This document shows, piece by piece, positions 1 through 64,000 of a stretch of 64,000 bases of DNA. Source of the stretch: Deferrisoma camini S3R1 (GTDB taxonomy: Bacteria; Desulfobacterota; Deferrisomatia; Deferrisomatales; Deferrisomataceae). The notes below the pieces were generated by a model that was not told the DNA's origin, did not search any database, and saw only the letters and a program-made list of their open reading frames with translations. How positions within the stretch are numbered: position 1 is the first letter of the stretch; the number at the start of each line of letters is the position of its first letter. The translations under genes and the position numbers were made by a program. Location: positions 2,195,014-2,259,013 of the forward strand of contig NZ_JAFN01000001.1 of the NCBI RefSeq assembly GCF_000526155.1, read 5' to 3'.

Positions 1-1710
1 CAAGGCAAGGACATCGAGGAGACGGCGCTGAGGGTCAACGAGGAGGCGGCCCGCGAGGCGGCCCGGCAGCTGCGGCTGCGGGACCTGGGCGGCCTGATCG
101 TGATCGACTTCATCGACATGCGTAGCTCCGCGAACCGCAGCGCCGTGCGCCGCGCCCTTCAGAAGGCCCTGAAGGAGGACAAGGCCCGGACCCGCGTGGG
201 GTCGATCTCCCAGTTCGGCCTCCTGGAGCTGTCGCGCCAGCGGCTCAAGCCCGGGGCGGCCGCGGCCGTGACCCGGCCCTGCCCCTCGTGCCGGGGGTCG
301 GGGCGGGTGCGGTCGCCGGAGAGCTTCGCCCTGTCGGTGCTGCGCATGATCCAGGCCGAGCTGCCCCGCAAGGAGCTGCGCCAGGTGCGGGTCGGGGTGC
401 CGGCCGACGTGGCCGCCCTGATCGTGAACCGCAAGCGGCGGCGCCTGGCGGACTGGGAGCGGGAGTTCGAGACCTCGGTCCAGGTGTTCTCCGAACCCCA
501 CCTGGGCCCCAACGATTACTTCTTCGTGTTCGTGGAGAACGGCACCCCTCGGATCGAGACCAACACCACCGACGTGCCCCACGACCTGGTGGCGGCGTAC
601 CAGGGCATCCCCGAGCCCCCCACCCGCGTCCAGCGCGCCCCCGCGTACATCTTGATGGACGAGGAGCCGGAAGAGGAGGAAGAGCCCCCGGCTCCCGAAC
701 CCGAGGAGACCGACGCGCAGCCCCCCGCCAAGAAGAAGCGCCGCCGGCGGCGCCGCAAGAAGAAGTCCGCTCCCGCCGAGGCCGCAGCCGGGGAGCAGCC
801 GGCCGAGGGAAGCGGCTCCACCCCCGAGGGGGACGGCCAGCCGGAGGAGAAGGACCCGGAGCAGAAGGCCGGGGAGCCCTCCTCCGACGCAGAGGCGGGC
901 TCCGAAGAGGCCGAGCCGCAGCCCCCCGCCAAGAAGAAGCGCCGCCGCCGGCGCCGCAAGAAGAAGTCCGCTCCCGCCGAGGCCGAGGCTGCGCCCCCGG
1001 CCCAGCCTACCGAGGCGGCGGCCTCGGCAGGGGAGCCTGCGCCCGGGCCCGCTCCCGCAGGGGAGCCCCCGGCAGCCGAGACGCCCCCTCCGGCCGAGGA
1101 GCCCGAGGAGAAGCCCAAGCCGAAACGTCGGAGAGCTCGGGAAAAGCCCCAGGAAGCCTCCCAGGAGACCGCGCAGGAGCCCGCCTCGGCCGACGCGCCC
1201 CCGTCCGAGACCGGGACCCCGGCCGAGACCGAAGGAACCGAAGGCCCCAAGCCGAAGCGGCGCAGGACCCGCAAGAGGGCTCCGGCGCAGGCTCAGGAGA
1301 CCGCCCCGGCCGAGCCCGCGGCAGCCTCCGACGAGACAGAGGCCAGCGAGGGGGAGAGACCCAAACGCCGAGCCACCCGGAAGAGCCGCCCGGAGCCTGC
1401 ACAGGAGGAGGTCGCGCAGGCCGGGACGCCCCCCGCCGAGAACGCGGCACCGGATGAGGCCGGCGAGGAGAAGGAACCCAAGCCCCGGCGCAGGAGTTCC
1501 CGCAAGAAGACCGCGGAGGCCCCCCCGGCGGACGGGACCGGGCAGCCCGCCCCGAAGGAGTCGGGCGGCGAGGAACCACCCAAGCCCAAGCGCCGCAGGA
1601 CCCGCAAGAAGACCCCGGAGCCGTCAACAGGCCCAGCGGACGCCGACACCAACGCCGGCGGGGACCCGGCGGAAGGAAGCGGCGAGGGGGGATCCGGGGG
1701 CGGGGCCTGA
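1..1710 (+). CDS. Ribonuclease E/G, C-terminal part (5' end outside the window)
   Basis: The reading frame is open from base 1, so 569 residues are visible. RNase E/G endonucleases process rRNA and decay mRNA. The visible catalytic-domain end contains the GLIVIDFIDM stretch of the DNase I-like subdomain and the zinc-link motif CPSC (visible residues 94 and 97) that joins the dimer in this family. From about residue 220 the sequence becomes a low-complexity tail of about 350 residues. Acidic, Pro/Ala-rich spacers alternate there with at least seven Lys/Arg clusters (KKKRRRRRRKKK twice, then KPKRRR- and PKRRATRK-type units). In E. coli RNase E an unrelated disordered tail binds RNA and degradosome partners; a similar RNA-binding scaffold role is inferred here. 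Whether it is named rne or rng cannot be settled without the N-terminus. Confidence 0.93.
   Translation, partial: QGKDIEETALRVNEEAAREAARQLRLRDLGGLIVIDFIDMRSSANRSAVRRALQKALKEDKARTRVGSISQFGLLELSRQRLKPGAAAAVTRPCPSCRGSGRVRSPESFALSVLRMIQAELPRKELRQVRVGVPADVAALIVNRKRRRLADWEREFETSVQVFSEPHLGPNDYFFVFVENGTPRIETNTTDVPHDLVAAYQGIPEPPTRVQRAPAYILMDEEPEEEEEPPAPEPEETDAQPPAKKKRRRRRRKKKSAPAEAAAGEQPAEGSGSTPEGDGQPEEKDPEQKAGEPSSDAEAGSEEAEPQPPAKKKRRRRRRKKKSAPAEAEAAPPAQPTEAAASAGEPAPGPAPAGEPPAAETPPPAEEPEEKPKPKRRRAREKPQEASQETAQEPASADAPPSETGTPAETEGTEGPKPKRRRTRKRAPAQAQETAPAEPAAASDETEASEGERPKRRATRKSRPEPAQEEVAQAGTPPAENAAPDEAGEEKEPKPRRRSSRKKTAEAPPADGTGQPAPKESGGEEPPKPKRRRTRKKTPEPSTGPADADTNAGGDPAEGSGEGGSGGGA
718..985 (+). repeat. 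Near-identical 67-bp direct repeat inside the RNase E/G tail
   Basis: Positions 718-784 and 919-985 are almost identical (differences only in the run of Arg codons). Each encodes QPPAKKKRR followed by the RRRRKKKSAPAEA basic block. The preserved DNA identity suggests a recent duplication or ongoing slippage/recombination in the tail. Confidence 0.85.
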
Positions 1711-1755
1711 GCCCGTGCTCACCACAGGGGCTCCACGACCGGCATCGCCCCATCC

Positions 1756-1785
1756 TTGACCCTCTAACGGTCGGTTTGCTAGCGT
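1756..1785 (+). promoter_or_regulatory. Candidate sigma70 promoter upstream of the class V aminotransferase/serA
   Basis: TTGACC (1756-1761), an 18-nt spacer and TAGCGT (1780-1785) lie about 70 nt before the aminotransferase start. The -10 box matches consensus poorly, so this is tentative. Confidence 0.35.
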
Positions 1786-1852
1786 TTTCGAGTTTGTGCC
1801 GATCCGCACACCTTGGGTTCGTCGTTTCCGGCAAACGAAAGGGAGGTCCACC

Positions 1853-2992
1853 GTGTACAACTACCGCCTGCTCGCGCCCGGCCCCACCCCTGTCCCCGAC
1901 GAGGCCCGGCTGGCCATGGCCCGGCCCGCCCTCCACCATCGGGAGCCCGAGTTCAAGCCCATCTTCGCCGCGTGCCGCCAGGGGCTGCGGTACGTGTTCC
2001 AGACCCAACGCGACGTGCTGATCCTGGCCGCGTCGGGCACCGGCGCCATGGAGGCGGCGGTGACCAACTTCCTGCGGCGGGGGGACCGGGCCCTGTACGT
2101 GAACGGCGGGAAGTTCGGGGAGCGGTGGGGCAAGATCCTGGCCGCCTACGGCTGCGACCCGGTGGAGGTCAAGGTGGAGTGGGGTCGGGCGGTAGACCCC
2201 GAGGAGATCCGCCGGGCCTTGGACGCGGACCCGGCCATCCGGGCCGTCTACGTCCAGGCCAGCGAGACCAGCACGGCCGTTCGCCACCCGGTGGAGGAGA
2301 TCGCTCGGATCACCCGGGACCGGGACGTGCTCCTGGTGGTGGACGGCATCACGGCGGTGGGCGTGTTCCCCCTGCCCATGGACGAATGGGGCATCGACGT
2401 GGTGGTCACGGGCAGCCAAAAGGCCCTGATGCTCCCGCCGGGGCTCGCGTTCATCGCCTGGAGCGAGAAGGCCGACCGGTTCCTCGAGACCTCGGACCTG
2501 CCCCGGTACTACTTCGACCTGAAGGGCGAGCGCAAGAAGCAGGCCGACGACCAGACCGCTTACACCCCGGCCGTGAGCCTGATCGTGGGGCTCAAGGAGG
2601 TGCTGGACCGGATCCGGGCCGAGACCCTGGAGGGGGTCCACGGCCGCACCGCCCTCATGGCCCGGGCCACCCGCGAGGCCGTGAAGGCCCTGGGGCTTGA
2701 GCTGTTCGCCCCCGACAGCCCCAGCGACGCCTGCACCGCTGTCAAGGTGCCGGAGGGCGTGGACGGCCAGGCCCTCAAAAAGGCCCTGCGGGAGCGGTTC
2801 TCCATGACCGTGGCCGGCGGCCAGGACCAGGCCAAGGGCAAGATCATCCGGATCTCCCACATGGGCCACGTGGATCCCCTGGACGTGGTCGGCGCCCTGG
2901 CGGCCTTGGAGCTCGCCCTCAAGGAGCTCGGCCACCCCGTGGCCCTGGGGACCGGCGTGGCCAAGGCCCTTTCCATCCTGGGAGAAGCGTAG
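1853..2992 (+). CDS. Class V aminotransferase (alanine-glyoxylate / serine-pyruvate / phosphoserine type)
   Basis: A 379-residue PLP-dependent aminotransferase of the small class V group. The LLAPGPTPVP opening, the RHRE-like LHHREPEF stretch, and GSQKALMLPPG with the predicted PLP lysine at residue 190 are typical. A GTG start at 1853 is chosen because GGGAGG lies 6 nt upstream; an upstream extension would encode an unconserved Arg-rich stretch. The stop codon directly abuts the serA start (TAG-ATG), so the two form an operon. In several deep-branching bacteria and archaea a class V enzyme next to serA replaces SerC as the phosphoserine aminotransferase; that role is inferred here from position. 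An alanine-glyoxylate or serine-glyoxylate reaction is the alternative. Confidence 0.9.
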   Translation: MYNYRLLAPGPTPVPDEARLAMARPALHHREPEFKPIFAACRQGLRYVFQTQRDVLILAASGTGAMEAAVTNFLRRGDRALYVNGGKFGERWGKILAAYGCDPVEVKVEWGRAVDPEEIRRALDADPAIRAVYVQASETSTAVRHPVEEIARITRDRDVLLVVDGITAVGVFPLPMDEWGIDVVVTGSQKALMLPPGLAFIAWSEKADRFLETSDLPRYYFDLKGERKKQADDQTAYTPAVSLIVGLKEVLDRIRAETLEGVHGRTALMARATREAVKALGLELFAPDSPSDACTAVKVPEGVDGQALKKALRERFSMTVAGGQDQAKGKIIRISHMGHVDPLDVVGALAALELALKELGHPVALGTGVAKALSILGEA

Positions 2993-4576
2993 ATGAAACG
3001 GGTACTCGTCAGCGACAATCTCTCGGCCCGGGGGATCGAGATCCTCCGAGCGGCCGAGGGCATCGAGGTGGACGTGAACACGGGCCTCAAGCCCGAGGAG
3101 CTCCAGGAGGTCATCGGGGGGTACGATGCCCTGGTGATCCGATCGGGCACCAAGGTCACGGCCCAGGTCTTGGCCCGAGCCGACAACCTGAGGGTGATCG
3201 GCCGGGCCGGGATGGGCGTGGACAACGTGGACGTGCCCGAGGCCACCAAGCGGGGCATCGTGGTCATGAACACCCCCGGCGGCAACTCGGTGACCACGGC
3301 CGAGCACGCCCTGGCCCTGATCATGAGCCTGGTGCGAAACATCCCCCAGGCCAACATGAGCATGAAGCAGGGCAAGTGGGAGAAGAAGAGGTTCCAGGGC
3401 CACGAGCTGTGCGGCAAGACCCTGGGGGTGATCGGGTTGGGCAACATCGGCTCCATCGTGGCCGACCGGGCCCAGGGCCTCAAGATGAAGGTAGTGGGGT
3501 ACGACCCCTACCTGAGCCAGGAGCGGGCCGCCGAGCTCGGGGTGGAGCTCTCGGACCTGGACGGGTTGTACGAGCGGGCCGACATCATCACGGTTCACGT
3601 GCCCCTGCTCGACGAGACCCGCAACCTGATCGGCCGGGAGGCGTTCGCCCGCATGAAGGACGGAGTGTACCTGGTGTGCGCGGCCCGCGGCGGCATCGTG
3701 GACGAGGAGGCCCTGCTCGAGGCCCTGGAGAGCGGCAAGGTGGCCGGCGCGGCCTTGGACGTGTTCCGCGAGGAGCCGCCGGGGCTCACCCCCCTGGTGG
3801 CCCACGACCGGGTGGTGTGCACGCCCCACCTGGGCGCCAGCACGGTGGAGGCCCAGGAGGCCGTGGCGATCCAGGTGGCCGAGCAGATCGTGGACTACCT
3901 GCAGCGGGGCATCATCCGCAACGCCGTGAACGTGCCCAGCGTGCCGGCCGAGATCCTCAACCAGATGGCCCCCTACCTGGACCTGGCCCGGAGCCTGGGC
4001 CGGCTCCAGGCCCAGCTCGGCGTCGAGGGCCTCAAGACCGTGGAGCTGCAGTACTCCGGGCGCATGGCCGAGGGCCGGACCGGCCTGCTCACGGCCGCGG
4101 CCCTGGAGGGGCTGCTGGCGGTGAGCGTGGGTGAGCGGGTGAACCTGGTCAACGCCCCGGTGCTGGCCCGGGAGCGGGGCATCCGGGTGTCGGAGACCAC
4201 GGCCAAGAACGGCGAGGACTACACGGCCATGATGCGGCTCGGGGTGGACACCGCCCACGGCCGGTTCAGCCTGGCCGGGGCCATCTTCGGCCGGCGGGAG
4301 CCCCGGCTGGTGGAGATTGACGGCATCCCGATCGAGGCGATCCCTCAGGGGCACCTGCTGGTGTTCTGGAACTACGACCGGCCGGGCCTGGTGGGCAGCA
4401 TCGGCACCACCCTGGGCCGCCACCAGATCAACATCGGCCAGATGCAGTTCGGCCGCGAGGCCCCGGGCGGCCGGGCCGTGACCGTGGTCAACGTGGACAC
4501 CGAGGTTCCTCCCGAGGTCCTGGAGGAGCTGCGCGGGCTTCCCAACGTGGTGAGCGTGACGTCGGCCCGTCTCTGA
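2993..4576 (+). CDS. serA: D-3-phosphoglycerate dehydrogenase
   Basis: A 527-residue cytosolic oxidoreductase catalysing the first step of serine synthesis, 3-phosphoglycerate to 3-phosphohydroxypyruvate with NAD. It has the long architecture. The substrate and NAD domains carry the GLGNIGS dinucleotide motif, with catalytic Arg near 232 (AARGGIVDE), Glu near 260 and His near 279 (TPHLGAST). An intervening ASB domain follows, then a C-terminal ACT domain (from about residue 455, VFWNYDRPGLVGSIG) that usually mediates serine feedback inhibition. It starts immediately after the aminotransferase stop codon, and the two genes together could supply both oxidation and transamination steps. Confidence 0.97.
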   Translation: MKRVLVSDNLSARGIEILRAAEGIEVDVNTGLKPEELQEVIGGYDALVIRSGTKVTAQVLARADNLRVIGRAGMGVDNVDVPEATKRGIVVMNTPGGNSVTTAEHALALIMSLVRNIPQANMSMKQGKWEKKRFQGHELCGKTLGVIGLGNIGSIVADRAQGLKMKVVGYDPYLSQERAAELGVELSDLDGLYERADIITVHVPLLDETRNLIGREAFARMKDGVYLVCAARGGIVDEEALLEALESGKVAGAALDVFREEPPGLTPLVAHDRVVCTPHLGASTVEAQEAVAIQVAEQIVDYLQRGIIRNAVNVPSVPAEILNQMAPYLDLARSLGRLQAQLGVEGLKTVELQYSGRMAEGRTGLLTAAALEGLLAVSVGERVNLVNAPVLARERGIRVSETTAKNGEDYTAMMRLGVDTAHGRFSLAGAIFGRREPRLVEIDGIPIEAIPQGHLLVFWNYDRPGLVGSIGTTLGRHQINIGQMQFGREAPGGRAVTVVNVDTEVPPEVLEELRGLPNVVSVTSARL

Positions 4577-4589
4577 CTGGACTACTCCA

Positions 4590-7192
<2,603 letters not shown>

Positions 7193-7236
7193 CCCCCCGG
7201 CCCCGCCGGAGGCCGCGGAGCGGGGGCTGGAGTCGG

Positions 7237-7265
7237 TTGACACGGGTCCTGGGCTCGTGTATAAA
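7237..7265 (+). promoter_or_regulatory. Strong sigma70 promoter of the tRNA-Lys/tRNA-Glu unit
   Basis: Perfect TTGACA (7237-7242), exactly 17 nt, then TATAAA (7260-7265). The transcription start would fall about 10 nt before tRNA-Lys. This is the best-matching housekeeping promoter in the window. Confidence 0.85.
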
Positions 7266-7283
7266 GGCGCGCCTTATCGGCGT

Positions 7284-7359
7284 GGGCCGTTAGCTCAGCT
7301 GGCAGAGCATCTGACTTTTAATCAGAGGGTCCCAGGTTCGAATCCTGGACGGCTCACCA
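7284..7359 (+). tRNA. tRNA-Lys (anticodon TTT)
   Basis: A full cloverleaf of 76 nt with encoded CCA. The acceptor stem pairs over 7 bp with one G-U. D stem is GCTC/GAGC, the anticodon stem TCTGA/TCAGA encloses loop CTTTTAA with anticodon TTT, and the T arm is CCAGG-TTCGAAT-CCTGG. It lies directly behind a near-consensus promoter. Confidence 0.97.
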
Positions 7360-7421
7360 TCCCTTGGGAGACCCCGGGGCCCTCCGTGCGGCCCCGTTTC
7401 GTTCGAACCGTTCCCGATTCC

Positions 7422-7499
7422 GTCCCCATCGTCTAGCCTGGCCCAGGACACCGGCCTTTCACGCCGGCGACGGGGGTTCAAATCCCCCTGGGGACGCCA
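7422..7499 (+). tRNA. tRNA-Glu (anticodon TTC)
   Basis: 78 nt with encoded CCA. The acceptor GTCCCCA pairs with TGGGGAC, the discriminator is G, the anticodon stem CCGGC/GCCGG encloses CTTTCAC with anticodon TTC, and the T arm is GGGGG-TTCAAAT-CCCCC. It is 62 nt after tRNA-Lys with no promoter visible between, so both are probably one transcript ending at the hairpin just downstream. Confidence 0.96.
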
Positions 7500-7506
7500 T
7501 CTTTCA

Positions 7507-7548
7507 AAAAACGGCCCGGACCGGCGACCCTGCCGTCCGGGCCGTTTT
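7507..7548 (+). terminator. Rho-independent terminator after tRNA-Glu (likely bidirectional)
   Basis: A 12-bp GC-rich stem (7510-7521 with 7534-7545) with a 12-nt loop. It is preceded by A's and followed by TTTT, so it can end both the plus-strand tRNA transcript and the minus-strand cupin gene that stops at 7568. Confidence 0.85.
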
Positions 7549-7567
7549 GTCGTGTTGCGCCGGTCCC

Positions 7568-7897
7568 CTACTCGCCCCGGATCATGATGAGGAGCATTTT
7601 GAACCGCTTCTCGGCCCGCACGGAGTGGGGCACGTTTGCGGGCATGACCACGAGCTCCCCCGCCCCGGCCCGGACCTCCTTGCCGCCGATCACCAGCAGG
7701 GCCTCGCCGTCCACGATCTGGACCACGGCGTCGAAGGGCGCGGTGTGCTCGCTGAGACCCTGGCCCTCGTCGAAGGCGAAGAGCGTGAGCGTTCCGGCCT
7801 TGCGGTCCACGAGCGTGCGGCTCACGATCGAGCCTTCCGCGTACTCGACGAAGCTCGCCAGGTCGATCGGGGTCGAAACGGGGGCCTTGGATGCCAT
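7568..7897 (-). CDS. Small single-domain cupin protein
   Basis: A 109-residue protein matching one small RmlC-type cupin barrel. The PFDAVVQIVDGEALLVIGG and PANVPHSVRAEKRFKMLLI segments carry the two cupin motifs, with a retained His in the second one and few other candidate metal ligands. The start is ATG at 7897, with AGGAGG 7 nt upstream; an in-frame TTG two codons earlier is too close to that site. It is divergent from the MGMT gene. Function is unknown; small cupins bind metals or small ligands or cap larger enzymes. It ends against the tRNA terminator. Confidence 0.85.
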   Translation of the reverse strand: MASKAPVSTPIDLASFVEYAEGSIVSRTLVDRKAGTLTLFAFDEGQGLSEHTAPFDAVVQIVDGEALLVIGGKEVRAGAGELVVMPANVPHSVRAEKRFKMLLIMIRGE

Positions 7898-7996
7898 GGC
7901 CAAACCTCCTCATGTCGGTTCTGAATGTCCTGTGGCACAATGAGGGTACCCGAGTTTCCCGCCTCCGCAACACCCTTTCCCCCGGGAGGAACCCCC

Positions 7997-8473
7997 TTGC
8001 ACACGAGCGAACTCACCCTGACGACCCCGGTGGGTCCCCTCACCCTCGTGGCCGGGGGCGGGGGCCTGGTGGCCATCCGGTTCGGTGCCGGGGGCCCCAC
8101 GGCCGCCCCGGACACGATCCTCGCCCAGGCCGCCCGGGAGTTCGAGGAGTACTTCGCGGGCGCCCGGACCCGGTTCACGGTGCCGGTTCGGTTCCCTTCG
8201 GGGGCCTCCGCGTTCCGGCTCCGGGTGTGGGAGACCCTGGGAAGGATCCCGTACGGCGCCGTGCGCACCTACGGCGAGCTGGCCCGGACGCTGGGCACCA
8301 GCCCCCGGGCCGTGGGCGGGGCCTGCCGCGCCAACCCCCTGCCCATCGTGGTCCCTTGCCACCGGGTGGTGGCCCGATCGGGGCTGGGAGGGTACGCCGG
8401 CGACTGGGAACGGGGCGCCGCGGGCTCGGTGAAGCGGTTCCTCCTGGAGCTGGAGGCCCGCGCCAGTGGCTGA
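7997..8473 (+). CDS. ogt: Methylated-DNA--protein-cysteine S-methyltransferase
   Basis: A 158-residue suicide DNA-repair protein that moves O6-alkyl groups from guanine to its own cysteine. The active-site PCHRVV is present with Cys121. The DNA-binding helix-turn-helix YGAVRTYGELARTLGTSPRA and the following RANPLPIVVPCHR order match the family. A TTG start at 7997 is chosen because GGGAGG lies 7 nt upstream; upstream in-frame codons would add an unconserved Pro-rich stretch. The 3' end overlaps the deacetylase-like gene by 8 nt. Confidence 0.92.
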   Translation: MHTSELTLTTPVGPLTLVAGGGGLVAIRFGAGGPTAAPDTILAQAAREFEEYFAGARTRFTVPVRFPSGASAFRLRVWETLGRIPYGAVRTYGELARTLGTSPRAVGGACRANPLPIVVPCHRVVARSGLGGYAGDWERGAAGSVKRFLLELEARASG

Positions 8474-9446
8474 GGTTGGGCGGGCCTCGACCGTGGCGTG
8501 GGTGGGCCACCCCTTCCTCCGGCACCATTGCCCCGGTCCCGACCACCCCGAGTCTCCCCTACGGCTCGAGGTGATCGAGGGGGTCTTGGAAGCCAAAGGC
8601 CTCTTGAACAGGCTCGTGCGGCTTGGGTTCGCCCCGGCCACGGCGCAGGACCTGGCCCTCGTCCACCATCCCGCCTACGTGGAGCTCCTGAGGCTCGCTT
8701 GCGAGCACGGGTTCGGGTACGTGGCAGAGCCCGAGACCCGGATCTGCCCCGAGAGCTTCGAGGTGGCGTCCTGGGCCGCTGGCGGCGTGCTGGCGGCCAC
8801 CGACGCCGTGATCGACGGCCGCGTCGGCCGGGCGTTCTGCGCCGTGCGGCCACCGGGGCACCACGCCGGCCCCGACCGGGCCGGGGGGTTCTGCCTGGTG
8901 AATCACGCGGCCCTGGCGGCCGAGCACGCCCTCCGGCGCAGGGGCCTCGCCCGGGTGGCGGTGGTGGACCTCGACGCCCACCATGGCAACGGCACCCAGG
9001 CCATCTTCTGGGAGCGGCCCGAGGTGCTCTACCTCTCGGTCCACGAGCATCCCCTGACCCTCAAATACCCGGGCACGGGCTGGCCCGGCGAGACCGGAGC
9101 AGGGCTCGGCGCCGGGTTCACCCGGAACGTCTGCCTCGCCCACGGCGCCGGAGACCCCGAGTTCGTGGCCGCCCTGGAGGCTGCGGTGATCCCGGAGCTC
9201 GAAGCCTTCCGGCCGGAGCTCGTGGTGATCTCCATGGGGTTCGACGCCCTGGGAACGGACCCCTTGGCCCATCTCACCGTGACGGCCGAAGGGTTCCGCC
9301 GGGCCACCGAGCGGATCGTGGAGGCGGCCGAGGGCCTGTGCGGGGGGCGAATCGTGAGCGCGTTGGAGGGAGGGTACGACCTTGTGGGTCTCGGGCCCGC
9401 AGCCGCAGCTCACGTGGAGGCGCTCCTGGGAGCCCTGCGGCGATGA
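8466..9446 (+). CDS. Histone deacetylase family protein (AcuC/polyamine-deacetylase-like)
   Basis: A 326-residue zinc amidohydrolase of the arginase/deacetylase fold. It shows RPPGHHAG (catalytic His pair), DLDAHHGNGTQAIF (Asp-His zinc ligands and charge relay), SVHEHP, SMGFDALGTDPL (third zinc Asp) and EGGYDL. Bacterial relatives deacetylate acetyl-CoA synthetase lysines, acetylpolyamines or other small N-acetyl compounds, so the substrate here is open. The GTG start at 8466 overlaps the MGMT gene; a second GTG at 8494 is an alternative, since conserved sequence begins around HPFLRHHCPGPDHPE. Confidence 0.92.
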   Translation: MAEVGRASTVAWVGHPFLRHHCPGPDHPESPLRLEVIEGVLEAKGLLNRLVRLGFAPATAQDLALVHHPAYVELLRLACEHGFGYVAEPETRICPESFEVASWAAGGVLAATDAVIDGRVGRAFCAVRPPGHHAGPDRAGGFCLVNHAALAAEHALRRRGLARVAVVDLDAHHGNGTQAIFWERPEVLYLSVHEHPLTLKYPGTGWPGETGAGLGAGFTRNVCLAHGAGDPEFVAALEAAVIPELEAFRPELVVISMGFDALGTDPLAHLTVTAEGFRRATERIVEAAEGLCGGRIVSALEGGYDLVGLGPAAAAHVEALLGALRR

Positions 9447-9610
9447 GCGTGCCTCCGTCGTTGGGCGGATGGGTCGTCCCAACGAAGACCGCCGGCCCCG
9501 CGATTCGAAACCACCGAGAGCACGGAAGACACGGAGGAGCCGGTTCACACGCCCCGGGCGCCAGGAGCGGATCCGCCCGAAGGCCGTTGACCGACGACCG
9601 GCGACCGCCC

Positions 9611-10018
9611 TTACACCGTGAGGAGGGTCGCCACGGCGTGGCACAGGAGCTGGCCTCGGGCGTCCTTCGCCTGCACCTGCACCGTGGCCACCCGCCGGCC
9701 CAGGCGAAGGATCACGGCACGGGCGGTGATCCGATCACCGACCGCGGCCGGCCGCATGAAGTGCACCTCCAGGCCCTCGGTGGTCAGCCGGAGCCCCGAA
9801 GGCAGCAGCCGCCCCGGGAAGAACGCCACGGTGTCCACCAGGGCCGCCAGCACCCCTCCGTGGAGGCCGCCCATGTAGTTGCCGTGGCGCTCGTCCACCG
9901 ACACGGCCATGACGGCCGTGTCCGGCCCCACCTCCAGCAGCTCGAATCCCAGGTGGCGGGCCAGGGCGATGCCGTCGAAGATCTCCCGGGCCCGTTCGTG
10001 CCAAAACGCCTCGTCCAC
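9611..10018 (-). CDS. PaaI-type hotdog thioesterase
   Basis: A 135-residue hotdog-fold acyl-CoA thioesterase candidate. The central HGNYMGGLHGGVLAALVDT helix with its Gly-rich HGG motif, followed by two beta-rich segments, is typical of the PaaI/YbaW group that hydrolyses phenylacetyl-CoA or other CoA esters. It starts with GTG, with GAGGAG about 9 nt upstream. The preceding 164 nt (9447-9610) hold a degenerate phrase that looks like a common dispersed intergenic repeat. No other gene of aromatic catabolism is adjacent, so the substrate is unknown. Confidence 0.85.
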   Translation of the reverse strand: MDEAFWHERAREIFDGIALARHLGFELLEVGPDTAVMAVSVDERHGNYMGGLHGGVLAALVDTVAFFPGRLLPSGLRLTTEGLEVHFMRPAAVGDRITARAVILRLGRRVATVQVQAKDARGQLLCHAVATLLTV

Positions 10019-10097
10019 GGGTTCGTACTCCTCGTTCGGTTCCGCCGCCTTCGGGCCTTCGGCCCGCCACGAGGGGCTGGAAGGCTTGATACCAAGC

Positions 10098-10148
10098 TGC
10101 GTTCAAATCCAGCGGCCCCGTGCCCCGCCCCCCCACGGTTTGAACGCA
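10098..10148. repeat. 10-bp inverted repeat in the thioesterase upstream region
   Basis: TGCGTTCAAA at 10098-10107 is mirrored by TTTGAACGCA at 10139-10148 around a C-rich 31-nt loop. It lies about 80 nt upstream of the thioesterase start. It could be an operator or part of a degenerate repeat element; the sequence does not decide. Confidence 0.5.
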
Positions 10149-10178
10149 ACTCGGCATGAGACCATCTCCCTGTCGGGG

Positions 10179-10230
10179 CTTCCACGCACGAACGGGCGGC
10201 CCCAGCGGGCCGCCCGTTCGTGCGTGGAAG
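10179..10230 (-). terminator. Perfect 24-bp hairpin downstream of the small YjfB-like gene
   Basis: A perfect 24-bp inverted repeat (10179-10202 with 10207-10230) with a 4-nt loop, ending 10 nt from the stop codon of the gene at 10241. No T-run follows on either strand. It is placed as a terminator by position, but may instead be an mRNA-end stabiliser or a repeat element. Confidence 0.55.
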
Positions 10231-10240
10231 GCGGCAAACT

Positions 10241-10435
10241 CTACGCTTTGACGTCCAGGTTCCCCCCCACCCCGAGCGACCGGAACAACTCTGCCGCCAG
10301 GGCCTCCTGATTGTCCAGAACTTTCTTGAGCAGTGCCATGCCGGCCTCGCCCTTGGCCTGGTCGGCCTTGAGGCCCGTCATCTCCTCGATGAGGCCCATG
10401 GTGAGGTCCCCGTTGCCGAGCGCCCTGAGATCCAT
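10241..10435 (-). CDS. Small protein resembling YjfB-type putative motility proteins
   Basis: A 64-residue acidic protein with a clear ribosome site (AGAGGAGG, about 6 nt before ATG). The second half (GMALLKKVLDNQEALAAELF) resembles the amphipathic helix of the YjfB family, small proteins often found near motility genes, whose role is not established. No flagellar gene lies nearby. No signal peptide or membrane segment is visible. It is followed by a perfect 24-bp hairpin. The family assignment rests on a short stretch and is tentative; the coding call is stronger. Confidence 0.65.
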   Translation of the reverse strand: MDLRALGNGDLTMGLIEEMTGLKADQAKGEAGMALLKKVLDNQEALAAELFRSLGVGGNLDVKA

Positions 10436-10533
10436 CGCCGTCCTCCTCTGCCGCCGGCTCCGGCTCATCGTCCTCCGTGCCCTATCGGCGTTCCCCCCCT
10501 CAACCTTGAGCCAGCCGGACGAGCCCCCTCGCC

Positions 10534-11901
10534 CTACTCCCCGGCCGCTCTCACCTCGGCCCGCGCCGCTGCCATCTCCACGAGGGGAACCTTCCATCCC
10601 GGGCGGTCCAGGTAGGCGTCGGCCACCCCCTGGGGCAGGCTCCGGTACAGGAGGCGGACGACCACGTCGAAGGGGCCCTTCGCCCCCGGCGGCAGAGGGA
10701 TCTCGAACCGCTCGGTCACGGCCCCCCGGGGAGGGATCGAGGTGTCCCGCACGATCCGGGCGATACGCCAGGGCTTCCACGTGGGCCGTCCCTCCGAATC
10801 CACGGCCTGGGCCCCGAACCGCCGCGCCTCCGGCCCGAGGCGCCCCTCGGGGTCGAGCCCGCCGCTCTCGAACACCACGGTGCCGCCGCGGCCCGCGTCC
10901 CGTACGACGAGGTGCAGCCACATCTGCCTCAGCTCCGTCATGGAGGTGGGCAGGTTGTGGCCGGCCCGGACGTTCGCCACCCGCACGCCGACCTCCATCC
11001 CCCCTCCCGGGGCCACCTGCTCCGAAACGACCAGTTCCAGCCGGGCCGCGCTCCGGAGGCGCAGGCGGGCCTCGTTGGCCCGGCCCCACTGGTTCAGCAG
11101 GGTGGTCACGGCCGCGTTGGCACCGGTGAAGTCGTGATCGAAGAAGGGGGTGCGCTCCGTGTCGAACACGCTGGTCAGGCCCGTCCGGACGGCCTTCTCC
11201 ATGGTGTCGGCGACCCGGGCCGCCACCTCCGGGGGGACCATGTGGCAGTCCTGGCACTGGATCCCCGCGCGGGCGTACTCGCTGCCCTTCCACTCCTCGT
11301 AGGTGCGGGCGATGGCGGTGTTGTTCACCGGGTGGAACACGTTGTGGCAGGCGCCGCAGAACTCACTGCGGGTGTGCACGTCGGAGTAGGCGGTGGCGTG
11401 GAAGGTGCTGTGGGCGTCGGCGTACGGGCCTTGCTTCGCGCCCTCCGGCTCCACGGCCAGCCCCGAGTTGCCGGGGTTCCCCCCCTTCTCCAGGAGCTTC
11501 ACCGCCACCACGGAGTGGCAAAAGTCGCAGGTGATTCCCTCGTCGGCCCGGGGGTCGATCACGATCTCCCCGGACTCCCGGATCCACACCTGTTCGGTCA
11601 GGGCCCCCACGGGCGCGTGGCACCCGGCGCAAAACCGGTCGGTGCGCCCCCCGGTCTCCCGGGACGACTCCCGCCATACGGCCCGGAACAGCGGATCGGC
11701 CAGGGCGTTCGCGTGCATCGATCCCTTCCACTGCTCGTGCTGGAGTGGGTGGCAGTAGGCGCACTTCTCTGCGGAGACGAACTGGCCCGGCGAGGCGGGC
11801 AGGCCGGTGGTGGTGTTCAGGATCTTCGGGTAGAAGACGAACTCCTCCGCCCGGGCCGGAACGGCCAGGACCAGGAGCAGCGGGAAGACGAGACGGACCA
11901 T
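10534..11901 (-). CDS. Exported multiheme (pentaheme) cytochrome c family protein
   Basis: A 455-residue periplasmic electron carrier. A signal peptide (MVRLVFPLLLVLAVPARA) precedes five CxxCH heme c sites: CAYCH (Cys47), CAGCH, CDFCH, CGACH and CQDCH, all in the N-terminal 240 residues. This layout resembles cytochrome c554-type proteins. The C-terminal half has no heme sites and contains beta-rich segments with APGGGMEVGVRVANV and GHNLPT, suggesting an Ig-like or docking domain. ATG 11901 is selected because it begins the signal peptide. The partner could be a metal- or nitrogen-oxide-respiring chain, but none is encoded nearby. It is convergent with nothing and probably co-transcribed with the DUF4863 gene 35 nt upstream. 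Confidence 0.9.
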   Translation of the reverse strand: MVRLVFPLLLVLAVPARAEEFVFYPKILNTTTGLPASPGQFVSAEKCAYCHPLQHEQWKGSMHANALADPLFRAVWRESSRETGGRTDRFCAGCHAPVGALTEQVWIRESGEIVIDPRADEGITCDFCHSVVAVKLLEKGGNPGNSGLAVEPEGAKQGPYADAHSTFHATAYSDVHTRSEFCGACHNVFHPVNNTAIARTYEEWKGSEYARAGIQCQDCHMVPPEVAARVADTMEKAVRTGLTSVFDTERTPFFDHDFTGANAAVTTLLNQWGRANEARLRLRSAARLELVVSEQVAPGGGMEVGVRVANVRAGHNLPTSMTELRQMWLHLVVRDAGRGGTVVFESGGLDPEGRLGPEARRFGAQAVDSEGRPTWKPWRIARIVRDTSIPPRGAVTERFEIPLPPGAKGPFDVVVRLLYRSLPQGVADAYLDRPGWKVPLVEMAAARAEVRAAGE

Positions 11902-11936
11902 GGGCGTCCTCTTCGGGGGCAGTGGAACCCGGCGGA

Positions 11937-12404
11937 TCAGCGCTTCCAATCGATCCGGCCGCCCGGGAGGAAGTAGAGCAGGAGCATCCTCCCGCCCGAG
12001 ACCGTGGGCACGTGGTCCGAGCCCTCGCCGAACACCACCCACCCCTCGGCAAACCCGTCGAAGGCGGCCTCAGGATCGAGGGCGAAGCACAGGTTCACCT
12101 CGCCCGCCGTGTGCCGGTGCCACACCCCAGGGCCCGAAAGCTCGACCGCGTCCACGGAGAACCCGCGCGTGGCCTCGCCGGGCTTGGCCACCCGGGAGAA
12201 CCGGGCTCCGCCCGCCTCCCGATCGCACAACCACCCCTCGGCCACCCCCGCCTGGACCAGGGCCCGGAGCCTCCTCACCACCTCCCCGTCCGGCGGGAAC
12301 GCCGCAGCCAGCCGCTCCCGTGCCTCATCCGGCCGGGACAGATCCAGCCCGGCCAGCACGTCGAACACCGGCTCTAAAGCCGTCAACAGATCTTGGGTGC
12401 CCAT
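11937..12404 (-). CDS. DUF4863 / 4-hydroxylaminobenzoate lyase-like protein
   Basis: A 155-residue protein with the conserved block ARFSRVAKPGEATRGFSVDA, then GVWHRHTAGEVNLCF and GWVVFGEGSDHVPTVSGGRM, characteristic of the DUF4863 family. This family includes the 4-hydroxylaminobenzoate lyase (PnbB type) that converts 4-hydroxylaminobenzoate to protocatechuate and ammonia. The two His of HRH and the later DHVP are candidate metal ligands of a cupin-like fold. There is a good ribosome site (AAGGAGAG). A nitroreductase-family gene starts 1.4 kb away on the other strand, which would fit nitroaromatic reduction, but they are not an operon. Activity is inferred from family only. Confidence 0.8.
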   Translation of the reverse strand: MGTQDLLTALEPVFDVLAGLDLSRPDEARERLAAAFPPDGEVVRRLRALVQAGVAEGWLCDREAGGARFSRVAKPGEATRGFSVDAVELSGPGVWHRHTAGEVNLCFALDPEAAFDGFAEGWVVFGEGSDHVPTVSGGRMLLLYFLPGGRIDWKR

Positions 12405-12565
12405 GGGGATCTCTCCTTTTCCGCGCCCTTTTCGGCGCGCGATCCAGTGGGAAGCTCCGGCAGGTCACAAGACAGCCTGGTTGCGAAACAAGGGAACTTG
12501 CACCGATCGCCGCTCAGGCTCGGCGGTGGGGCATGGGGTCTTCTTCCGGCCGCGCGCGACCCAAT

Positions 12566-13543
12566 CTACCCCCCGGATCGCCCGTGTCCAACGCTAGCCG
12601 CCCAACCGACGTACCACTCCACGAACCGGGGGATCCCCACCTCGATGGGGGTCGTGGGCTCCCAGCCCCAGAGCTCTTTGGCCCGGGACACGTCCGCGTA
12701 GGTGCGGGGCACATCGCCCGGCTGCATGGGCAGGTAGTTGCGCCGGGCCTTCCTCCCGAGGGCGTCCTCCAGCACCGCGATGAACCTCTCCAGCCTCACC
12801 GGCCGGTGGTTGCCCAGGTTCACCACCTCGAACCCCAGGGGCCGGTCGATGGCGGCGACCACCCCCCGCACGATGTCGTCGATATAGGTGAAGTCGCGCT
12901 CCATGTCGCCGTGGTTGTACACGTCGATGGGCTCGCCGGTCAGGATTTTTTGGGTGAACTTGAACAGCGCCATATCCGGCCTGCCCCAGGGGCCGTACAC
13001 GGTGAAGAACCGGAGCCCCGTAGCCGGGATGCCGTAGAGGTGGTGGTAGGTGTGGGCCATCAGCTCGTTGGCCACCTTGGTGGCGGCGTACAGGCTCACG
13101 GGCCGGTCCACCCGATCCGTCTCGGAGAACGGCACCTTCTCGTTCGCTCCGTACACCGACGAGGAGGACGCATACACCAGGTTGCCGGTGCCCCGGTGCC
13201 GGCAGGCCTCGAGGATGTGCAGGAACCCCATCAGGTTCGCCCGGCCGTAGGCCAGGGGGTTTTGCAGGCTGTAGCGCACCCCGGCCTGGGCGGCCAGGTG
13301 GCACACCACGTCGAACGGCCCCCGGTCGAACGCAGCCTCCACGGCCCCCGGGTCGGCCACGTCGCCCCGCACGAACCGAAACCCCTGCCGGCCCTCGAGC
13401 CGGGCGAGCCGGGCCTCCTTCAGCCCGACGTCGTAGTAGTCGTTCAGGTTGTCCAGCCCCACCACCCGGTCTCCCCGGTCGAGCAAGAACCCGGCCACCG
13501 CGGCCCCGATGAACCCGGCCGCGCCGGTGACGAGAACATCCAT
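12566..13543 (-). CDS. NAD-dependent sugar epimerase, probably UDP-glucuronate 4-epimerase
   Basis: A 325-residue extended short-chain dehydrogenase. It has N-terminal GAAGFIGAAV for NAD, the catalytic Ser-Tyr-Lys set (SSSSVYG, then YAATK), and the segments GLDNLNDYYD, HLAAQAGVRYS, RFFTVYGPWGRPDMA and MERDFTYIDDI. These are typical of UDP-glucuronate 4-epimerases (CapI/LpsL/WbnF group), which make UDP-galacturonate for surface polysaccharide. UDP-glucose dehydrogenase at 17.7 kb would supply its substrate. AAAGGAG lies 7 nt before ATG. A GalE role is less likely because of the DYYD/AGVRYS motifs. Confidence 0.88.
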   Translation of the reverse strand: MDVLVTGAAGFIGAAVAGFLLDRGDRVVGLDNLNDYYDVGLKEARLARLEGRQGFRFVRGDVADPGAVEAAFDRGPFDVVCHLAAQAGVRYSLQNPLAYGRANLMGFLHILEACRHRGTGNLVYASSSSVYGANEKVPFSETDRVDRPVSLYAATKVANELMAHTYHHLYGIPATGLRFFTVYGPWGRPDMALFKFTQKILTGEPIDVYNHGDMERDFTYIDDIVRGVVAAIDRPLGFEVVNLGNHRPVRLERFIAVLEDALGRKARRNYLPMQPGDVPRTYADVSRAKELWGWEPTTPIEVGIPRFVEWYVGWAASVGHGRSGG

Positions 13544-13649
13544 GCCGCCGCTCCTTTCCTCGGTTGAATTCCGATCGCGGGGATGGTAGCAGAACCCCGG
13601 TCGCCCGGCCAGGAACCCCGGCGAAACTCGCCTGAAATCGCGGGATTTC

Positions 13650-13679
13650 TTGACCCTTTCCGATCGGCGCTGTTATACT
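13650..13679 (+). promoter_or_regulatory. Sigma70 promoter for the nitroreductase/phosphohexomutase genes
   Basis: TTGACC (13650-13655), 18-nt spacer, TATACT (13674-13679), with an A/T-richer context than the surroundings. It would give a leader of about 85 nt before the nitroreductase ATG. Confidence 0.7.
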
Positions 13680-13770
13680 CCGCGCCCTGTCGCCGGCCGC
13701 GAGCCGGCCCTTCGCCCTGGTGTTCGTCCGTTTTCCCTCGGCCTTTCGCGGCCGGGCACACGAAGGACCC

Positions 13771-14277
13771 ATGGACACTTCCGAAGCCATTCGCAGCCGC
13801 CGCAGCGTGCGCCGGTTCCGGCCCGACCCGGTCCCGGCCGACCACATCGAGCGCCTGCTCGACGCGGCCCGGTGGGCGCCCTCGGGTCTGAACAACCAGC
13901 CCTGGCGGTTCGTGGTGGTCCAGGCCCCGGAGGTGCGCGAGCAGCTCGCTCGGTGCACCAAGTACGGCCGGATCCTCCGATCGGCGCCCCTGGCCGTGGC
14001 CGTGCTCCTCGACACGGCCTCGTCCTACCACCGGGAGAAGGACCTCCAGGGGGTGGGGGCGTGCCTGCAGAACCTCCTCCTCGAGGCCCACGCGACCGGG
14101 CTGGGGGCGTGCTGGCTCGGCGAGATCCTGAACCAGCGGAAGGAGGTCGAGCGGATCCTGGGGGTGCCCGCCCACCTGGAGCTGATGGCCGTGGTGGCCG
14201 TGGGCTTCCCCCAGGGGGACCGCCACGGCAACCCCCAGCGCCTGCCCCTCGAGGACCTGATCGTGGGGCGGTTCTGA
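13771..14277 (+). CDS. Nitroreductase family FMN oxidoreductase
   Basis: A 168-residue FMN flavoprotein of the nitroreductase superfamily. IRSRRSVRRFRPDPV (FMN phosphate-binding Arg pair), ARWAPSGLNNQPWRF and GLGACWLGEI match. These enzymes reduce nitro compounds, quinones or flavins with NAD(P)H; the natural substrate here is unknown. The ATG at 13771 with GAAGGA is preferred over an in-frame upstream ATG because the family begins at this point. It is the first gene of a plus-strand run under its own promoter, 35 nt before the phosphohexomutase. Confidence 0.9.
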   Translation: MDTSEAIRSRRSVRRFRPDPVPADHIERLLDAARWAPSGLNNQPWRFVVVQAPEVREQLARCTKYGRILRSAPLAVAVLLDTASSYHREKDLQGVGACLQNLLLEAHATGLGACWLGEILNQRKEVERILGVPAHLELMAVVAVGFPQGDRHGNPQRLPLEDLIVGRF

Positions 14278-14312
14278 TCCTGCGTATCCCGACCCTACGA
14301 CGAGGACATCCC

Positions 14313-15755
14313 ATGACCACTCCCACCGTGAAGTTCGGCACCTCCGGCTGGAGGGCCGTGTTGTGCGAGGCGTTCACCTTCGACAACGTCCGGGTGGTGG
14401 TCCAGGCCATCGCCGACCACCTCAAGGCCGGGGGGCTGGATGAGCGGGGCGTGCTCGTGGCCTACGACACCCGGTTCATGGGCGAGCGGTTCGCCCGGGT
14501 CGCCTGCGAGGTGTTCGCGGGCAACGGGATCCGCACGTTCCTGCCCCCGCGCGACGTGCCGACCCCCGTGGTGTCGTACGACATCCTGCGCCACGGCCGC
14601 GACGGTGCCGTGAACTTCACCGCCTCCCACAACCCTCCGGAGTACAACGGGGTGAAGTTCAGCCCGGCCTGGGGCGGCCCGGCCCTGCCCGAGACCACCC
14701 GCGACATCGAGGAGCGGGCCAACCGCCGGATGGCCGACGGCTCGTACCGGTCCCTCGGGTTCGAGGAGGCCCGGGACCGGGGACTGGTGGCGGCCCACGA
14801 CCCCCGGCCCGACTATCTGGACCGGATCCGCGATCTGGTGGACCTGGACGCGATCCGCTCGGCCGGGCTGCGCGTCGCGGTGGACGTGCTCCACGGCACG
14901 GCCCGCGAGTACCTGGACGAGCTGCTGCGCGAGGCCGGGTGCGACGTGGTCGTGTTCCACGACAACCCCGACCCCCTGTTCGGCGGCCGGGCACCCGAGC
15001 CCAGCCGCGCCAACATCCCCGAGCTGATCGCGTCGGTCTCCGACGACCCGGGGATCTGCCTGGGCCTGGCCACCGACGGCGACGCGGACCGGTTCGGGGT
15101 GGTGGACCGGGGCGGCGCGTTCCTGGAGCCCAACTACTTCCTGGGACTCCTGTTCGACTACCTGGTGCGCGAGCGCGGATTCGAGGGAGGGGTCGCCCGC
15201 AGCGTGGCCACGAGCCACCTCCTGGACGCCGTGGCCCGGGACCTGGGGCGGCCCGTGTTCGAGACCCCGGTGGGGTTCAAGTTCATCGGCGACCTCATCC
15301 GACGGAACCAGGTGGCCCTGGGGGGCGAGGAGTCGGCGGGCCTGTCCGTCCGGGGCCACGTGCCGGAGAAGGACGGCATCCTGGCCTGCCTGCTGGCCGC
15401 CGAGATGGTGGCCCGGCGGGGCACCCCCCTCATCCAGCAGCTCGAGGAGCTGTACGGCCGGGTGGGCCGGTACCGCACCCGCCGGGTGAACCTGCGCCTG
15501 ACCTCCCGGCAGGAGGAGGCCTTCGAGGCCAAGGTCCGCGAGACCCCCGACGGGTTCGCGGGCCGACGGGTACGGGACGTGGTCACCACAGACGGCCACA
15601 AGTTCCTGCTGGAGGGGGGGGCGTGGGTGCTGGTGCGCAAATCGGGCACCGAGCCGGTGGTGCGGCTCTACGCCGAGGCCGACTCCGACGAGGCGCTCGA
15701 GCGGCTCCTGGAGGCCGGCCGGGCATGGGTGCTGGGGGAAGGAACGAACTCCTGA
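14313..15755 (+). CDS. Phosphoglucomutase/phosphomannomutase family protein
   Basis: A 480-residue alpha-D-phosphohexomutase. All four signature loops are present: FTASHNP with the phosphoserine Ser105, ATDGDADRFG (Mg site), GGEESAG (sugar-binding) and VRKSGTEPVVR (phosphate clamp). It interconverts hexose 1- and 6-phosphates and would supply glucose-1-phosphate for the UDP-sugar genes nearby. Whether glucose, mannose or glucosamine phosphate is preferred cannot be read from the motifs; GEESAG favours glucose/mannose over glucosamine. Confidence 0.93.
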   Translation: MTTPTVKFGTSGWRAVLCEAFTFDNVRVVVQAIADHLKAGGLDERGVLVAYDTRFMGERFARVACEVFAGNGIRTFLPPRDVPTPVVSYDILRHGRDGAVNFTASHNPPEYNGVKFSPAWGGPALPETTRDIEERANRRMADGSYRSLGFEEARDRGLVAAHDPRPDYLDRIRDLVDLDAIRSAGLRVAVDVLHGTAREYLDELLREAGCDVVVFHDNPDPLFGGRAPEPSRANIPELIASVSDDPGICLGLATDGDADRFGVVDRGGAFLEPNYFLGLLFDYLVRERGFEGGVARSVATSHLLDAVARDLGRPVFETPVGFKFIGDLIRRNQVALGGEESAGLSVRGHVPEKDGILACLLAAEMVARRGTPLIQQLEELYGRVGRYRTRRVNLRLTSRQEEAFEAKVRETPDGFAGRRVRDVVTTDGHKFLLEGGAWVLVRKSGTEPVVRLYAEADSDEALERLLEAGRAWVLGEGTNS

Positions 15756-15770
15756 AATCGAGGCGTTGCC

Positions 15771-16394
15771 ATGATTCTCGAACAACTCGTGGTCGGGCCG
15801 ATCCAGGCCAACTGCTACATCCTGGGCGACGAGACCACCCGCGAAGCCGTGGTGATCGATCCGGGCGGCGACACCCCGGTGATCCTTAGGGCCCTCCAGG
15901 CGCGGGACCTGAAACCCGTGGCCATCGTGGCCACCCACGGCCACTTCGACCACGTGGAGGGCCTGGCGGGCATGAAGCGGGCCACCGGCGCGCCGGTGTG
16001 CGTGCACCCCGACGAACTGCCGCTGCTCAAGGGCCTGCCCGGCCAGGGGCTGCTGTTCGGCATGCGGGTGGAGGCCGCACCCGAGCCCGACGTGCTCCTG
16101 GAGGAGGGGCAGACGATTCCGTTCGGCTCCTTCGCCCTCAGCGTGCTCCACACCCCGGGGCACAGCCCCGGCTCCGTGAGCCTGGTGGTGGACAAGAAGG
16201 TGTTCGTGGGCGACCTGCTGTTCGCCGGGTCCATCGGCCGGACCGACCTCCAGGGCGGCGACTACGACACCCTGATCCGGTCGGTGCGGGAGAAGATCTT
16301 CACCCTGCCCGACGACACAGTGGTGTACCCGGGCCACGGCCCGGCCACCACCGTGGCCACCGAAAAGCGCACCAACCCCTTCTTCGTGTACTGA
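15771..16394 (+). CDS. MBL-fold metallo-hydrolase (glyoxalase II-like)
   Basis: A 207-residue single-domain metallo-beta-lactamase fold protein. The metal ligands are THGHFDH, HTPGHSPG (third His), GDLLFAGSIGRTD (bridging Asp) and YPGHGP. This is the short glyoxalase II-like class that lacks the glutathione-binding C-terminal helices, so S-lactoylglutathione hydrolase activity is uncertain. It lies 15 nt after the phosphohexomutase and 3 nt before coaBC, so it is co-transcribed with both. Confidence 0.9.
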   Translation: MILEQLVVGPIQANCYILGDETTREAVVIDPGGDTPVILRALQARDLKPVAIVATHGHFDHVEGLAGMKRATGAPVCVHPDELPLLKGLPGQGLLFGMRVEAAPEPDVLLEEGQTIPFGSFALSVLHTPGHSPGSVSLVVDKKVFVGDLLFAGSIGRTDLQGGDYDTLIRSVREKIFTLPDDTVVYPGHGPATTVATEKRTNPFFVY

Positions 16395-16397
16395 CCG

Positions 16398-17654
16398 ATG
16401 CTCCGGGGCAAGGAGATCCTGCTGGGGGTCACCGGCGGCATCGCCGCCTACAAGAGCGTGTACCTGTGCCGAGAGCTCACGGTGCGCGGGGCCAACGTGC
16501 ACGTGGTGATGACGAAGAACGCCATGAACTTCGTCACCCCCCTGACCTTCCAGACGATCTCCGGCAACCCCGTGACCCACCGGATGTTCGAGCTGTTCCG
16601 GGGCCCCGAGATCGGCCACGTGGCCCTGGCCGACCGGGCCCACGCCCTGGTGGTGGCCCCCGCCACCGCGAACATCCTTGGCAAGGTGGCCAACGGGCTG
16701 GCCGACGACTTCCTCTCCACCATGATCATGGCCACCCGGGTACCGGTGCTGTTCGCCCCGGCCATGAACGTGGTCATGTGGGAGAGCGCGGCCGTTCAGG
16801 ACAACGTCCGACGGCTGAAGGAGCGGGGCTTCGCGTTCGTGGGCCCAGCCGAGGGGGAGCTGGCCTGCGGGGTCAAGGGCAAGGGCAAGATGGCCGACCC
16901 CCTGCAGATCGTGGAGGCCCTGGAGGGGGTGCTCACCCCCGACGACCTGGCCGGGGAGACCGTGCTGGTGACCGCAGGGCCCACCTTGGAGCCCATGGAC
17001 CCCGTGCGGTTCATCTCGAACCACTCGTCAGGGAAGATGGGATATGCCCTGGCCCGGGCGGCCGTCCGGCGGGGCGCCCGGGTGATTCTCATCTCCGGCC
17101 CCACCTCGCTGCCGCCCCCCCTCAACGCCGAGGTGATCCGGGTCACCACGGCCCGGGAGATGCGCGAGGCGGTCCTGACCCAGGCGGGCCGGGCCAGCGT
17201 GATCGTGATGGCCGCAGCGGTGTGCGACTGGCGGCCGGTGGCCATGGCATCCCAGAAGATCAAGAAGCGCTCCGGCGCCCCCCCCTCCCTGGAGCTGGAG
17301 CCCAACCCCGACATCCTCAAGGAGCTCGGTCGCAACAAGCGTCCGGACCAGATCCTGGTGGGGTTCGCAGCCGAAACCCACGACATGGAGAAGGGGGCCC
17401 GGGTCAAGCTGGCGGAGAAACGCCTCGACGCCATCGTGGCCAACGACGTGACCGCACCCGGATCCGGCTTCCACGTGGACACCAACGAGGTGGTGATCTT
17501 CACCGCCTCGGGCGAGCGCATCGGGGTGCCCCGCATGAGCAAGGACCGGGTGGCGGACCGGATCCTGGGCCTGGTGGCCAAGCTCCGCCGGGGAAGCCAG
17601 AAGCCCTCCTGGGAACCCGAGGCCGAACGGCCCGAGTTCTGGGAGGAGGGCTGA
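16398..17654 (+). CDS. coaBC: Bifunctional phosphopantothenoylcysteine decarboxylase / phosphopantothenate-cysteine ligase
   Basis: A 418-residue bifunctional coenzyme A biosynthesis enzyme. The N-terminal CoaC half (residues 1-180) is an FMN flavodoxin-like decarboxylase with GVTGGIAAYKS, the catalytic His in GHVAL, PAMNVVMW and the ACG substrate-clamp motif. The CoaB half carries TAGPTLEPMDPVRFISNHSSGKMG and the cysteine/CTP-binding segments. A Trp/Glu-rich C-terminal tail of about 20 residues follows the domain. Three nt separate it from the metallo-hydrolase. Confidence 0.96.
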   Translation: MLRGKEILLGVTGGIAAYKSVYLCRELTVRGANVHVVMTKNAMNFVTPLTFQTISGNPVTHRMFELFRGPEIGHVALADRAHALVVAPATANILGKVANGLADDFLSTMIMATRVPVLFAPAMNVVMWESAAVQDNVRRLKERGFAFVGPAEGELACGVKGKGKMADPLQIVEALEGVLTPDDLAGETVLVTAGPTLEPMDPVRFISNHSSGKMGYALARAAVRRGARVILISGPTSLPPPLNAEVIRVTTAREMREAVLTQAGRASVIVMAAAVCDWRPVAMASQKIKKRSGAPPSLELEPNPDILKELGRNKRPDQILVGFAAETHDMEKGARVKLAEKRLDAIVANDVTAPGSGFHVDTNEVVIFTASGERIGVPRMSKDRVADRILGLVAKLRRGSQKPSWEPEAERPEFWEEG

Positions 17655-17655
17655 T

Positions 17656-17699
17656 CCAACCAACCAGAAACCAACAACCAACAACCGAGAACCGATATC
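17656..17699 (+). repeat. A/C-rich simple repeat leader between coaBC and ugd
   Basis: Variations of CCAACAACC fill the whole gap from 2 nt after the coaBC stop to the ugd ATG. Base use is unlike the rest of the window (few G or T). No recognisable ribosome site exists in it, so ugd may use an unstructured A/C-rich leader. Confidence 0.7.
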
Positions 17700-19037
17700 A
17701 TGAAACTTTGTGTCATCGGAACCGGATACGTGGGGCTCGTCACGGGCACCTGCTTTGCCGAGATGGGCAACGACGTGGTGTGCGTGGACATCGACGAGGA
17801 GAAGATCGAGAGGCTTCGGCGCAAAGAGGTCCCGATCTTCGAGCCGGGGCTCCAGGAGTTGCTCGAGCGCAACGTGGACGAGGGGCGGCTCACCTTCACC
17901 ACCGACCTGGCCGAGGGCGTGGAGCGCAGCCTCCTGTTGTTCATCGCGGTGGGCACGCCCGAGGGCGAGGACGGCTCGGCCGACCTCCAGCACGTGCTGG
18001 CGGTGGCCCGGTCCGTCGGGCAGGTGATGGAGGCCTACCGGATCGTGGTGATCAAGTCCACCGTGCCGGTGGGCACGGCCGAGAAGGTGCGCGACGCCAT
18101 CCGGACCGAGCTCGACGCCCGGGGGCTCGACGACCTGGAGTTCGACGTGGTCTCGAACCCCGAGTTCCTCAAGGAGGGCAACGCGGTCCAGGACTGCCTC
18201 AAGCCCGACCGGATCATCGTGGGCACCGACAACGTGCGCACGGCCGAGATCCTCAAGGAGCTCTACGCCCCGTTCACCCGCACCAACCACCCGATCCTCG
18301 TCATGGACATCCGGTCGGCCGAGATGACCAAGTACGCATCCAACGCCATGCTGGCCACCAAGATCTCGTTCATCAACGAGATCGCCAACATCTGCGAGCG
18401 GGTCGGGGCCGACGTGGCCGCGGTTCGGCTGGGCATGGGCGCCGACTCCCGCATCGGGTACCAGTTCCTGTTCCCCGGCGTGGGCTACGGCGGGTCGTGC
18501 TTTCCCAAGGACGTGAAGGCCCTGATCCAGACCGCCAAGAAGGCGGGCTACGACGCACGGGTGCTCGAGGCCGTGGACTCGGTGAACGCCCGGCAGAAGC
18601 ACGTGCTGGCCGACAAGATCCTGGACTGGTTCCGGGCCGAGGGCATCGACCCGGCCGGGGCCACGGTGGCCGTGTGGGGCCTTTCGTTCAAGCCCAACAC
18701 CGACGACATGCGCGAGGCCCCCAGCCTCACCGTGATCGGCCGGCTCAGGGAGGCCGGCTGCCGCATCCGGGCCTACGACCCGGTGGCCGAGGGGAGCGCC
18801 CGCCGGATCCTGGGTGAGGACGGCATCGCCTACTGCGCCAGCAACTACGAGGCCGTGGAGGGGGCGGACTGCCTGGCCGTGTGCACCGAGTGGGGCGCGT
18901 TCCGCCGGCCCGACTTCGAGCGGGTGAAGGGGCTGATGCGCCGACCGGCCGTGTTCGACGGCCGCAACATCTACGAGCCGGCCAAGATGAAGAAGATGGG
19001 GTTCGCGTACTTCGGGATCGGGAGGCAGGGAGGCTAG
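17700..19037 (+). CDS. ugd: UDP-glucose 6-dehydrogenase
   Basis: A 445-residue enzyme oxidising UDP-glucose to UDP-glucuronate with two NAD, for polysaccharide synthesis. It has N-terminal [30 protein letters not shown], and the catalytic cysteine in [16 protein letters not shown]. The C-terminal UDP-binding domain contains [19 protein letters not shown]. It is the natural partner of the uronate epimerase at 12.6-13.5 kb. The leader is the A/C-rich repeat with no clear Shine-Dalgarno. It is convergent with the M48 protease gene, only 12 nt away. Confidence 0.96.
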
Positions 19038-19049
19038 AGCATGCCCCCC

Positions 19050-20450
19050 TCACCTCTCCCCGCGGCGGTGATCTCGAAGCGCCCGGAGGGCCTTCTCGAC
19101 CTCGGCCCGCCGGGCGCCCGGCGGCAGGTCCTCCAGGGCCTGGCGGTAGTGGCGGACGGCCAAAGCGATCCGCCCCGCGGACCGGTAGTAGTCCCCCAGC
19201 AAGGCGTGCCCCTCCCCCGGCCGGCCCGCCTTGCCCAGGGCCATTCCGCGGTAGTAGGCGAGCTTGTCCCATTCCGGATCGATCCGTGCCAGATCGTCGT
19301 ACACGGCCAGGGCTTCCTCGCCCCGGTCCGCCTCCAGGTACGTCCATCCCAGATCCCGGAGGGCCGGAACCGTGGCCCGGCCCTCCTTCCGCAAGCGCTC
19401 GAGCAACGAGACCGCCTCGGCGGTGCGGCCCTGCCGCAGCCAGGTGACGGCACGTTCGTGCAGGATCTCGGGGTCGGACGGCGCGAGCTTCTCGGCCCGG
19501 CCCAACACCTCCAACGCCTCATCGTACAACCCCCGCTTCCGAACGAGCAGGGCCAGCCCTAACCAGGCCGACGCGCTTCGGGGATGCTCCCGGGTGCGCT
19601 GCCGGAACAGATCCTCACCCCAGGGCCGCGGGTCCTCCACCAGCACCCGGGCCTGGGCCCGCCACAGCCGCTCCGGGTCCTCGGGCAGGGGCTTCGTGCC
19701 CGGGGGCATCATGTCGGCCAGGTAGGCCGCACGGTTCTCGGGCAGGGGGTGGGTGAACAGATAGGCCGGAACCCCCTCGGGCCGGGGCGAGGCCCATCGG
19801 ATCGTCTCCATGAACCGCACCAGCCCCCAGGGGTCGTACCCCGCGGCCACCAGGGCCCGGGCCGCCCTGCGGTCGGCGTCCTCCTCGTCCTGCCGGCTGT
19901 ACTGGAGCATCTTGGCCTGGGCCCCGGCCACCCCGAACGTGGCCACCGCCGCGCCCGCCTTGGCCCCCCCCAGGAACGCCCCGGCCAGCACCGCGGCCAT
20001 GGCTCCCAGGTTCACCTTCGCCGCCTTCTGCATCCGCCGGGCGATGTGCCGGCCCTCCACGTGGCCCACCTCGTGGGCCACCACCCCGGCCAGCTCGCTC
20101 TCGTCGCCGCACGACAGGATCGTCTGGCTGGTCACGAACACGTGGCCGCCGGGCACCGCGAACGCGTTGATGCGCGGGTCGGCCACCACGTGAAACCTCA
20201 ACTCGAACGTGCGGGCCTCCATGGCCCGGGCCACCCGCCCCCCCACCGCCTCCAGGTAGCCCGTGAGGTACGGATCGTCCAGGATCCGGAACTCCCGGCG
20301 CACCTGGGCTACCACCCGCTCCCCGAGCTTGCGCTCCTCGGCCCGGGTCAGGGCCCCCCCGCCCGCCGGCCGCGCCACGGCACACGCCGCCAACAACGCG
20401 GCCGTGGCCACCGCAACCCACCGTCTCGCAAAGCTGCGCACCGTGTCCAT
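19050..20450 (-). CDS. M48 family metalloprotease with TPR repeats, BepA-like lipoprotein
   Basis: A 466-residue exported zinc protease. The N-terminus (RRWVAVATAALLAACAV) is a lipoprotein signal with a LAAC lipobox. The catalytic domain has HEVGH (zinc His pair and Glu), FAVPGGHVFVTSQ, QYSRQDEEDADRRA (third ligand) and YLFTHPLPENR. Several TPR units from about residue 290 give protein-binding helices. BepA in E. coli, with this layout, oversees outer-membrane protein and LptD assembly; a similar envelope quality-control role is inferred. ATG 20450 is chosen because it begins the signal peptide. It is divergent from the IclR gene. Confidence 0.92.
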   Translation of the reverse strand: MDTVRSFARRWVAVATAALLAACAVARPAGGGALTRAEERKLGERVVAQVRREFRILDDPYLTGYLEAVGGRVARAMEARTFELRFHVVADPRINAFAVPGGHVFVTSQTILSCGDESELAGVVAHEVGHVEGRHIARRMQKAAKVNLGAMAAVLAGAFLGGAKAGAAVATFGVAGAQAKMLQYSRQDEEDADRRAARALVAAGYDPWGLVRFMETIRWASPRPEGVPAYLFTHPLPENRAAYLADMMPPGTKPLPEDPERLWRAQARVLVEDPRPWGEDLFRQRTREHPRSASAWLGLALLVRKRGLYDEALEVLGRAEKLAPSDPEILHERAVTWLRQGRTAEAVSLLERLRKEGRATVPALRDLGWTYLEADRGEEALAVYDDLARIDPEWDKLAYYRGMALGKAGRPGEGHALLGDYYRSAGRIALAVRHYRQALEDLPPGARRAEVEKALRALRDHRRGER

Positions 20451-20531
20451 GCCCCCCAGGGTACCCCACAGGCAAACCCCACTTCCAGCATCCCGGAGGG
20501 CCCCATTCCTCCTTTTGTAGACTCGCACCCG

Positions 20532-20560
20532 TTGACACCAGAAACCGTGTTTGGCATATT
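20532..20560 (+). promoter_or_regulatory. Sigma70 promoter of the IclR gene
   Basis: Perfect TTGACA (20532-20537), a 17-nt spacer and CATATT (20555-20560). It sits in the most A/T-rich stretch of the window, giving an untranslated leader of only about 23 nt before ATG 20590. Confidence 0.7.
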
Positions 20561-20566
20561 GCAATC

Positions 20567-20598
20567 ACTATGCGAAATATATTTTTACTATGCAAAAA
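20567..20598 (+). promoter_or_regulatory. Candidate operator: two ACTATGC direct repeats 20 nt apart
   Basis: ACTATGCGAAA and ACTATGCAAAA recur with a 20-nt period (two helical turns) between the -10 box and the start of the IclR gene. Position and spacing suit autoregulation. IclR operators are usually inverted repeats, so this is uncertain. Confidence 0.4.
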
Positions 20599-21390
20599 CA
20601 GATGACTTCTCCCCGCTACTTCACCCAATCGCTCGCAAAAGGGTTGAAGGTCCTGGACGCGATGGCCCGGGCCGGGGCCCCGGTTACCCTCTCCCACGTG
20701 GCCGAGGCCGTGGGGGTGCCCGCCAGCACCGCCCATCGGCTTCTGTACACCTTGGAGGCCGAGGGGTACGTGGAACGACTGCCGGGGACCAAGGAGTACC
20801 GCCTCACGCCCAACGTGCTCGGCCTCGGGTTTGCGTTCTTCCAGACCTCGGACCTGTGGCAAACGGCCCACCCTTACCTGGTCAAGGCCTCCCGCACCCA
20901 CGGTGAGACCTTCAACCTGGCGGTGCTCGACGGCACCGACATTCTCTACATCGATCGGGTGAAGACACGGCGGATCCTCAGCATCAACCTGGAGATCGGC
21001 TCCAAGCTTCCGGCGTTCTGCACCTCCATGGGCCGGGTGCTCCTGGCGGCCCGGCCTGCAGAGCAAGTCCGAGAAATCCTGGCCCGTACGGATCGGTCGC
21101 GGTTCACCGGCCGCACCGTGACGGACACCGAGGAGATCCTCCGGATCCTCGAAGAGGTCCGGCGCCAGGGGTTTGCGGTGAACGACGGGGAGCTCGCGGT
21201 GGAGCTCCGATCGGTGGCCGCCCCGGTGCGGAACCGGTCGGGCGAGGTGGTGGCCGCGGTCAACCTGGCCGTGCACGCATCGGAGTACTCGTCCGAGGAC
21301 ATGCGCACCCGCCTCGCCCCGGTGGTGAGGGAGGTGGCGGGGGAGATCTCCCAGGCCCTGGGCTGGCGCTCCGGGAACGCCCCGAGCTGA
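20590..21390 (+). CDS. IclR family transcriptional regulator
   Basis: A DNA-binding regulator of about 266 residues. A winged helix-turn-helix (VTLSHVAEAVGVPASTAHRLLYTLEAEGYVER) is followed by the IclR effector domain with the typical LPAFCTSMGRVLLA and the closing VAAVNLAVHASEYS segments. It probably senses a small carboxylate and controls the BKACE-Liv-AOR-aminotransferase block that begins 49 nt downstream. No Shine-Dalgarno precedes the ATG at 20590; ATG at 20602 is an alternative. A/T-rich upstream DNA contrasts with its surroundings. Confidence 0.93.
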   Translation: MQKQMTSPRYFTQSLAKGLKVLDAMARAGAPVTLSHVAEAVGVPASTAHRLLYTLEAEGYVERLPGTKEYRLTPNVLGLGFAFFQTSDLWQTAHPYLVKASRTHGETFNLAVLDGTDILYIDRVKTRRILSINLEIGSKLPAFCTSMGRVLLAARPAEQVREILARTDRSRFTGRTVTDTEEILRILEEVRRQGFAVNDGELAVELRSVAAPVRNRSGEVVAAVNLAVHASEYSSEDMRTRLAPVVREVAGEISQALGWRSGNAPS

Positions 21391-21439
21391 CAACCGGCCC
21401 CGGGGAAGCGCCGGGCATCCCAGCTTCAAAAGGCTTGTC

Positions 21440-22276
21440 ATGGAGAAGCTCGTCATCACGATCGCGCCCACGGGGTCCATCCCGACCCGCGACACGACCC
21501 CCCACGTGCCGATCACCCCCGAGGAGATCGTGGCGGACTGCGTCCGCTGCGTGGAGGCGGGGGCCTCGGTCTGTCACGTGCACGTGAGGGAGCCGGACGG
21601 GCGGCCGTCCACCCGGTTCGATCTGTTCCGGCAGGTGGCCGAGGGGCTCCGCGCCCGCACCGACGCCGTGCTCCAGATCTCCACGGGGGGGCGCGCCGGC
21701 AGCGCGTTCGAGGAGCGGTCCGAGCGCCTCGAGCTTCGGCCGGAGATGGCCTCGCTCACCACCGGGTCGGTCAACTTCCCCGAGGGGGTGTACGCCAACC
21801 CGCGGGACCTGGTGGAACGGCTGGCCGGCCGGATGAAGGAGCTCGCCATCAAGCCCGAGATGGAGATCTTCGACGTGTCCATGGTGGAGGGGGCCCTGGA
21901 CCTGGCCCGCAAGGGGCTTGCCGAGCCGCCGCTCCACTTCAACTTCGTGCTGGGCCTCAAGGGGGCGCTGCCGGCCACGCCGAAGAACCTCCTCCACCTG
22001 GTGGAGACCGTCCCCGCCGGGAGCACCTGGACCGTATCGGGGATCGGCCGGGCCCAGCTACCCATGGCCGTGCACGCGATTCTCATGGGCGGCCACGTCC
22101 GGGTGGGCCTGGAGGACAACATCTACTACGCAAAGGGGGTGCTGGCGCGGAACGTGGACCTGGTGGAGCGGGTGGTGCGCCTGGCCCGGGAGCTGGGCCG
22201 GCCCGTGGCCACCCCGGCCGAGGCGCGCCGGATCCTCGGGCTGGGCTCCGGCGGGGCCGCCGCCGGGTCTGGATAG
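21440..22276 (+). CDS. BKACE family beta-keto acid cleavage enzyme (DUF849)
   Basis: A 278-residue TIM-barrel zinc enzyme. The founding member cleaves 3-keto-5-aminohexanoate with acetyl-CoA in lysine fermentation; the wider family accepts many beta-keto acids. Key marks are APTGSIPTRDTTPHVPITPEEI, the VCHVHVREPDGRPS segment with paired His metal ligands, the glycine-rich QISTGG loop, LTTGSVNFPEGVY, EMEIFD and the GHVRVGLEDNIYYAKG end. The substrate cannot be read with certainty. Genes nearby for uptake, transamination and aldehyde oxidation suggest an amino-acid-derived keto acid. Confidence 0.92.
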   Translation: MEKLVITIAPTGSIPTRDTTPHVPITPEEIVADCVRCVEAGASVCHVHVREPDGRPSTRFDLFRQVAEGLRARTDAVLQISTGGRAGSAFEERSERLELRPEMASLTTGSVNFPEGVYANPRDLVERLAGRMKELAIKPEMEIFDVSMVEGALDLARKGLAEPPLHFNFVLGLKGALPATPKNLLHLVETVPAGSTWTVSGIGRAQLPMAVHAILMGGHVRVGLEDNIYYAKGVLARNVDLVERVVRLARELGRPVATPAEARRILGLGSGGAAAGSG

Positions 22277-22315
22277 CAGGGTTTCCCCCCACACACACGA
22301 AAAAGGAGGTGGACC

Positions 22316-23497
22316 ATGAGGGGAAGATGGGCCAAGCGGCTGGGCATGGCGCTCGCGGTGACCCTGGGGATGGGCTCGGCCTGGGCGGCCGACACGGTGA
22401 AGATCGGGGTCGTGGGGCCCCGCACCGGCGGGGCGGCCGCCACCGGCAAGGCGTTCGAGGAGGGAATCCAGATCGCCCTGGACTACGTGAACTCCCACGG
22501 CGGGGTGCTGGGCAAGAAGCTCGAGGTGGTGTTCGAGGACACCGCCGGCTCCCCCGACAAGGCGGCGGCCGCGTTCGAGCGGCTGGTCACCCGGGACAAG
22601 GTGGCCATGGTCCTGGGCGAGAGCCACTCGTCCGCGGCGCTCGCCGAGATCGAGGTGGCCAACCGGCTCCAGGTGCCGTTCGTGGTGGTGGAGGCATGGG
22701 CGGACCCGATCACGGCCAAGAACTACAAGTGGGTGTTCCGGGCAGGCCCGTCGAACAGCGGGGTGGTCAACGAGACGATCGCCAAGTGGGTCGAGCACGA
22801 GGGCTTCAAGCGGGTCTACATCGTGGCGGAGAACACGGACTGGGGCCTCGGGATCAAGGGGCTGTGCGAGAAGGCCCTGAAGAAGCGGGGCATCCAGTAC
22901 GCCTCCCTGGTCACGGAGCGGAAGGCCCAGGACCACTACACCGAGCTGGCGAAGATCAAGCAGTTCGATCCGGACGTGGTGCTCGCGTTCGTGTACGGCA
23001 CGGGGCTCCACTACTTCATCGCCCAGGCCGGCGAGGTGGGCCTCACGCCCAAGGCGGTGATCCTGGACGGTGCCGGGCCGCCGAGCCTGTGGCCTGACTT
23101 CTGGACCAACGTGGGCGAGTACGGGGACAAGGAGTGCTTCGTGTCGTCGATGCACGAGAAGGTGGAGCTCACCCCGCTGGCCACCCACTTCCGCAAGGCG
23201 TACATCAAGGCGTTCGGCAAGAAGCCCTCGGACTACAAGTCGCGATCGATCTTCGACGCGATCCTGATCGCGGCCGACGCCATCAACCGGGCGGGCTCCC
23301 TGGACGCCGGCAAGATCGTGTCGGCCCTGGAGACCACGAGCCTCGAGGTCACCCGGGGCACGGTGCGGTTCGGCACCACCAAGGGCGGACCCGAGTACCA
23401 CCACTGGATGCCCCCCATGCTCGTCATCCAGTGGCAGAACCGGGAGCAGGTGGTCCTGTACCCGCCCCAGGCGGCCACGGGCAAGCTAAAGCGCTAG
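22316..23497 (+). CDS. Branched-chain amino acid-type ABC transporter substrate-binding protein
   Basis: A 393-residue periplasmic type I binding protein of the LivJ family. A signal peptide (RLGMALAVTLGMGSAWA) precedes IGVVGPRTGGAAATGKAFEEG and the two-lobe Leu/Ile/Val-binding fold (GVLGKKLEVVFEDTAGSPDKA). A very strong ribosome site (AAAAAGGAGG) is present, consistent with high expression of binding proteins. Its last codon TAG lies within the first CTAG of the 237-bp repeat element, which separates it from the permease genes. Ligand unknown; family members bind branched-chain amino acids, amides, urea or aromatic compounds. Confidence 0.93.
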   Translation: MRGRWAKRLGMALAVTLGMGSAWAADTVKIGVVGPRTGGAAATGKAFEEGIQIALDYVNSHGGVLGKKLEVVFEDTAGSPDKAAAAFERLVTRDKVAMVLGESHSSAALAEIEVANRLQVPFVVVEAWADPITAKNYKWVFRAGPSNSGVVNETIAKWVEHEGFKRVYIVAENTDWGLGIKGLCEKALKKRGIQYASLVTERKAQDHYTELAKIKQFDPDVVLAFVYGTGLHYFIAQAGEVGLTPKAVILDGAGPPSLWPDFWTNVGEYGDKECFVSSMHEKVELTPLATHFRKAYIKAFGKKPSDYKSRSIFDAILIAADAINRAGSLDAGKIVSALETTSLEVTRGTVRFGTTKGGPEYHHWMPPMLVIQWQNREQVVLYPPQAATGKLKR

Positions 23498-23730
23498 TGG
23501 CATGGTTCGCACGTTCGTGCATTCCCCGACTCGGTGGGGCTGGGGGCCCCTCCTTCGCTGAACGGCCTCGCAGGGGCCACCGCGGCGCGGTCCGCTGCGA
23601 CGCGTGAGAGCACGCGCCGCGGCCGCTCCCCTGACGCCGGGCGGCCCGGGCTGCTCGGCCGTCGCGCTTCGTCGGAACCCCCAGCCCCACCGCCGGAATG
23701 GATATACGTTTCTGCGGAACGGAACACTAG
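23494..23730 (+). mobile_element. 237-bp MITE-like element, copy A
   Basis: It begins CTAGTG and ends CACTAG, and closely matches the reverse complement of 49203-49439, a copy of exactly equal length. By eye only about seven mismatches occur over the central 160 bp; the outer arms are more diverged. A perfect 15-bp inner inverted repeat (23532-23546 with 23678-23692) and a central GC-rich hairpin make it foldable. The first CTAG includes the TAG stop of the upstream gene. CTAG at both ends looks like a 4-bp target duplication of the IS5 kind. No transposase is encoded; any reading frame in it is incidental. Confidence 0.85.
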
Positions 23731-23797
23731 CCCACCGCGGCAGGGGAGGGCCTGGCAGGGCCCTCCCCTGCCGGAACCCGTCCTTCGGAGGAGCCCG

Positions 23798-24655
23798 ATG
23801 TTCTCGCTCGCCGTCGTCAACGGCCTGGTGATGGGCACGATCTACGCCCTGGCGGCCCTGGGGGTGTCGCTGGTGGTGGGGATCATGAACGTGATCAACT
23901 TCGCCCACGGCGAGTTCTACATCCTGGCGGGCTACTTCAGCTACCTGTTCGCCGACGCCCTGGGGTGGCCCGTGGCGGCGGCCATGGTCGCGGCCGTGGC
24001 GCTGGTGTTCGCGGCCGGGGTGCTGGTGGAGTACCTGCTCATCCGGCCCACCTACGGCAACGACATGTACTCGCTCATCCTGACCTTCATCCTGTCCATC
24101 GTGCTCCAGAACGCGTACCTGCACATCTTCGGCCCCTACCCCAAGAAGCCCCCCAACTGGGTCAAGGGCGCCACCAACTTCTTCGACCAGTTCTACTACG
24201 GCAACCAGCGGCTGGTGGCCCTGGCGGCCGGGGCGGCGGTCATCGGGGCGCTGTTCGTGCTCATCAAGACCACCTGGTTCGGCCGGGTGGTGCGGGCCAC
24301 GAGCCAGGACCGGGAGATGGCCGAGATGAACGGGGTGAACACCGTGGGGGTGAACCTGGTGAGCTTCGGGCTGGGCTGTGCCCTGGCCGGGGCGGCCGGG
24401 GTGATCCTGAGCCCCATCTTCCCGGTGACCCCCACCGCGGGGGTGGCGGTGGCCCTCACCTCGTTCGTGATCGTGGTGCTGGGGGGCATGGGCTCGCTGT
24501 GGGGGTGCGTGGTGGGCGGGCTGGTGATCGGGCTGGTGGAGAGCTTCGGCGCCACCTACGTGTCCACCGGATACAAGCACCTGTTCGACTTCGTGATCCT
24601 GCTCGGGGTGCTGCTGGTGCGGCCGTCGGGCCTGTTCGGAAAGCCCGCCGCATGA
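23798..24655 (+). CDS. Branched-chain amino acid-type ABC transporter permease, LivH class
   Basis: A 285-residue inner-membrane permease with about eight hydrophobic segments. NFAHGEFYILAGYF near the N-terminus and the GVAVALTSFVIVVLGGMGSLWG stretch are LivH hallmarks. ATG 23798 is chosen because of CGGAGGAG 4 nt upstream. The reading frame continues upstream through the repeat element, but that part is not protein-like. It is first of four tightly spaced transport genes (H, M, G, F). Confidence 0.93.
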   Translation: MFSLAVVNGLVMGTIYALAALGVSLVVGIMNVINFAHGEFYILAGYFSYLFADALGWPVAAAMVAAVALVFAAGVLVEYLLIRPTYGNDMYSLILTFILSIVLQNAYLHIFGPYPKKPPNWVKGATNFFDQFYYGNQRLVALAAGAAVIGALFVLIKTTWFGRVVRATSQDREMAEMNGVNTVGVNLVSFGLGCALAGAAGVILSPIFPVTPTAGVAVALTSFVIVVLGGMGSLWGCVVGGLVIGLVESFGATYVSTGYKHLFDFVILLGVLLVRPSGLFGKPAA

Positions 24656-24680
24656 CCCTGGACTCAAGGGAGACCCGACC

Positions 24681-25634
24681 GTGAAACGCCTCCGTTGGCG
24701 CTGGTGGATCGGGGCCGCCGCGTTCGTGGCCGTGCCGTTCGGCCTCGACAGCTACGCGCTGCACGTCGCCATCACCTGCCTGTTCTACGCGATGATGGCC
24801 ACCAGCTGGAACCTGATCGCCGGATACACCGGCCAGGTGTCGTTCGCCCACGCCGCGTTCGCCGGCATCGGCGCCTACACCTCGGGGCTCCTGGCCGTGA
24901 AGGCCGGGGTGCCGCCCTGGATCGGGATCGCCGTGGGCACGGCCGCGGCCGGGGCGTTCGGCTTGATGCTCGGGGTGCTGTGCCTGCGGATGGGGGGCAT
25001 CTACCTGTCCCTGGCCACCCTCGCGTTCTCCGAGATCCTGTCGATCGTGGTCCAGAACGAGTACGAGGTCACGCGGGGAACCATGGGCCTCCAGATCCCG
25101 GGGCTGCTCCCCACCTACTCGAAGCTCAGCTACTACTTCGTGTTCCTGGCCGCGGCCGTGGGCACGGTGTGGCTGGTGGTGCGGCTGATCCGCTCGGACC
25201 TGGGTCTCAGCTTCCGGGCCGTGCAGAACGACGAGGCCGCGGCCGCGGCCAGCGGGGTGGACGTGGTGCGGATCCGCGTCCTGGCGTTCACGGTGTCGAG
25301 CGCCCTGGCCGGGCTTGCCGGCGGTCTGTTCGGGCACTACCTGCTCCTCATCACCCCGACCCTCCTGTCCCTCGACCAGATGTTCCTGGTGCTGGCCATG
25401 GCGGTGATCGGGGGGCTGGGCTCCCTGTGGGGGCCGGTGGCCGGGGCGTTCTTCCTGGAGATCCTCTCCGAGTACATCCGGGCGTGGGGCGAGTACCACG
25501 TGCTGGCGTTCGGCCTGGTGGCCCTGGTGGTCGCCCGGTTCGCGCCGGACGGCCTCGCAGGGCTCGCGCGGGCGGTGCGCAAGGGCCCGCCCGCCCCGGG
25601 GAGGCCGGCGCCGGCCGCCGGGGGGAGGAGCTGA
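24681..25634 (+). CDS. Branched-chain amino acid-type ABC transporter permease, LivM class
   Basis: A 317-residue inner-membrane permease with multiple hydrophobic helices and the LivM hallmarks MATSWNLIAGYTGQVSFAHA, GGIYLSLATLAFSEI and MAVIGGLGSLWGPVAGAFF. It would pair with the LivH-type subunit as the heterodimeric channel. The C-terminal 25 residues are Pro/Arg-rich. It is 25 nt after livH and 1 nt before the ATPase gene. Confidence 0.93.
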   Translation: MKRLRWRWWIGAAAFVAVPFGLDSYALHVAITCLFYAMMATSWNLIAGYTGQVSFAHAAFAGIGAYTSGLLAVKAGVPPWIGIAVGTAAAGAFGLMLGVLCLRMGGIYLSLATLAFSEILSIVVQNEYEVTRGTMGLQIPGLLPTYSKLSYYFVFLAAAVGTVWLVVRLIRSDLGLSFRAVQNDEAAAAASGVDVVRIRVLAFTVSSALAGLAGGLFGHYLLLITPTLLSLDQMFLVLAMAVIGGLGSLWGPVAGAFFLEILSEYIRAWGEYHVLAFGLVALVVARFAPDGLAGLARAVRKGPPAPGRPAPAAGGRS

Positions 25635-25635
25635 G

Positions 25636-26355
25636 ATGCCGATCCTGGTCGGTAGGGGGCTCGGCAAATCGTTCGGCGGGGTCACCGCGCTCGACGGCGT
25701 GGACTTCGCCCTGGAGGCGGGCCAGATCACGGGGCTCATCGGCCCCAACGGCGCGGGCAAAACCACCCTGTTCAACGTGGTCGCCGGGGCCCTGAGGCCC
25801 ACGGCCGGCAAGGTGCTCCTCGACGGCACTGACATCACGGGTTGGAGGCCCAACCGGATCTGCCGGTCCGGCGTCGCCCGCACCTTCCAGATCACCCGAC
25901 CGTTCGCGGACATGACCTGCCTCGAGAACGTGGGCGTGGCCGTGGTGAACCGCCGGCACCCCCCGGCCGGGGGGTGGGAGGACGAGGCCGCCGCCCTCCT
26001 GGAGACCGTGGGCCTCGGGGGCCGGGCGGCGACCCGGGCGGGCCAGCTCAACCTGATCGAGAAGAAGAAGCTCGAGATGGCCCGGGCCCTCGCCTCGAAC
26101 CCCCGGGTTCTGCTCCTGGACGAGGTGCTGGGGGGCTTGAACACGGCCGAGATCGGCCAGGCCGTGGACCTGATCCTGCGGCTCCGGGAGGAGGTGGGGG
26201 TCACCGTGTTCTGGATCGAGCACATCATGGGGGCCATCATGCGGGCCGCCGACCGGATCATCGTGCTGGACCAGGGCCGGAAGCTCATGGAGGGCACCCC
26301 CGAGGAGGTGGCCCACGACCCCAGGGTGATCCAGGCCTACCTCGGGCACAGCTGA
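25636..26355 (+). CDS. Branched-chain amino acid-type ABC transporter ATP-binding protein, LivG class
   Basis: A 239-residue ATPase. Walker A is GPNGAGKTT, Walker B is VLLLDEVLGGL. The usual LSGGQ signature is degenerate, reading AGQLNLIEKKKLEMA at its place, as in other LivG proteins that have the LNLIEKKKLE-type variant. FQITRPFADMTCLENV and WIEHIMGAIM (switch His) are typical. It powers uptake with the second ATPase encoded immediately downstream. Confidence 0.93.
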   Translation: MPILVGRGLGKSFGGVTALDGVDFALEAGQITGLIGPNGAGKTTLFNVVAGALRPTAGKVLLDGTDITGWRPNRICRSGVARTFQITRPFADMTCLENVGVAVVNRRHPPAGGWEDEAAALLETVGLGGRAATRAGQLNLIEKKKLEMARALASNPRVLLLDEVLGGLNTAEIGQAVDLILRLREEVGVTVFWIEHIMGAIMRAADRIIVLDQGRKLMEGTPEEVAHDPRVIQAYLGHS

Positions 26356-26359
26356 AGGG

Positions 26360-27067
26360 ATGCCGATGCTGGAAGTGGCGGGCGTGGACGTGTTCCGGGG
26401 GGAGAGCCAGGTCCTGTGGGACGTGTCGCTGCGGGTGGGACCCGGCGAGCGGGTGGCCGTGCTCGGCAGCAACGGCGCCGGCAAGAGCACGCTGATCGCG
26501 GCGATCCTGGGCGCCGTGCGGCCCAGCCGGGGAGACATCCGGTTCCGGGGCCAGAGCCTGGTGGGGAAACGGCCGTACCAGGTGGCCCGGATGGGCATCG
26601 CCATCGTGCCGGAGGGCCGGCGGGTGTACCGGGACATGACCGTGTACGAGAACCTGGAGATGGGCGCCTACCCGCTCCGGGCGAGGGCCGCGCTCCGCGA
26701 GTCCATGGACCGGGTGTTCTCCCTGTTCCCGGTGTTGGCGGAGCGCCGCAGCCAGAGCGCCGGCTCCCTGTCGGGCGGCCAGCAGCAGATGCTGGCGATC
26801 GGCCGGGCCCTGATGAGCCGGCCCGAGTTCCTCATCGTGGACGAGCTGAGCCTGGGGCTCGCGCCCCTGGTGACCCAGGAGATCTTTGCGGCGCTCGACT
26901 CCCTGGGCGAGGGGATCACGGTGATGCTGGTGGAGCAGAACGTCGAGATGGCCCTGCGCCACTCCCAGCGGGCCTACGTGCTGGAGAGCGGCCGGGTGGC
27001 GAGGGAAGGCCGCTCCGCGGATCTCGCGGACGACCCGGAGATCCGGCGGGCGTACCTAGGGCTTTGA
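26360..27067 (+). CDS. Branched-chain amino acid-type ABC transporter ATP-binding protein, LivF class
   Basis: A 235-residue ATPase with Walker A GSNGAGKST, signature LSGGQQQMLAIGRALM, Walker B FLIVDELSLGLAP, and the LivF-typical GIAIVPEGRRVYRDMTVYENL. Two close ATG codons (26360 and 26366) are possible starts; AAGGG upstream favours the second slightly. It ends 13 nt before the aldehyde oxidoreductase gene, so transport and catabolism are likely one transcript. Confidence 0.93.
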   Translation: MPMLEVAGVDVFRGESQVLWDVSLRVGPGERVAVLGSNGAGKSTLIAAILGAVRPSRGDIRFRGQSLVGKRPYQVARMGIAIVPEGRRVYRDMTVYENLEMGAYPLRARAALRESMDRVFSLFPVLAERRSQSAGSLSGGQQQMLAIGRALMSRPEFLIVDELSLGLAPLVTQEIFAALDSLGEGITVMLVEQNVEMALRHSQRAYVLESGRVAREGRSADLADDPEIRRAYLGL

Positions 27068-27080
27068 GAGGAGGGTCCCC

Positions 27081-28910
27081 ATGTACGGATGGCACGGAAA
27101 ACTGCTTCGGGTGAACCTGAGCCGGAGGACGACCTCGTGGGAGGAGATCCCGCCCGCGGTGCTCAAGGACTACGTGGGCGCCCGGGGTCTGGGCATCCGC
27201 TACCTGCTGGACGAGGTGGACCCCGCCTGCGACCCCCTGGGCCCGGAGAACAAGCTGATCTTCTCCACCGGCCCCCTCACCGGCACCCGGGCGCCCACCG
27301 GGGCCCGGTACATCGTCACCACCAAGTCCCCGTTGACCGGCGTGCTCACCTGCGCCAACTCGGGGGGGTTCTTCCCTGCCGAGCTTCGGCGGACCGGGGT
27401 GGACGCGATCGTGTTCGAGGGCTGCTCGGACGAGCCGGTGTACCTGTGGCTGTCGGACGGCCGGGCCGAGCTGCGGCCGGCCCGCGACCTGTGGGGAAAG
27501 ACGACCCACGAGACCACCGACGCCCTGGTCGCGGCCCACGGCCCGGGAACCCGGGTGGCCTGCATCGGCCCCGCCGGCGAGAACCGGGTGCGGTTCGCGT
27601 CGATCATGAACGACAAGGACCGGGCCGCCGGCCGGTCGGGCGTGGGGGCGGTGATGGGGGCCAAGAACCTCAAGGCCGTGGCGGTCCGGGGGACTACCCC
27701 GGTCCGCCTCCACGACGAGGAGGCCTTCCGGTCCGCGGTGAAGCGCTACCTGGACCGGTTCCACGAGACCTACCGAGACGAGCCCCCGCCCCTGCGCAGC
27801 TACGGCACCGCGGTCACCGTGATGGGCACCCAGAACGTGGGCGTGTTCCCCACCCGGAACTTCCAGACGGGCCAGTTCGAGCAGTGGGAGGCCCTCCACG
27901 GGGAGACCCTGACCCAGCGGTTCCTGGTGAAACCCAAGGCCTGCTTCTCGTGCCCGATCGCCTGCGGCCGGGTCACCCGGGTGGACGAGCCCGGGTACGA
28001 GGGCGAGGGGGAGGGCCCGGAGTACGAGACCGTCTACTCCCTGGGGAGCGACTGCGGGGTGGCCGACCTGGCCGCCGTGACCAAGGCCAACTACCTGTGC
28101 AACGAGCTCGGCCTCGACACCATCAGCATGGGCGCCACGATCGCCTGCGCCATGGAGATGTTCGAGAAGGGCATCCTGACCGAGGCCGCGGTGGGCATGG
28201 AGCTGCGCTTCGGCAACGCCCGGGCGCTGGTGGAGCTGACCCGGATGACCGCCCACCGGGAAGGGTTCGGCGATCTCCTGGCCGAGGGGAGCCTGCGGCT
28301 GGCCACCCGGTTCGGCCACCCCGAGTTGGCGGTGACGGCCCGGGGGCAGGAGTTCCCCGGCTACGATCCCCGGGGCGAGCAGGGCATGGGCCTCGCCTAC
28401 GCCACCTCGCCCATCGGTGCGTCCCACATGCGGGGGGACCCGGCGTACATCGAGATCCTGGGCGTGCCCACCCTGATCGACCCCCTGGAGTGGAAGGGCA
28501 AGGGCGAGCTGGTGGCCGAGTGGCAGAACACCTTCGCCCTGATCGACGCCGCCGGCCTGTGCGTGTTCTTCACGATCCGAAACCTGGTCACCCCCGACCG
28601 GCACGTGCGCCCCACCGGCATCCTCGAGCTCCTGAACGCGGCCACCGGCGCCGGGTACACCCTGGAGGAGCTGGAGCGGGCCGGGGAGCGGATCTTCAAC
28701 GCCGAACGCCTGTTCATGATCCGGGCCGGGTCGGGGGGGAAGGACGACACCCTGCCGCCCCGGATGCTCCGGGAGCCCATGCCCGACGGGCCGGCCAAGG
28801 GCATGGTGGTGCACCTGTCCGAGATGCTCGAGGAGTACTACCGGTTCCGGGGTTGGGACGCCGAGGGGAACCCCACCCCAGAGAAGCTCCGGGAACTCGG
28901 GCTGGGGTGA
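27081..28910 (+). CDS. Aldehyde:ferredoxin oxidoreductase family protein (tungsten/molybdopterin)
   Basis: A 609-residue AOR-family enzyme, normal length. The N-terminal domain has MYGWHGKLLRVNLS and YVGARGLGIRYL; GPLTGTRAPTGARY and SGVGAVMGAKNLKA follow. The [4Fe-4S] ligands are CFSCPIAC (Cys288, 291, 295) and a later Cys in DAAGLCVF. Such enzymes oxidise aldehydes to acids, reducing ferredoxin, with tungsten bispyranopterin. In this operon it could oxidise the semialdehyde made by the adjacent aminotransferase; this is an inference. Strong ribosome site (GAGAGGAGG). Confidence 0.94.
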   Translation: MYGWHGKLLRVNLSRRTTSWEEIPPAVLKDYVGARGLGIRYLLDEVDPACDPLGPENKLIFSTGPLTGTRAPTGARYIVTTKSPLTGVLTCANSGGFFPAELRRTGVDAIVFEGCSDEPVYLWLSDGRAELRPARDLWGKTTHETTDALVAAHGPGTRVACIGPAGENRVRFASIMNDKDRAAGRSGVGAVMGAKNLKAVAVRGTTPVRLHDEEAFRSAVKRYLDRFHETYRDEPPPLRSYGTAVTVMGTQNVGVFPTRNFQTGQFEQWEALHGETLTQRFLVKPKACFSCPIACGRVTRVDEPGYEGEGEGPEYETVYSLGSDCGVADLAAVTKANYLCNELGLDTISMGATIACAMEMFEKGILTEAAVGMELRFGNARALVELTRMTAHREGFGDLLAEGSLRLATRFGHPELAVTARGQEFPGYDPRGEQGMGLAYATSPIGASHMRGDPAYIEILGVPTLIDPLEWKGKGELVAEWQNTFALIDAAGLCVFFTIRNLVTPDRHVRPTGILELLNAATGAGYTLEELERAGERIFNAERLFMIRAGSGGKDDTLPPRMLREPMPDGPAKGMVVHLSEMLEEYYRFRGWDAEGNPTPEKLRELGLG

Positions 28911-28917
28911 TCGTCCC

Positions 28918-30258
28918 ATGTCTTTCGTGTTCCTCCGGAAGCCCGGGCGCCCCTACCCCGTGGCGGCCCGGGCCGAGGGCGTGTGGATCTGGGACACCGA
29001 GGGCCGGCGCTACCTCGACGGGTGCTCCTCGGCCTGCGTGGTGGGCATCGGCCACGGCGTGCGGGAGGTGGAGGAGGCCGCCCTGGCCCAGCGCCGGGCC
29101 GTGAGCTTCGTGCACGGCGCCACGTTCCTGACCGAGGCGTGCGAGCGGTTCGCGGCGCGGGTGGCCGGCCTCGCCTCCGACCCCCATCTGGACAAGGTGT
29201 ATCTCGTGTCCACCGGCACCGAGGCGGTGGAGACGGCGGTGAAGCTCGCCCGCCAGTACTGGCAGGAGGTGGGCGAGCCCAGGCGGCACAAGGTGATCTC
29301 CCGCTGGGGCTCGTACCACGGCAACACCGTGGGCGCGCTGGCCTACGGAGGCCATGCGGGCCGGCGGCGGCCCTATGACCCCCTCATCCCCCACACCCCC
29401 CACATCGAGCCGTGCTACTGCTACCGGTGCCCCTACGGGCTGCAGCCCGACCGGTGCGGCCTGGTGTGCGCCGAGGCCCTGGACCGTGCGGTGCGGTTCG
29501 AGGGCCCGGAGACCGTGGCCGCGTTCCTGGCCGAGCCGGTCGTGGGCGCCACCCTGGGCGCGGCCGTACCCCCGCCGGGCTACTGGCCCCGCATCCGGGA
29601 GATCTGCGACGCACACGGCATCCTCCTGATCGCGGACGAGGTGCTCACCGGAGCCGGCCGCACCGGCAGGGGGCTGGCGCTGGAGCACTGGGGCGTCTCG
29701 GCGGACCTCGTGACCCTGGCCAAGGGGCTCGCGAGCGGGTACGCGCCGGTGGGCGCGGTGCTCGCCCACGCGAAGATCCACGATGCCATCCGGGACGGAT
29801 CAGGGGCCTTCGTCCACGGGTTCACCTACAACCAGCACCCGGTCGCCATGGCGGTGGGGGACCGGGTGCTCCGGTACCTGGAGGAGCACCGTCTGATCGA
29901 CCGGGCCGCCCGGATGGGCACGGTGCTCCTCGAGCGGCTCCGTACCCTCTCGGACCTGCCCGTGGTGGGCGACGTGCGGGGCATCGGTCTCCTGGCCGGG
30001 ATCGAGTTCGTGGCCGACCGGGATACCCGGGAGCCGTTTCCGGCCCAAGCCGGCTTCGCCTGGAGGGTGGGGGAGGAGGCCCGGAAGCGCGGGCTTCTCA
30101 CCTACCCCGGCACCGGCTGCACGGACGGCCTCCGGGGTGACCACGTGCTGATCTGCCCGCCGTTCGTGATCGACGAAGACGAGATCTCGTTCCTGGTGGA
30201 CCGCCTGCGGGAGGCCGTGGAGGCCGCCGGCAACCCCGCGGATGAACGCGGTTCCTGA
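28918..30258 (+). CDS. Class III aminotransferase (omega-amino acid type)
   Basis: A 446-residue PLP enzyme. Landmarks are STGTEAVETAVKLAR, RWGSYHGNTVGAL, the cofactor-binding IADEVLTGAGRTG with its Asp, the PLP lysine in TLAKGLASGYAPVGAV, and HGFTYNQHPVAMA. An insertion rich in cysteines (CYCYRCPYGLQPDRCGLVC) near residue 165 is shared by one subgroup of this family. Members remove a terminal amino group from omega-amino acids, diamines or amino alcohols. It lies 7 nt after the AOR gene and ends the first catabolic block; a GC hairpin follows. Confidence 0.92.
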   Translation: MSFVFLRKPGRPYPVAARAEGVWIWDTEGRRYLDGCSSACVVGIGHGVREVEEAALAQRRAVSFVHGATFLTEACERFAARVAGLASDPHLDKVYLVSTGTEAVETAVKLARQYWQEVGEPRRHKVISRWGSYHGNTVGALAYGGHAGRRRPYDPLIPHTPHIEPCYCYRCPYGLQPDRCGLVCAEALDRAVRFEGPETVAAFLAEPVVGATLGAAVPPPGYWPRIREICDAHGILLIADEVLTGAGRTGRGLALEHWGVSADLVTLAKGLASGYAPVGAVLAHAKIHDAIRDGSGAFVHGFTYNQHPVAMAVGDRVLRYLEEHRLIDRAARMGTVLLERLRTLSDLPVVGDVRGIGLLAGIEFVADRDTREPFPAQAGFAWRVGEEARKRGLLTYPGTGCTDGLRGDHVLICPPFVIDEDEISFLVDRLREAVEAAGNPADERGS

Positions 30259-30269
30259 CGCCACGACAT

Positions 30270-30292
30270 GGGCGGGCCGGACGGGCCCGCCC
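30270..30292 (+). terminator. GC-rich hairpin after the class III aminotransferase
   Basis: A 9-bp GGGCGGGCC/GGCCCGCCC stem with a 5-nt loop, 11 nt after the stop codon. There is no T-run, so it may be a weak or Rho-assisted terminator separating the two catabolic blocks. Confidence 0.55.
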
Positions 30293-30337
30293 ACGATGCC
30301 CAGCCTTCCTCCCACACACCAAAACATCTTTTGATGC

Positions 30338-30366
30338 TTGACAGGAATTTCTGAAGCAGATAGGAT
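30338..30366 (+). promoter_or_regulatory. Sigma70 promoter of the Dpp-type block
   Basis: TTGACA (30338-30343), a 17-nt spacer and TAGGAT (30361-30366) in an A/T-richer stretch, about 65 nt upstream of the first ATPase gene. No other promoter of similar quality is seen until the end of the block at 39.5 kb. Confidence 0.75.
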
Positions 30367-30440
30367 CCGCCGCACAAGGATCAATCTTTCCCATACGGAA
30401 ACATCCGCCCGATCCACCGTCTCCGGCCCCAGGAAGGTCC

Positions 30441-31415
30441 ATGGCCCTCCTCGAGATCCGCGGCCTCCAGACATACTTCAAGACCCCCCAGGGAACCGCC
30501 CGTGCGGTGGACGGCGTCGACCTGACGGTGCGCGAGGGGGAGGTGCTGGGGGTGGTCGGCGAGTCGGGGTGCGGCAAGAGCGTCATGGCCCTGTCCGTGC
30601 TGCGGCTCCTGCCCCGGCCCCCGGCGTTCTTCGCCGGAGGCCAGATCCGATTCCGGGGCACCGATCTTCTTCGGCTCTCCGACGAGGAGATCCGAAGGAT
30701 CCGGGGCAACCGGATCAGCATGATCTTCCAAGAGCCCATGACCGCCCTGAACCCCGTGTTCACCGTGGGGAACCAGCTCTCCGAGGTGTTCCGGACGCAC
30801 CAGCGGCTCTCCCGGGCCGAGGCGCGCCAGCGGGCCGTGGAGATGCTGGGTCTGGTGGGCATCCCTTCCCCCCAGCGCCGGTACCGGTCTTACCCCCACG
30901 AGATGTCCGGCGGCATGCGCCAGCGGGTGATGATCGCCATGGCCCTGGCGTGCCGGCCCGACCTGCTGCTCGCGGACGAACCCACCACGGCCCTGGACGT
31001 GACGATCCAGGCCCAGATCCTGGACCTGATGAAGGAGCTGCGGGAGCAGCTGGGCACGGCCATCGTGCTCATCACCCACGACATGGGGGTGGTGGCCGAG
31101 ATGGCCGACCGGGTGGCCGTGATGTACCTGGGCCGGGTGGTCGAGGAGGCCGAGACCCGGGAGCTGTTCGAGCGCCCCCTGCACCCCTACACCCGGGGGC
31201 TCTTGCGCGCCATCCCGTCGGTGTCACAGGAGAAGAGCGAGCTGTTCGAGATCCCGGGCACCGTTCCGAGCCCGGTGAACCTGCCCGACGGGTGTCCGTT
31301 CCACCCGCGGTGCCCCGACCGCCAGGAGGGGTGCCGGCGCGAGCGGCCCGTGCTGGAGGAGCTCCATGCCGGCCACCGGGTCGCCTGCTGGGTGGCCCAG
31401 GGGGGAAGCGCCTGA
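30441..31415 (+). CDS. Dipeptide/oligopeptide-type ABC transporter ATP-binding protein, DppD class
   Basis: A 324-residue ATPase. Walker A is GESGCGKSV, signature [15 protein letters not shown], Walker [13 protein letters not shown]. The C-terminal oligopeptide-transporter extension carries [14 protein letters not shown], a cysteine motif that binds a [4Fe-4S] cluster in several Dpp ATPases. It pairs with the next gene, whose ATG overlaps this stop codon (TGATG). Cargo may be peptides, nickel chelates, opines or other amino compounds. Confidence 0.93.
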
Positions 31416-32452
31416 TGGCCCCCCTCCTGGAGGTCCGGGACCTGGTCAAGCACTTCCCGGTGCGTACGGGTTTTTTCGGCCGTCGAACCGCACGGGTGCA
31501 CGCGGTGGACGGCATCTCCCTCACCCTGAACGAGGGGGAGGTCCTCGGCCTGGTGGGCGAGTCCGGCTGCGGCAAGTCCACGGCCGGCCGCGCCATCCTC
31601 CGGCTGATCGAGCCCACCTCCGGCACCATCCGGTTCGACGGCCGGGACGTGCTCGCCCTCTCCCCCCAGGAACTCCGGCCGCTTCGGCGGGAGATGCAGA
31701 TCGTGTTCCAGGACCCGTTCGGGTCCCTGAACCCCCGGCTCACCGTGGGCCAGATCGTGGAGGAGCCCCTGCGCACCCACCACTGGGGCCGCCGGAGCGA
31801 ACAGCGGGACCGGGTTGCCGAGGCCCTGCGCACGGTGGGGCTCCTTCCCGAGCACATGGACCGGTTCCCCCACGAGTTCTCCGGCGGCCAGCGCCAGCGG
31901 ATCGCCATCGCCCGGGCCCTGGTGCTGCAGCCCCGTTTGGTGGTGGCGGACGAGCCGGTCTCGGCCCTGGACGTGTCGGTGCAGGCCCAGGTGCTGAACC
32001 TGCTCAAGCGCCTCCAGGCGGAGATGGGCGTGGCCTACCTGTTCGTCTCCCACGACCTGGGGGTGGTGCGCCACATGAGCCACCGGGTGGCCGTGATGTA
32101 CCTGGGCCGGATCGTGGAGGAGGGTCCCACGAGGGCCCTGTTCGAGGACCCGCTCCACCCCTACACCCGGGCCCTGCTCGAGGCCGTGCCCCACCCCGAT
32201 CCGGGCCGGAGAGGTTCCAGGCCCGCCGTGCTCCGGGGGGACGTGCCGTCGCCCCTGAACCCGCCCACGGGCTGCCGGTTCCATCCCCGGTGCCCCGAGC
32301 GCATGGACGTGTGCGGCCGGGAGATGCCTCCCTGCACCGAGATCCGACCGGGCCACGTGGTGGGATGCCACCTGTACGCCTCGGGAACCGGCCGACGGAA
32401 AGCGGGCCGTCGGCCCCTCGTCTCCACCCAGGGAAAGGAGGAAGAGCCATGA
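31415..32452 (+). CDS. Dipeptide/oligopeptide-type ABC transporter ATP-binding protein, DppF class
   Basis: A 345-residue ATPase. Walker A is GESGCGKST, signature [15 protein letters not shown], Walker [12 protein letters not shown]. The C-terminal [14 protein letters not shown] repeats the Fe-S-type cysteine motif of its partner. The start overlaps the previous stop by one base and its stop overlaps the binding-protein start (ATGA), which shows tight translational coupling. A Lys/Arg-rich tail follows the domain. Confidence 0.93.
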
Positions 32453-33945
32453 GACACCGCTGCTTCGTTCCGTTGTTCGCGGCCGTCTGCCTGGTGCTCG
32501 GCGCGCTCCCGGGCCACGCCCGGGACACCGACACCCTCGTGGTGGTCCAGGAGGCCGAGCCCGTGGGCCTGGACCTCATGCAGAGCTCCATCCAGACCAC
32601 GATGAGCGTGTGCTACAACATCCACGAGACCCTGTTCCACCCCCAGGAGGACGCCTCGGTCAAACCGGCCCTGGCCGAGCGGTGGGAAAAGGTGGACGAC
32701 CTCACCTGGAAGATCTACCTGCGCAAGGACGCCAAGTTCCACAACGGCGAACCGGTGACCGCCCAGGCCGTGAAGTTCTCCTTCGACCGGATCATGAACC
32801 CCGACTTCAAGTCCCCCCACCGGGGCAAGCTCTCCGCGTTCACCAAGCTGGAGGTGATCGACGACTACACCTTCACCATCTCCACGGAGAAGCCCTACGC
32901 GCCGGGCCTGTACATCCTGGGGTACTACCTGCCGATCGTGCCCCCCAAGTACGTCCAGGAGGTGGGGGACACCCAGTACAACATGAAGCCCGTGGGCGCC
33001 GGCCCGTACAAGCTGGCCAAGTGGGTCCGGGGTCAGGAGGTGGTGCTGGAGCGGTTCGAGGGGTACTACGGCCCCAAGCCCGCTTACAAGCGGGTGGTCT
33101 TCCGGGGGGTGCCCGAGGAGGCGGCGCGCATCGCTGCGGTGCTCACGGGCGAGGCCGACGTGGTGAGCGGCATCCCGGTCCATCAGCGCAAGCGGATCCT
33201 CGAGTCGGGCAAGGCCTACCTCACGAACCAGATGGGGGTGATGCCGTACCTGGGGCTCAACACGTACAAGCCCCCGTTCGACGACGTGCGGGTGCGCCAG
33301 GCCATGAACTACGCCATCAACCGCGAGCTCATCAACAAGGCCCTGTTCGACGGTAAGGCCATCCTGTGCGCCGGCCCCATCAGCCCCCGCACCTTTGGCG
33401 CGGACCCCACCCTGAAGCCCTACCCCTACGATCCTGAAAAGGCGAAGAAGCTCCTGGCCGAGGCCGGCTATCCCGACGGGTTCGAGGCCCGGTTGGCGTA
33501 CCCCACCTACATGTCCCAGATCCAGGAGCAGGCCGAGGCCATCGCCGCCGACCTGGCCAAGGTGGGGGTGCGGGTGAAGCTGGAGCCGTTCGAACGGTCC
33601 GTGATGTGGCAGCGGTACAAGCAGCGCAAGCACCAGATGTACATCTACTGGTGGGACGACGCCCCCGAACCCGACCGGTACATGTACGCCCTGTTCCACT
33701 CCAAGAGCCGCGACTACTACTACAAGAACCCCAAGGTGGACGAACTGCTCGACAAGGGGCGCACCATCCTCGACCGCCAGGAGCGGGCCAAGGTGTATCA
33801 CCAGATCGACCGGCTTCTGTACGAGGACGCCCCCTGGGTCTACCTGTACGTGGTCCCCGAGGTGTTCGCGGTGGCCAACGACGTGGACTACCAGGGCCGG
33901 CGCGACGGCTTCCTGAACATGCGCTGGGCCAAGCCCAAGAAGTAG
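32449..33945 (+). CDS. Dipeptide/oligopeptide-type ABC transporter substrate-binding protein
   Basis: A 498-residue periplasmic binding protein of the large (SBP_bac_5) family. A signal peptide ([18 protein letters not shown]) precedes the mature start. It has the usual [21 protein letters not shown] segment and the [12 protein letters not shown] stretch. ATG is chosen by the strong AAAGGAGGAAG site. Ligands of this family include peptides, nickel, opines and sugars. The position between both ATPases and both permeases is unusual compared with A-B-C-D-F order but keeps all five components. Confidence 0.93.
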
Positions 33946-34010
33946 AAACCCCGGGGGCGGGGCGCCGGCCTCGCCCCCCTTTCCCCCTTTGATCGAGAAC
34001 AGGACCGGCC

Positions 34011-34940
34011 GTGGGACGCTACATTCTAAAACGCCTATGGCACACCGTGTTCGTGCTGCTGGGCATCTCGGTGATCAGCTTCTTCTTCATCCGGCTGTCC
34101 GGCGACCCCGTGATGCTCCTGCTGCCCCAGGACGCCACCATGCAGGAGATCGAGGAGATGCGCGAGCGCCTGGGGCTGAACGACCCGCTCCCGGTCCAGT
34201 ACGCCCGCTTCCTGGGCAACGCCATCCAGGGCGACCTGGGGGAGTCCCTGTACTACCACACCCCGGCGCTGGGCCTGATCCTGGAACGCCTCCCCGCCAG
34301 CCTGGAACTGGCCGTGGCCGCCATGGGCATCGCCCTGGCGGTGGCGGTGCCGCTCGGGATCCTGTCGGCCGTGAAACGGGGGTCCCTGTTGGACCTGGGG
34401 AGCATGGTGGCCGCCCTGTTCGGGCTGTCCATGCCCCACTTCTGGCTCGGCATCATGATGATCCTCCTGTTTTCCGTGAAGCTCGGCTGGCTGCCCACCT
34501 CGGGGCGGGGCACCTGGGCGCAGCTCGTGATGCCGGCCGTCTCGCTGGGGATGGGGCTCATGGCCATGTTCGCCCGGCTGACCCGGTCGGTGATGCTCGA
34601 GATCCTGGGGCTCGACTACGTGCGGACGGCCCGGGCCAAGGGGCTGCGGGAGCGGGTGGTCATCGGCAAGCACGCGCTCAAGAACGCCCTCATCCCGCTG
34701 GTCACCGTGGCCGGCATGCAGTTCGGGTTCCTCATCGGGGGCACGGTGATCATCGAGACCGTGTTCGCCTGGCCCGGCGTGGGCCGCCTGGTGGTGCAGT
34801 CCATCTTCAACCGCGACTACCCCCTGGTTCAGGCCTCGGTGCTGGTGCTCGCCGTGATCTTCGTGCTGGTGAACCTGCTCGTGGACCTGCTCTACGTGTA
34901 CCTGGATCCCCGGATCAGCTACCAGGAGGACCGGCCGTGA
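34011..34940 (+). CDS. Dipeptide/oligopeptide-type ABC transporter permease, DppB class
   Basis: A 309-residue inner-membrane permease with six hydrophobic segments. RYILKRLWHTVFVLLGISVISFFF begins the protein, with the family arrangement LGLNDPLPVQYARFLGNAIQGDLG; the EAA-type loop is DYVRTARAKGLRERVV. A GTG start follows a weak site. There is a 65-nt gap from the binding protein and a GTGA overlap with the next permease. Confidence 0.93.
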   Translation: MGRYILKRLWHTVFVLLGISVISFFFIRLSGDPVMLLLPQDATMQEIEEMRERLGLNDPLPVQYARFLGNAIQGDLGESLYYHTPALGLILERLPASLELAVAAMGIALAVAVPLGILSAVKRGSLLDLGSMVAALFGLSMPHFWLGIMMILLFSVKLGWLPTSGRGTWAQLVMPAVSLGMGLMAMFARLTRSVMLEILGLDYVRTARAKGLRERVVIGKHALKNALIPLVTVAGMQFGFLIGGTVIIETVFAWPGVGRLVVQSIFNRDYPLVQASVLVLAVIFVLVNLLVDLLYVYLDPRISYQEDRP

Positions 34941-35824
34941 CCGCCGCGGCCCCGGCCCTGCGCCGGCTTGGGGATACGCTGACGGAACTCCAGCGCCACC
35001 GCCAGGCCCTAGTGGGGGGGGCGTTGCTCGCCCTCATCGTGGGCACGAGCCTCCTGTTCCCGCTGTTCTACCCCAAGGACCCGCTCGCCCAGGACCTCCT
35101 GGCGCGGCTCCAGCCCCCGTTCTGGCAGGAGGGTGGGTCCCTGGCCCATCCCCTGGGCACCGACAACCTGGGCAGGGACGTGCTGGCCCGCATCCTGTAC
35201 GGCAGCCGGGTGTCCCTGATGGTGGGGTTCACCTCGGTGCTGGTGGCCGAGCTGGCGGGCATCGTGCTGGGGCTCGTGTCCGGCTTCTACGGAGGACGGG
35301 TGGACTCCGTGATCATGCGCACGGCCGACGTGTTCATGGCATACCCGTTCATGCTGCTCACCATCTCGGTGATCGCCGTGCTCGGCAGCTCCATGACCAA
35401 CCTGATCCTGGTGCTAGGGCTGTCGGACTGGACCACCTACGCCCGCACCGTGCGGGGCAGCGTGCTGTCGATCCGGGAGAAGGAGTTCGTGGAGGCCTCC
35501 CGCGCCGTGGGCACCCCCGGCCGGGTGATCCTGTGGCGCCACGTGCTGCCCAACGTGGTGTCCCCCGTGGTGGTGCTGGGGACGCTGCGGGTCGCCAGCG
35601 TGATCATCTGGGAGAGCGGCCTGTCCTTCCTGGGCATGGGCGTGCCGCCCCCCATGCCCACCTGGGGCCGGATGCTGGCCGAGGGACGGGTGTACATCAC
35701 CGAGGCGTGGTGGCTCGTCACCTTCCCGGGTCTGGCCATCATGGTGACCATTCTGGCGATCAACCTCCTGGGCGACGGCCTCCGGGACGCCCTGGACCCC
35801 CGGCTGCGTAACATCGTGAGCTGA
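34937..35824 (+). CDS. Dipeptide/oligopeptide-type ABC transporter permease, DppC class
   Basis: A 295-residue inner-membrane permease. HPLGTDNLGRDVLARILYGSR, GLVSGFYGG and the EAA loop EFVEASRAVGTPGRVILWRH are DppC features. The GTG start overlaps the DppB stop by 4 nt. It completes the transporter encoded from 30.4 kb; enzyme and regulator genes follow at once. Confidence 0.93.
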   Translation: MTAAAPALRRLGDTLTELQRHRQALVGGALLALIVGTSLLFPLFYPKDPLAQDLLARLQPPFWQEGGSLAHPLGTDNLGRDVLARILYGSRVSLMVGFTSVLVAELAGIVLGLVSGFYGGRVDSVIMRTADVFMAYPFMLLTISVIAVLGSSMTNLILVLGLSDWTTYARTVRGSVLSIREKEFVEASRAVGTPGRVILWRHVLPNVVSPVVVLGTLRVASVIIWESGLSFLGMGVPPPMPTWGRMLAEGRVYITEAWWLVTFPGLAIMVTILAINLLGDGLRDALDPRLRNIVS

Positions 35825-35848
35825 GTTCAACAACGGAAAGGGACCTCG

Positions 35849-37012
35849 ATGAAGGCGCTCGTGCTCGGCATCGGTTTGCAAGGGAAGGCCGTGCTCCATG
35901 ACCTGGAGCGGTCTCCTCTGGTGGACGAGATCGTGGCCGCGGACCTGGAAGCCGGACCCGTGGAGAACCACATCCGGAAAGGGGGGCTTCGGAAGACCCG
36001 GGCCGTGGCGGTGGACGCATCCGACCCCTCCGGCCTCCGGGATGCGATCCGGCGGTCCGGGGCAAGGGTAGTGGTGTGCATGCTGCCCCCGTCCCTGGGT
36101 CTGGCCGTGGCCCGGGCCGCGGTGGACGAGGGCGTGGCGTTCGTGAGCACCAGCTACGCCGGCCCCATCGCGGACCTGGACGCGGACGCCCGGGAACGCG
36201 GCGTGACCGTGCTGCCCGAGATGGGGTTCGATCCCGGCATCGACCTGGTGCTGGCGGCCCTGGCCCTGGGGGAGCTGGACCGGGTGGTGGGGCTGCGGTC
36301 CTACGGGGGGGGCCTCCCCGAGCCCACGGCGTGCGACAACCCCCTCAAGTACAAGATCACCTGGACCTTCGAGGGGGTGCTCCGGGCCTACACCCGGCCG
36401 GCCCGCCTGCTCGAGGACGGGAGGGAGACCCGGATCCCCGGCACCGAACTGTTCCGCCCCGACCACGTCCACACCCTGGCGATCCCGGGCCTGGGGGCGA
36501 TGGAGGCGTTTCCCAACGGAGACGCCGTGCGGTACGCGGAGGCGTTCGGCCTGGGGCCGGAGCTGCAACACATGGGGCGGTATGCCCTTCGGTGGCCGGG
36601 CCACTCCGCTTTCTGGTACCCTCTGGTGCGCCTCGGCTTTCTCGACGAGGACCCCGTCGAGGTGGACGGCGCCCTTGTGTCGCCCCGCCGGTTTCTGGTG
36701 GAGCACCTCACCCCGCGCCTTCAGTTCCGCCCGGACGAACGAGACGTGGCCGTGCTGCGGGTCCACGCCTGGGGTGAGCGGGAAGGGCGGAAGCACGAGG
36801 TGGTGTACGACCTGATCGACTACCGCGACCTGGACACGGGTTTGTTCGCCATGAACCGAACCGTGGGCTACACCGCGAGCATCGCGGCGCAGATGGTGAT
36901 GGCGGGGGAGATCTCCCGGGCCGGCGTGCTCTCCCCCGTGCGGGACGTGCCCGGGCACAGGCTGCTCGAGGAACTCCGGGCGCGGGGCATCCACGTGGTG
37001 CGAAGGACGTGA
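35849..37012 (+). CDS. Saccharopine dehydrogenase-family / lysine 6-dehydrogenase-like oxidoreductase
   Basis: A 387-residue NAD(P)-dependent enzyme, the same length as Geobacillus lysine 6-dehydrogenase (about 385), with matching landmarks. These are N-terminal VLGIGLQGKAVLHDLE, VLPEMGFDPGIDLVL, GGGLPEP with NPLKYKITWTFEGVLRAY, the RWPGHSAFWYPLV region and RRFLVEHLTPRL. Family members deaminate lysine's side chain or oxidatively cleave secondary amines such as saccharopine. Located directly behind a Dpp/opine-class transporter, it may act on the imported compound. AAAGGGA ribosome site; the stop overlaps the next start (GTGA). Confidence 0.85.
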   Translation: MKALVLGIGLQGKAVLHDLERSPLVDEIVAADLEAGPVENHIRKGGLRKTRAVAVDASDPSGLRDAIRRSGARVVVCMLPPSLGLAVARAAVDEGVAFVSTSYAGPIADLDADARERGVTVLPEMGFDPGIDLVLAALALGELDRVVGLRSYGGGLPEPTACDNPLKYKITWTFEGVLRAYTRPARLLEDGRETRIPGTELFRPDHVHTLAIPGLGAMEAFPNGDAVRYAEAFGLGPELQHMGRYALRWPGHSAFWYPLVRLGFLDEDPVEVDGALVSPRRFLVEHLTPRLQFRPDERDVAVLRVHAWGEREGRKHEVVYDLIDYRDLDTGLFAMNRTVGYTASIAAQMVMAGEISRAGVLSPVRDVPGHRLLEELRARGIHVVRRT

Positions 37013-38217
37013 CCCCCGCCCCTCCCTCCCCCGACGAGCCGCCTGCCGAGGCGCTCATCCAACGGAACGTGGGCGTCCGCATCCGGGAGCTCCGCAAGGC
37101 GCGGGGGCTCAGCGGATACGCCCTCGCGCGGGCGGCCGGGATCTCCCAGAGCCAGCTCTCCAAGATCGAGACCGGCAAGGCCACCCTCTCGGTCGCGGTG
37201 CTGGCCCGGCTGTGCCAGGCCCTGGACCGGCCCCTCAGCTACCTGTTCCAGAGCGAGGAGGAGATGCCCCGGGTCCTGGGCACGCTCACCACCGTGGCGG
37301 GGCCGGAGAGCGAGGCGCTGAGGGAGTTTGCCGACGAGGTCCGGCGTCGCACCGCCGGCCGCATCACCTTGATCCCGCTGCGGGCCTCCCAGCTCGGTCC
37401 GGCCGAGGACCAGGTCGAGCACCTCCGCCAGGGGGCGTTGGACCTGTTCGTGGAGGAGATCCACCGCTTCGCCCGCCTCGCTCCGGACGCCCGCCTGTTC
37501 GGGATTCCCTACGTTTTCCGCTCCGAGGACCACCGGCAGGCCATGCTGTCGAGTTCCTGGTTCCGGCGGGAGGTGTTCGAACGGCTCCTCGCCCGGGGCG
37601 TGCGCATCCTGAACCCCCGCTGGAACTGGCAGCGGGGCGTGGAGTACGTGCTCGTGTCCCGCCGTGCGCTGTTCTCCCCTGCGGACGTGCGGGGCCTGCG
37701 GGTGCGGGTCTCCGAAGCCTCCGGGCTGGGCAGGCTGTGGGAGGAGATGGGCGCGGAGCCCGTGGTTCTGCCCTGGGCCGACGTCAAGCGGGCGCTGCGG
37801 GACGGGCGCATCGACGTGCTGCCCACCCACAAGTCCCACCTCTACCCCATGGGCCTGTGCCGGTACGCCCCGTATGTGACCCGCCTCGGGGATCTCCCCT
37901 CCACCCTGGCGGTGGCGGTGAGCGAGGCCAAGTACCAGGCCCTGCCCCCCCACATCCAGGAAGGCATCCGCCAGGCGTGCGAGGTGGCGGGAGACCGGTT
38001 CACCGAGATCGTCACCGAAGCTGAACGGCGCAACGAGCCCCTGAACATCGCCCGGCACCGGGCGTCGTACCTCACCGTGGACACCCGGCCGTGGCGCGAG
38101 GCGTTCGCCCGGGGGGTGCGCCGGATGCTCGACGCCGGAGACCTGCCGCCCCGGGCGTGGGAGGCTGCCGAGCGGGCGGCCCGAGGGCATTCCGATGGAC
38201 TCCCCCTGGACGGTTGA
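37009..38217 (+). CDS. XRE-family helix-turn-helix protein fused to a DctP (TRAP solute-binding) domain
   Basis: A 402-residue protein with two recognisable parts. Residues about 22-80 form an XRE/HTH_3 domain (VGVRIRELRKARGLSGYALA, then GISQSQLSKIETGKATLSV). From about 95 to 385 the sequence follows the DctP/TRAP periplasmic binding fold: LREFADEVRRRTAGRITLIP, LRQGALDLFVEEI, RLFGIPYVFRSEDHR, then PADVRGLRVRVSEASG, in which a conserved Arg normally grips the substrate carboxylate, and the ALRDGRIDVLPTHKSH region. No signal peptide or membrane helix exists, so it should be cytoplasmic. I infer a one-component regulator that senses a carboxylate. No TRAP transporter genes are present. GTGA overlap upstream and 23-nt overlap downstream tie it to the operon. 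Confidence 0.88.
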   Translation: MTPAPPSPDEPPAEALIQRNVGVRIRELRKARGLSGYALARAAGISQSQLSKIETGKATLSVAVLARLCQALDRPLSYLFQSEEEMPRVLGTLTTVAGPESEALREFADEVRRRTAGRITLIPLRASQLGPAEDQVEHLRQGALDLFVEEIHRFARLAPDARLFGIPYVFRSEDHRQAMLSSSWFRREVFERLLARGVRILNPRWNWQRGVEYVLVSRRALFSPADVRGLRVRVSEASGLGRLWEEMGAEPVVLPWADVKRALRDGRIDVLPTHKSHLYPMGLCRYAPYVTRLGDLPSTLAVAVSEAKYQALPPHIQEGIRQACEVAGDRFTEIVTEAERRNEPLNIARHRASYLTVDTRPWREAFARGVRRMLDAGDLPPRAWEAAERAARGHSDGLPLDG

Positions 38218-39544
38218 ACGGCTGGCCGAGTTCGCCGTGGGGGCATCGGCGGAAGACCTGCCTCCCACGGCCACCGAGGCGGCGGGCCGGTGCCTGATCG
38301 ACACGTTGGGCGCGGCCGCGGCCGGGCGGCCCACTCCGGCCGCCAAGGCCCTGGCCGGGTTCTCAACCCGGGCCTTCGCCCCCGGTCCCTGCACCGTCTG
38401 GTACGAGGGCGCAGCCCTGACCCCGGAGGCCGCGGCCGTGGCCAACAGCGCGGCAGCCAGCGCTCTGGACCTGGACGACGGGCACCGGGCGGCCGGCGGG
38501 CACCCCGGGGCGGCCGTTCTCCCGGCCGCCCTGGCGGCCGCAGAGCTCGTCGGTGCCCCGGGGAGGGGCGTGCTCGAGGCCGTGGTCGTGGGGTACGAGG
38601 TGGGGGTCCGGGTGGCGGCCGGCCGCAACCCCGCCACCCTCGACACCTACTCCACGGGCCGCTGGGCCGCCTACGCGGCCGCGGCGGCCGCCGGCCGCCT
38701 GTACGGGTTCTCCCCGGACCTCCTCGCCCACGCGCTCGCCGTGGCCGGCGTCCTCTCCCCAGGGCTCTCGGCGGCCGGCTACAGCCGCCTGATGGGCAAC
38801 AGCACCAAAGAGGGCATTCCCTGGGCCGTGTTCACCGGCTTGGCCGCCCTGGACCTGGTCCGGAGGGGGTGGACCGGCCCCCTCGACATCCTGGACCATC
38901 CGGACTACTACGATGCGGACCGGATCGCGAACGGATTGGGGGGGGCTCCCTTTGCCGTGGAGGGAGTGTACTTCAAGCCCTACGGGTGCTGTCGGTGGAT
39001 CCACGCGGCCCTGGACGCCCTGACCGCTCTCCTGTCGGAGCACCGGATCTCCCCCGAGGAGATCGAGGAGATCCGGGTCGACACCTTCGGCCGGGCCGTG
39101 AGCCTCTCCAACGAACCGGCCCCTTCCACCCTGGAGGGGGCCCAGTACAGCATCCCGTTCTGCCTTGCCCTCGCCGCCGTGCACGGACCCCAGGCCCTGC
39201 TTCCCCTAGCTGCCGAACGCCTCCGGGATCCACCGGTGCTGGAGCTGGCCCACAGGGTCCGTCTGTCGGTGGACCCGGAGCTGGACTCATTGTTCCCCCA
39301 GCAGACGCCGGCCCGGGTGGTCCTTTCCACCCGCGGACGCCGCCTGAATCGGCGGGTGGACACCCCCAAGGGGGATGCGGGCAACCCCCTGAGCCGGGCG
39401 GCCCTGGAGGCTAAGTTCCGTTCCTTGGCACTCTGGGGGGGAGTGTCGCAGGAACGGGCCGATCGAATCTTAACCGCGGCGGGCGAACTCTCATTCCACA
39501 GGGTTACCTCGCTCATGGAACTCCTCCGGCCCTCAGCACCCTGA
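38195..39544 (+). CDS. MmgE/PrpD family protein
   Basis: A 449-residue member of the family that includes 2-methylcitrate dehydratase, cis-aconitate decarboxylase and iminodisuccinate epimerase. It matches in DTLGAAAAGRPTPAAKALAG, SAAASALDLDDGHRAAGGHPG (active-site Asp/His region), EGIPWAVFTGLAALDLVRRGWTGP, YFKPYGCCRWIHAALDAL and the C-terminal NRRVDTPKGDAGNPLSRAALEAKF segment. With no methylcitrate synthase or methylisocitrate lyase nearby, a propionate role is not supported; a dehydratase or epimerase acting on the transported compound is more likely. It overlaps the regulator gene by 23 nt. Confidence 0.88.
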   Translation: MDSPWTVERLAEFAVGASAEDLPPTATEAAGRCLIDTLGAAAAGRPTPAAKALAGFSTRAFAPGPCTVWYEGAALTPEAAAVANSAAASALDLDDGHRAAGGHPGAAVLPAALAAAELVGAPGRGVLEAVVVGYEVGVRVAAGRNPATLDTYSTGRWAAYAAAAAAGRLYGFSPDLLAHALAVAGVLSPGLSAAGYSRLMGNSTKEGIPWAVFTGLAALDLVRRGWTGPLDILDHPDYYDADRIANGLGGAPFAVEGVYFKPYGCCRWIHAALDALTALLSEHRISPEEIEEIRVDTFGRAVSLSNEPAPSTLEGAQYSIPFCLALAAVHGPQALLPLAAERLRDPPVLELAHRVRLSVDPELDSLFPQQTPARVVLSTRGRRLNRRVDTPKGDAGNPLSRAALEAKFRSLALWGGVSQERADRILTAAGELSFHRVTSLMELLRPSAP

Positions 39545-39873
39545 GGGGAAGCCCTTTGAAAGGCGGCAGCACCTCGCCTTTCCCTGCCTCCACACGGTCC
39601 GCGCCTCGCGGCCCGGAAGCCCGATCGCGCACCTTTCTCGCCAAGCCTTGACACAAATTTGGGAGCGCGGACAGGGGTCCCGGCCAGACCTCGGTCATCT
39701 TGACCAATTGCTGAGTACGGCCAGAAACCTGGGGGACGATTTTTTTCGATGCCCCCCGATGTCACCCGGTGGACCAGGATCCGCCAAGAAGCTCACGATA
39801 CTTCCCACGTCGCTTTCGCTCCACAGTTGACAGCGTCGCTTACGGCGCTGCGCGCCATGCCCGGCGCACGATG
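39545..39873. other. Intergenic region between the MmgE/PrpD gene and the tRNA-Pro terminator
   Basis: No protein-coding or RNA gene is recognised in these 329 nt. An 8-bp inverted repeat GAAAGGCG/CGCCTTTC just after the MmgE/PrpD stop could be a weak terminator. Lower-GC patches (around 39650-39740) hold TTGACA- and TTGACC-like boxes without convincing -10 partners. Confidence 0.5.
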
Positions 39874-39909
39874 AAAAAGGGCCTGCGGGTTTCAACCCGC
39901 AGGCCCTTT
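39874..39909 (-). terminator. Rho-independent terminator after tRNA-Pro
   Basis: A 13-14 bp stem ending in a run of five T's on the minus strand, 10 nt beyond the CCA end of tRNA-Pro. The plus-strand reading is also terminator-like, so it can act on both sides. Confidence 0.85.
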
Positions 39910-39919
39910 GGCTTTGTGA

Positions 39920-39996
39920 TGGTCGGGACGAGAGGATTCGAACCTCCGACCCCCTGAACCCCATTCAGGTGCGCTACCAGACTGCGCCACGTCCCG
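39920..39996 (-). tRNA. tRNA-Pro (anticodon GGG)
   Basis: 77 nt with encoded CCA. The acceptor CGGGACG pairs with CGTCCCG, the anticodon stem CCTGA/TCAGG encloses ATGGGGT giving anticodon GGG, and the T arm is GGAGG-TTCGAAT-CCTCT with one G-T. It is the last transcribed unit of the minus-strand translation cluster; the merR-like gene ends just 11 nt upstream. Confidence 0.96.
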
Positions 39997-40007
39997 ACAC
40001 GGATGGT

Positions 40008-40364
40008 CTATGCTTGGTCCTTGCCCAATAGCCGCAGCAGCTCTTCCGCGTCGCGCCGCAGGGCTTGGAGGAGCCGGCGGCGGCCCTGCTGCTTGGGCCT
40101 TTGCTGCGTCTTCTTCCATTCCTCCCGGAACTTGCGTTTCACCCCGCTGATGGTGAACCGATCTTCGTAGAGGAGCTTCTTGATCATCAGGACCTTTTGC
40201 AGGTCCTGGTGGGTGTAGAGCCGCTGGTTCCCGTCGCTCTTTCGGGGGGAGAGGAAGGAGAACTCCGTCTCCCAGTACCGGAGTACGTGGGGCTTGACGC
40301 CCGCGATCTCCGCCACCTCGCCGATACGGTAGTAGAGCTTCTGGGGAATCCCCCGGCCCTCCAA
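40008..40364 (-). CDS. MerR family transcriptional regulator (pheST-ihfA-linked type)
   Basis: A 118-residue regulator with an N-terminal MerR winged helix ([22 protein letters not shown], then [18 protein letters not shown]) and a short basic C-terminal helix rich in Gln/Arg instead of an effector domain. A small MerR gene just after ihfA is a frequent arrangement in Desulfobacterota and other proteobacteria. Target genes are unknown. Confidence 0.9.
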
Positions 40365-40434
40365 CGCCCGCTCCTTTGTCCGGAAGGGGCTGAATCATAC
40401 CAGCCCGGCCGTCCGAACGCAACGAGCGTGAGGC

Positions 40435-40716
40435 TTACCGGCGGTGGTTCAGGCGCTCTTTGAGCACCTGGCTCGGCTTGAAGGTGAGCACCCGGCGCTC
40501 GGTGATGGTGATGGTCTCGCCGGTCTGGGGGTTCCGGCCCCGGCGGGCCGCCTTCTCCCGGACCTCGAAGTTGCCGAACCCGCTGATCTTGACCTTCTCG
40601 CCCCGCTCCAACGCCTCTTTGATGAGCTCGAGGATGAGCCCCACCACCTCGGCCGAGCGCTTGCGGCTGAAGCCGACGCGGCCGTGCAACGCCTCCACCA
40701 GATCGGACTTGGTCAT
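40435..40716 (-). CDS. ihfA: Integration host factor alpha subunit
   Basis: A 93-residue HU/IHF-type DNA-bending protein. KVKISGFGNFEVREKAARRGRNPQTGE is the beta-arm with the Pro that intercalates into DNA. MTKSDLVEALH begins as in IHF-alpha, and the location just after pheT, as in E. coli, supports alpha rather than HU. Confidence 0.93.
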   Translation of the reverse strand: MTKSDLVEALHGRVGFSRKRSAEVVGLILELIKEALERGEKVKISGFGNFEVREKAARRGRNPQTGETITITERRVLTFKPSQVLKERLNHRR

Positions 40717-40763
40717 GGTCTTTGCTTCCCTTTCCGTCTCTTCGGCCCGGCGGGGAGGGGCGG

Positions 40764-43178
40764 TCAGCCCTCCCGGAGCCTCGCTCCGGTCCGCTCGGCC
40801 AGGTGTTCGAGAATGCGCGCCTCCTCGGCCCGGATCTCCTCGTCGGTGAGGGTGCGGTCGTCCGCGCGGTAGGTGATCCGCAGGGCCAGGCTCACCATGC
40901 CCTTGGGGATCCGGTCGCCCCGGTACACGTCGAAGACATCCACGTCGCGAACCAGGGACGAGCCGGCCTGCCACACGGCCTCCACCACCTCCCGGGCCTG
41001 CACCCGGTTCGCCTGCACCAGGATCGCCAGGTCCCGCTGGGTCGCCGGGTGCCGGGGCAGCCCGGGGAACGGCCCCGGCTCCTGCCGGACCCGGGCCACG
41101 GCGTCCAGGTCCAGCTCGAACCCGACGACCGGTCCGTCGAGGTCCCAGGCCTCGATGCGGGCCGGGTGGAGTTCGCCCACCCACCCCAGTTCCGCGTCGC
41201 CCGCGGTCACGCGGGCGGCCCGGCCCGGGTGGAGCCAGGGCAGATCGGTGGCCGGCTCGAACCCGGCCTCCCGCACCCCCAGACCGGCCAGAAGGGTCTC
41301 GACCGCACCCTTGGCGTCGAAGAAGTCCACGGGCTCGTCCCCCGACCACCAGGCCAGCGGCTCCCGGGGTCCGGCCGCCACGGCCGCCGCCCGGAGCACC
41401 TCCTGGGGAAGGGGCTCTCCCTCCTGCGGGTGGAAGCTGCGGCCCACCTCGAACAGGCGCGCGGCGCGCTCCTGGCGGCGCTGGTTCCGGGCGAGGCAGC
41501 CCAGGAGCCCGGGAAGGAGGGAGGTCCGGAGCACGGACGTCTCCCGGCCCAGGGGGTTCGCCAGGGTCACGTGGCGGGCGAGGGGGTGCCCCTCGGGGAG
41601 CCCCAACCGACCGTCGTCGGCCGGGTCGCCGAAGCTCAGGCACACGGCCTCGTGGAACCCCTGCCCTGCCAGGAGATCACGGGCCACGTTGGCGATGCGC
41701 CGCCGAGGGGGCAGGGGGTCGGGCCGCATGGGCACCCGGGGCAGGGTGGTGGGGATCCGGTCGTACCCGTGGATCCGGGCCACCTCCTCCACCAGGTCCA
41801 CCTCCCGCTCCAGGTCCACCCGGTGGGTGGGCACCCGCACGGTCACGGCCTCCTCGTCGTCGGCCTCCACGGCCATGCCGAGGCCGCGCAGGATGCCGCG
41901 GACCTCCTCGGGCGGCACCTCCACCCCGAGGAGCCGCCTCACCCGGTCGTGGCGCACGGTGATCCGCTTGGGCTCGTGCACGGTAGGGTAGGCGTCGAAG
42001 ATGCCCCGGGCCACGGTGCCGCCGGCCAGGCGGGCGATCAGCTCGGTGGCCCGGTCCAGGGCCCGGATCAGGCCCTCGATGTCGGTGCCCCGCTCGAACC
42101 GGTACGAGGCCTCGGTGCGAAGCCCCTGCCGGCGGGAGGTCCGCCGGATGTTCGCGGGCAGGAACCAGGCGCTCTCCAGCAGCACGTCGGTGGTGTCGGG
42201 CTCCACCTCGGAGTTCTCGCCGCCCATGATGCCGGCCAGGGCCACCGGCCGCTCGGCGTCGCAGATGACCAGGCTGTCGGCGTCGAGCTCCCGCTCCTGG
42301 CCGTCCAGGGTGGTGAACCGCTCGCCGGCCCGGGCCCGCTGCACCACGATCCGTCCCTCGGCCAGCCGGTTCATGTCGAAGGCGTGCAGGGGGTGGCCCA
42401 GCTCCAGGAGCACGTAGTTGGTGACGTCCACCACGTTGTTGATGGACCGCACCCCGCAGGCCTCCAGCCGCTGACGCAGCCACAGGGGCGAGGGGCCCAC
42501 CCGCACGCCCCGGATCACCCGGGCCGCGTACCGGTGGCACAGGTCCGGGGCCTGGATCTCCACCGAGGTGATGTCGGCGATGTCGGGCCCCGACTCGGGC
42601 ACCTCGGGCTCGGGGATCCGTAGCTCCGCCCCGGTCAGGGCCGCGACCTCCCGGGCCACCCCCACCACCGAGAGGCAGTCGGCTCGGTTGGGGGTGATCT
42701 CCACCTCGATCACGGTCTCGGGCAGGCCCAGGTACTCCAGCAGGTCGGCTCCCACCGGGGCGTCGGCCGGCAGGATCAGGATGCCCGAGTGATCCTCGCC
42801 GAGGCCCAGCTCCCGCTCCGAGCACATCATGCCGTGGCTCACCTGGCCCCGGATCTTGGTCTTCTTGATCTTGAACCCGCCGGGCAGCCGCGCCCCCACC
42901 CGGGCCAGGGCCACCTTGTCCCCGGCCTCCATGTTGGTGGCCCCGCACACGATCTCGCGGGTCTCGGCTCCGTCGGTCACCCGGCACAGGCTCAGGCGGT
43001 CGGCGTTGGGGTGGGGGCCCTTCTCCACGATCTGGGCCACCACCACGCCCTCGACCCCCTCGCCCAGCCGCTCCACGGCCGAGACCTCGAGCCCGGCCAT
43101 GGTGAGCCGCTCGGCGAGCGCCTCGGGCTCGAGGTCCACGTCCACGTACTCACGGAGCCAAGAGATGGGAATGCGCAT
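40764..43178 (-). CDS. pheT: Phenylalanine-tRNA ligase beta subunit
   Basis: An 804-residue subunit of the alpha2-beta2 synthetase that charges tRNA-Phe. Domains in order are an EMAP-II-like tRNA-binding domain (about residues 40-150, EKGPHPNADRLSLCRV), the B3/B4 editing region, B5 (HDRVRRLLGVEVPPEEV), a pseudo-catalytic core (LFEVGRSFHP) and the C-terminal FDX-ACB anticodon domain (FPGLPRHPATQRDLAI). Full length. There is a 6-nt gap after pheS. Confidence 0.96.
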   Translation of the reverse strand: MRIPISWLREYVDVDLEPEALAERLTMAGLEVSAVERLGEGVEGVVVAQIVEKGPHPNADRLSLCRVTDGAETREIVCGATNMEAGDKVALARVGARLPGGFKIKKTKIRGQVSHGMMCSERELGLGEDHSGILILPADAPVGADLLEYLGLPETVIEVEITPNRADCLSVVGVAREVAALTGAELRIPEPEVPESGPDIADITSVEIQAPDLCHRYAARVIRGVRVGPSPLWLRQRLEACGVRSINNVVDVTNYVLLELGHPLHAFDMNRLAEGRIVVQRARAGERFTTLDGQERELDADSLVICDAERPVALAGIMGGENSEVEPDTTDVLLESAWFLPANIRRTSRRQGLRTEASYRFERGTDIEGLIRALDRATELIARLAGGTVARGIFDAYPTVHEPKRITVRHDRVRRLLGVEVPPEEVRGILRGLGMAVEADDEEAVTVRVPTHRVDLEREVDLVEEVARIHGYDRIPTTLPRVPMRPDPLPPRRRIANVARDLLAGQGFHEAVCLSFGDPADDGRLGLPEGHPLARHVTLANPLGRETSVLRTSLLPGLLGCLARNQRRQERAARLFEVGRSFHPQEGEPLPQEVLRAAAVAAGPREPLAWWSGDEPVDFFDAKGAVETLLAGLGVREAGFEPATDLPWLHPGRAARVTAGDAELGWVGELHPARIEAWDLDGPVVGFELDLDAVARVRQEPGPFPGLPRHPATQRDLAILVQANRVQAREVVEAVWQAGSSLVRDVDVFDVYRGDRIPKGMVSLALRITYRADDRTLTDEEIRAEEARILEHLAERTGARLREG

Positions 43179-43184
43179 GGGACC

Positions 43185-44204
43185 CTAGCCGAAGTGCCGG
43201 AGGAACCGCAGGTCGTTCTCGAAGAACAGGCGGATGTCGTCGATGCCGTACTTGAGCATGGCGATCCGCTCGACCCCCATGCCGAAGGCGAACCCCTGGA
43301 CCTCCTCGGGGTCGTAGTCCACGAACCCGTACACGGCCGGATCCACCATGCCCGAGCCCAGGATCTCGAGCCATCCCGTTCCCGAGCACACCCGGCATCC
43401 GGAGCCGCGGCACAGCACGCACTGGATGTCCACCTCGGCGCTGGGCTCGGTGAACGGGAAGAAGCTCGGCCGGAACCGGACCCCGGTGTCGGGGCCGTAG
43501 TACCGGTGGACGAACTCGGTGAGCACCCCCTTGAGGTCCGCGAAGGTGACGTCCCGGTCCACCAGGAGCCCTTCGATCTGGTGGAACATGGGCGAGTGGG
43601 TCACGTCGGAGTCGCACCGGTACACCTTGCCCGGGGCCACGATCTTGACCGGGGGCTTCTGGGCCTCCATGGTGCGGATCTGCACGGGGCTCGTATGGGT
43701 GCGCAGCACCACCCCCGGCGCCACGAAGAAGGTGTCCTGCATGTCGCGGGCCGGGTGGTCTTGGGGGATGTTGAGGGCCTCGAAGTTGTAGTACTCCAGC
43801 TCCACCTCCGGCCCCTCGGCCACCGAGAACCCCATCTGACCGAAGATGTCCAGCAGTTCGCGCACCACCAGGGTGAGGGGATGGAGCCCTCCGCCGTGGC
43901 CGCGGCGGCCCGGCAGGGTCACGTCCACGGCCTCGCCGGCGAGCCGACGCTCCAGCTCGGCCGCCCGCAGGGCCTCCCTGCGCTCGGCCAGGGCTGCCTC
44001 GATGGCGGCCTTGACCTCGTTGGCCACCTTGCCCACCCGGGGCCGCTCCGCCGGGTCGAGCCGGCCCATGCCCTTCAGACAGGCCGTCAGCTCGCCCTTC
44101 CGGCCCAGGTACCGGACCCGCAGGGCCTCGAGGGCGGCGGTGTCGCCCGCGGCGCGGATCTCCTCCACGGCCTGGGCGCCGATGGCTTGGAGCCGGTCGA
44201 TCAT
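43185..44204 (-). CDS. pheS: Phenylalanine-tRNA ligase alpha subunit
   Basis: A 339-residue catalytic subunit. An N-terminal coiled coil precedes the class II core: motif 1 region HPLTLVVRELLDIFGQMGF, then DTFFVAPGVVLRTHTSPVQIR, motif 2 RCDSDVTHSPMFHQIEGLLVD and motif 3 GFAFGMGVERIAMLKYGI. It activates phenylalanine for transfer to tRNA. It lies in the conserved translation operon between rplT and pheT. Confidence 0.97.
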   Translation of the reverse strand: MIDRLQAIGAQAVEEIRAAGDTAALEALRVRYLGRKGELTACLKGMGRLDPAERPRVGKVANEVKAAIEAALAERREALRAAELERRLAGEAVDVTLPGRRGHGGGLHPLTLVVRELLDIFGQMGFSVAEGPEVELEYYNFEALNIPQDHPARDMQDTFFVAPGVVLRTHTSPVQIRTMEAQKPPVKIVAPGKVYRCDSDVTHSPMFHQIEGLLVDRDVTFADLKGVLTEFVHRYYGPDTGVRFRPSFFPFTEPSAEVDIQCVLCRGSGCRVCSGTGWLEILGSGMVDPAVYGFVDYDPEEVQGFAFGMGVERIAMLKYGIDDIRLFFENDLRFLRHFG

Positions 44205-44231
44205 CGTTGGAGACGCAGGCAGGGCCCGGCC

Positions 44232-44585
44232 TCAGCCGGCCGAGCGGACCTCGTCCACGATGCGGGCGAAGTCCTCGGGGTGGCGCACGGCGATCTCGGC
44301 GAGCATCTTCCGGTTCAGCTCCACCCCGGCCTGCTTCAGGGCGTGGGTCAGGCGGCTGTACGAGGTGCCGTGCATCTTGGCGGCCGCACCGATGCGGGTG
44401 ATCCACAGCCGGCGGAACTCGCGCTTCCGGTTCTTGCGATCCCGGTACGCGTACACCCAGGCGCGGTGCAGGGTCTCGGTGGCGGCCCGCAGGGTGCGGC
44501 GCCGGGCGCCGTAGAATCCGCGGGCTTGCTTGAGGACCTTCTTGCGCCGCTTGCGCGAAGCGACGGACGGACGCGAACGTGCCAT
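44232..44585 (-). CDS. rplT: 50S ribosomal protein L20
   Basis: 117 residues, normal for L20: basic N-terminal extension (RSRPSVASRKRRKKVLKQARG) that penetrates 23S rRNA, then RRLWITRIGAAAKMHGTSYS. AAAGGAG before ATG. L20 represses its own operon in several bacteria. The 117-nt gap from rpmI is long for this operon and can fold, but a specific L20 site cannot be shown by eye. Confidence 0.97.
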   Translation of the reverse strand: MARSRPSVASRKRRKKVLKQARGFYGARRRTLRAATETLHRAWVYAYRDRKNRKREFRRLWITRIGAAAKMHGTSYSRLTHALKQAGVELNRKMLAEIAVRHPEDFARIVDEVRSAG

Positions 44586-44702
44586 GGCTTTTCTCCTTTG
44601 CTCAACAAAACCGTCCCCGCGGCCGGTCCGGGTCGGACCCCCTATCCCCCAGGCACATGGCAAGCCCGGGGATCAGGTGCGCTCCGCGGGGATCAGGGGG
44701 GG

Positions 44703-44900
44703 TCAGGCGTAGGGCAAGAGCTTCTGCATGTGGCGGGCGTGGCTGGCGTCGACGAAGTCGGGCCGGCGCAGCTGCCGCTTGCGCTTGGCCTTCTTGCCGC
44801 CCAGCAGGTGGCTCCGGAACGCCCTGCGGTACTTGAACTTGCCGGAGGCGGTCTTCTTGAACCGCTTGGCCGCCGCCCGGTGGGTCTTCATCTTCGGCAT
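44703..44900 (-). CDS. rpmI: 50S ribosomal protein L35
   Basis: 65 residues with the L35 pattern [20 protein letters not shown] and [15 protein letters not shown]. It lies 24 nt after infC and before rplT, the universal infC-rpmI-rplT order. Confidence 0.97.
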
Positions 44901-44924
44901 GACGGTTTCCTTTCCCCGAAAGAC

Positions 44925-45452
44925 TCAGGACTTCTTTGCGGAGCGAGACACGGGGGCGAGCAGCATGAACATGTTCCGCCCCTCCATGCGGGGCGGGTGC
45001 TCCACCCTTACGTCGTCGCCCAGGTTCTCGAGCATCTTCTGAAGCTGCTGCAGGCCCCTCTCCGGCAGGGTGACCTCCCTGCCCCGGAACATCACGGTGA
45101 CCTTGACCTTGTGCCCATCCGCCAGGAACTCCCGGACCTTCTTGAGCTTGACCTGGAAGTCGTGCTCATCGGTCTTGGGCCGGACCTTGACCTCCTTGAC
45201 CTGGGTCTGCACCTGGCGCTTGCGGGCCTCCTGGGCCTTTTTCGCCTGGTGGTACTTGAACCGCCCGTAGTCCATGATCTTGCACACGGGCGGGCGGGCC
45301 TGGGGCGCCACCTCCACCAGATCCATGTCCATCTCCTCGGCCATGGCCAGGGCCCGTTCGATGGGCAGGATTCCCAGTTGCGTGCCGTCGGGGCCGATGG
45401 TCCGGACCTCTCGGACCCGGATCATGCGGTTGATGCGGGGTTGATCAGCGAT
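44925..45452 (-). CDS. infC: Translation initiation factor IF-3, apparently with an ATC start codon
   Basis: A 175-residue factor that binds 30S subunits and checks the start codon. The N-terminal domain has IRVREVRTIGPDGTQLG and the linker/C-terminal domain has KPVCKIMDYGRFKY-like PPVCKIMDYGRFKYHQAKK, then KVTVMFRGREVTLPERG. The first ATG (45425) would cut off conserved N-terminal residues (PRIN) and lacks a ribosome site. Nine codons earlier an ATC at 45452 follows AGGAGG at the right distance. infC uses rare codons (AUU in E. coli) for autoregulation, so ATC is the favoured start. Confidence 0.9.
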   Translation of the reverse strand: MADQPRINRMIRVREVRTIGPDGTQLGILPIERALAMAEEMDMDLVEVAPQARPPVCKIMDYGRFKYHQAKKAQEARKRQVQTQVKEVKVRPKTDEHDFQVKLKKVREFLADGHKVKVTVMFRGREVTLPERGLQQLQKMLENLGDDVRVEHPPRMEGRNMFMLLAPVSRSAKKS

Positions 45453-45476
45453 GGGGCACCTCCTCGGTCAGGTCGT

Positions 45477-47402
45477 TCAGCGTCGATCCTCCAATCGGGG
45501 CAGGTCGGCCTCGGCAGCCACCCGCTCCACGAACTCGTCCAGCGCCATGGTGGGCAACGGGTCCCCCGACCGGGGCCGGGGGCTGACCGTGCCGTCCGAA
45601 ACCTCGCGGTCGCCCAGGACCACCATGTACGGCACCTTCTGGACCTGGGCCTCGCGGATCTTGTAGCGGAGCGTCTCGTTGCGGGCGTCCACCTCCACCC
45701 GCACCCCCCGCGAACGCAAAAGCCCCTCCGCCTTCCGGGCGTAGGGGACGTGTCGGTCGGCAATGGGCAGGAGGACGACCTGAACCGGGGCCAGCCAGGT
45801 CGGAAACGCTCCGGCGAAATGCTCGATCAAAACCCCGATGAACCGCTCGATCGACCCCAGGATGACCCGGTGGAGCATCACCGGCCGGTGGCGTTCCCCG
45901 TCGGGCCCCACGTAGGTGAGATCAAAGCGCTCGGGAAGGGTAAAATCGGCCTGGATTGTAGCACACTGCCACTTTCTGTCAAGCGCGTCCCGCAGTTTCA
46001 CGTCGATCTTCGGGCCGTAGAACGCGCCCTCGCCCTCGCACACCCCGAACTCCATGCCCCGGCTGCGCAGGGCCTCCTCCAGGGCACGGGTGGCCCGCTC
46101 CCAGGCCTGGTCGTCGCCGATGGACTTCTCGGGCCGCGTGGAGAGCTCCACCTCGTACTCGAACCCAAAGAGCCCCATCACGTCCTGCACGAAGTCCAGG
46201 ATGCCCGAGATCTCGTCGAGCAGCTGGTCCGGGGTGCACAGGATGTGGGCGTCGTCTTGGGTGAACCCCCGCACCCGGGTCAGGCCGTGGAGCACCCCCG
46301 ACTTCTCGTGGCGGTGCACGGTGCCCAGCTCGAAGAACCGCAGGGGAAGCTCCCGGTACGAGCGCACCCGCGAGCGGTAGATGACCATGTGGGCCAGGCA
46401 GTTCATCGGCTTGATGCCGTAGGCTTGCCCCTCCACCTCGGTGAAGTACATGTTCTCGCGGTAGTTGTCGTAGTGGCCCGATCGCTCCCACAGCTCCCGG
46501 CGCAGGAGCTGGGGCCCGATCACGATCTGGTACCCCCGCCGCAGGTGCTCGCGGCGCTCGAAGTCCTCGAGCAGCGTGCGCACCAGCGCCCCCTTGGGGT
46601 GCCAGATCACCAGGCCGGGCCCCACCTCGTCCTCGATCGAGAACAGGTCGAGCTCCCGGCCGAGCTTGCGGTGGTCGCGCTTCTTGGCCTCCTCCAAAAG
46701 CCGCAGCCGCTCCTTGAGCTGCTCCTTGGTGGGGAACGCGGTGCCGTAGATGCGCTGGAGCATGGGGTTGCGCTCGTCGCCCCGCCAGTAGGCCCCGGCC
46801 ACGGACAGCAGCTTGAACACCTTGACCCGGCCGGTGCTCGGCACGTGGGGCCCCCGGCACAGGTCGGCGAACTCCCCCTGCTCGTACAGGGAGATGGTGT
46901 CCTCGTCGGGCAGGTCCTCGATCAGCTCCACCTTGTAGCTCTCGCCCCGCTCCCGGAAGAACCTTAGGGCCTCCTCCCGGGGCAGTTCCCGCCTCCGCAC
47001 CGGAAGGTCCTCTTTGACGATCCGGGCCATCTCGGCCTCGATGGCCTCCAGGTCGTCGGGCGTGAGGGGCCGGGGGGTGTCCAGGTCGTAGTAGAACCCG
47101 TCGGCCGTGGCCGGGCCGATGGCCAGCTTCACCTCGCCCAGCACCCGTTTGGCGGCCTGGGCCATCACGTGGGACGCGGAGTGGCGGAGCACGTCGAGCC
47201 CCTCGGGGGTGTCGCCGGTAAGGATCCGCAGCCGACAGTCGGCCTCCAGCGGCGCGGTCAGGTCCACCAGCCGGCCGTCCACCTCGGCCGCCACGGCCTC
47301 GCGGGCCAGGCGCTTGCCGATCGCCTCGGCCACCTGGAGCGGGCTGGCGCCCCGGGGGAGTTCCTTCACGCTTCCGTCGGGCAGGGTGACCCGGATCGTC
47401 AT
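45477..47402 (-). CDS. thrS: Threonine-tRNA ligase
   Basis: A 641-residue synthetase. A TGS domain (residues 1-60, [21 protein letters not shown]) is followed by the editing domain with its HSASHVMA metal-type motif and then a class II core. That core has [29 protein letters not shown], the zinc Cys ([10 protein letters not shown]), motif 2 [30 protein letters not shown] and motif 3, plus the anticodon domain. Start by homology and AAGGAG. It is the first gene of the translation operon. Confidence 0.97.
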
Positions 47403-47460
47403 GAGACAACTCCTTGGAACTCGGCGGCGGGGCCGCTCTCGCCCCGGACACCGGCCGCCC

Positions 47461-47498
47461 AAAAGCAAAAAGGCACCGGTGGAGACCACGCGATGCCT
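47461..47498 (-). terminator. Intrinsic terminator between tRNA-Val and thrS (or thrS leader attenuator)
   Basis: On the minus strand a 12-bp stem with one bulge and a 3-nt loop is followed by TTTTTGCTTTT. It lies 20 nt downstream of tRNA-Val and about 60 nt upstream of thrS. It may simply end the tRNA transcript or act as a conditional terminator of thrS. Confidence 0.8.
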
Positions 47499-47517
47499 CT
47501 TGGGAACGAGCAAGAAG

Positions 47518-47592
47518 TGGTAGGCACGGGCGGGATTGAACCGCCGACCCCCTGCGTGTCGGGCAGGTGCTCTCCCACTGAGCTACGTGCCT
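47518..47592 (-). tRNA. tRNA-Val (anticodon GAC)
   Basis: 75 nt with encoded CCA. The acceptor AGGCACG pairs with CGTGCCT, discriminator A. D stem is GCTC/GAGC, the anticodon stem CCTGC/GCAGG encloses CCGACAC with anticodon GAC, and the T arm is GGCGG-TTCAATC-CCGCC. Confidence 0.95.
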
Positions 47593-47722
47593 ACAAGTGG
47601 GTCTCGCTCCGTCCGGGCCCGGGGCCCGAAGAACGCTCTCTATACCAGCGGGGCTCCCGGCGTGTCAATGGGGAAAAGCGGCGGCCGGGCATCGGCCGTC
47701 GGCTTTTGGTCGGCCCGGCTCC

Positions 47723-47752
47723 TTGACACTCCGCGGTCCGGGACCGTAGCCT
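47723..47752 (+). promoter_or_regulatory. Candidate sigma70 promoter of the tat genes
   Basis: TTGACA (47723-47728), 18-nt spacer, TAGCCT (47747-47752), 34 nt upstream of the tatB-like gene. Good -35 box, weak -10 box. Confidence 0.5.
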
Positions 47753-47786
47753 GACATACTTCCACTCGAAGAAGCCGAGGTGCCGG

Positions 47787-48101
47787 ATGTTTGGGATGGG
47801 AATGGGCGAGATCCTGCTGGTGCTGGGGATCGCCCTGATCGTGATCGGCCCGAAACGACTCCCCGACCTGGCCCGGGCCCTGGGCAGGGGGCTGGCCGAG
47901 TTCCGCCGGGCCACCGAGGACATCCAGCGCACCATCTACCAGGAGGTTCACAAGCCCCTGGACCCCCAGGAACTCTGGAAAGACCTGGAGAAGGCCCGGG
48001 CCCAGACCAAGCCCGGCCCGCCCCCGGACACCGACGCCGAACCCCGTGCGGAGCCGAGGGCCGACGATAAAGAGCCCCCGGGCCCCTCTTCCCCCGCGTA
48101 A
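47787..48101 (+). CDS. tatB: Twin-arginine translocase subunit, TatA/B family (TatB-like)
   Basis: A 104-residue single-span membrane protein. A hydrophobic helix ([15 protein letters not shown]) is followed by a hinge and the amphipathic helix [22 protein letters not shown], then a Pro/Asp-rich tail. Glu8 and the GPKRLP hinge resemble TatB, while overall shortness would also fit TatA, so the paralogue is not certain. Tat moves folded, cofactor-bearing proteins across the inner membrane. tatC follows 21 nt later. ATG at 47796 is another possible start. Confidence 0.88.
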
Positions 48102-48122
48102 CCCGACACGGCCCAGACCCCC

Positions 48123-48941
48123 ATGACCGAAGCCTCTACCCCGCCGCCCCAGGACCCCGAGGAGCAGGAGAAGCTCCCGTTCACGGCCCACCTGGAGGAG
48201 CTGCGCCAGCGGTTGATCAAGTGCGCCGTAGCGGTGGTGGCGGGGTTTGCGGCGTGCTACGGGGTGAGCGACCGGCTGTTCACCTTTTTCGTGCAGCCCC
48301 TGGTCGCGGCTCTTCCCGAGGGGAGCACGCTGGCCATGATCCGGGTGCAGGAGGGCTTCCTCACCCACCTCAAGATCGGGTTCCTGGGCGGGATCCTGCT
48401 CGCCAGCCCCGTGATCCTGTACCAGGCGTGGAAGTTCGTGGCGCCGGGTCTCTACCCCCACGAGAAGCGCTATGTGTGGCCGTTCGTGGGCACGGCCACC
48501 CTGTTCTTCTTCGCGGGGGTGACCTTTGCGTTCACGGTGGTGTTCCCGTTCGGGTTCAAGTTCCTGCTGGGCTACGCGGCCGGCGGGCCGATCCAGGCAT
48601 CGATCTCGATCGACGCCTACGTGGGGTTCGCGATCAAGCTCCTGCTGGCGTTCGGGGTGGTGTTCGAGCTGCCGGTGATCGTGTTCTTCCTGGCCAAGAT
48701 GGGGCTGATCACCCACGCCACCCTGTCCCGAAACCGCGGGTACGCCGTGGTGATCATCTTCGTGGCCGCGGCCGTGCTCACCCCGCCCGACGTGGTGACC
48801 CAGCTGATGATGGCCGGGCCCCTGTGGATCCTCTACGAGATCAGCATCCTGGTGGCCCGCGTGTTCGGGCCCAAGCCCGACGAGGAGGGGGAGGAGGACG
48901 AACCCGAGGAGACCGCCGACGGCCCGGCCGCGGCCGGGTAG
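48123..48941 (+). CDS. tatC: Twin-arginine translocase subunit TatC
   Basis: A 272-residue, six-span membrane receptor for twin-arginine signal peptides. PFTAHLEELRQRLIKC with the conserved Glu (signal-peptide site), LASPVILYQAWKFVAPGLYPHEKRY and FGVVFELPVIVFFLAKMGL are TatC signatures. The C-terminal 30 residues are acidic. The last gene before a 261-nt stretch with no coding and a repeat element. Confidence 0.96.
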   Translation: MTEASTPPPQDPEEQEKLPFTAHLEELRQRLIKCAVAVVAGFAACYGVSDRLFTFFVQPLVAALPEGSTLAMIRVQEGFLTHLKIGFLGGILLASPVILYQAWKFVAPGLYPHEKRYVWPFVGTATLFFFAGVTFAFTVVFPFGFKFLLGYAAGGPIQASISIDAYVGFAIKLLLAFGVVFELPVIVFFLAKMGLITHATLSRNRGYAVVIIFVAAAVLTPPDVVTQLMMAGPLWILYEISILVARVFGPKPDEEGEEDEPEETADGPAAAG

Positions 48942-48975
48942 CGGGGAACTTCGGCGGAGCGCGTGGCGTGCGGGA

Positions 48976-49153
48976 CATGGGGCCTGCTTCCGGCCGCGCG
49001 CGAAGCCGGGCATCGAGATTCGCCGCGCAGGCACGGGACCGAAGATCTGGCTTCATGACAACTCGGTGGAATCCAAACCCTTTCGCGGTCCGAGCGCAGA
49101 GGCGCTGCGCGGCGAGCCAAGGGGCCGCACGCGGCTCTCCAGCAGGCCCCATG
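48976..49153. repeat. Putative foldable element with nested inverted repeats
   Basis: A perfect 13-bp outer inverted repeat (CATGGGGCCTGCT at 48976-48988, mirrored at 49141-49153) encloses a perfect 10-bp inner one (49021-49030 with 49105-49114). The first 28 nt recur with two mismatches at 12532-12559. No protein-like frame is seen. It may be a second small mobile or palindromic repeat family. Confidence 0.55.
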
Positions 49154-49202
49154 CCCCTCATGGATTGGCCGTGGCTCGGGAACCTCCCAGCCGCCTAGTT
49201 GC

Positions 49203-49439
49203 CTAGTGTTCCGTTTCGCAAAAACGTATGCGGATTGCTTCGGTGGGGCTGGGGGCTCCGACGAAGCGCGATGGCCGAGCAGCCTGGGCCGCCCGGCGCC
49301 AGGGGAGCGGCCGCGGCGCGTGCTCTCACGCGCCGCAGCGGACCGCGCCGAGGCGGCCCCTGCGAGGCCGTTCAGCGAAGGAGGGGCCCCCAGCCCCACC
49401 CCCAGGGAACAGCACGAAATTTCCGAAACGCGACACTAG
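49203..49439 (-). mobile_element. 237-bp MITE-like element, copy B
   Basis: It starts CTAGTGTTCCGTTTCG and ends in the inverse CGAAACGCGACACTAG (14 of 16 positions match as terminal inverted repeats). Same length as copy A and reverse-complementary to it. The terminal CTAG at 49436-49439 contains the LysR gene's TAG stop. A perfect inner hairpin and GC-rich centre are conserved. It encodes no transposase. Confidence 0.87.
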
Positions 49440-50314
49440 CCGCCGTCGCCGGAAAGCAGCTCGAGCAGGGCCCGGGCCGCTGGGCTGAGCACCCTTCGCG
49501 GATGCCACACGGCGTGGAACCGGCGTTCCACCGGCAGCACCCCTTCCACCGCCACGAACCGGACCTTTCCCGCCTCGGCCGCCTCGCGGGCGGCCCGCTC
49601 CGAAACGAAGCCCGCCCCCAGGCCGGCCTTGACGGCCTCGAGCACCGCGGCGGTGGACCCCAACTCGGCCACCACGCGCATCCGGCACCACCGCTCCCCC
49701 AGGGCCTCCTCCACGGTGGTGCGGGTCCCGGACCCCTCCTCCCGGACCACCAGGGGCAGACGCTCCAGGTCCGGCGGCTCCAGCCGATCCGCCACCTCCC
49801 ATCCGGCGGGCACCACGCACACGACCCGGTCCCGCCACAGGGGCCGGCACTCCAGGTCCGTGCCGGCCGGTCGTCCCACCACGCCGAGGCCCACCTCCCC
49901 GGACTCGACCCGGCGGAGCACCTCGCCCGTGTCCGCCACCCGCAGGACCACCCGCACCCGGGGGTGCTCGGCCTTGAACCGGGCGAGCACCGGGGGAAGG
50001 AGGTACTCCCCCGGAATGGTGCTCGCATGGATCTCCAGGGTCCCGTCCACCACGCCGCGGTACGCCGCGGCCTCCTCGAGCAGCCGGTCCCGGCCGGCCA
50101 GGACCTCGCGAGCCCGCACCAGGAACCGCCGGCCGGCCTCGGTGAGCTCCACGGCCCGGGGCAGTCGGTGGAACAGGGTCACCCCCAGTTCCTCCTCCAG
50201 CTCGCGGATCTGGCCGCTCACGGTGGGCTGGGTGAGGCACAGAACCTCGGCCGCCCGGGTGAAGCCGCCCTCCCCGGCCACGGCCACGAACGCCTCCAGG
50301 TGCCGGAAGGTCAT
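49436..50314 (-). CDS. LysR family transcriptional regulator
   Basis: A 292-residue regulator with an N-terminal helix-turn-helix (FRHLEAFVAVAGEGGFTRAAEVLCLTQPTVSGQIRELEEELGVTLF) and a LysR substrate-binding domain opening with GTLEIHASTIPGEYLLPPVLARF, similar to the CysL/CbbR-type subgroup. It starts within the DUF3786 stop (ATGA), so it is co-translated with the Fe-S gene, unusual for LysR genes, which are normally divergent from their targets. Its stop codon lies in the end of repeat copy B. Confidence 0.93.
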   Translation of the reverse strand: MTFRHLEAFVAVAGEGGFTRAAEVLCLTQPTVSGQIRELEEELGVTLFHRLPRAVELTEAGRRFLVRAREVLAGRDRLLEEAAAYRGVVDGTLEIHASTIPGEYLLPPVLARFKAEHPRVRVVLRVADTGEVLRRVESGEVGLGVVGRPAGTDLECRPLWRDRVVCVVPAGWEVADRLEPPDLERLPLVVREEGSGTRTTVEEALGERWCRMRVVAELGSTAAVLEAVKAGLGAGFVSERAAREAAEAGKVRFVAVEGVLPVERRFHAVWHPRRVLSPAARALLELLSGDGG

Positions 50315-51126
50315 GGGATCACCTCGGCCAGATCGCCTCCGCGCAGCTTCTGGGCCAGGGCCTCCGACAGGAACACGAGCCCTTCCTGGTCCAGGTACTC
50401 GAGCACCGACCGGTCCACCAGCAGGGAGGCCCGGGCCTCGAACTCCTCGTCCCGGTCCCAGAACAGGAGGAGCAGGGGGACCCGGGGCAACGCCCGGATC
50501 CGGAACGCCCACGGAGCCGACGGGTGGGGGATGCGCTCGCCCCCCATCCCCGCCACGGCCTCGGCCAACTGCGCTGCCCGGCCGGCGAAGGCATCGGCGA
50601 TGCGGCGGGCCGAGGCCTCGAACGACTTCGCCTTGCTCACCGTGTTCGGCAGCTCCCGGAAGGCCACCCAGTCTTCTTCCGGGGGCTGGCCCGACGCCCG
50701 GGTCACGTAGATCAGAAGGAGGATCTTCACCCATACCGTCGGCGCCTCCGCCGGGCAGGTCACGTCGTCCCTGAGGATTCGATGGGGCGTCCCCAGGAAC
50801 TCCACCGTCACCGATTCGGGCGGACCCGGGTCGTACGTGCCCCCGCAGCGCTCGGCCACTTGGGCGAGGGGCATCTCCGCGATCACGCCCCGGAGGTGCT
50901 CCAGGGTCTGCTCGCTCGAGTCCGGCTTTCGCCCCCCGCCCTCGTCCCGGTCGGCCTGGAGCCTGGCGGCGATCTCGCGGGCCTCGTTCCCCAGGTGGGG
51001 GCAGCGCTCCAGGGGGTAGGCTTCCAGATATACGGCGGTGGCGAACGCGAAACACCCCGCCTTGCCGCAGTCTCCGCAGTTGGTCCCGGGCAGATCCTTG
51101 AACAGATCGAGCACTTTGTACGACAT
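50311..51126 (-). CDS. DUF3786 protein with an N-terminal 4Fe-4S (CGDCGKAGC) motif
   Basis: A 271-residue protein. Near residue 16 is the four-cysteine pattern C-G-D-C-G-K-A-G-C, plus a further Cys in RCPHLGNEA; this matches the Fe-S domain of corrinoid/CO-dehydrogenase gamma-type proteins and RnfB-like proteins. The remainder matches DUF3786 (TVWVKILLLIYVTRASG, EDWVAFRELPNTVSKAKSFE, PLLLLFWDRDEEFEARASLLVD), common in anaerobes. It has no known activity; electron transfer or corrinoid association is a family-based guess. It overlaps the LysR gene by 4 nt. Confidence 0.88.
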   Translation of the reverse strand: MSYKVLDLFKDLPGTNCGDCGKAGCFAFATAVYLEAYPLERCPHLGNEAREIAARLQADRDEGGGRKPDSSEQTLEHLRGVIAEMPLAQVAERCGGTYDPGPPESVTVEFLGTPHRILRDDVTCPAEAPTVWVKILLLIYVTRASGQPPEEDWVAFRELPNTVSKAKSFEASARRIADAFAGRAAQLAEAVAGMGGERIPHPSAPWAFRIRALPRVPLLLLFWDRDEEFEARASLLVDRSVLEYLDQEGLVFLSEALAQKLRGGDLAEVIP

Positions 51127-51230
51127 GGAGCACCTCAGCAGAGCCGTGTGGATCGGAAAACGAGAACGAGTATATGGGAAATACCGATGGGACGGAAAGG
51201 GGGGATTCGGGCGTTAGTGATGTTGGGACG

Positions 51231-52538
51231 TTAGGACGTCAGGGCGCTGGGACGGGAGGTGCTCTTGGCTCGGATCCAGCCCCGTTCGGCCCACTCCCGC
51301 AGATCTTTGGCGAAAGCGATCTGGGCTCGCCAGTCCCCGTCCAGGGTGCCGGCCCGCTCGGCCCGTTTCAGAAACGCCCGGGTCTCCGGCTCCAGCGGCT
51401 CCGGGTCGGAGCCCCAGAGGGGGGTGCCGGGGAGGGGGTGGAAGTAGTGGGCGTGGATCCTGGCCCCGTGGTCCCGCTGGAGGAGTCGGGCCAGCTCCAC
51501 CGTGGCGGCCTGCTCCTCGGGGGTCTCGCCGGGGATCCCGAAGATCAGGTCCACGTGGGGCCTCAAGCCCCCCTTTCGGGCGTGGGCCGCGGCTTGAACC
51601 ACGTCGGCCACGGTGTGGCCGCGGCCCAGAAACCGGAGCACCCGGTCGCTCCCCGACTGCCCTCCGATCACCAGCGTCCGGTTGTGGCAGTGGGTCCGAA
51701 GCAGGGCCACCGCCTCCGGGGTCACCCGCTCGGGCCGCACCTCCGAGGGGAAGGCGCCGAGGACCGGCTCGACCCCCACGCCCCGGAGGGCGGAGAGCAG
51801 ATCGGCCACGGCCGCGAGGCTCCCCCCGTAGGCCAGGGCATCGGGGGTGACGAACCGGATCACCCGACGGCCCTCGGCCACCAGGGCCCGGGCCGCGGCC
51901 ACCACCGCGGGGAGACCGCGGTGCCGCACCCGCCGCCGGCCCACCGAGCAAAACCGGCACCCTCCCCGACACCCACGGGTGATCTCCACCGGTCCGGGCC
52001 GCCCCACCACCCGGGCCGGATAGGGGTCCAGGTCGGGCGGGCCGCCGTCCGGATCCCGGATCACGGACGGCCCGTCTCCCTCCTGCAGGAACGGCCCCAA
52101 GACCCGCTCGGCCTCTCCCACCACCACGTGGTCGAACCCCATGGCCAGCGTGCCCTCCGGGTCGGCCGTGGGGTGGGGCCCCCCGGCCAGCCACCGCACA
52201 CCCGGGAGCCGGGGCCGCAGGGCCGCGATCTCGGCCCGGACGACCGGGAGGTCGGGGGTCATGAACGAGTACAGCCCGAACGCCCGGCCGGATTGCCCGG
52301 CCAGCCGGACCACCTCGGCCTCGGATCGGGCCACGACCCAGGGAAGGCCCGTCTGCCGGATCAGGCCGGCCAGCACGTTGACCGAGTAGCGGTTCGTCGG
52401 GGTCTCGCGCAGGATGCAGATCGGGGCCCTTCTCACGGCCGGTCCCGCATTCGAGACGGTTCGGGACGGCTCCGAAGGTGTCGGATCCTTGCCCTTGGAG
52501 AGCAATCGAGTGCCCACATTGGGAACCCACTTTCTCAT
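51231..52538 (-). CDS. B12-binding domain/radical SAM protein
   Basis: 435 residues if the ATG at 52538 is used. An N-terminal cobalamin-binding-like half (CILRETPTNRYSVNVLAG, WLAGGPHPTADPEGTLAMGFDHVVVGEAE) precedes a radical SAM core with CRGGCRFCSVG (three Fe-S cysteines) and HVDLIFGIPGETPEEQ. This layout matches a B12/radical SAM family of anaerobes and methanogens with unassigned reactions. The start is unsure: conserved sequence begins about residue 37, and GTG at 52436 is possible. The ATG has GGAGGG, but 14 nt away. The stop codon is embedded in a short dispersed repeat. Confidence 0.85.
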   Translation of the reverse strand: MRKWVPNVGTRLLSKGKDPTPSEPSRTVSNAGPAVRRAPICILRETPTNRYSVNVLAGLIRQTGLPWVVARSEAEVVRLAGQSGRAFGLYSFMTPDLPVVRAEIAALRPRLPGVRWLAGGPHPTADPEGTLAMGFDHVVVGEAERVLGPFLQEGDGPSVIRDPDGGPPDLDPYPARVVGRPGPVEITRGCRGGCRFCSVGRRRVRHRGLPAVVAAARALVAEGRRVIRFVTPDALAYGGSLAAVADLLSALRGVGVEPVLGAFPSEVRPERVTPEAVALLRTHCHNRTLVIGGQSGSDRVLRFLGRGHTVADVVQAAAHARKGGLRPHVDLIFGIPGETPEEQAATVELARLLQRDHGARIHAHYFHPLPGTPLWGSDPEPLEPETRAFLKRAERAGTLDGDWRAQIAFAKDLREWAERGWIRAKSTSRPSALTS

Positions 52539-52624
52539 TTGGCTCGATCAAACCCTCCGGACCCCGGGCACGGAGCGTGCATAGAGGCCAGGGGCGAGCA
52601 CCCCCGTCCACAGGAGGACATCCC

Positions 52625-53026
52625 ATGTCCGCGATCCGCGCCGGACTGCCCGCCGAAAGCACGAGCCGGCTGCAAAGCGTGCTCCACGCCGCCCAGGCGG
52701 AAGGGGTGTGGAGCCAGCCCGTGGCCGTGCGAGACCTCCTCTCCGGCATCCAGACCGCGCTCCAGCGCACCATCGCCGAGAACGAGGCCGACCCGTGCCG
52801 AACCTGGGCCCTGCGAAGCCCGGTGTACTGGGATCATTTCGAGATGTACCTGAAGGAGACCCTGCTCGGCGCGTGCGCCGGGCTTCCGCCCGACCTGTCG
52901 GCCTCGGTGCGCCTCGCACTGGAGGAGACCCTCCGGCATCTGCGGGCCCGGCACATGGCCGCCTCAGCGCCGCAACAACAGCACGTCTACCCCGAACCCT
53001 GCCAGGAGCTCGGACAGGGCCATTAG
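52625..53026 (+). CDS. Hypothetical protein
   Basis: 133 residues, unrecognised. ATG follows a strong CAGGAGG site at proper spacing, and the composition is protein-like and helical: VLHAAQAEGVWSQPVAVRD, ETLLGACAG, ASVRLALEETLRHLRARHM. No signal peptide, membrane segment or cofactor motif. The 3' end overlaps the convergent Maf gene by 63 nt, which is unusual and lowers certainty about the end of this frame. Confidence 0.6.
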   Translation: MSAIRAGLPAESTSRLQSVLHAAQAEGVWSQPVAVRDLLSGIQTALQRTIAENEADPCRTWALRSPVYWDHFEMYLKETLLGACAGLPPDLSASVRLALEETLRHLRARHMAASAPQQQHVYPEPCQELGQGH

Positions 53027-53560
53027 GGGCAGCCCGATCAGGGCCGTGAAGTCCCGGCCCTCCGTCCGCTCCATGAGGGCGATGCCCAGGGACTCGATCT
53101 TGAACGATCCGGCCGATCCCAGGGGCCGGTCCAGGTCCACGTAGGCCTCGATCTCGGCCCGGGTGAGCCGCCGGAACGTCACGGAGAACGGCTCCACCCA
53201 CGCCGCCTCCCGCTGCCCCCACACCACGGCCACGCCGGTGTGGAACCGCACCGTCCGGCCGGCACACCGGGCGAGCTGCTCCACGGCCCGATGCCGGGTG
53301 CCCGGCTTTCCCAAGGCCTCGCCTTCGAGCTCCGCCACCTGATCCGACCCGACCACGATCCGGCCGGGATGTTGCCTCGCCACCGCCCGGGCCTTGCCCA
53401 GGGAGTGGGCCCGGGCCAGGTCGGACGGGGAGAGGCCCGCGAGGGGAGGCTCCTCATAGGCGGGGGCGGCGACCTCGAAGGGGATCCGCAGCCGGGCCAG
53501 AAGATCCCTGCGGTAGGGGCTGGTCGACGCCAGGATCAGGGGCAGGCCGGGGTGGCGCAT
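52964..53560 (-). CDS. Maf-like nucleotide pyrophosphatase (YceF subgroup)
   Basis: 198 residues. LILASTSPYRRDLLARLRIPFEV is the Maf opening (Ser/Arg phosphate contacts), GSDQVAELEGEALGKPG the metal/nucleotide site, and GSAGSFKIESLGIALMERTEGRDFTALIGLPLMAL matches YceF, the 7-methyl-GTP pyrophosphatase subgroup of house-cleaning enzymes, better than Maf/YhdE. The start overlaps the Dus gene by 25 nt. Confidence 0.92.
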   Translation of the reverse strand: MRHPGLPLILASTSPYRRDLLARLRIPFEVAAPAYEEPPLAGLSPSDLARAHSLGKARAVARQHPGRIVVGSDQVAELEGEALGKPGTRHRAVEQLARCAGRTVRFHTGVAVVWGQREAAWVEPFSVTFRRLTRAEIEAYVDLDRPLGSAGSFKIESLGIALMERTEGRDFTALIGLPLMALSELLAGFGVDVLLLRR

Positions 53561-54561
53561 CGGGGCTCGTTCTCCTCCAGGAACCGTCGGGCCCGGTCCA
53601 AGGCCTGCTCGAAGCACGAGCTCGCCTGGACCGAACTGGCCAGCAGGTGGCCGAAGGCGTAGTTCTCGGCGAAGTGGTGCGTGAACTCCTTGAGCCGGCC
53701 CAGCGCGCGGCGCTCGTCGAAGCTCTCGGCCAGGAGCTCGGCGAACCGCAGGTAGACCGCCGCCGGGTCGGGGTCGGGGCCGGGAGGGGCGCGGCCGAAC
53801 ACCCGCTCGGTGGCCTTCCGGAAGATCCACGGGGTCCGCGCCGCGGCGCGACCGATCATCACGGCGTCGCAGCCGGTCTCGGCGAGCATCCGGCCCACGT
53901 CCCCGGGCTCGGCCACGCCGCCGTTGCCCACCACGGGCACCGAGGCCCATGCCTTGACGCGGGCGATCCAGTCCCACCGGGCCGGGCGGCCGTAGGGGTC
54001 GTTCCGGAACCGGGCATGCACCGTGATCCAGTCCGCCCCCTCGTCCCCCAGGAGCCGCACCAGATCCCGCACGGGGGCCTCGTCCGGCCCATCGGCGAGG
54101 CGGAGCTTGGCCGAGAGCGGCCCCTGCCATCGGCGCCGGACCTCCCGGACCACGGCCCGGGCCCGCGGCAGGTCGGCCGCCAGGAACGCCCCGCCCCCCC
54201 GCCGCCGTGCCTGGGGCGCCGGGCACCCCAGGTTGAGATCCAGAGCCTCGGCCCCCCATCGTTCCAGGGTCTCGACGGCCGGGGCCACCTCCTCGGGCCG
54301 GGCCACCAGGAGCTGCCAAGAAAGGGGGGACTCCCAGAGGGTTCGTTTGAGGAAGGGGTGGTCGGGCCGCTCCTGGGGCAGGGCCCGGGCCGAGAGCATC
54401 TCGGTGCTCAGCAGCCCCACCCCGCCCAGCTCGGCCAGGAGCCTTCGCAGGGCCGTGTGGGTCAGGCCCGCCATGGGGGCCAGGAGCAAGGGGGGATCGA
54501 TCCGAAGCCCCCGGGCTTCCAGCGCCGGGGCCGGAGCACCGTCGCTCGGTTCAGGGGCCAT
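53536..54561 (-). CDS. tRNA-dihydrouridine synthase
   Basis: A 341-residue FMN enzyme that reduces uridines in tRNA D-loops. The TIM-barrel landmarks are LLLAPMAGLTHTALRRLL, LDLNLGCPAP with the catalytic Cys, SAKLRL, ITVHARF, VPVVGNGGV and GCDAVMIGRAAA. The DusA/B/C class is not resolved. It is co-transcribed with the Maf gene (25-nt overlap) and the exported protein gene upstream (11-nt overlap). Confidence 0.93.
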   Translation of the reverse strand: MAPEPSDGAPAPALEARGLRIDPPLLLAPMAGLTHTALRRLLAELGGVGLLSTEMLSARALPQERPDHPFLKRTLWESPLSWQLLVARPEEVAPAVETLERWGAEALDLNLGCPAPQARRRGGGAFLAADLPRARAVVREVRRRWQGPLSAKLRLADGPDEAPVRDLVRLLGDEGADWITVHARFRNDPYGRPARWDWIARVKAWASVPVVGNGGVAEPGDVGRMLAETGCDAVMIGRAAARTPWIFRKATERVFGRAPPGPDPDPAAVYLRFAELLAESFDERRALGRLKEFTHHFAENYAFGHLLASSVQASSCFEQALDRARRFLEENEPRCATPACP

Positions 54562-55690
54562 CCGTCACCCAGCGGCAGGTCACCTCGTCGGGCCCGGTCG
54601 CCTCCACCCGCAGCCGGCCCAACCCGACCGAGGCCCAGGCCAGCACCGCGTCCCAGGGGATCCCGCTGGGCCGGCCCCGGACCACCCACACCCCTTCGCG
54701 CCACGCCACCTCGGCCAGCCGGATCCCGGCCACCTCGGCCAGCCCCCCCAACGCCGCCTCGGCCGCCTCGAGCCCCTGTGGCGCCGGGATCCCCTGCACC
54801 CGGATCCGCACCTCACGGTCCGCGGGAGGAAGGGCCCATCCCGACTGCTCCAACCCGGCCAGGAGCTCTTGGCCCAGGCGGCGGCCCAACCGGACGGCCG
54901 CCCGGGCCTCGGCCTCCACCCCGTCAGGGCCGGCCCCCTGGGCCCGGGCCTCGACCCGGGCCAGAAAAGCGCCGGTGAGGGCATCCAGGACCGCCCCCTC
55001 GCCCGAGGCCGTGGCCCGCGCGAACCCGGGCCCGGTCATCCCGGACGACTCGGCCGGGGTGGCGGCCCGGTCGTGCGGATCCCACGGCACCGGAGCCCCG
55101 CTCCGCGCCTCGCCCGAGACGTAGAACACCACGTGGCACCCCAGGGTCCGGCCCAACCCCAACGCCGCCTCGGGCGACTCCACACCGGCCGCCACCCGGA
55201 ATCCCCACCCCTCCCGACCCAACGCGTCGGCAAGGGCCCGAAGCAGCGGGGAGGCCGTGGGGCCCGATCGGGCGGCCACCAGGAGGCGTGGCCGCACCTC
55301 CAGGCGATGCACCCCGACCCCGGTTCGTGCCAGCAGCCCCAGGATCCGGTCCCGATCCACTTCGATCTCGACCTCGGCCTTCCGCTGACCGGCCTCGGTC
55401 TGCTCCGACACCACGGCCAGGCGAACCACGTACCGCGATGGGGATCCCAAGGCGGCCAGGGCGCGTCTGCGTTCGGCTTGGACCACATGCCGGAACACCA
55501 CGGCTTCCACCGCCCGCTTCCGCGCCTCGCGGAGAACCTGCGGGGGCAGACCTTCCCCCCCGGCCCCTGCGTCGGCGGTCACCTCGACCACCACCGGCAC
55601 GCCCGCGGCCACGACGGCCGGGACCGCCGCGGCCAACAGGGCCCACAGAACGAGGGCGAGACTCCTAAAAGTTCTCGTAGATGGCGTCAA
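54551..55690 (-). CDS. Exported protein of unknown function (DUF2066/FlgT-like N-terminus)
   Basis: 379 residues from a TTG start that overlaps the hfq end by 26 nt. A signal-peptide-like stretch (LALVLWALLAAAVPAVVAA) begins it. Next comes a segment reminiscent of FlgT/DUF2066 proteins (VLREARKRAVEAVVFRHVV, then EVEIEVDRDRILGLLARTGVGV), then a Gly/Ala-rich region. No catalytic motif recognised. The start has only a poor ribosome site (AAAAAG), so coupling to hfq is likely. Family match is weak; secretion is a firmer inference. Confidence 0.65.
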   Translation of the reverse strand: MTPSTRTFRSLALVLWALLAAAVPAVVAAGVPVVVEVTADAGAGGEGLPPQVLREARKRAVEAVVFRHVVQAERRRALAALGSPSRYVVRLAVVSEQTEAGQRKAEVEIEVDRDRILGLLARTGVGVHRLEVRPRLLVAARSGPTASPLLRALADALGREGWGFRVAAGVESPEAALGLGRTLGCHVVFYVSGEARSGAPVPWDPHDRAATPAESSGMTGPGFARATASGEGAVLDALTGAFLARVEARAQGAGPDGVEAEARAAVRLGRRLGQELLAGLEQSGWALPPADREVRIRVQGIPAPQGLEAAEAALGGLAEVAGIRLAEVAWREGVWVVRGRPSGIPWDAVLAWASVGLGRLRVEATGPDEVTCRWVTDGP

Positions 55691-55907
55691 ACTTTTTCAG
55701 GGGTTCGAACGGTCGGATGTAGGCGATGGCGTGCTTGTAGAGGAGGAGGTAGTTCCCCGGGGTCTTCACCACCACGCAGAAGTTGTCGAAGGCCTTGACC
55801 ACCCCTTCCACCTCCTCCCCCGAGGTGAGGCGGACCGTGACCTGGGCCTTCTCGCGCCGCAGGTTGTTGAGGAACTGATCCTGAATATTGAGCTTCGCCT
55901 TGGCCAT
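55665..55907 (-). CDS. hfq: RNA chaperone Hfq
   Basis: 80 residues with the Sm fold. IQDQFLNNLRREKAQVTVRL is the N-terminal helix and Sm1 entry; FDNFCVVVKTP and the Sm2 motif YKHAIAYIRP are diagnostic (E. coli has YKHAIST). It binds sRNAs and U-rich tails as a hexamer. ATG 55907 begins the conserved sequence; GAGGGGG lies upstream. The miaA-hfq order is the same as in E. coli. The C-terminal tail is short (about 10 residues beyond the core). Confidence 0.92.
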   Translation of the reverse strand: MAKAKLNIQDQFLNNLRREKAQVTVRLTSGEEVEGVVKAFDNFCVVVKTPGNYLLLYKHAIAYIRPFEPLKKFDAIYENF

Positions 55908-56025
55908 GGGAAACCCCCTCTTGGGAAAGGGAAGAAAAAAAGATGGAGCATGGAAACGGCGGGGTATCTTAGCGCCCCTCCGCGTCGTTGCAAACCCCAT
56001 TTTCCACCCGGGGCGGGGAACGGGA

Positions 56026-57072
56026 TCAGGGCTCCTCGCAAAACTCCTGCCACAGGGTCACGACCTCGGCCGTCGCGTCGGCCGGCACCCAGCGGATCGG
56101 CATGCGGCGGAACCAGGTCATCTGCCGCTTCGCGAACCGGCGGGTCTCCTGCTGGATCTCGGCGACCGCCTGGTCCAGAGGCCGGCGCTCCAGCACATGG
56201 GCGCAGATCTGGCGGTACCCGATGGCCCGGAGGGGGGGGAGATGGGGACCGTACCCCATGGAGAGGACCTGCCGCACCTCCTCCACCCACCCGGCCTCGA
56301 CCATGCTCACCACCCTCTCGTCGATCCGCCGGTACAGATCCGGCCGGTCCGTGAGCAGCCCCACCATCAGGGCCCGGTAGCGCACCGGACCGAACCGGTG
56401 GGCCCGATGGAGCTCGGAGATCGGTCGGCCCGTCACCCGCCACACCTCCAGGGCCCGCACGATCCGGGTACGGTCGTTGGGGTGCAGACGGCGGGCCGCC
56501 CCGGGGTCCACCCGGGCCAACTCCCGGCGCAACGCCTCCCGTTCCCCCCGGTCCCACCGGGCCTCCAGCTCCGCCCTTACCTCCGGGTCCCGGCCGGGTG
56601 CCGGCGCGAGGCCGTGGAGGAGCGCTTTCAGGTAGAGCGCGGTGCCCCCGCACACGACGGGGACCCGCCCCCGGCCGGCGATATCCGCAATGGCCCGGTC
56701 CGCTTCGGACACGAAGCGGGCCGCGTGGAACGCCTCGTCGGGGTCGGCCACGTCGACCAGATGGTGGGGAACCCGCCCCCGTTCCCGGGCCGTGGGCTTG
56801 GCCGTGCCGATGTCCAGGTGCCGGTACACCTGCATGGAGTCGGCCGAAACGATCTCGCCGTCCACCGCCTCGGCCACCTCGATGGCGAACCGGGTCTTGC
56901 CCGAGGCCGTGGGACCGGTGATCACGAGAATGGCTGGGAGGCTGGGAAGCAGGGAAGCTGGGAGGCCCGGCCCGCCCGTCGTTCGTCGTTCGTCGTTCGT
57001 CGTGGCGCAGGATCCGCCTGGCGGATCCCCGGCGTCGGGAACCGGCCGAGCCGGCGACTTATCCAACAACAT
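56026..57072 (-). CDS. miaA: tRNA dimethylallyltransferase
   Basis: 348 residues from the ATG. The enzyme adds dimethylallyl to A37 of tRNAs reading U. Clear marks are the P-loop GPTASGKT, SADSMQVYRHLDIGTAKPT, the PHHLVDV region and GYRQICAHVLE. The first 46 residues are unlike the family and are encoded by simple repeats (CGTTCGT units, GGGAAGCTG-type units), so the true start may be TTG at 57066, which has GGGAGG at 6 nt, or GTG just before the P-loop. The core is normal. Confidence 0.93.
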   Translation of the reverse strand: MLLDKSPARPVPDAGDPPGGSCATTNDERRTTGGPGLPASLLPSLPAILVITGPTASGKTRFAIEVAEAVDGEIVSADSMQVYRHLDIGTAKPTARERGRVPHHLVDVADPDEAFHAARFVSEADRAIADIAGRGRVPVVCGGTALYLKALLHGLAPAPGRDPEVRAELEARWDRGEREALRRELARVDPGAARRLHPNDRTRIVRALEVWRVTGRPISELHRAHRFGPVRYRALMVGLLTDRPDLYRRIDERVVSMVEAGWVEEVRQVLSMGYGPHLPPLRAIGYRQICAHVLERRPLDQAVAEIQQETRRFAKRQMTWFRRMPIRWVPADATAEVVTLWQEFCEEP

Positions 57073-57077
57073 CCTCC

Positions 57078-57113
57078 CGTCCGAACATCCCCACGTCCCA
57101 ACGTCCTAACGTC
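57078..57113. repeat. ACGTCC-type dispersed repeat between mutL and miaA
   Basis: Units like CCCACGTCCCAACGTCCTAAC occur here and in close variants at 51219-51240 and 59125-59160. The mutL TAG stop is part of it. Confidence 0.65.
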
Positions 57114-58929
57114 GGTGGAACATCCCCTCCAGCTCCTTCCGACCCAGCCGAACAACTAGGGGCCGGCCGTGGGGGCAGTGGGAGGGATGGCGGGCGGCCG
57201 ACAGGGCCCGGAGCAGGGCCTCGGCCTCGGAAGCGTCCAAAGCCCTCCGGGCCTTCACCGCGGCCGCGCAGGCGGCCCGGCGGGCCAAGGCGTCGTGCCC
57301 CTCGGCCACCTCGGCCGGGTCGGCGCCCAAGATATCGCGAACCACCGCCTCGGCCGCGGCCGCCGGCAGATCGGCCGGGGTCTCGGTCACGGCCAGGGCG
57401 GTGTCGCCAAACGGCTCCACCCGGAACCCGAGGGCCGAGAGAGCCCCCTTGCGTTCCTCGAACGCGGCACGCTCGGCAGAGGAGCACTCCACGGTCACCG
57501 GTACCAGCAGCCGTTGGACGGGCCGGCCGCCCCCCTGTCCCAGAAATCGCTCGTACAACACCCGCTCGTGGGCCGCGTGCTGATCGAGGATCACCAGCTC
57601 CCGGCGGTCCGGGTCCTGGAACACCAGATAGGTGGCCTCCACCGAGCCCAAGAACCGAAGCCCGTCGTAGGGCCCCCGGGAGGGTTCGTCGAACCGCAGG
57701 CCGGGTTGGGAGGGAGCAACGGGGGGCGCCCCCCCCATCCGGAGCCGGCCGATGGCACCTGCCCTGCTCTTCCTCGCCGGGGGCGAAGATGGCGCCCGCC
57801 CGCCGCCTCCGGCGGAAACCCGCTCGGCGTATCCGGCCACGGCCTCGGCCACCCGCCCCAACTCCGGCCGGCGGGACGGCTCGGGCGCGGGCGTCACGGC
57901 GCCCCGGCTCAGCCAGGGGGCTCCCGCCAGGCTCTCGGCCACAAACCCCGCCACCCACCGGAACACCCGGCCCTCGTCCCGGAACCGGACCTCACGCTTC
58001 GCCGGGTGCACGTTCACGTCGATCTCGTCCGGCGGCACCTCGACCCACAGGAGGGCCACCGGGTACCGCCCCTTCTCCAGGAGCCCCCGGTACCCCTCGG
58101 TCACCGCCCGCACCAGCAGCCGATCCTGCACCGGCCGGCCGTTCACGAACAGCCTGAGCCCCCGCCGGTGCCCCCGCCCCTCGTGGGGGGCCGCAAACGC
58201 AAAGACCAGCTCCCGCCCGTCCGCCTCAGCTCGGGCCCAGTACAGCCCCCCGGGCGCCTCGGCACCCGCCACCTGGGCCGCCCGTTCCTCCAGGCTCTGC
58301 CCCGGCGGCGCGGCCAGGGAGACCCGCCCCTGGCTCCTGAGCTCGAACCCCACGTCGTAGTGCACCAGGGCCAGCTGGGTCACCGTTTCCACACAGTGCC
58401 GGAGCTCGGTGGCGTCGCCCTTGAGGAACTTCAGCCGGGCCGGCACGTTGAAGAACAGATCGGTCACCTCCACCGTGGTGCCCCGGGGCGCCCCGGCCGA
58501 CTCCACCGCCATGACCTTGCCGCCCTCCACGCGCACCACCGTGGCCTCCGAGGCCTCGGGCGGCCTAGTCACGATCCGCATCCGGCTGACCGAAGCGATG
58601 CTCGGCAGGGCCTCCCCCCGAAATCCCAGCGTAGTGATGGTGTCCAGATCGTCGGCCGAGGCGATCTTGCTGGTGGCATGGCGTTCCAGGGCCAACAGGG
58701 CGTCCTCCCGGCCCATGCCCTCGCCGTCGTCCTCCACCGCGATGAGCCGCTTGCCGGCCCCCTCGAGCCGCACCCGCACCCGGCCGGCCCCTGCGTCCAC
58801 CGCGTTCTCCACCAACTCCTTCACCACGCTGGCCGGCCGCTCCACCACCTCGCCAGCCGCGATCCGGTTGGCGATCTCGTCGGGCAGAACCCGCACCCTG
58901 CGGCGGTTTCCGGCGGTTGTCTGTTCCAT
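57106..58929 (-). CDS. mutL: DNA mismatch repair protein MutL
   Basis: A 607-residue GHKL ATPase. NRIAAGEVVERPASVVKELVENAVDAGA, TLGFRGEALPSIASVS and HEGRGHRRGLRLFVNGRPVQD show the N-terminal half. The C-terminal domain keeps the endonuclease motif DQHAAHERVLYE, which matches DQHA-x2-E-x4-E, so this MutL likely nicks DNA itself, as in bacteria lacking MutH. The start at ATG 58929 has GGAGGAG nearby. Its stop lies in the ACGTCC repeat. Confidence 0.95.
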   Translation of the reverse strand: MEQTTAGNRRRVRVLPDEIANRIAAGEVVERPASVVKELVENAVDAGAGRVRVRLEGAGKRLIAVEDDGEGMGREDALLALERHATSKIASADDLDTITTLGFRGEALPSIASVSRMRIVTRPPEASEATVVRVEGGKVMAVESAGAPRGTTVEVTDLFFNVPARLKFLKGDATELRHCVETVTQLALVHYDVGFELRSQGRVSLAAPPGQSLEERAAQVAGAEAPGGLYWARAEADGRELVFAFAAPHEGRGHRRGLRLFVNGRPVQDRLLVRAVTEGYRGLLEKGRYPVALLWVEVPPDEIDVNVHPAKREVRFRDEGRVFRWVAGFVAESLAGAPWLSRGAVTPAPEPSRRPELGRVAEAVAGYAERVSAGGGGRAPSSPPARKSRAGAIGRLRMGGAPPVAPSQPGLRFDEPSRGPYDGLRFLGSVEATYLVFQDPDRRELVILDQHAAHERVLYERFLGQGGGRPVQRLLVPVTVECSSAERAAFEERKGALSALGFRVEPFGDTALAVTETPADLPAAAAEAVVRDILGADPAEVAEGHDALARRAACAAAVKARRALDASEAEALLRALSAARHPSHCPHGRPLVVRLGRKELEGMFHRR

Positions 58930-59079
58930 CCGCTCCTCCGATCCCCCGAAAGGCCTGGGGCCCGACTTTAGCACCCGGCCTCGTGCCTCCTCAAGGAGCA
59001 CCGCCCTCCTGCCGATGAATCCTCACAGGGCGCGGCCGGGACGGCCAGCACCAGCGCACAGTTCCCTCAGCGCTCGTCT

Positions 59080-59105
59080 CCCTCTCCCCCGCCGTGGGGA
59101 GAGGG
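59080..59105. repeat. 10-bp inverted repeat of the common CCCTCTCCCC class
   Basis: CCCTCTCCCC and GGGGAGAGGG, 6 nt apart, followed by CCGGGGTG. This phrase is a widely distributed intergenic palindrome in bacterial genomes. It lies in the 248-nt gap between mutL and the receiver gene, whose remainder holds no recognised gene. Confidence 0.7.
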
Positions 59106-59124
59106 CCGGGGTGCGGAGGGCGAG

Positions 59125-59160
59125 CGTCCTAACGTCCGCACGTCCCAACATCCTCACGTC
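59125..59160 (+). repeat. ACGTCC-type dispersed repeat before the response regulator
   Basis: CGTCCTAACGTCCGCACGTC followed by a second CCCAACATCC unit. It is a variant of the repeats at 51219-51240 and 57078-57113, ending 17 nt before the receiver gene start. Confidence 0.65.
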
Positions 59161-59177
59161 ATAATAATGGACCCGCC

Positions 59178-59558
59178 ATGCGCATCCTGGTCGTGGACGA
59201 CAGCAACATCATCCGGAGGAAGGCCGCCGAGATCCTAGAACAGGCCGGTCACGAGTGTGACCTGGCGGAAAACGGCCTCGAAGGCATCAAGATGGCCCTC
59301 TCCAACACCTACGACGCCATCCTGACCGACATCGTCATGCCGGTGCTCGACGGCCTGAAACTGATCCTCCGCCTCCGGGCCAGCGCCAAGACCCGCCACG
59401 TACCGATCCTGGTGCTCACCTCCCGGTCCGACTCGGACACCGTGCTCCAGGCCCGGGAACTCGGCGTGGACGGCTACCTTTTGAAGCCCATTGATCCCGA
59501 GATCCTCCTCGAACGCCTCAGCAGCCTGCGACGTCACTCAACGGACCAAGACGACTGA
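59178..59558 (+). CDS. Single-domain response regulator (CheY-like receiver)
   Basis: A 126-residue receiver domain with no output domain. Acidic pocket Asp7/Asp8 (VVDDS), phospho-acceptor Asp51 (LTDIVMP), switch Thr in VLTSRSDSD and Lys in LLKPIDPE are all present. It would pass phosphate in a phosphorelay or bind a partner. No kinase or chemotaxis gene is nearby. No ribosome site of strength (ATGGACCCGCC upstream). Confidence 0.93.
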   Translation: MRILVVDDSNIIRRKAAEILEQAGHECDLAENGLEGIKMALSNTYDAILTDIVMPVLDGLKLILRLRASAKTRHVPILVLTSRSDSDTVLQARELGVDGYLLKPIDPEILLERLSSLRRHSTDQDD

Positions 59559-59727
59559 TCCGCCCCCTAACGGGTTCCACACGCCCAAACCTCCCTCTTG
59601 CCAACCGTTCGGCCGATGGATATACTCGCCGCCGATTCGGCCCTACCGTTCGTGGGAGAGACGGATTGCCGGACCGACCCCGACCGACGACCTCGCGATT
59701 CGCGGCGAAAATACGGCGCTTCGGGTC

Positions 59728-59757
59728 TTGACACCCGTTTTGAACCGCTGTTATGCT
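59728..59757 (+). promoter_or_regulatory. Sigma70 promoter of the porin gene
   Basis: Perfect TTGACA (59728-59733), 18-nt spacer, TATGCT (59752-59757). It implies a leader of almost 200 nt. Confidence 0.75.
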
Positions 59758-59763
59758 CCGCGC

Positions 59764-59959
59764 GCGAGGTTTTTTATTGACCTCCACCGTCCGGCTTCGG
59801 GCGGCTTGGTTCGGCGATAAAGAGAGGGTTCGGAGGGGTAGTTTCCATTTCCAACGACCTGGCAAAAAGGAGGTGAGCCACCGGAGGAAGCAAGGAGAGG
59901 GTTCACAGGACCGAAAGTTGTGTGAAGGGTTGGGTCAACCAACTACAGGAGGAATGGGA
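59764..59959 (+). other. Long 5' leader of the porin gene
   Basis: About 195 nt of less GC-rich sequence containing a 7-bp hairpin near 59790, an AAAAAGGAGGTGAG motif resembling a decoy ribosome site (about 59863), several AGG-rich stretches and the real AGGAGG site (59947-59952). It could be an sRNA target or thermosensor; nothing specific is recognised. Confidence 0.45.
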
Positions 59960-61327
59960 ATGAAGAAAAAACTGCTTGTCGCTCTGTCGAGCACCCTCGC
60001 CGTCGCGATGGCCCTGCCGGCTTTCGCGAAGGACCACAGCATCAACGGTTTCTTCCGTACCCGCTTCATGATGACGGACTTCGACAACAGCCGGAGCGAG
60101 GACGGGCCGACAAAAATCGTCGACCAGCGATTCCGAGCAAAGTGGACCATGGGCCTCAACGAGTACGTGAGCGTCACGTACTACGGCGAGGTCGACATGC
60201 AGTGGGGTGACCTGTCCTACGCGGGCTACGGAGCGGATGGGCATCGGACGACCCGGAACGACGGCGGCCGGCTCGGCGGCGATACTGTAAACCTGGAAAC
60301 CAAGAACCTTTATCTGAACGTGAAGATCCCGGACACCCCGGTGAGCGCCCGGGTGGGTCTCCAGGGCTACGCGGACCACTGGAACTACTCCCTGTTCGCG
60401 GCCGATATGGCGGGTCTCAAATTCTCTGCGAAGACCGACATGGTCAGCGGCAACGTGGCGTGGTTCAAGTGGGGTGAGGGCGCCCAGACTGCCGACAACA
60501 CCGAAAACGACATCGACCTGTACGCCGTGCAGGCCGCCTTCCAGCCGATAGGCGGGCTTTCCCTGGGTGCTGACTTCTATTGGCTCAACGTGAACGGCGC
60601 CGGGTACGGCAGCGCAGGCTTCAGCAACGCCGACATTTACTGGCTGGGCGTGAACGGGAAGTACAAAATTGGCCCGGCGGCCCTCTCCGGGTGGGTTGCG
60701 TACAACTTCGGCACGGCCGACAGCGCGGCGGCCAACGGCGACGATTTGGATATCAGCGCTTTCGCGGGCAGCGTCGCGGCCGCGTTCTCGCCCATGGAGG
60801 GCGTGAAGGCGAAGCTCCTGGCCCTGTACTTCTCCGGGGACGACGACAGCGGCGACACCGACCAGAACAGCTGGACGATCCCGCAGTCCGGTGAAGACTT
60901 CTTTTTCGGCACCGAAGGCTTCATGCTGATGATGGCCGACCTTTACTGGACCACCTGGGGCTTCGAGGGCTTCGGCGAGGGCGCCGTGGTGAGCGGCAAC
61001 GGGCTGTGGGCCGTGGCCCTGACCGGTCAGTACAACCCTCCCGCTATGAAAGGCGTGTACGTGAAAGGCGGCGTCGGTTACTTCTCCGCCGTCGAGGACG
61101 ACCGCACCCCGAACGACGGGGCTGACGACCACGACGGAACAGGCCTGGGCACGGAGGTATTCGTGCGCACCGGAATGAAGGTGGCCGAGACCGTAGACGT
61201 GTCGCTGAACGCCGCCTACGCCTTCCTGGGCGACTACTTCAACGACATGGCCGTGGATGACGACGGCAAGACCGACGACCCGAACAATCCCTACGAACTC
61301 TACGTGATGGTGAACGTGCCGTTCTAA
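59960..61327 (+). CDS. Outer membrane porin
   Basis: 455 residues. A signal peptide (MKKKLLVALSSTLAVAMALPAFA) precedes a mature protein with alternating hydrophobic/polar strands, many Trp/Tyr/Gly residues, acidic Gly/Asp loops (around 370-385 and 435-445) and a C-terminal VMVNVPF ending in Phe, as expected for a beta-barrel inserted by BamA. ATG 59960 is preferred over 59954 because AGGAGG is 7 nt away. It is expected to be an abundant outer-membrane channel. Low GC relative to neighbours in the 5' part. Followed by a strong terminator. Confidence 0.88.
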   Translation: MKKKLLVALSSTLAVAMALPAFAKDHSINGFFRTRFMMTDFDNSRSEDGPTKIVDQRFRAKWTMGLNEYVSVTYYGEVDMQWGDLSYAGYGADGHRTTRNDGGRLGGDTVNLETKNLYLNVKIPDTPVSARVGLQGYADHWNYSLFAADMAGLKFSAKTDMVSGNVAWFKWGEGAQTADNTENDIDLYAVQAAFQPIGGLSLGADFYWLNVNGAGYGSAGFSNADIYWLGVNGKYKIGPAALSGWVAYNFGTADSAAANGDDLDISAFAGSVAAAFSPMEGVKAKLLALYFSGDDDSGDTDQNSWTIPQSGEDFFFGTEGFMLMMADLYWTTWGFEGFGEGAVVSGNGLWAVALTGQYNPPAMKGVYVKGGVGYFSAVEDDRTPNDGADDHDGTGLGTEVFVRTGMKVAETVDVSLNAAYAFLGDYFNDMAVDDDGKTDDPNNPYELYVMVNVPF

Positions 61328-61348
61328 GGGAACATCTTACACGGTCTC

Positions 61349-61383
61349 AAGCCCCGGAGGGTTCGCCCTCCGGGGCTTTTTTT
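61349..61383 (+). terminator. Strong Rho-independent terminator of the porin gene
   Basis: 13-bp perfect stem with a TTCG tetraloop followed by seven T's, 22 nt after the stop codon. Confidence 0.95.
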
Positions 61384-61516
61384 CGTTCGTGGGCCGGAGG
61401 GGGTCCGGACCCGCACTTTTGCCCGCTTCATCCGAAGACCCGGAGATTGGGGGGGGAAGCTCCTCCAGAGTAACCCCTGGAGCCTTTCCGCCGTAGATGC
61501 CGTGACTCCTCGTCCT

Positions 61517-61545
61517 TTGACGGGCCCGGCCCAGTGGGCGATACT
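61517..61545 (+). promoter_or_regulatory. Candidate sigma70 promoter of the FG-GAP/ASPIC gene
   Basis: TTGACG (61517-61522), 17-nt spacer, GATACT (61540-61545), about 40 nt before the start. The preceding 130 nt hold no gene. Confidence 0.6.
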
Positions 61546-61586
61546 GTCGCGGCGGGTTTCCCACCGTTCCGAGAAGGAGGCACCAA

Positions 61587-63053
61587 GTGAAGCGGCGCAT
61601 GATCTCCGCCCTGGTCGTGGCGGCTTTGGCTTGTGGACCGGTCCTGGCGGCCGAGACCCTGTTCGTGGACGTGACCCGGAAGGCCGGGGTGGGCGACGCC
61701 GGCAACGGCAAGGGCGTGGCGTTTGCCGACATCGACAACGACGGCGACTGGGACCTGTACGTGTCGAACAAGGGCGGAGCCAACCGTCTGTACCGCAACA
61801 ACGGCGACGGCACGTTCACCGACATCACGGCCGAGGCCGGCGACAACTTGGGGGATGCCGGCTTCGCCATGGGGTCGATCTTCTTCGACTTCGACAACGA
61901 CGGGTGGGTGGACCTCTACCTCGCCAAGGGCGGCCGGTACGAGGTGGAGGCCAACCGCCTGCTCAGGAACGTGGGCGGCCGGTTCGTGGACGTGACCGAG
62001 ACGGCGGGGGTGGGGTCCAAGGCGTTCACCTATGCCGCGGCCGCGGCCGACTACGACAACGACGGGTACTTGGACCTGTACCTGGCCAACTACGGCGTGG
62101 GCGCCAAGAACCAGCTGTTTCACAACAACGGGGACGGAACGTTCACCGAGGTCACCGACCAGGCGGGCGTGGGCGACCGGTCGTGGTCGTGGATGGCGGT
62201 GTGGGCCGACGTGAACGGGGACGGGTGGCAGGACCTGTACGTGGTGAACGGCCGGTACCCGGCTGGCGAGCCGAACCGGCTGTACCTGAACAACCGGGAC
62301 GGCACGTTCCGGGAGGTGAGCCGGGAGGCCGGCGTGGCGGACGCCAACTGGGGCCTGGGCGCGGCCTTTGCCGACGTGGACTCGGACGGCGACCTGGACC
62401 TGTTCGTGTCCAACTATGTCGGACCCAACGCCCTGTACCTGAACGACGGCACCGGTCGGTTCACCGAGGTGGGGGCCCAAGCCGGTCTGGCCGACGAGGG
62501 GTGGGGCAAGGGCCCTGCTTTCGGAGACATCGATCACGACGGCGACCTGGACCTGTACGAGGGCGACTGCAAGGTGGCGAACCAGCTCTACCGCAACAAC
62601 GGGGACGGTACCTTCACGAACATCGCGGACCGCAACCCGGACGTGCGGTGCGAGACCGTGCGGACCAAGGGCACGATGTTCGCCGACGTGGACTCGGACG
62701 GGGACCTGGACCTGTACGTGGTGAACTGGGGCGTGGAGAACCGGCTGTTGCGCAACACGCTCGACGACGGCAACTGGCTCAAGGTGCGGCTCGTGGGCAC
62801 CCTGTCGAACCGCATGGCCGTGGGCTCCCGGGTGTGGGTGCGCCGGGAAGGCAAGTTGGTGGGCATGGCCGAGCTCCCCACGGCCTCCGGATTTTGCGCC
62901 CAACCCCCCCAGGAGCTCCTCTTCGGGGTCCAGGCCGGCAGCACCTACACCGTAGAGGTGCGGTTCCCGAGCGGGGCCCGCAAGGTCCTCACTGGGATCA
63001 CTCCCGGCCGGGTGCTCACCATCGAGGAGCCGCGTGAGCTCGCTTCCCGCTGA
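61587..63053 (+). CDS. Exported FG-GAP/VCBS beta-propeller protein with C-terminal ASPIC/UnbV domain
   Basis: 488 residues. A signal peptide (MISALVVAALACGPVLA) precedes seven repeats with the calcium loop D-x-D/N-x-D-G-x-x-D-L (DIDNDGDWDLY, DFDNDGWVDLY, DYDNDGYLDLY, DVNGDGWQDLY, DVDSDGDLDLF, DIDHDGDLDLY, DVDSDGDLDLY), consistent with a seven-blade propeller. The end (NWLKVRLVGTLSNRMAVGSRVWV, then GVQAGSTYTVEVRFPSG) matches ASPIC/UnbV. It probably binds calcium and a ligand or partner outside the cytoplasm. GTG start with AAGGAGG 6 nt upstream. The next gene begins 4 nt after its stop. Confidence 0.92.
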   Translation: MKRRMISALVVAALACGPVLAAETLFVDVTRKAGVGDAGNGKGVAFADIDNDGDWDLYVSNKGGANRLYRNNGDGTFTDITAEAGDNLGDAGFAMGSIFFDFDNDGWVDLYLAKGGRYEVEANRLLRNVGGRFVDVTETAGVGSKAFTYAAAAADYDNDGYLDLYLANYGVGAKNQLFHNNGDGTFTEVTDQAGVGDRSWSWMAVWADVNGDGWQDLYVVNGRYPAGEPNRLYLNNRDGTFREVSREAGVADANWGLGAAFADVDSDGDLDLFVSNYVGPNALYLNDGTGRFTEVGAQAGLADEGWGKGPAFGDIDHDGDLDLYEGDCKVANQLYRNNGDGTFTNIADRNPDVRCETVRTKGTMFADVDSDGDLDLYVVNWGVENRLLRNTLDDGNWLKVRLVGTLSNRMAVGSRVWVRREGKLVGMAELPTASGFCAQPPQELLFGVQAGSTYTVEVRFPSGARKVLTGITPGRVLTIEEPRELASR

Positions 63054-63057
63054 GCGG

Positions 63058-64000
63058 GTGCCTCGAGCGGAACCAAGCAGGGCTGCCCAGGGGCAGCCCT
63101 TTTGTTCGTCCGCAGGGGGGCTGGCGCTTCTGGCCCTGTCGGCCGGGGTGCTGGCCTATGAGCTCCTCCTGCTGCGGCTGTTCTCGGTGCTCATGTGGTA
63201 CCACTTCGCCAGCCTCACCATCGGGGTCGCGCTTCTGGGGCTGTCGGCCGGAGCGGTCTGGGTGGGCCTGGTGCGGCGCCCAGGCCCGGCGCTGGTTCGA
63301 TGGGGCGCCGCCGGGTTCGGCGTGGGGGTGCTGGGGTTCCTGGCTGGGCTCGTGGCCGTTCACTTCAGCCCCCGCCTCGCGGCCTGGGCCCTGGCGCCGT
63401 TCCACCAACCGTTCTTCCAACCGTTCGCGCGCACCCTGGCCGCGCTTCCCGACTCCGGCATCGGGTGGAGGGTGGCCGCCCTGGCCGGGGCCGCGGGGCT
63501 TCCGTTTTTGGGGGCCGGCGTGGCACTGGCCGCGGCGCTCTCGGCAGGGAGGGGCCGGATCCACCGCACCTATGCCTGGATCCTGGGCGGTTCCGGGATC
63601 GGGGCCGCGGCCGTTCCGGCGGCCCTCACGGTGTGGAGCGCGCCGGCTGCCTTGGCCGCGGTGGCGTCCCTGGCCTTCGCCGCTGCCGCAGGGCGAAGAC
63701 GCGCCCCGCCCGGTACGATCCTCGTGCTGCTGGCCGGGTGCGCCCTGGCCTGGGGCCTGGACGCCACCGGCGCAGCCGAGCTGCCCCTGGCCCGGGGCCG
63801 GTACGAGCCGGGCCTGCTGGCCGTGCGGTGGAACCCCATGAGCCGGGTGGCCGCTTACCCTTTGGCCCCGGGCGAGGCCGCCCGGCCGTTCGGGCTCTCG
63901 CCGAGGTACCGGGGTCCCCACCCGCAGCAGCTCGGGCTCGTGGTGGACGACTCAGGCTACACCAACCTGTACGAGGGGGGTGCCGCCCGGGCCAACCCGG
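63058..64000 (+). CDS. Multi-pass membrane protein, N-terminal part (runs off the window), spermidine-synthase-like family
   Basis: The frame is open to the window end, at least 314 residues. Hydrophobic helices follow each other from about residue 22 (LALLALSAGVLAYELLLLRLF, then FASLTIGVALLGLSAGAVWVG), the usual opening of large membrane proteins with a C-terminal spermidine-synthase/methyltransferase-like domain that would lie beyond the window. The GTG at 63058 is 4 nt after the previous stop but has no ribosome site. A terminator-like hairpin lies inside the proposed first codons, so a later start is likely. Partial. Confidence 0.7.
   Translation, partial: MPRAEPSRAAQGQPFCSSAGGLALLALSAGVLAYELLLLRLFSVLMWYHFASLTIGVALLGLSAGAVWVGLVRRPGPALVRWGAAGFGVGVLGFLAGLVAVHFSPRLAAWALAPFHQPFFQPFARTLAALPDSGIGWRVAALAGAAGLPFLGAGVALAAALSAGRGRIHRTYAWILGGSGIGAAAVPAALTVWSAPAALAAVASLAFAAAAGRRRAPPGTILVLLAGCALAWGLDATGAAELPLARGRYEPGLLAVRWNPMSRVAAYPLAPGEAARPFGLSPRYRGPHPQQLGLVVDDSGYTNLYEGGAARANP
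63079..63103 (+). terminator. Intrinsic terminator-like hairpin after the FG-GAP/ASPIC gene
   Basis: A 9-bp stem (63079-63087 with 63092-63100), 4-nt loop, then TTTT and TTG. It is 26 nt after the stop and overlaps the earliest possible start of the next frame. Confidence 0.7.

Follow-up and report, generated by a model that had tools for sequence, protein, structure and literature searches.

A DctP solute-binding domain joined to an XRE DNA-binding domain: a probable one-component regulator encoded within an Opp/Dpp-type uptake operon of Deferrisoma camini S3R1

The window, i.e., the whole 64,000-nucleotide stretch of the Deferrisoma camini S3R1 genome that was analyzed, carries on its forward strand a run of genes for an Opp/Dpp-type ABC importer, two enzymes, and a protein combining an XRE helix-turn-helix (HTH) with a DctP domain, hereafter XRE-DctP. 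The features are as follows:

30335..30347, no strand assigned: candidate operator TGCTTGACAGGAA (consensus TTCYTGWCARGAA), from promoter comparison, centred on the -35 box
30338..30366, +: sigma-70-type promoter TTGACA-17-TAGGAT, the sole match of this type in 27000-40000
30441..31415, +: OppD/DppD-type ABC ATPase (profile match), first gene of the predicted target operon
31415..32452, +: OppF/DppF-type ABC ATPase (sequence and position)
32449..33945, +: SBP_bac_5-type exported binding protein (signal peptide, position, and visible similarity to the Pfam-confirmed L009 and L011 proteins)
34011..34940, +: OppB/DppB-type permease (Pfam)
34937..35824, +: OppC/DppC-type permease (sequence and position)
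35849..37012, +: saccharopine-dehydrogenase-family oxidoreductase, SDH (Pfam)
37009..38217, +: XRE-DctP, putative one-component regulator of 402 aa (HTH 25-79, linker ~80-97, DctP sensor 98-372)
37081..37245, +: XRE/HTH_3 DNA-binding domain (residues 25-79)
37300..38124, +: DctP sensor domain (residues 98-372)
38195..39544, +: MmgE/PrpD-family enzyme (Pfam)

Translation of the open reading frame at 37009-38217 revealed a GTG start and 402 codons with zero internal stops, and the overlaps of 4 nt with the upstream gene and 23 nt with the downstream gene point to an operon-like arrangement. According to Pfam, residues 25-79 match HTH_3 (E 2.9e-15; 56.5 bits vs. a curated threshold of 23) and residues 98-372 match DctP (PF03480; E 1.4e-40; profile positions 9-281 of 286), in agreement with an earlier note on this DNA, which had described an XRE/HTH_3 domain at about residues 22-80 continuing into a full DctP fold. 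The TRAP_S1 score from NCBIfam was 118 bits against a cut-off of 50, and the PDB sequence matches to residues ~97-369 obtained with phmmer were DctP/SiaP binding proteins (best E 5.8e-20). The AlphaFold2 model, computed from a 4-row alignment, was of mediocre confidence (pLDDT 61, pTM 0.59), and with this low mean confidence the domain join and a dimer are tentative; a scan of viral contigs for exported DctP relatives, aimed at deepening the structure alignment, returned nothing. Despite the pLDDT of 61, the model retrieved TRAP DctP binding proteins as all of the top Foldseek matches in the PDB (E 2.9e-13; target TM-score <=0.80). Regarding export, XRE-DctP shows no hydrophobic N-terminal stretch: the maximal 15-residue Kyte-Doolittle value is 1.6 and is located in the HTH, whereas exported DctP proteins whose N-terminus is intact reach 1.8-3.2, so that, as judged from hydropathy, the lack of an export signal described previously is borne out.

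Full-length orthologues with the same end-to-end architecture were identified in five other genomes, namely a Desulfobacteraceae MAG (genome G396, locus L009), Tistlia consotensis (L010), Ferruginivarius sediminum (L011), a genome of the window's phylum (G012; L016/L033), and Mesorhizobium plasmids (L021/L022). In a six-row alignment, their identities to the window protein were 52, 50, 46, 46, and 36%, the last corresponding to Mesorhizobium. Conservation extends over both domains, the linker, and the HTH recognition region, the last of which, GISQSQLSKIETGKAT, is nearly invariant among the close orthologues. A fusion artefact, in which a frameshift or a sequencing error joined two genes, had been named in the earlier note as a way in which the architecture could be spurious; no point in favour of this or of an assembly join was found, and since the same fusion occurs in six genomes the probability of an artefact is negligible and the fusion is taken as real. 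Genome scans showed XRE-DctP to be a rare and patchy gene. Very few copies turned up in the window's phylum (395 genomes) or, for Tistlia, in its class (385) and its phylum (398), in scans that scored the four best candidates per genome and may miss divergent members. It was not found in G176 and G200, two congeners of the window genome, while distant Alphaproteobacteria carry it, and this patchiness suggests horizontal transfer. One scan of viral contigs with the family alignment revealed no XRE-DctP.

The genes around xre-dctP recur together with it. The order SDH, XRE-DctP, PrpD is repeated in L009 and G012, an SDH homologue is also found beside XRE-DctP in L010 (48-63% identity among the four genomes), and a PrpD homologue lies beside the Mesorhizobium gene (43-52% identity among four). 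The L011 locus is marked by the Opp binding protein, which shares 64-70% identity among L009, L011, and L033, while the Mesorhizobium neighbourhood is without Opp genes. The best matches of the window dehydrogenase were saccharopine dehydrogenases/reductases, and the best solved match of the window PrpD was iminodisuccinate epimerase (2hp0/2hp3). The gene had previously been placed inside a Dpp-enzyme operon; an Opp/Dpp-type importer is indeed encoded, and the enzymes are to be corrected to a saccharopine-dehydrogenase-like protein and an iminodisuccinate-epimerase-like PrpD. No TRAP permease (DctQ/DctM) was detected in the operon or among the other long window ORFs scanned, as had been claimed, nor was one detected among the scanned L009 and L011 neighbours. 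In L010, a TRAP operon is situated 6.5-9.4 kb from XRE-DctP on the opposite strand; its DctP binding protein is only 19% identical, which ruled it out as the cognate transporter. As a separate observation, an upstream cluster on the same strand of the window (21440-30258) encodes a beta-keto acid cleavage enzyme, a branched-chain-type ABC transporter, an aldehyde ferredoxin oxidoreductase, and a class III aminotransferase, and together with the saccharopine-dehydrogenase-like gene it hints at the breakdown of lysine or a related amino acid.

A second type of fusion, in which a GntR domain is joined to the DctP domain, was found at two loci:

L034 8334-9509, -: GntR-DctP fusion of genome G026 (GntR E 1e-21, DctP E 4.6e-46)
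L048 2241-3617, +: GntR-DctP fusion of genome G396, which also carries XRE-DctP

These proteins share the sensor fold and the missing export signal with XRE-DctP and differ in bearing a GntR winged helix. Downstream of the G026 gene lie a URO-D-family gene and then genes for an exported DctP protein, DctQ, and a DctM-like ORF, and over 299 residues the GntR-DctP sensor shares 48% identity with the binding protein that this adjoining TRAP operon encodes for export. The L048 gene adjoins a tartrate/isocitrate-type dehydrogenase gene, named from its sequence, and a serine-dehydratase-like gene. In a 21-row tree of DctP domains, each of the two fusion groups, XRE and GntR, formed one side of a branch, and the GntR group joined the exported DctP protein of G026 with a support of 96/92. 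The GntR-DctP sensor thus groups with the TRAP binding protein of its own locus, unlike that of XRE-DctP, which points to a separate capture. A common clade, as expected from a single origin of the two fusions, was rejected by the AU test (p=0.008), a value to be read with caution given the long branches, the 21 rows, and a grouping named after inspection of the tree. There is good evidence that HTH domains captured DctP at least twice, with XRE and GntR as separate events.

Concerning the ligand pocket, the phmmer alignment equates R209 of XRE-DctP with SiaP Arg127 and R233 with SiaP Arg147. In TRAP binding proteins, Arg147 serves as the filter that selects for carboxylates, and 96.8% of DctP sequences carry it (PMC4646407). 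The SiaP Glu186-Asn187 segment is replaced in the alignment by P272-T273, of which T273 is invariant, so that beyond its carboxylate the ligand probably differs. The same replacement could be expected if the DctP domain were a relic that no longer binds ligands and serves only in oligomerisation or protein contacts. We consider this very unlikely, as neither of the carboxylate-binding arginines varies among the six orthologues, even at 36% identity, and the presence of a GntR-DctP protein beside a related binding protein argues for sensing. As for the compound itself, iminodisuccinate and saccharopine are both secondary-amine polycarboxylates, so that an opine-like compound is likely imported by the operon, and the neighbouring genes indicate that the ligand of XRE-DctP is probably such an imported opine-like compound or an imino-carboxylate. 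The earlier proposal of a carboxylate tied to the operon agrees with the invariant arginine pair, and the gene set of the operon points away from a simple C4-dicarboxylate.

The palindrome TTCYTGWCARGAA was derived by eye from the compared promoter regions, and sites resembling it occur at the XRE-DctP operons or loci of all six genomes. The window site at 30335-30347, which falls inside the region 30259-30440 put forward in the earlier note, has one mismatch, as do those at L010 4582 and L011 4282; the site at G012 16388 has 0, and the two Mesorhizobium copies, at 11811 and 13147, are both perfect and flank the XRE-DctP gene (0.05 expected). Dinucleotide shuffles gave expected counts, at <=1 mismatch, of 0.01-0.12 per locus and 0.02 per 64 kb for the window, and the 4.24-Mb genome of the window contains three sites at this level, the one at 30335 being the sole intergenic one. 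Positions 4-9 of the palindrome correspond to the -35 hexamer, which is the consensus TTGACA in the window, and the window, L010, L011, G012, G396, and the Mesorhizobium 13147 site each have a -10-like hexamer 16-18 nt further downstream. At the divergent Mesorhizobium site, 11811, a clear -10 is missing at the normal spacing. As TTGACA within the palindrome could be present in any sigma-70 promoter, only 7 of the 13 positions constitute independent evidence, and these match at 6/7 or 7/7 at the sites given above. A CAAAA-N4-TTTTG inverted repeat (CAAAA-catc-TTTTG, 30320-30333), located directly 5' of the window -35 box, had been the first operator candidate and was discarded, as the other promoters that were inspected did not show it.

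The contig of L009 starts inside the operon, and its promoter was therefore not used in deriving the palindrome. A genome-wide scan of G396 revealed exactly one perfect TTCYTGWCARGAA, situated upstream of an oppD orthologue 67% identical to the window oppD and followed by TTGACA-17-TATCGT. The end of this contig matches the start of the L009 contig, the two sharing 141 identical bp. The location of the site was correctly predicted in a genome left out of the motif derivation.

In G012, the specificity of the palindrome is less clean: near-matches number 30 vs. 5 in the control, and a second perfect copy lies at L049 ~1501 (contig 74), before a gene for a branched-chain-amino-acid-type binding protein, where it is possibly a second target of XRE-DctP or the site of a different regulator. 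Additionally, a second XRE gene (L033 16548-17153, +) is divergent from the operator-bearing oppD promoter of this genome, and another regulator could bind similar sites there. This adjoining XRE gene and the many near-matches would be in line with a palindrome that belongs to another regulator common to the loci, with XRE-DctP acting elsewhere. Such an assignment appears quite unlikely, because XRE-DctP is the protein that all six loci have in common and because in Mesorhizobium, where Opp genes are lacking, the XRE-DctP gene itself lies between two perfect palindromes.

The position of the palindrome over the -35 box of the operon promoter suggests a repressor released by its ligand. Regulators of catabolic operons are often activators, and the -10 hexamers that follow the palindromes are imperfect, both of which would suit ligand-bound XRE-DctP recruiting or remodelling RNA polymerase at the -35 region. 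Activation is possible and less likely than repression; indeed, we regard it as unlikely, since wherever a promoter is recognisable the palindrome has its centre on the very -35 hexamer, which favours occlusion, and since the consensus -35 of the window should need little help. A cytoplasmic ligand-responsive repressor that binds TTCYTGWCARGAA over the -35 and is released by a carboxylate is thus a reading that we hold with considerable confidence. In the proposed mechanism, the XRE domain, as a dimer, would bind the palindrome at the promoter of the opp-SDH-xreDctP-prpD operon and block RNA polymerase. The DctP domain, presumably descended from a TRAP solute-binding protein through loss of the signal peptide, would hold the imported carboxylate through R233 and R209 and close around it; closure would weaken DNA binding, and the importer and catabolic enzymes would be induced by their own substrate. 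The location of the regulator gene inside the operon would also imply autoregulation. Binding of the palindrome by XRE-DctP, dimerisation, repression over activation, and a ligand of the opine-like or imino-dicarboxylate class are what we infer from these comparisons. The earlier note had suggested that a binding-protein fold serves as the sensor of a cytoplasmic regulator, and a one-component regulator of this kind is the best-supported reading of the sequence data, in view of the conserved fusion, the missing signal peptide, the invariant carboxylate-binding arginines, the lack of a cognate permease, and the candidate operator at the promoter of its own operon. XRE-DctP would probably function as a switch by which an incoming nutrient induces the uptake-and-breakdown operon that encodes the regulator.

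When compared to known systems, XRE-DctP resembles SiaP and other TRAP DctP proteins (PF03480), which bacteria normally export for the capture of organic acids destined for uptake, in the fold of its C-terminal domain and in the equivalents of Arg147 and Arg127, and differs from them in the absence of a signal peptide, the N-terminal XRE domain, the missing DctQM partner, and P272-T273. LacI and LysR are established cases of solute-binding folds serving as regulator sensors, LacI with a type I periplasmic-binding fold and LysR with an HTH and a type II fold. The idea of a helix-turn-helix plus a solute-binding fold controlling uptake and catabolism is shared with LacI/GalR, as previously noted; the DctP fold, however, is of type II, so that the parallel is as much with LysR as with LacI. 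Neither the LacI HTH with a type I periplasmic-binding domain nor the HTH_1 and LysR_substrate domains of LysR were detected in XRE-DctP by Pfam, which found HTH_3 and DctP instead, and compared with LysR the DctP domain is complete and represents another class of transporter. The HTH is related to those of XRE metabolic regulators such as PuuR, RamB, and the BzdR-like PRK08154, whose sensor regions are not DctP; NCBIfam matches to XRE regulators were below the cut-off and mainly confined to the HTH region.

It has been stated in general terms that the solute-binding domains of Pfam additionally function as sensors within transcription regulators (PMC9602780). A DctP domain joined to an HTH was not found described in the open-access full-text literature that was searched, and we think it likely that DctP-based transcription factors are undescribed one-component regulators, in which TRAP proteins moved to the cytoplasm and were joined to XRE and GntR domains with the pocket kept. 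If so, homologous domains would allow importer and regulator to recognise the same ligand, and another, unrelated transporter class would be added to the intracellular sensors beside LacI and LysR. The GntR-DctP gene with a related exported protein in the same cluster would make the step from transporter to regulator directly traceable. Prospects include biosensors for specific carboxylates, for which an operator is already predicted, and a route to the substrate of the opine-like uptake operon.

Finally, the XRE-DctP of Mesorhizobium japonicum pMLa (WP_044552287.1; L021 11971-13143) is named 'TRAP transporter substrate-binding protein DctP' in RefSeq. For a protein without an export signal, this is likely a misannotation, and such a label can mislead transport-gene counts.
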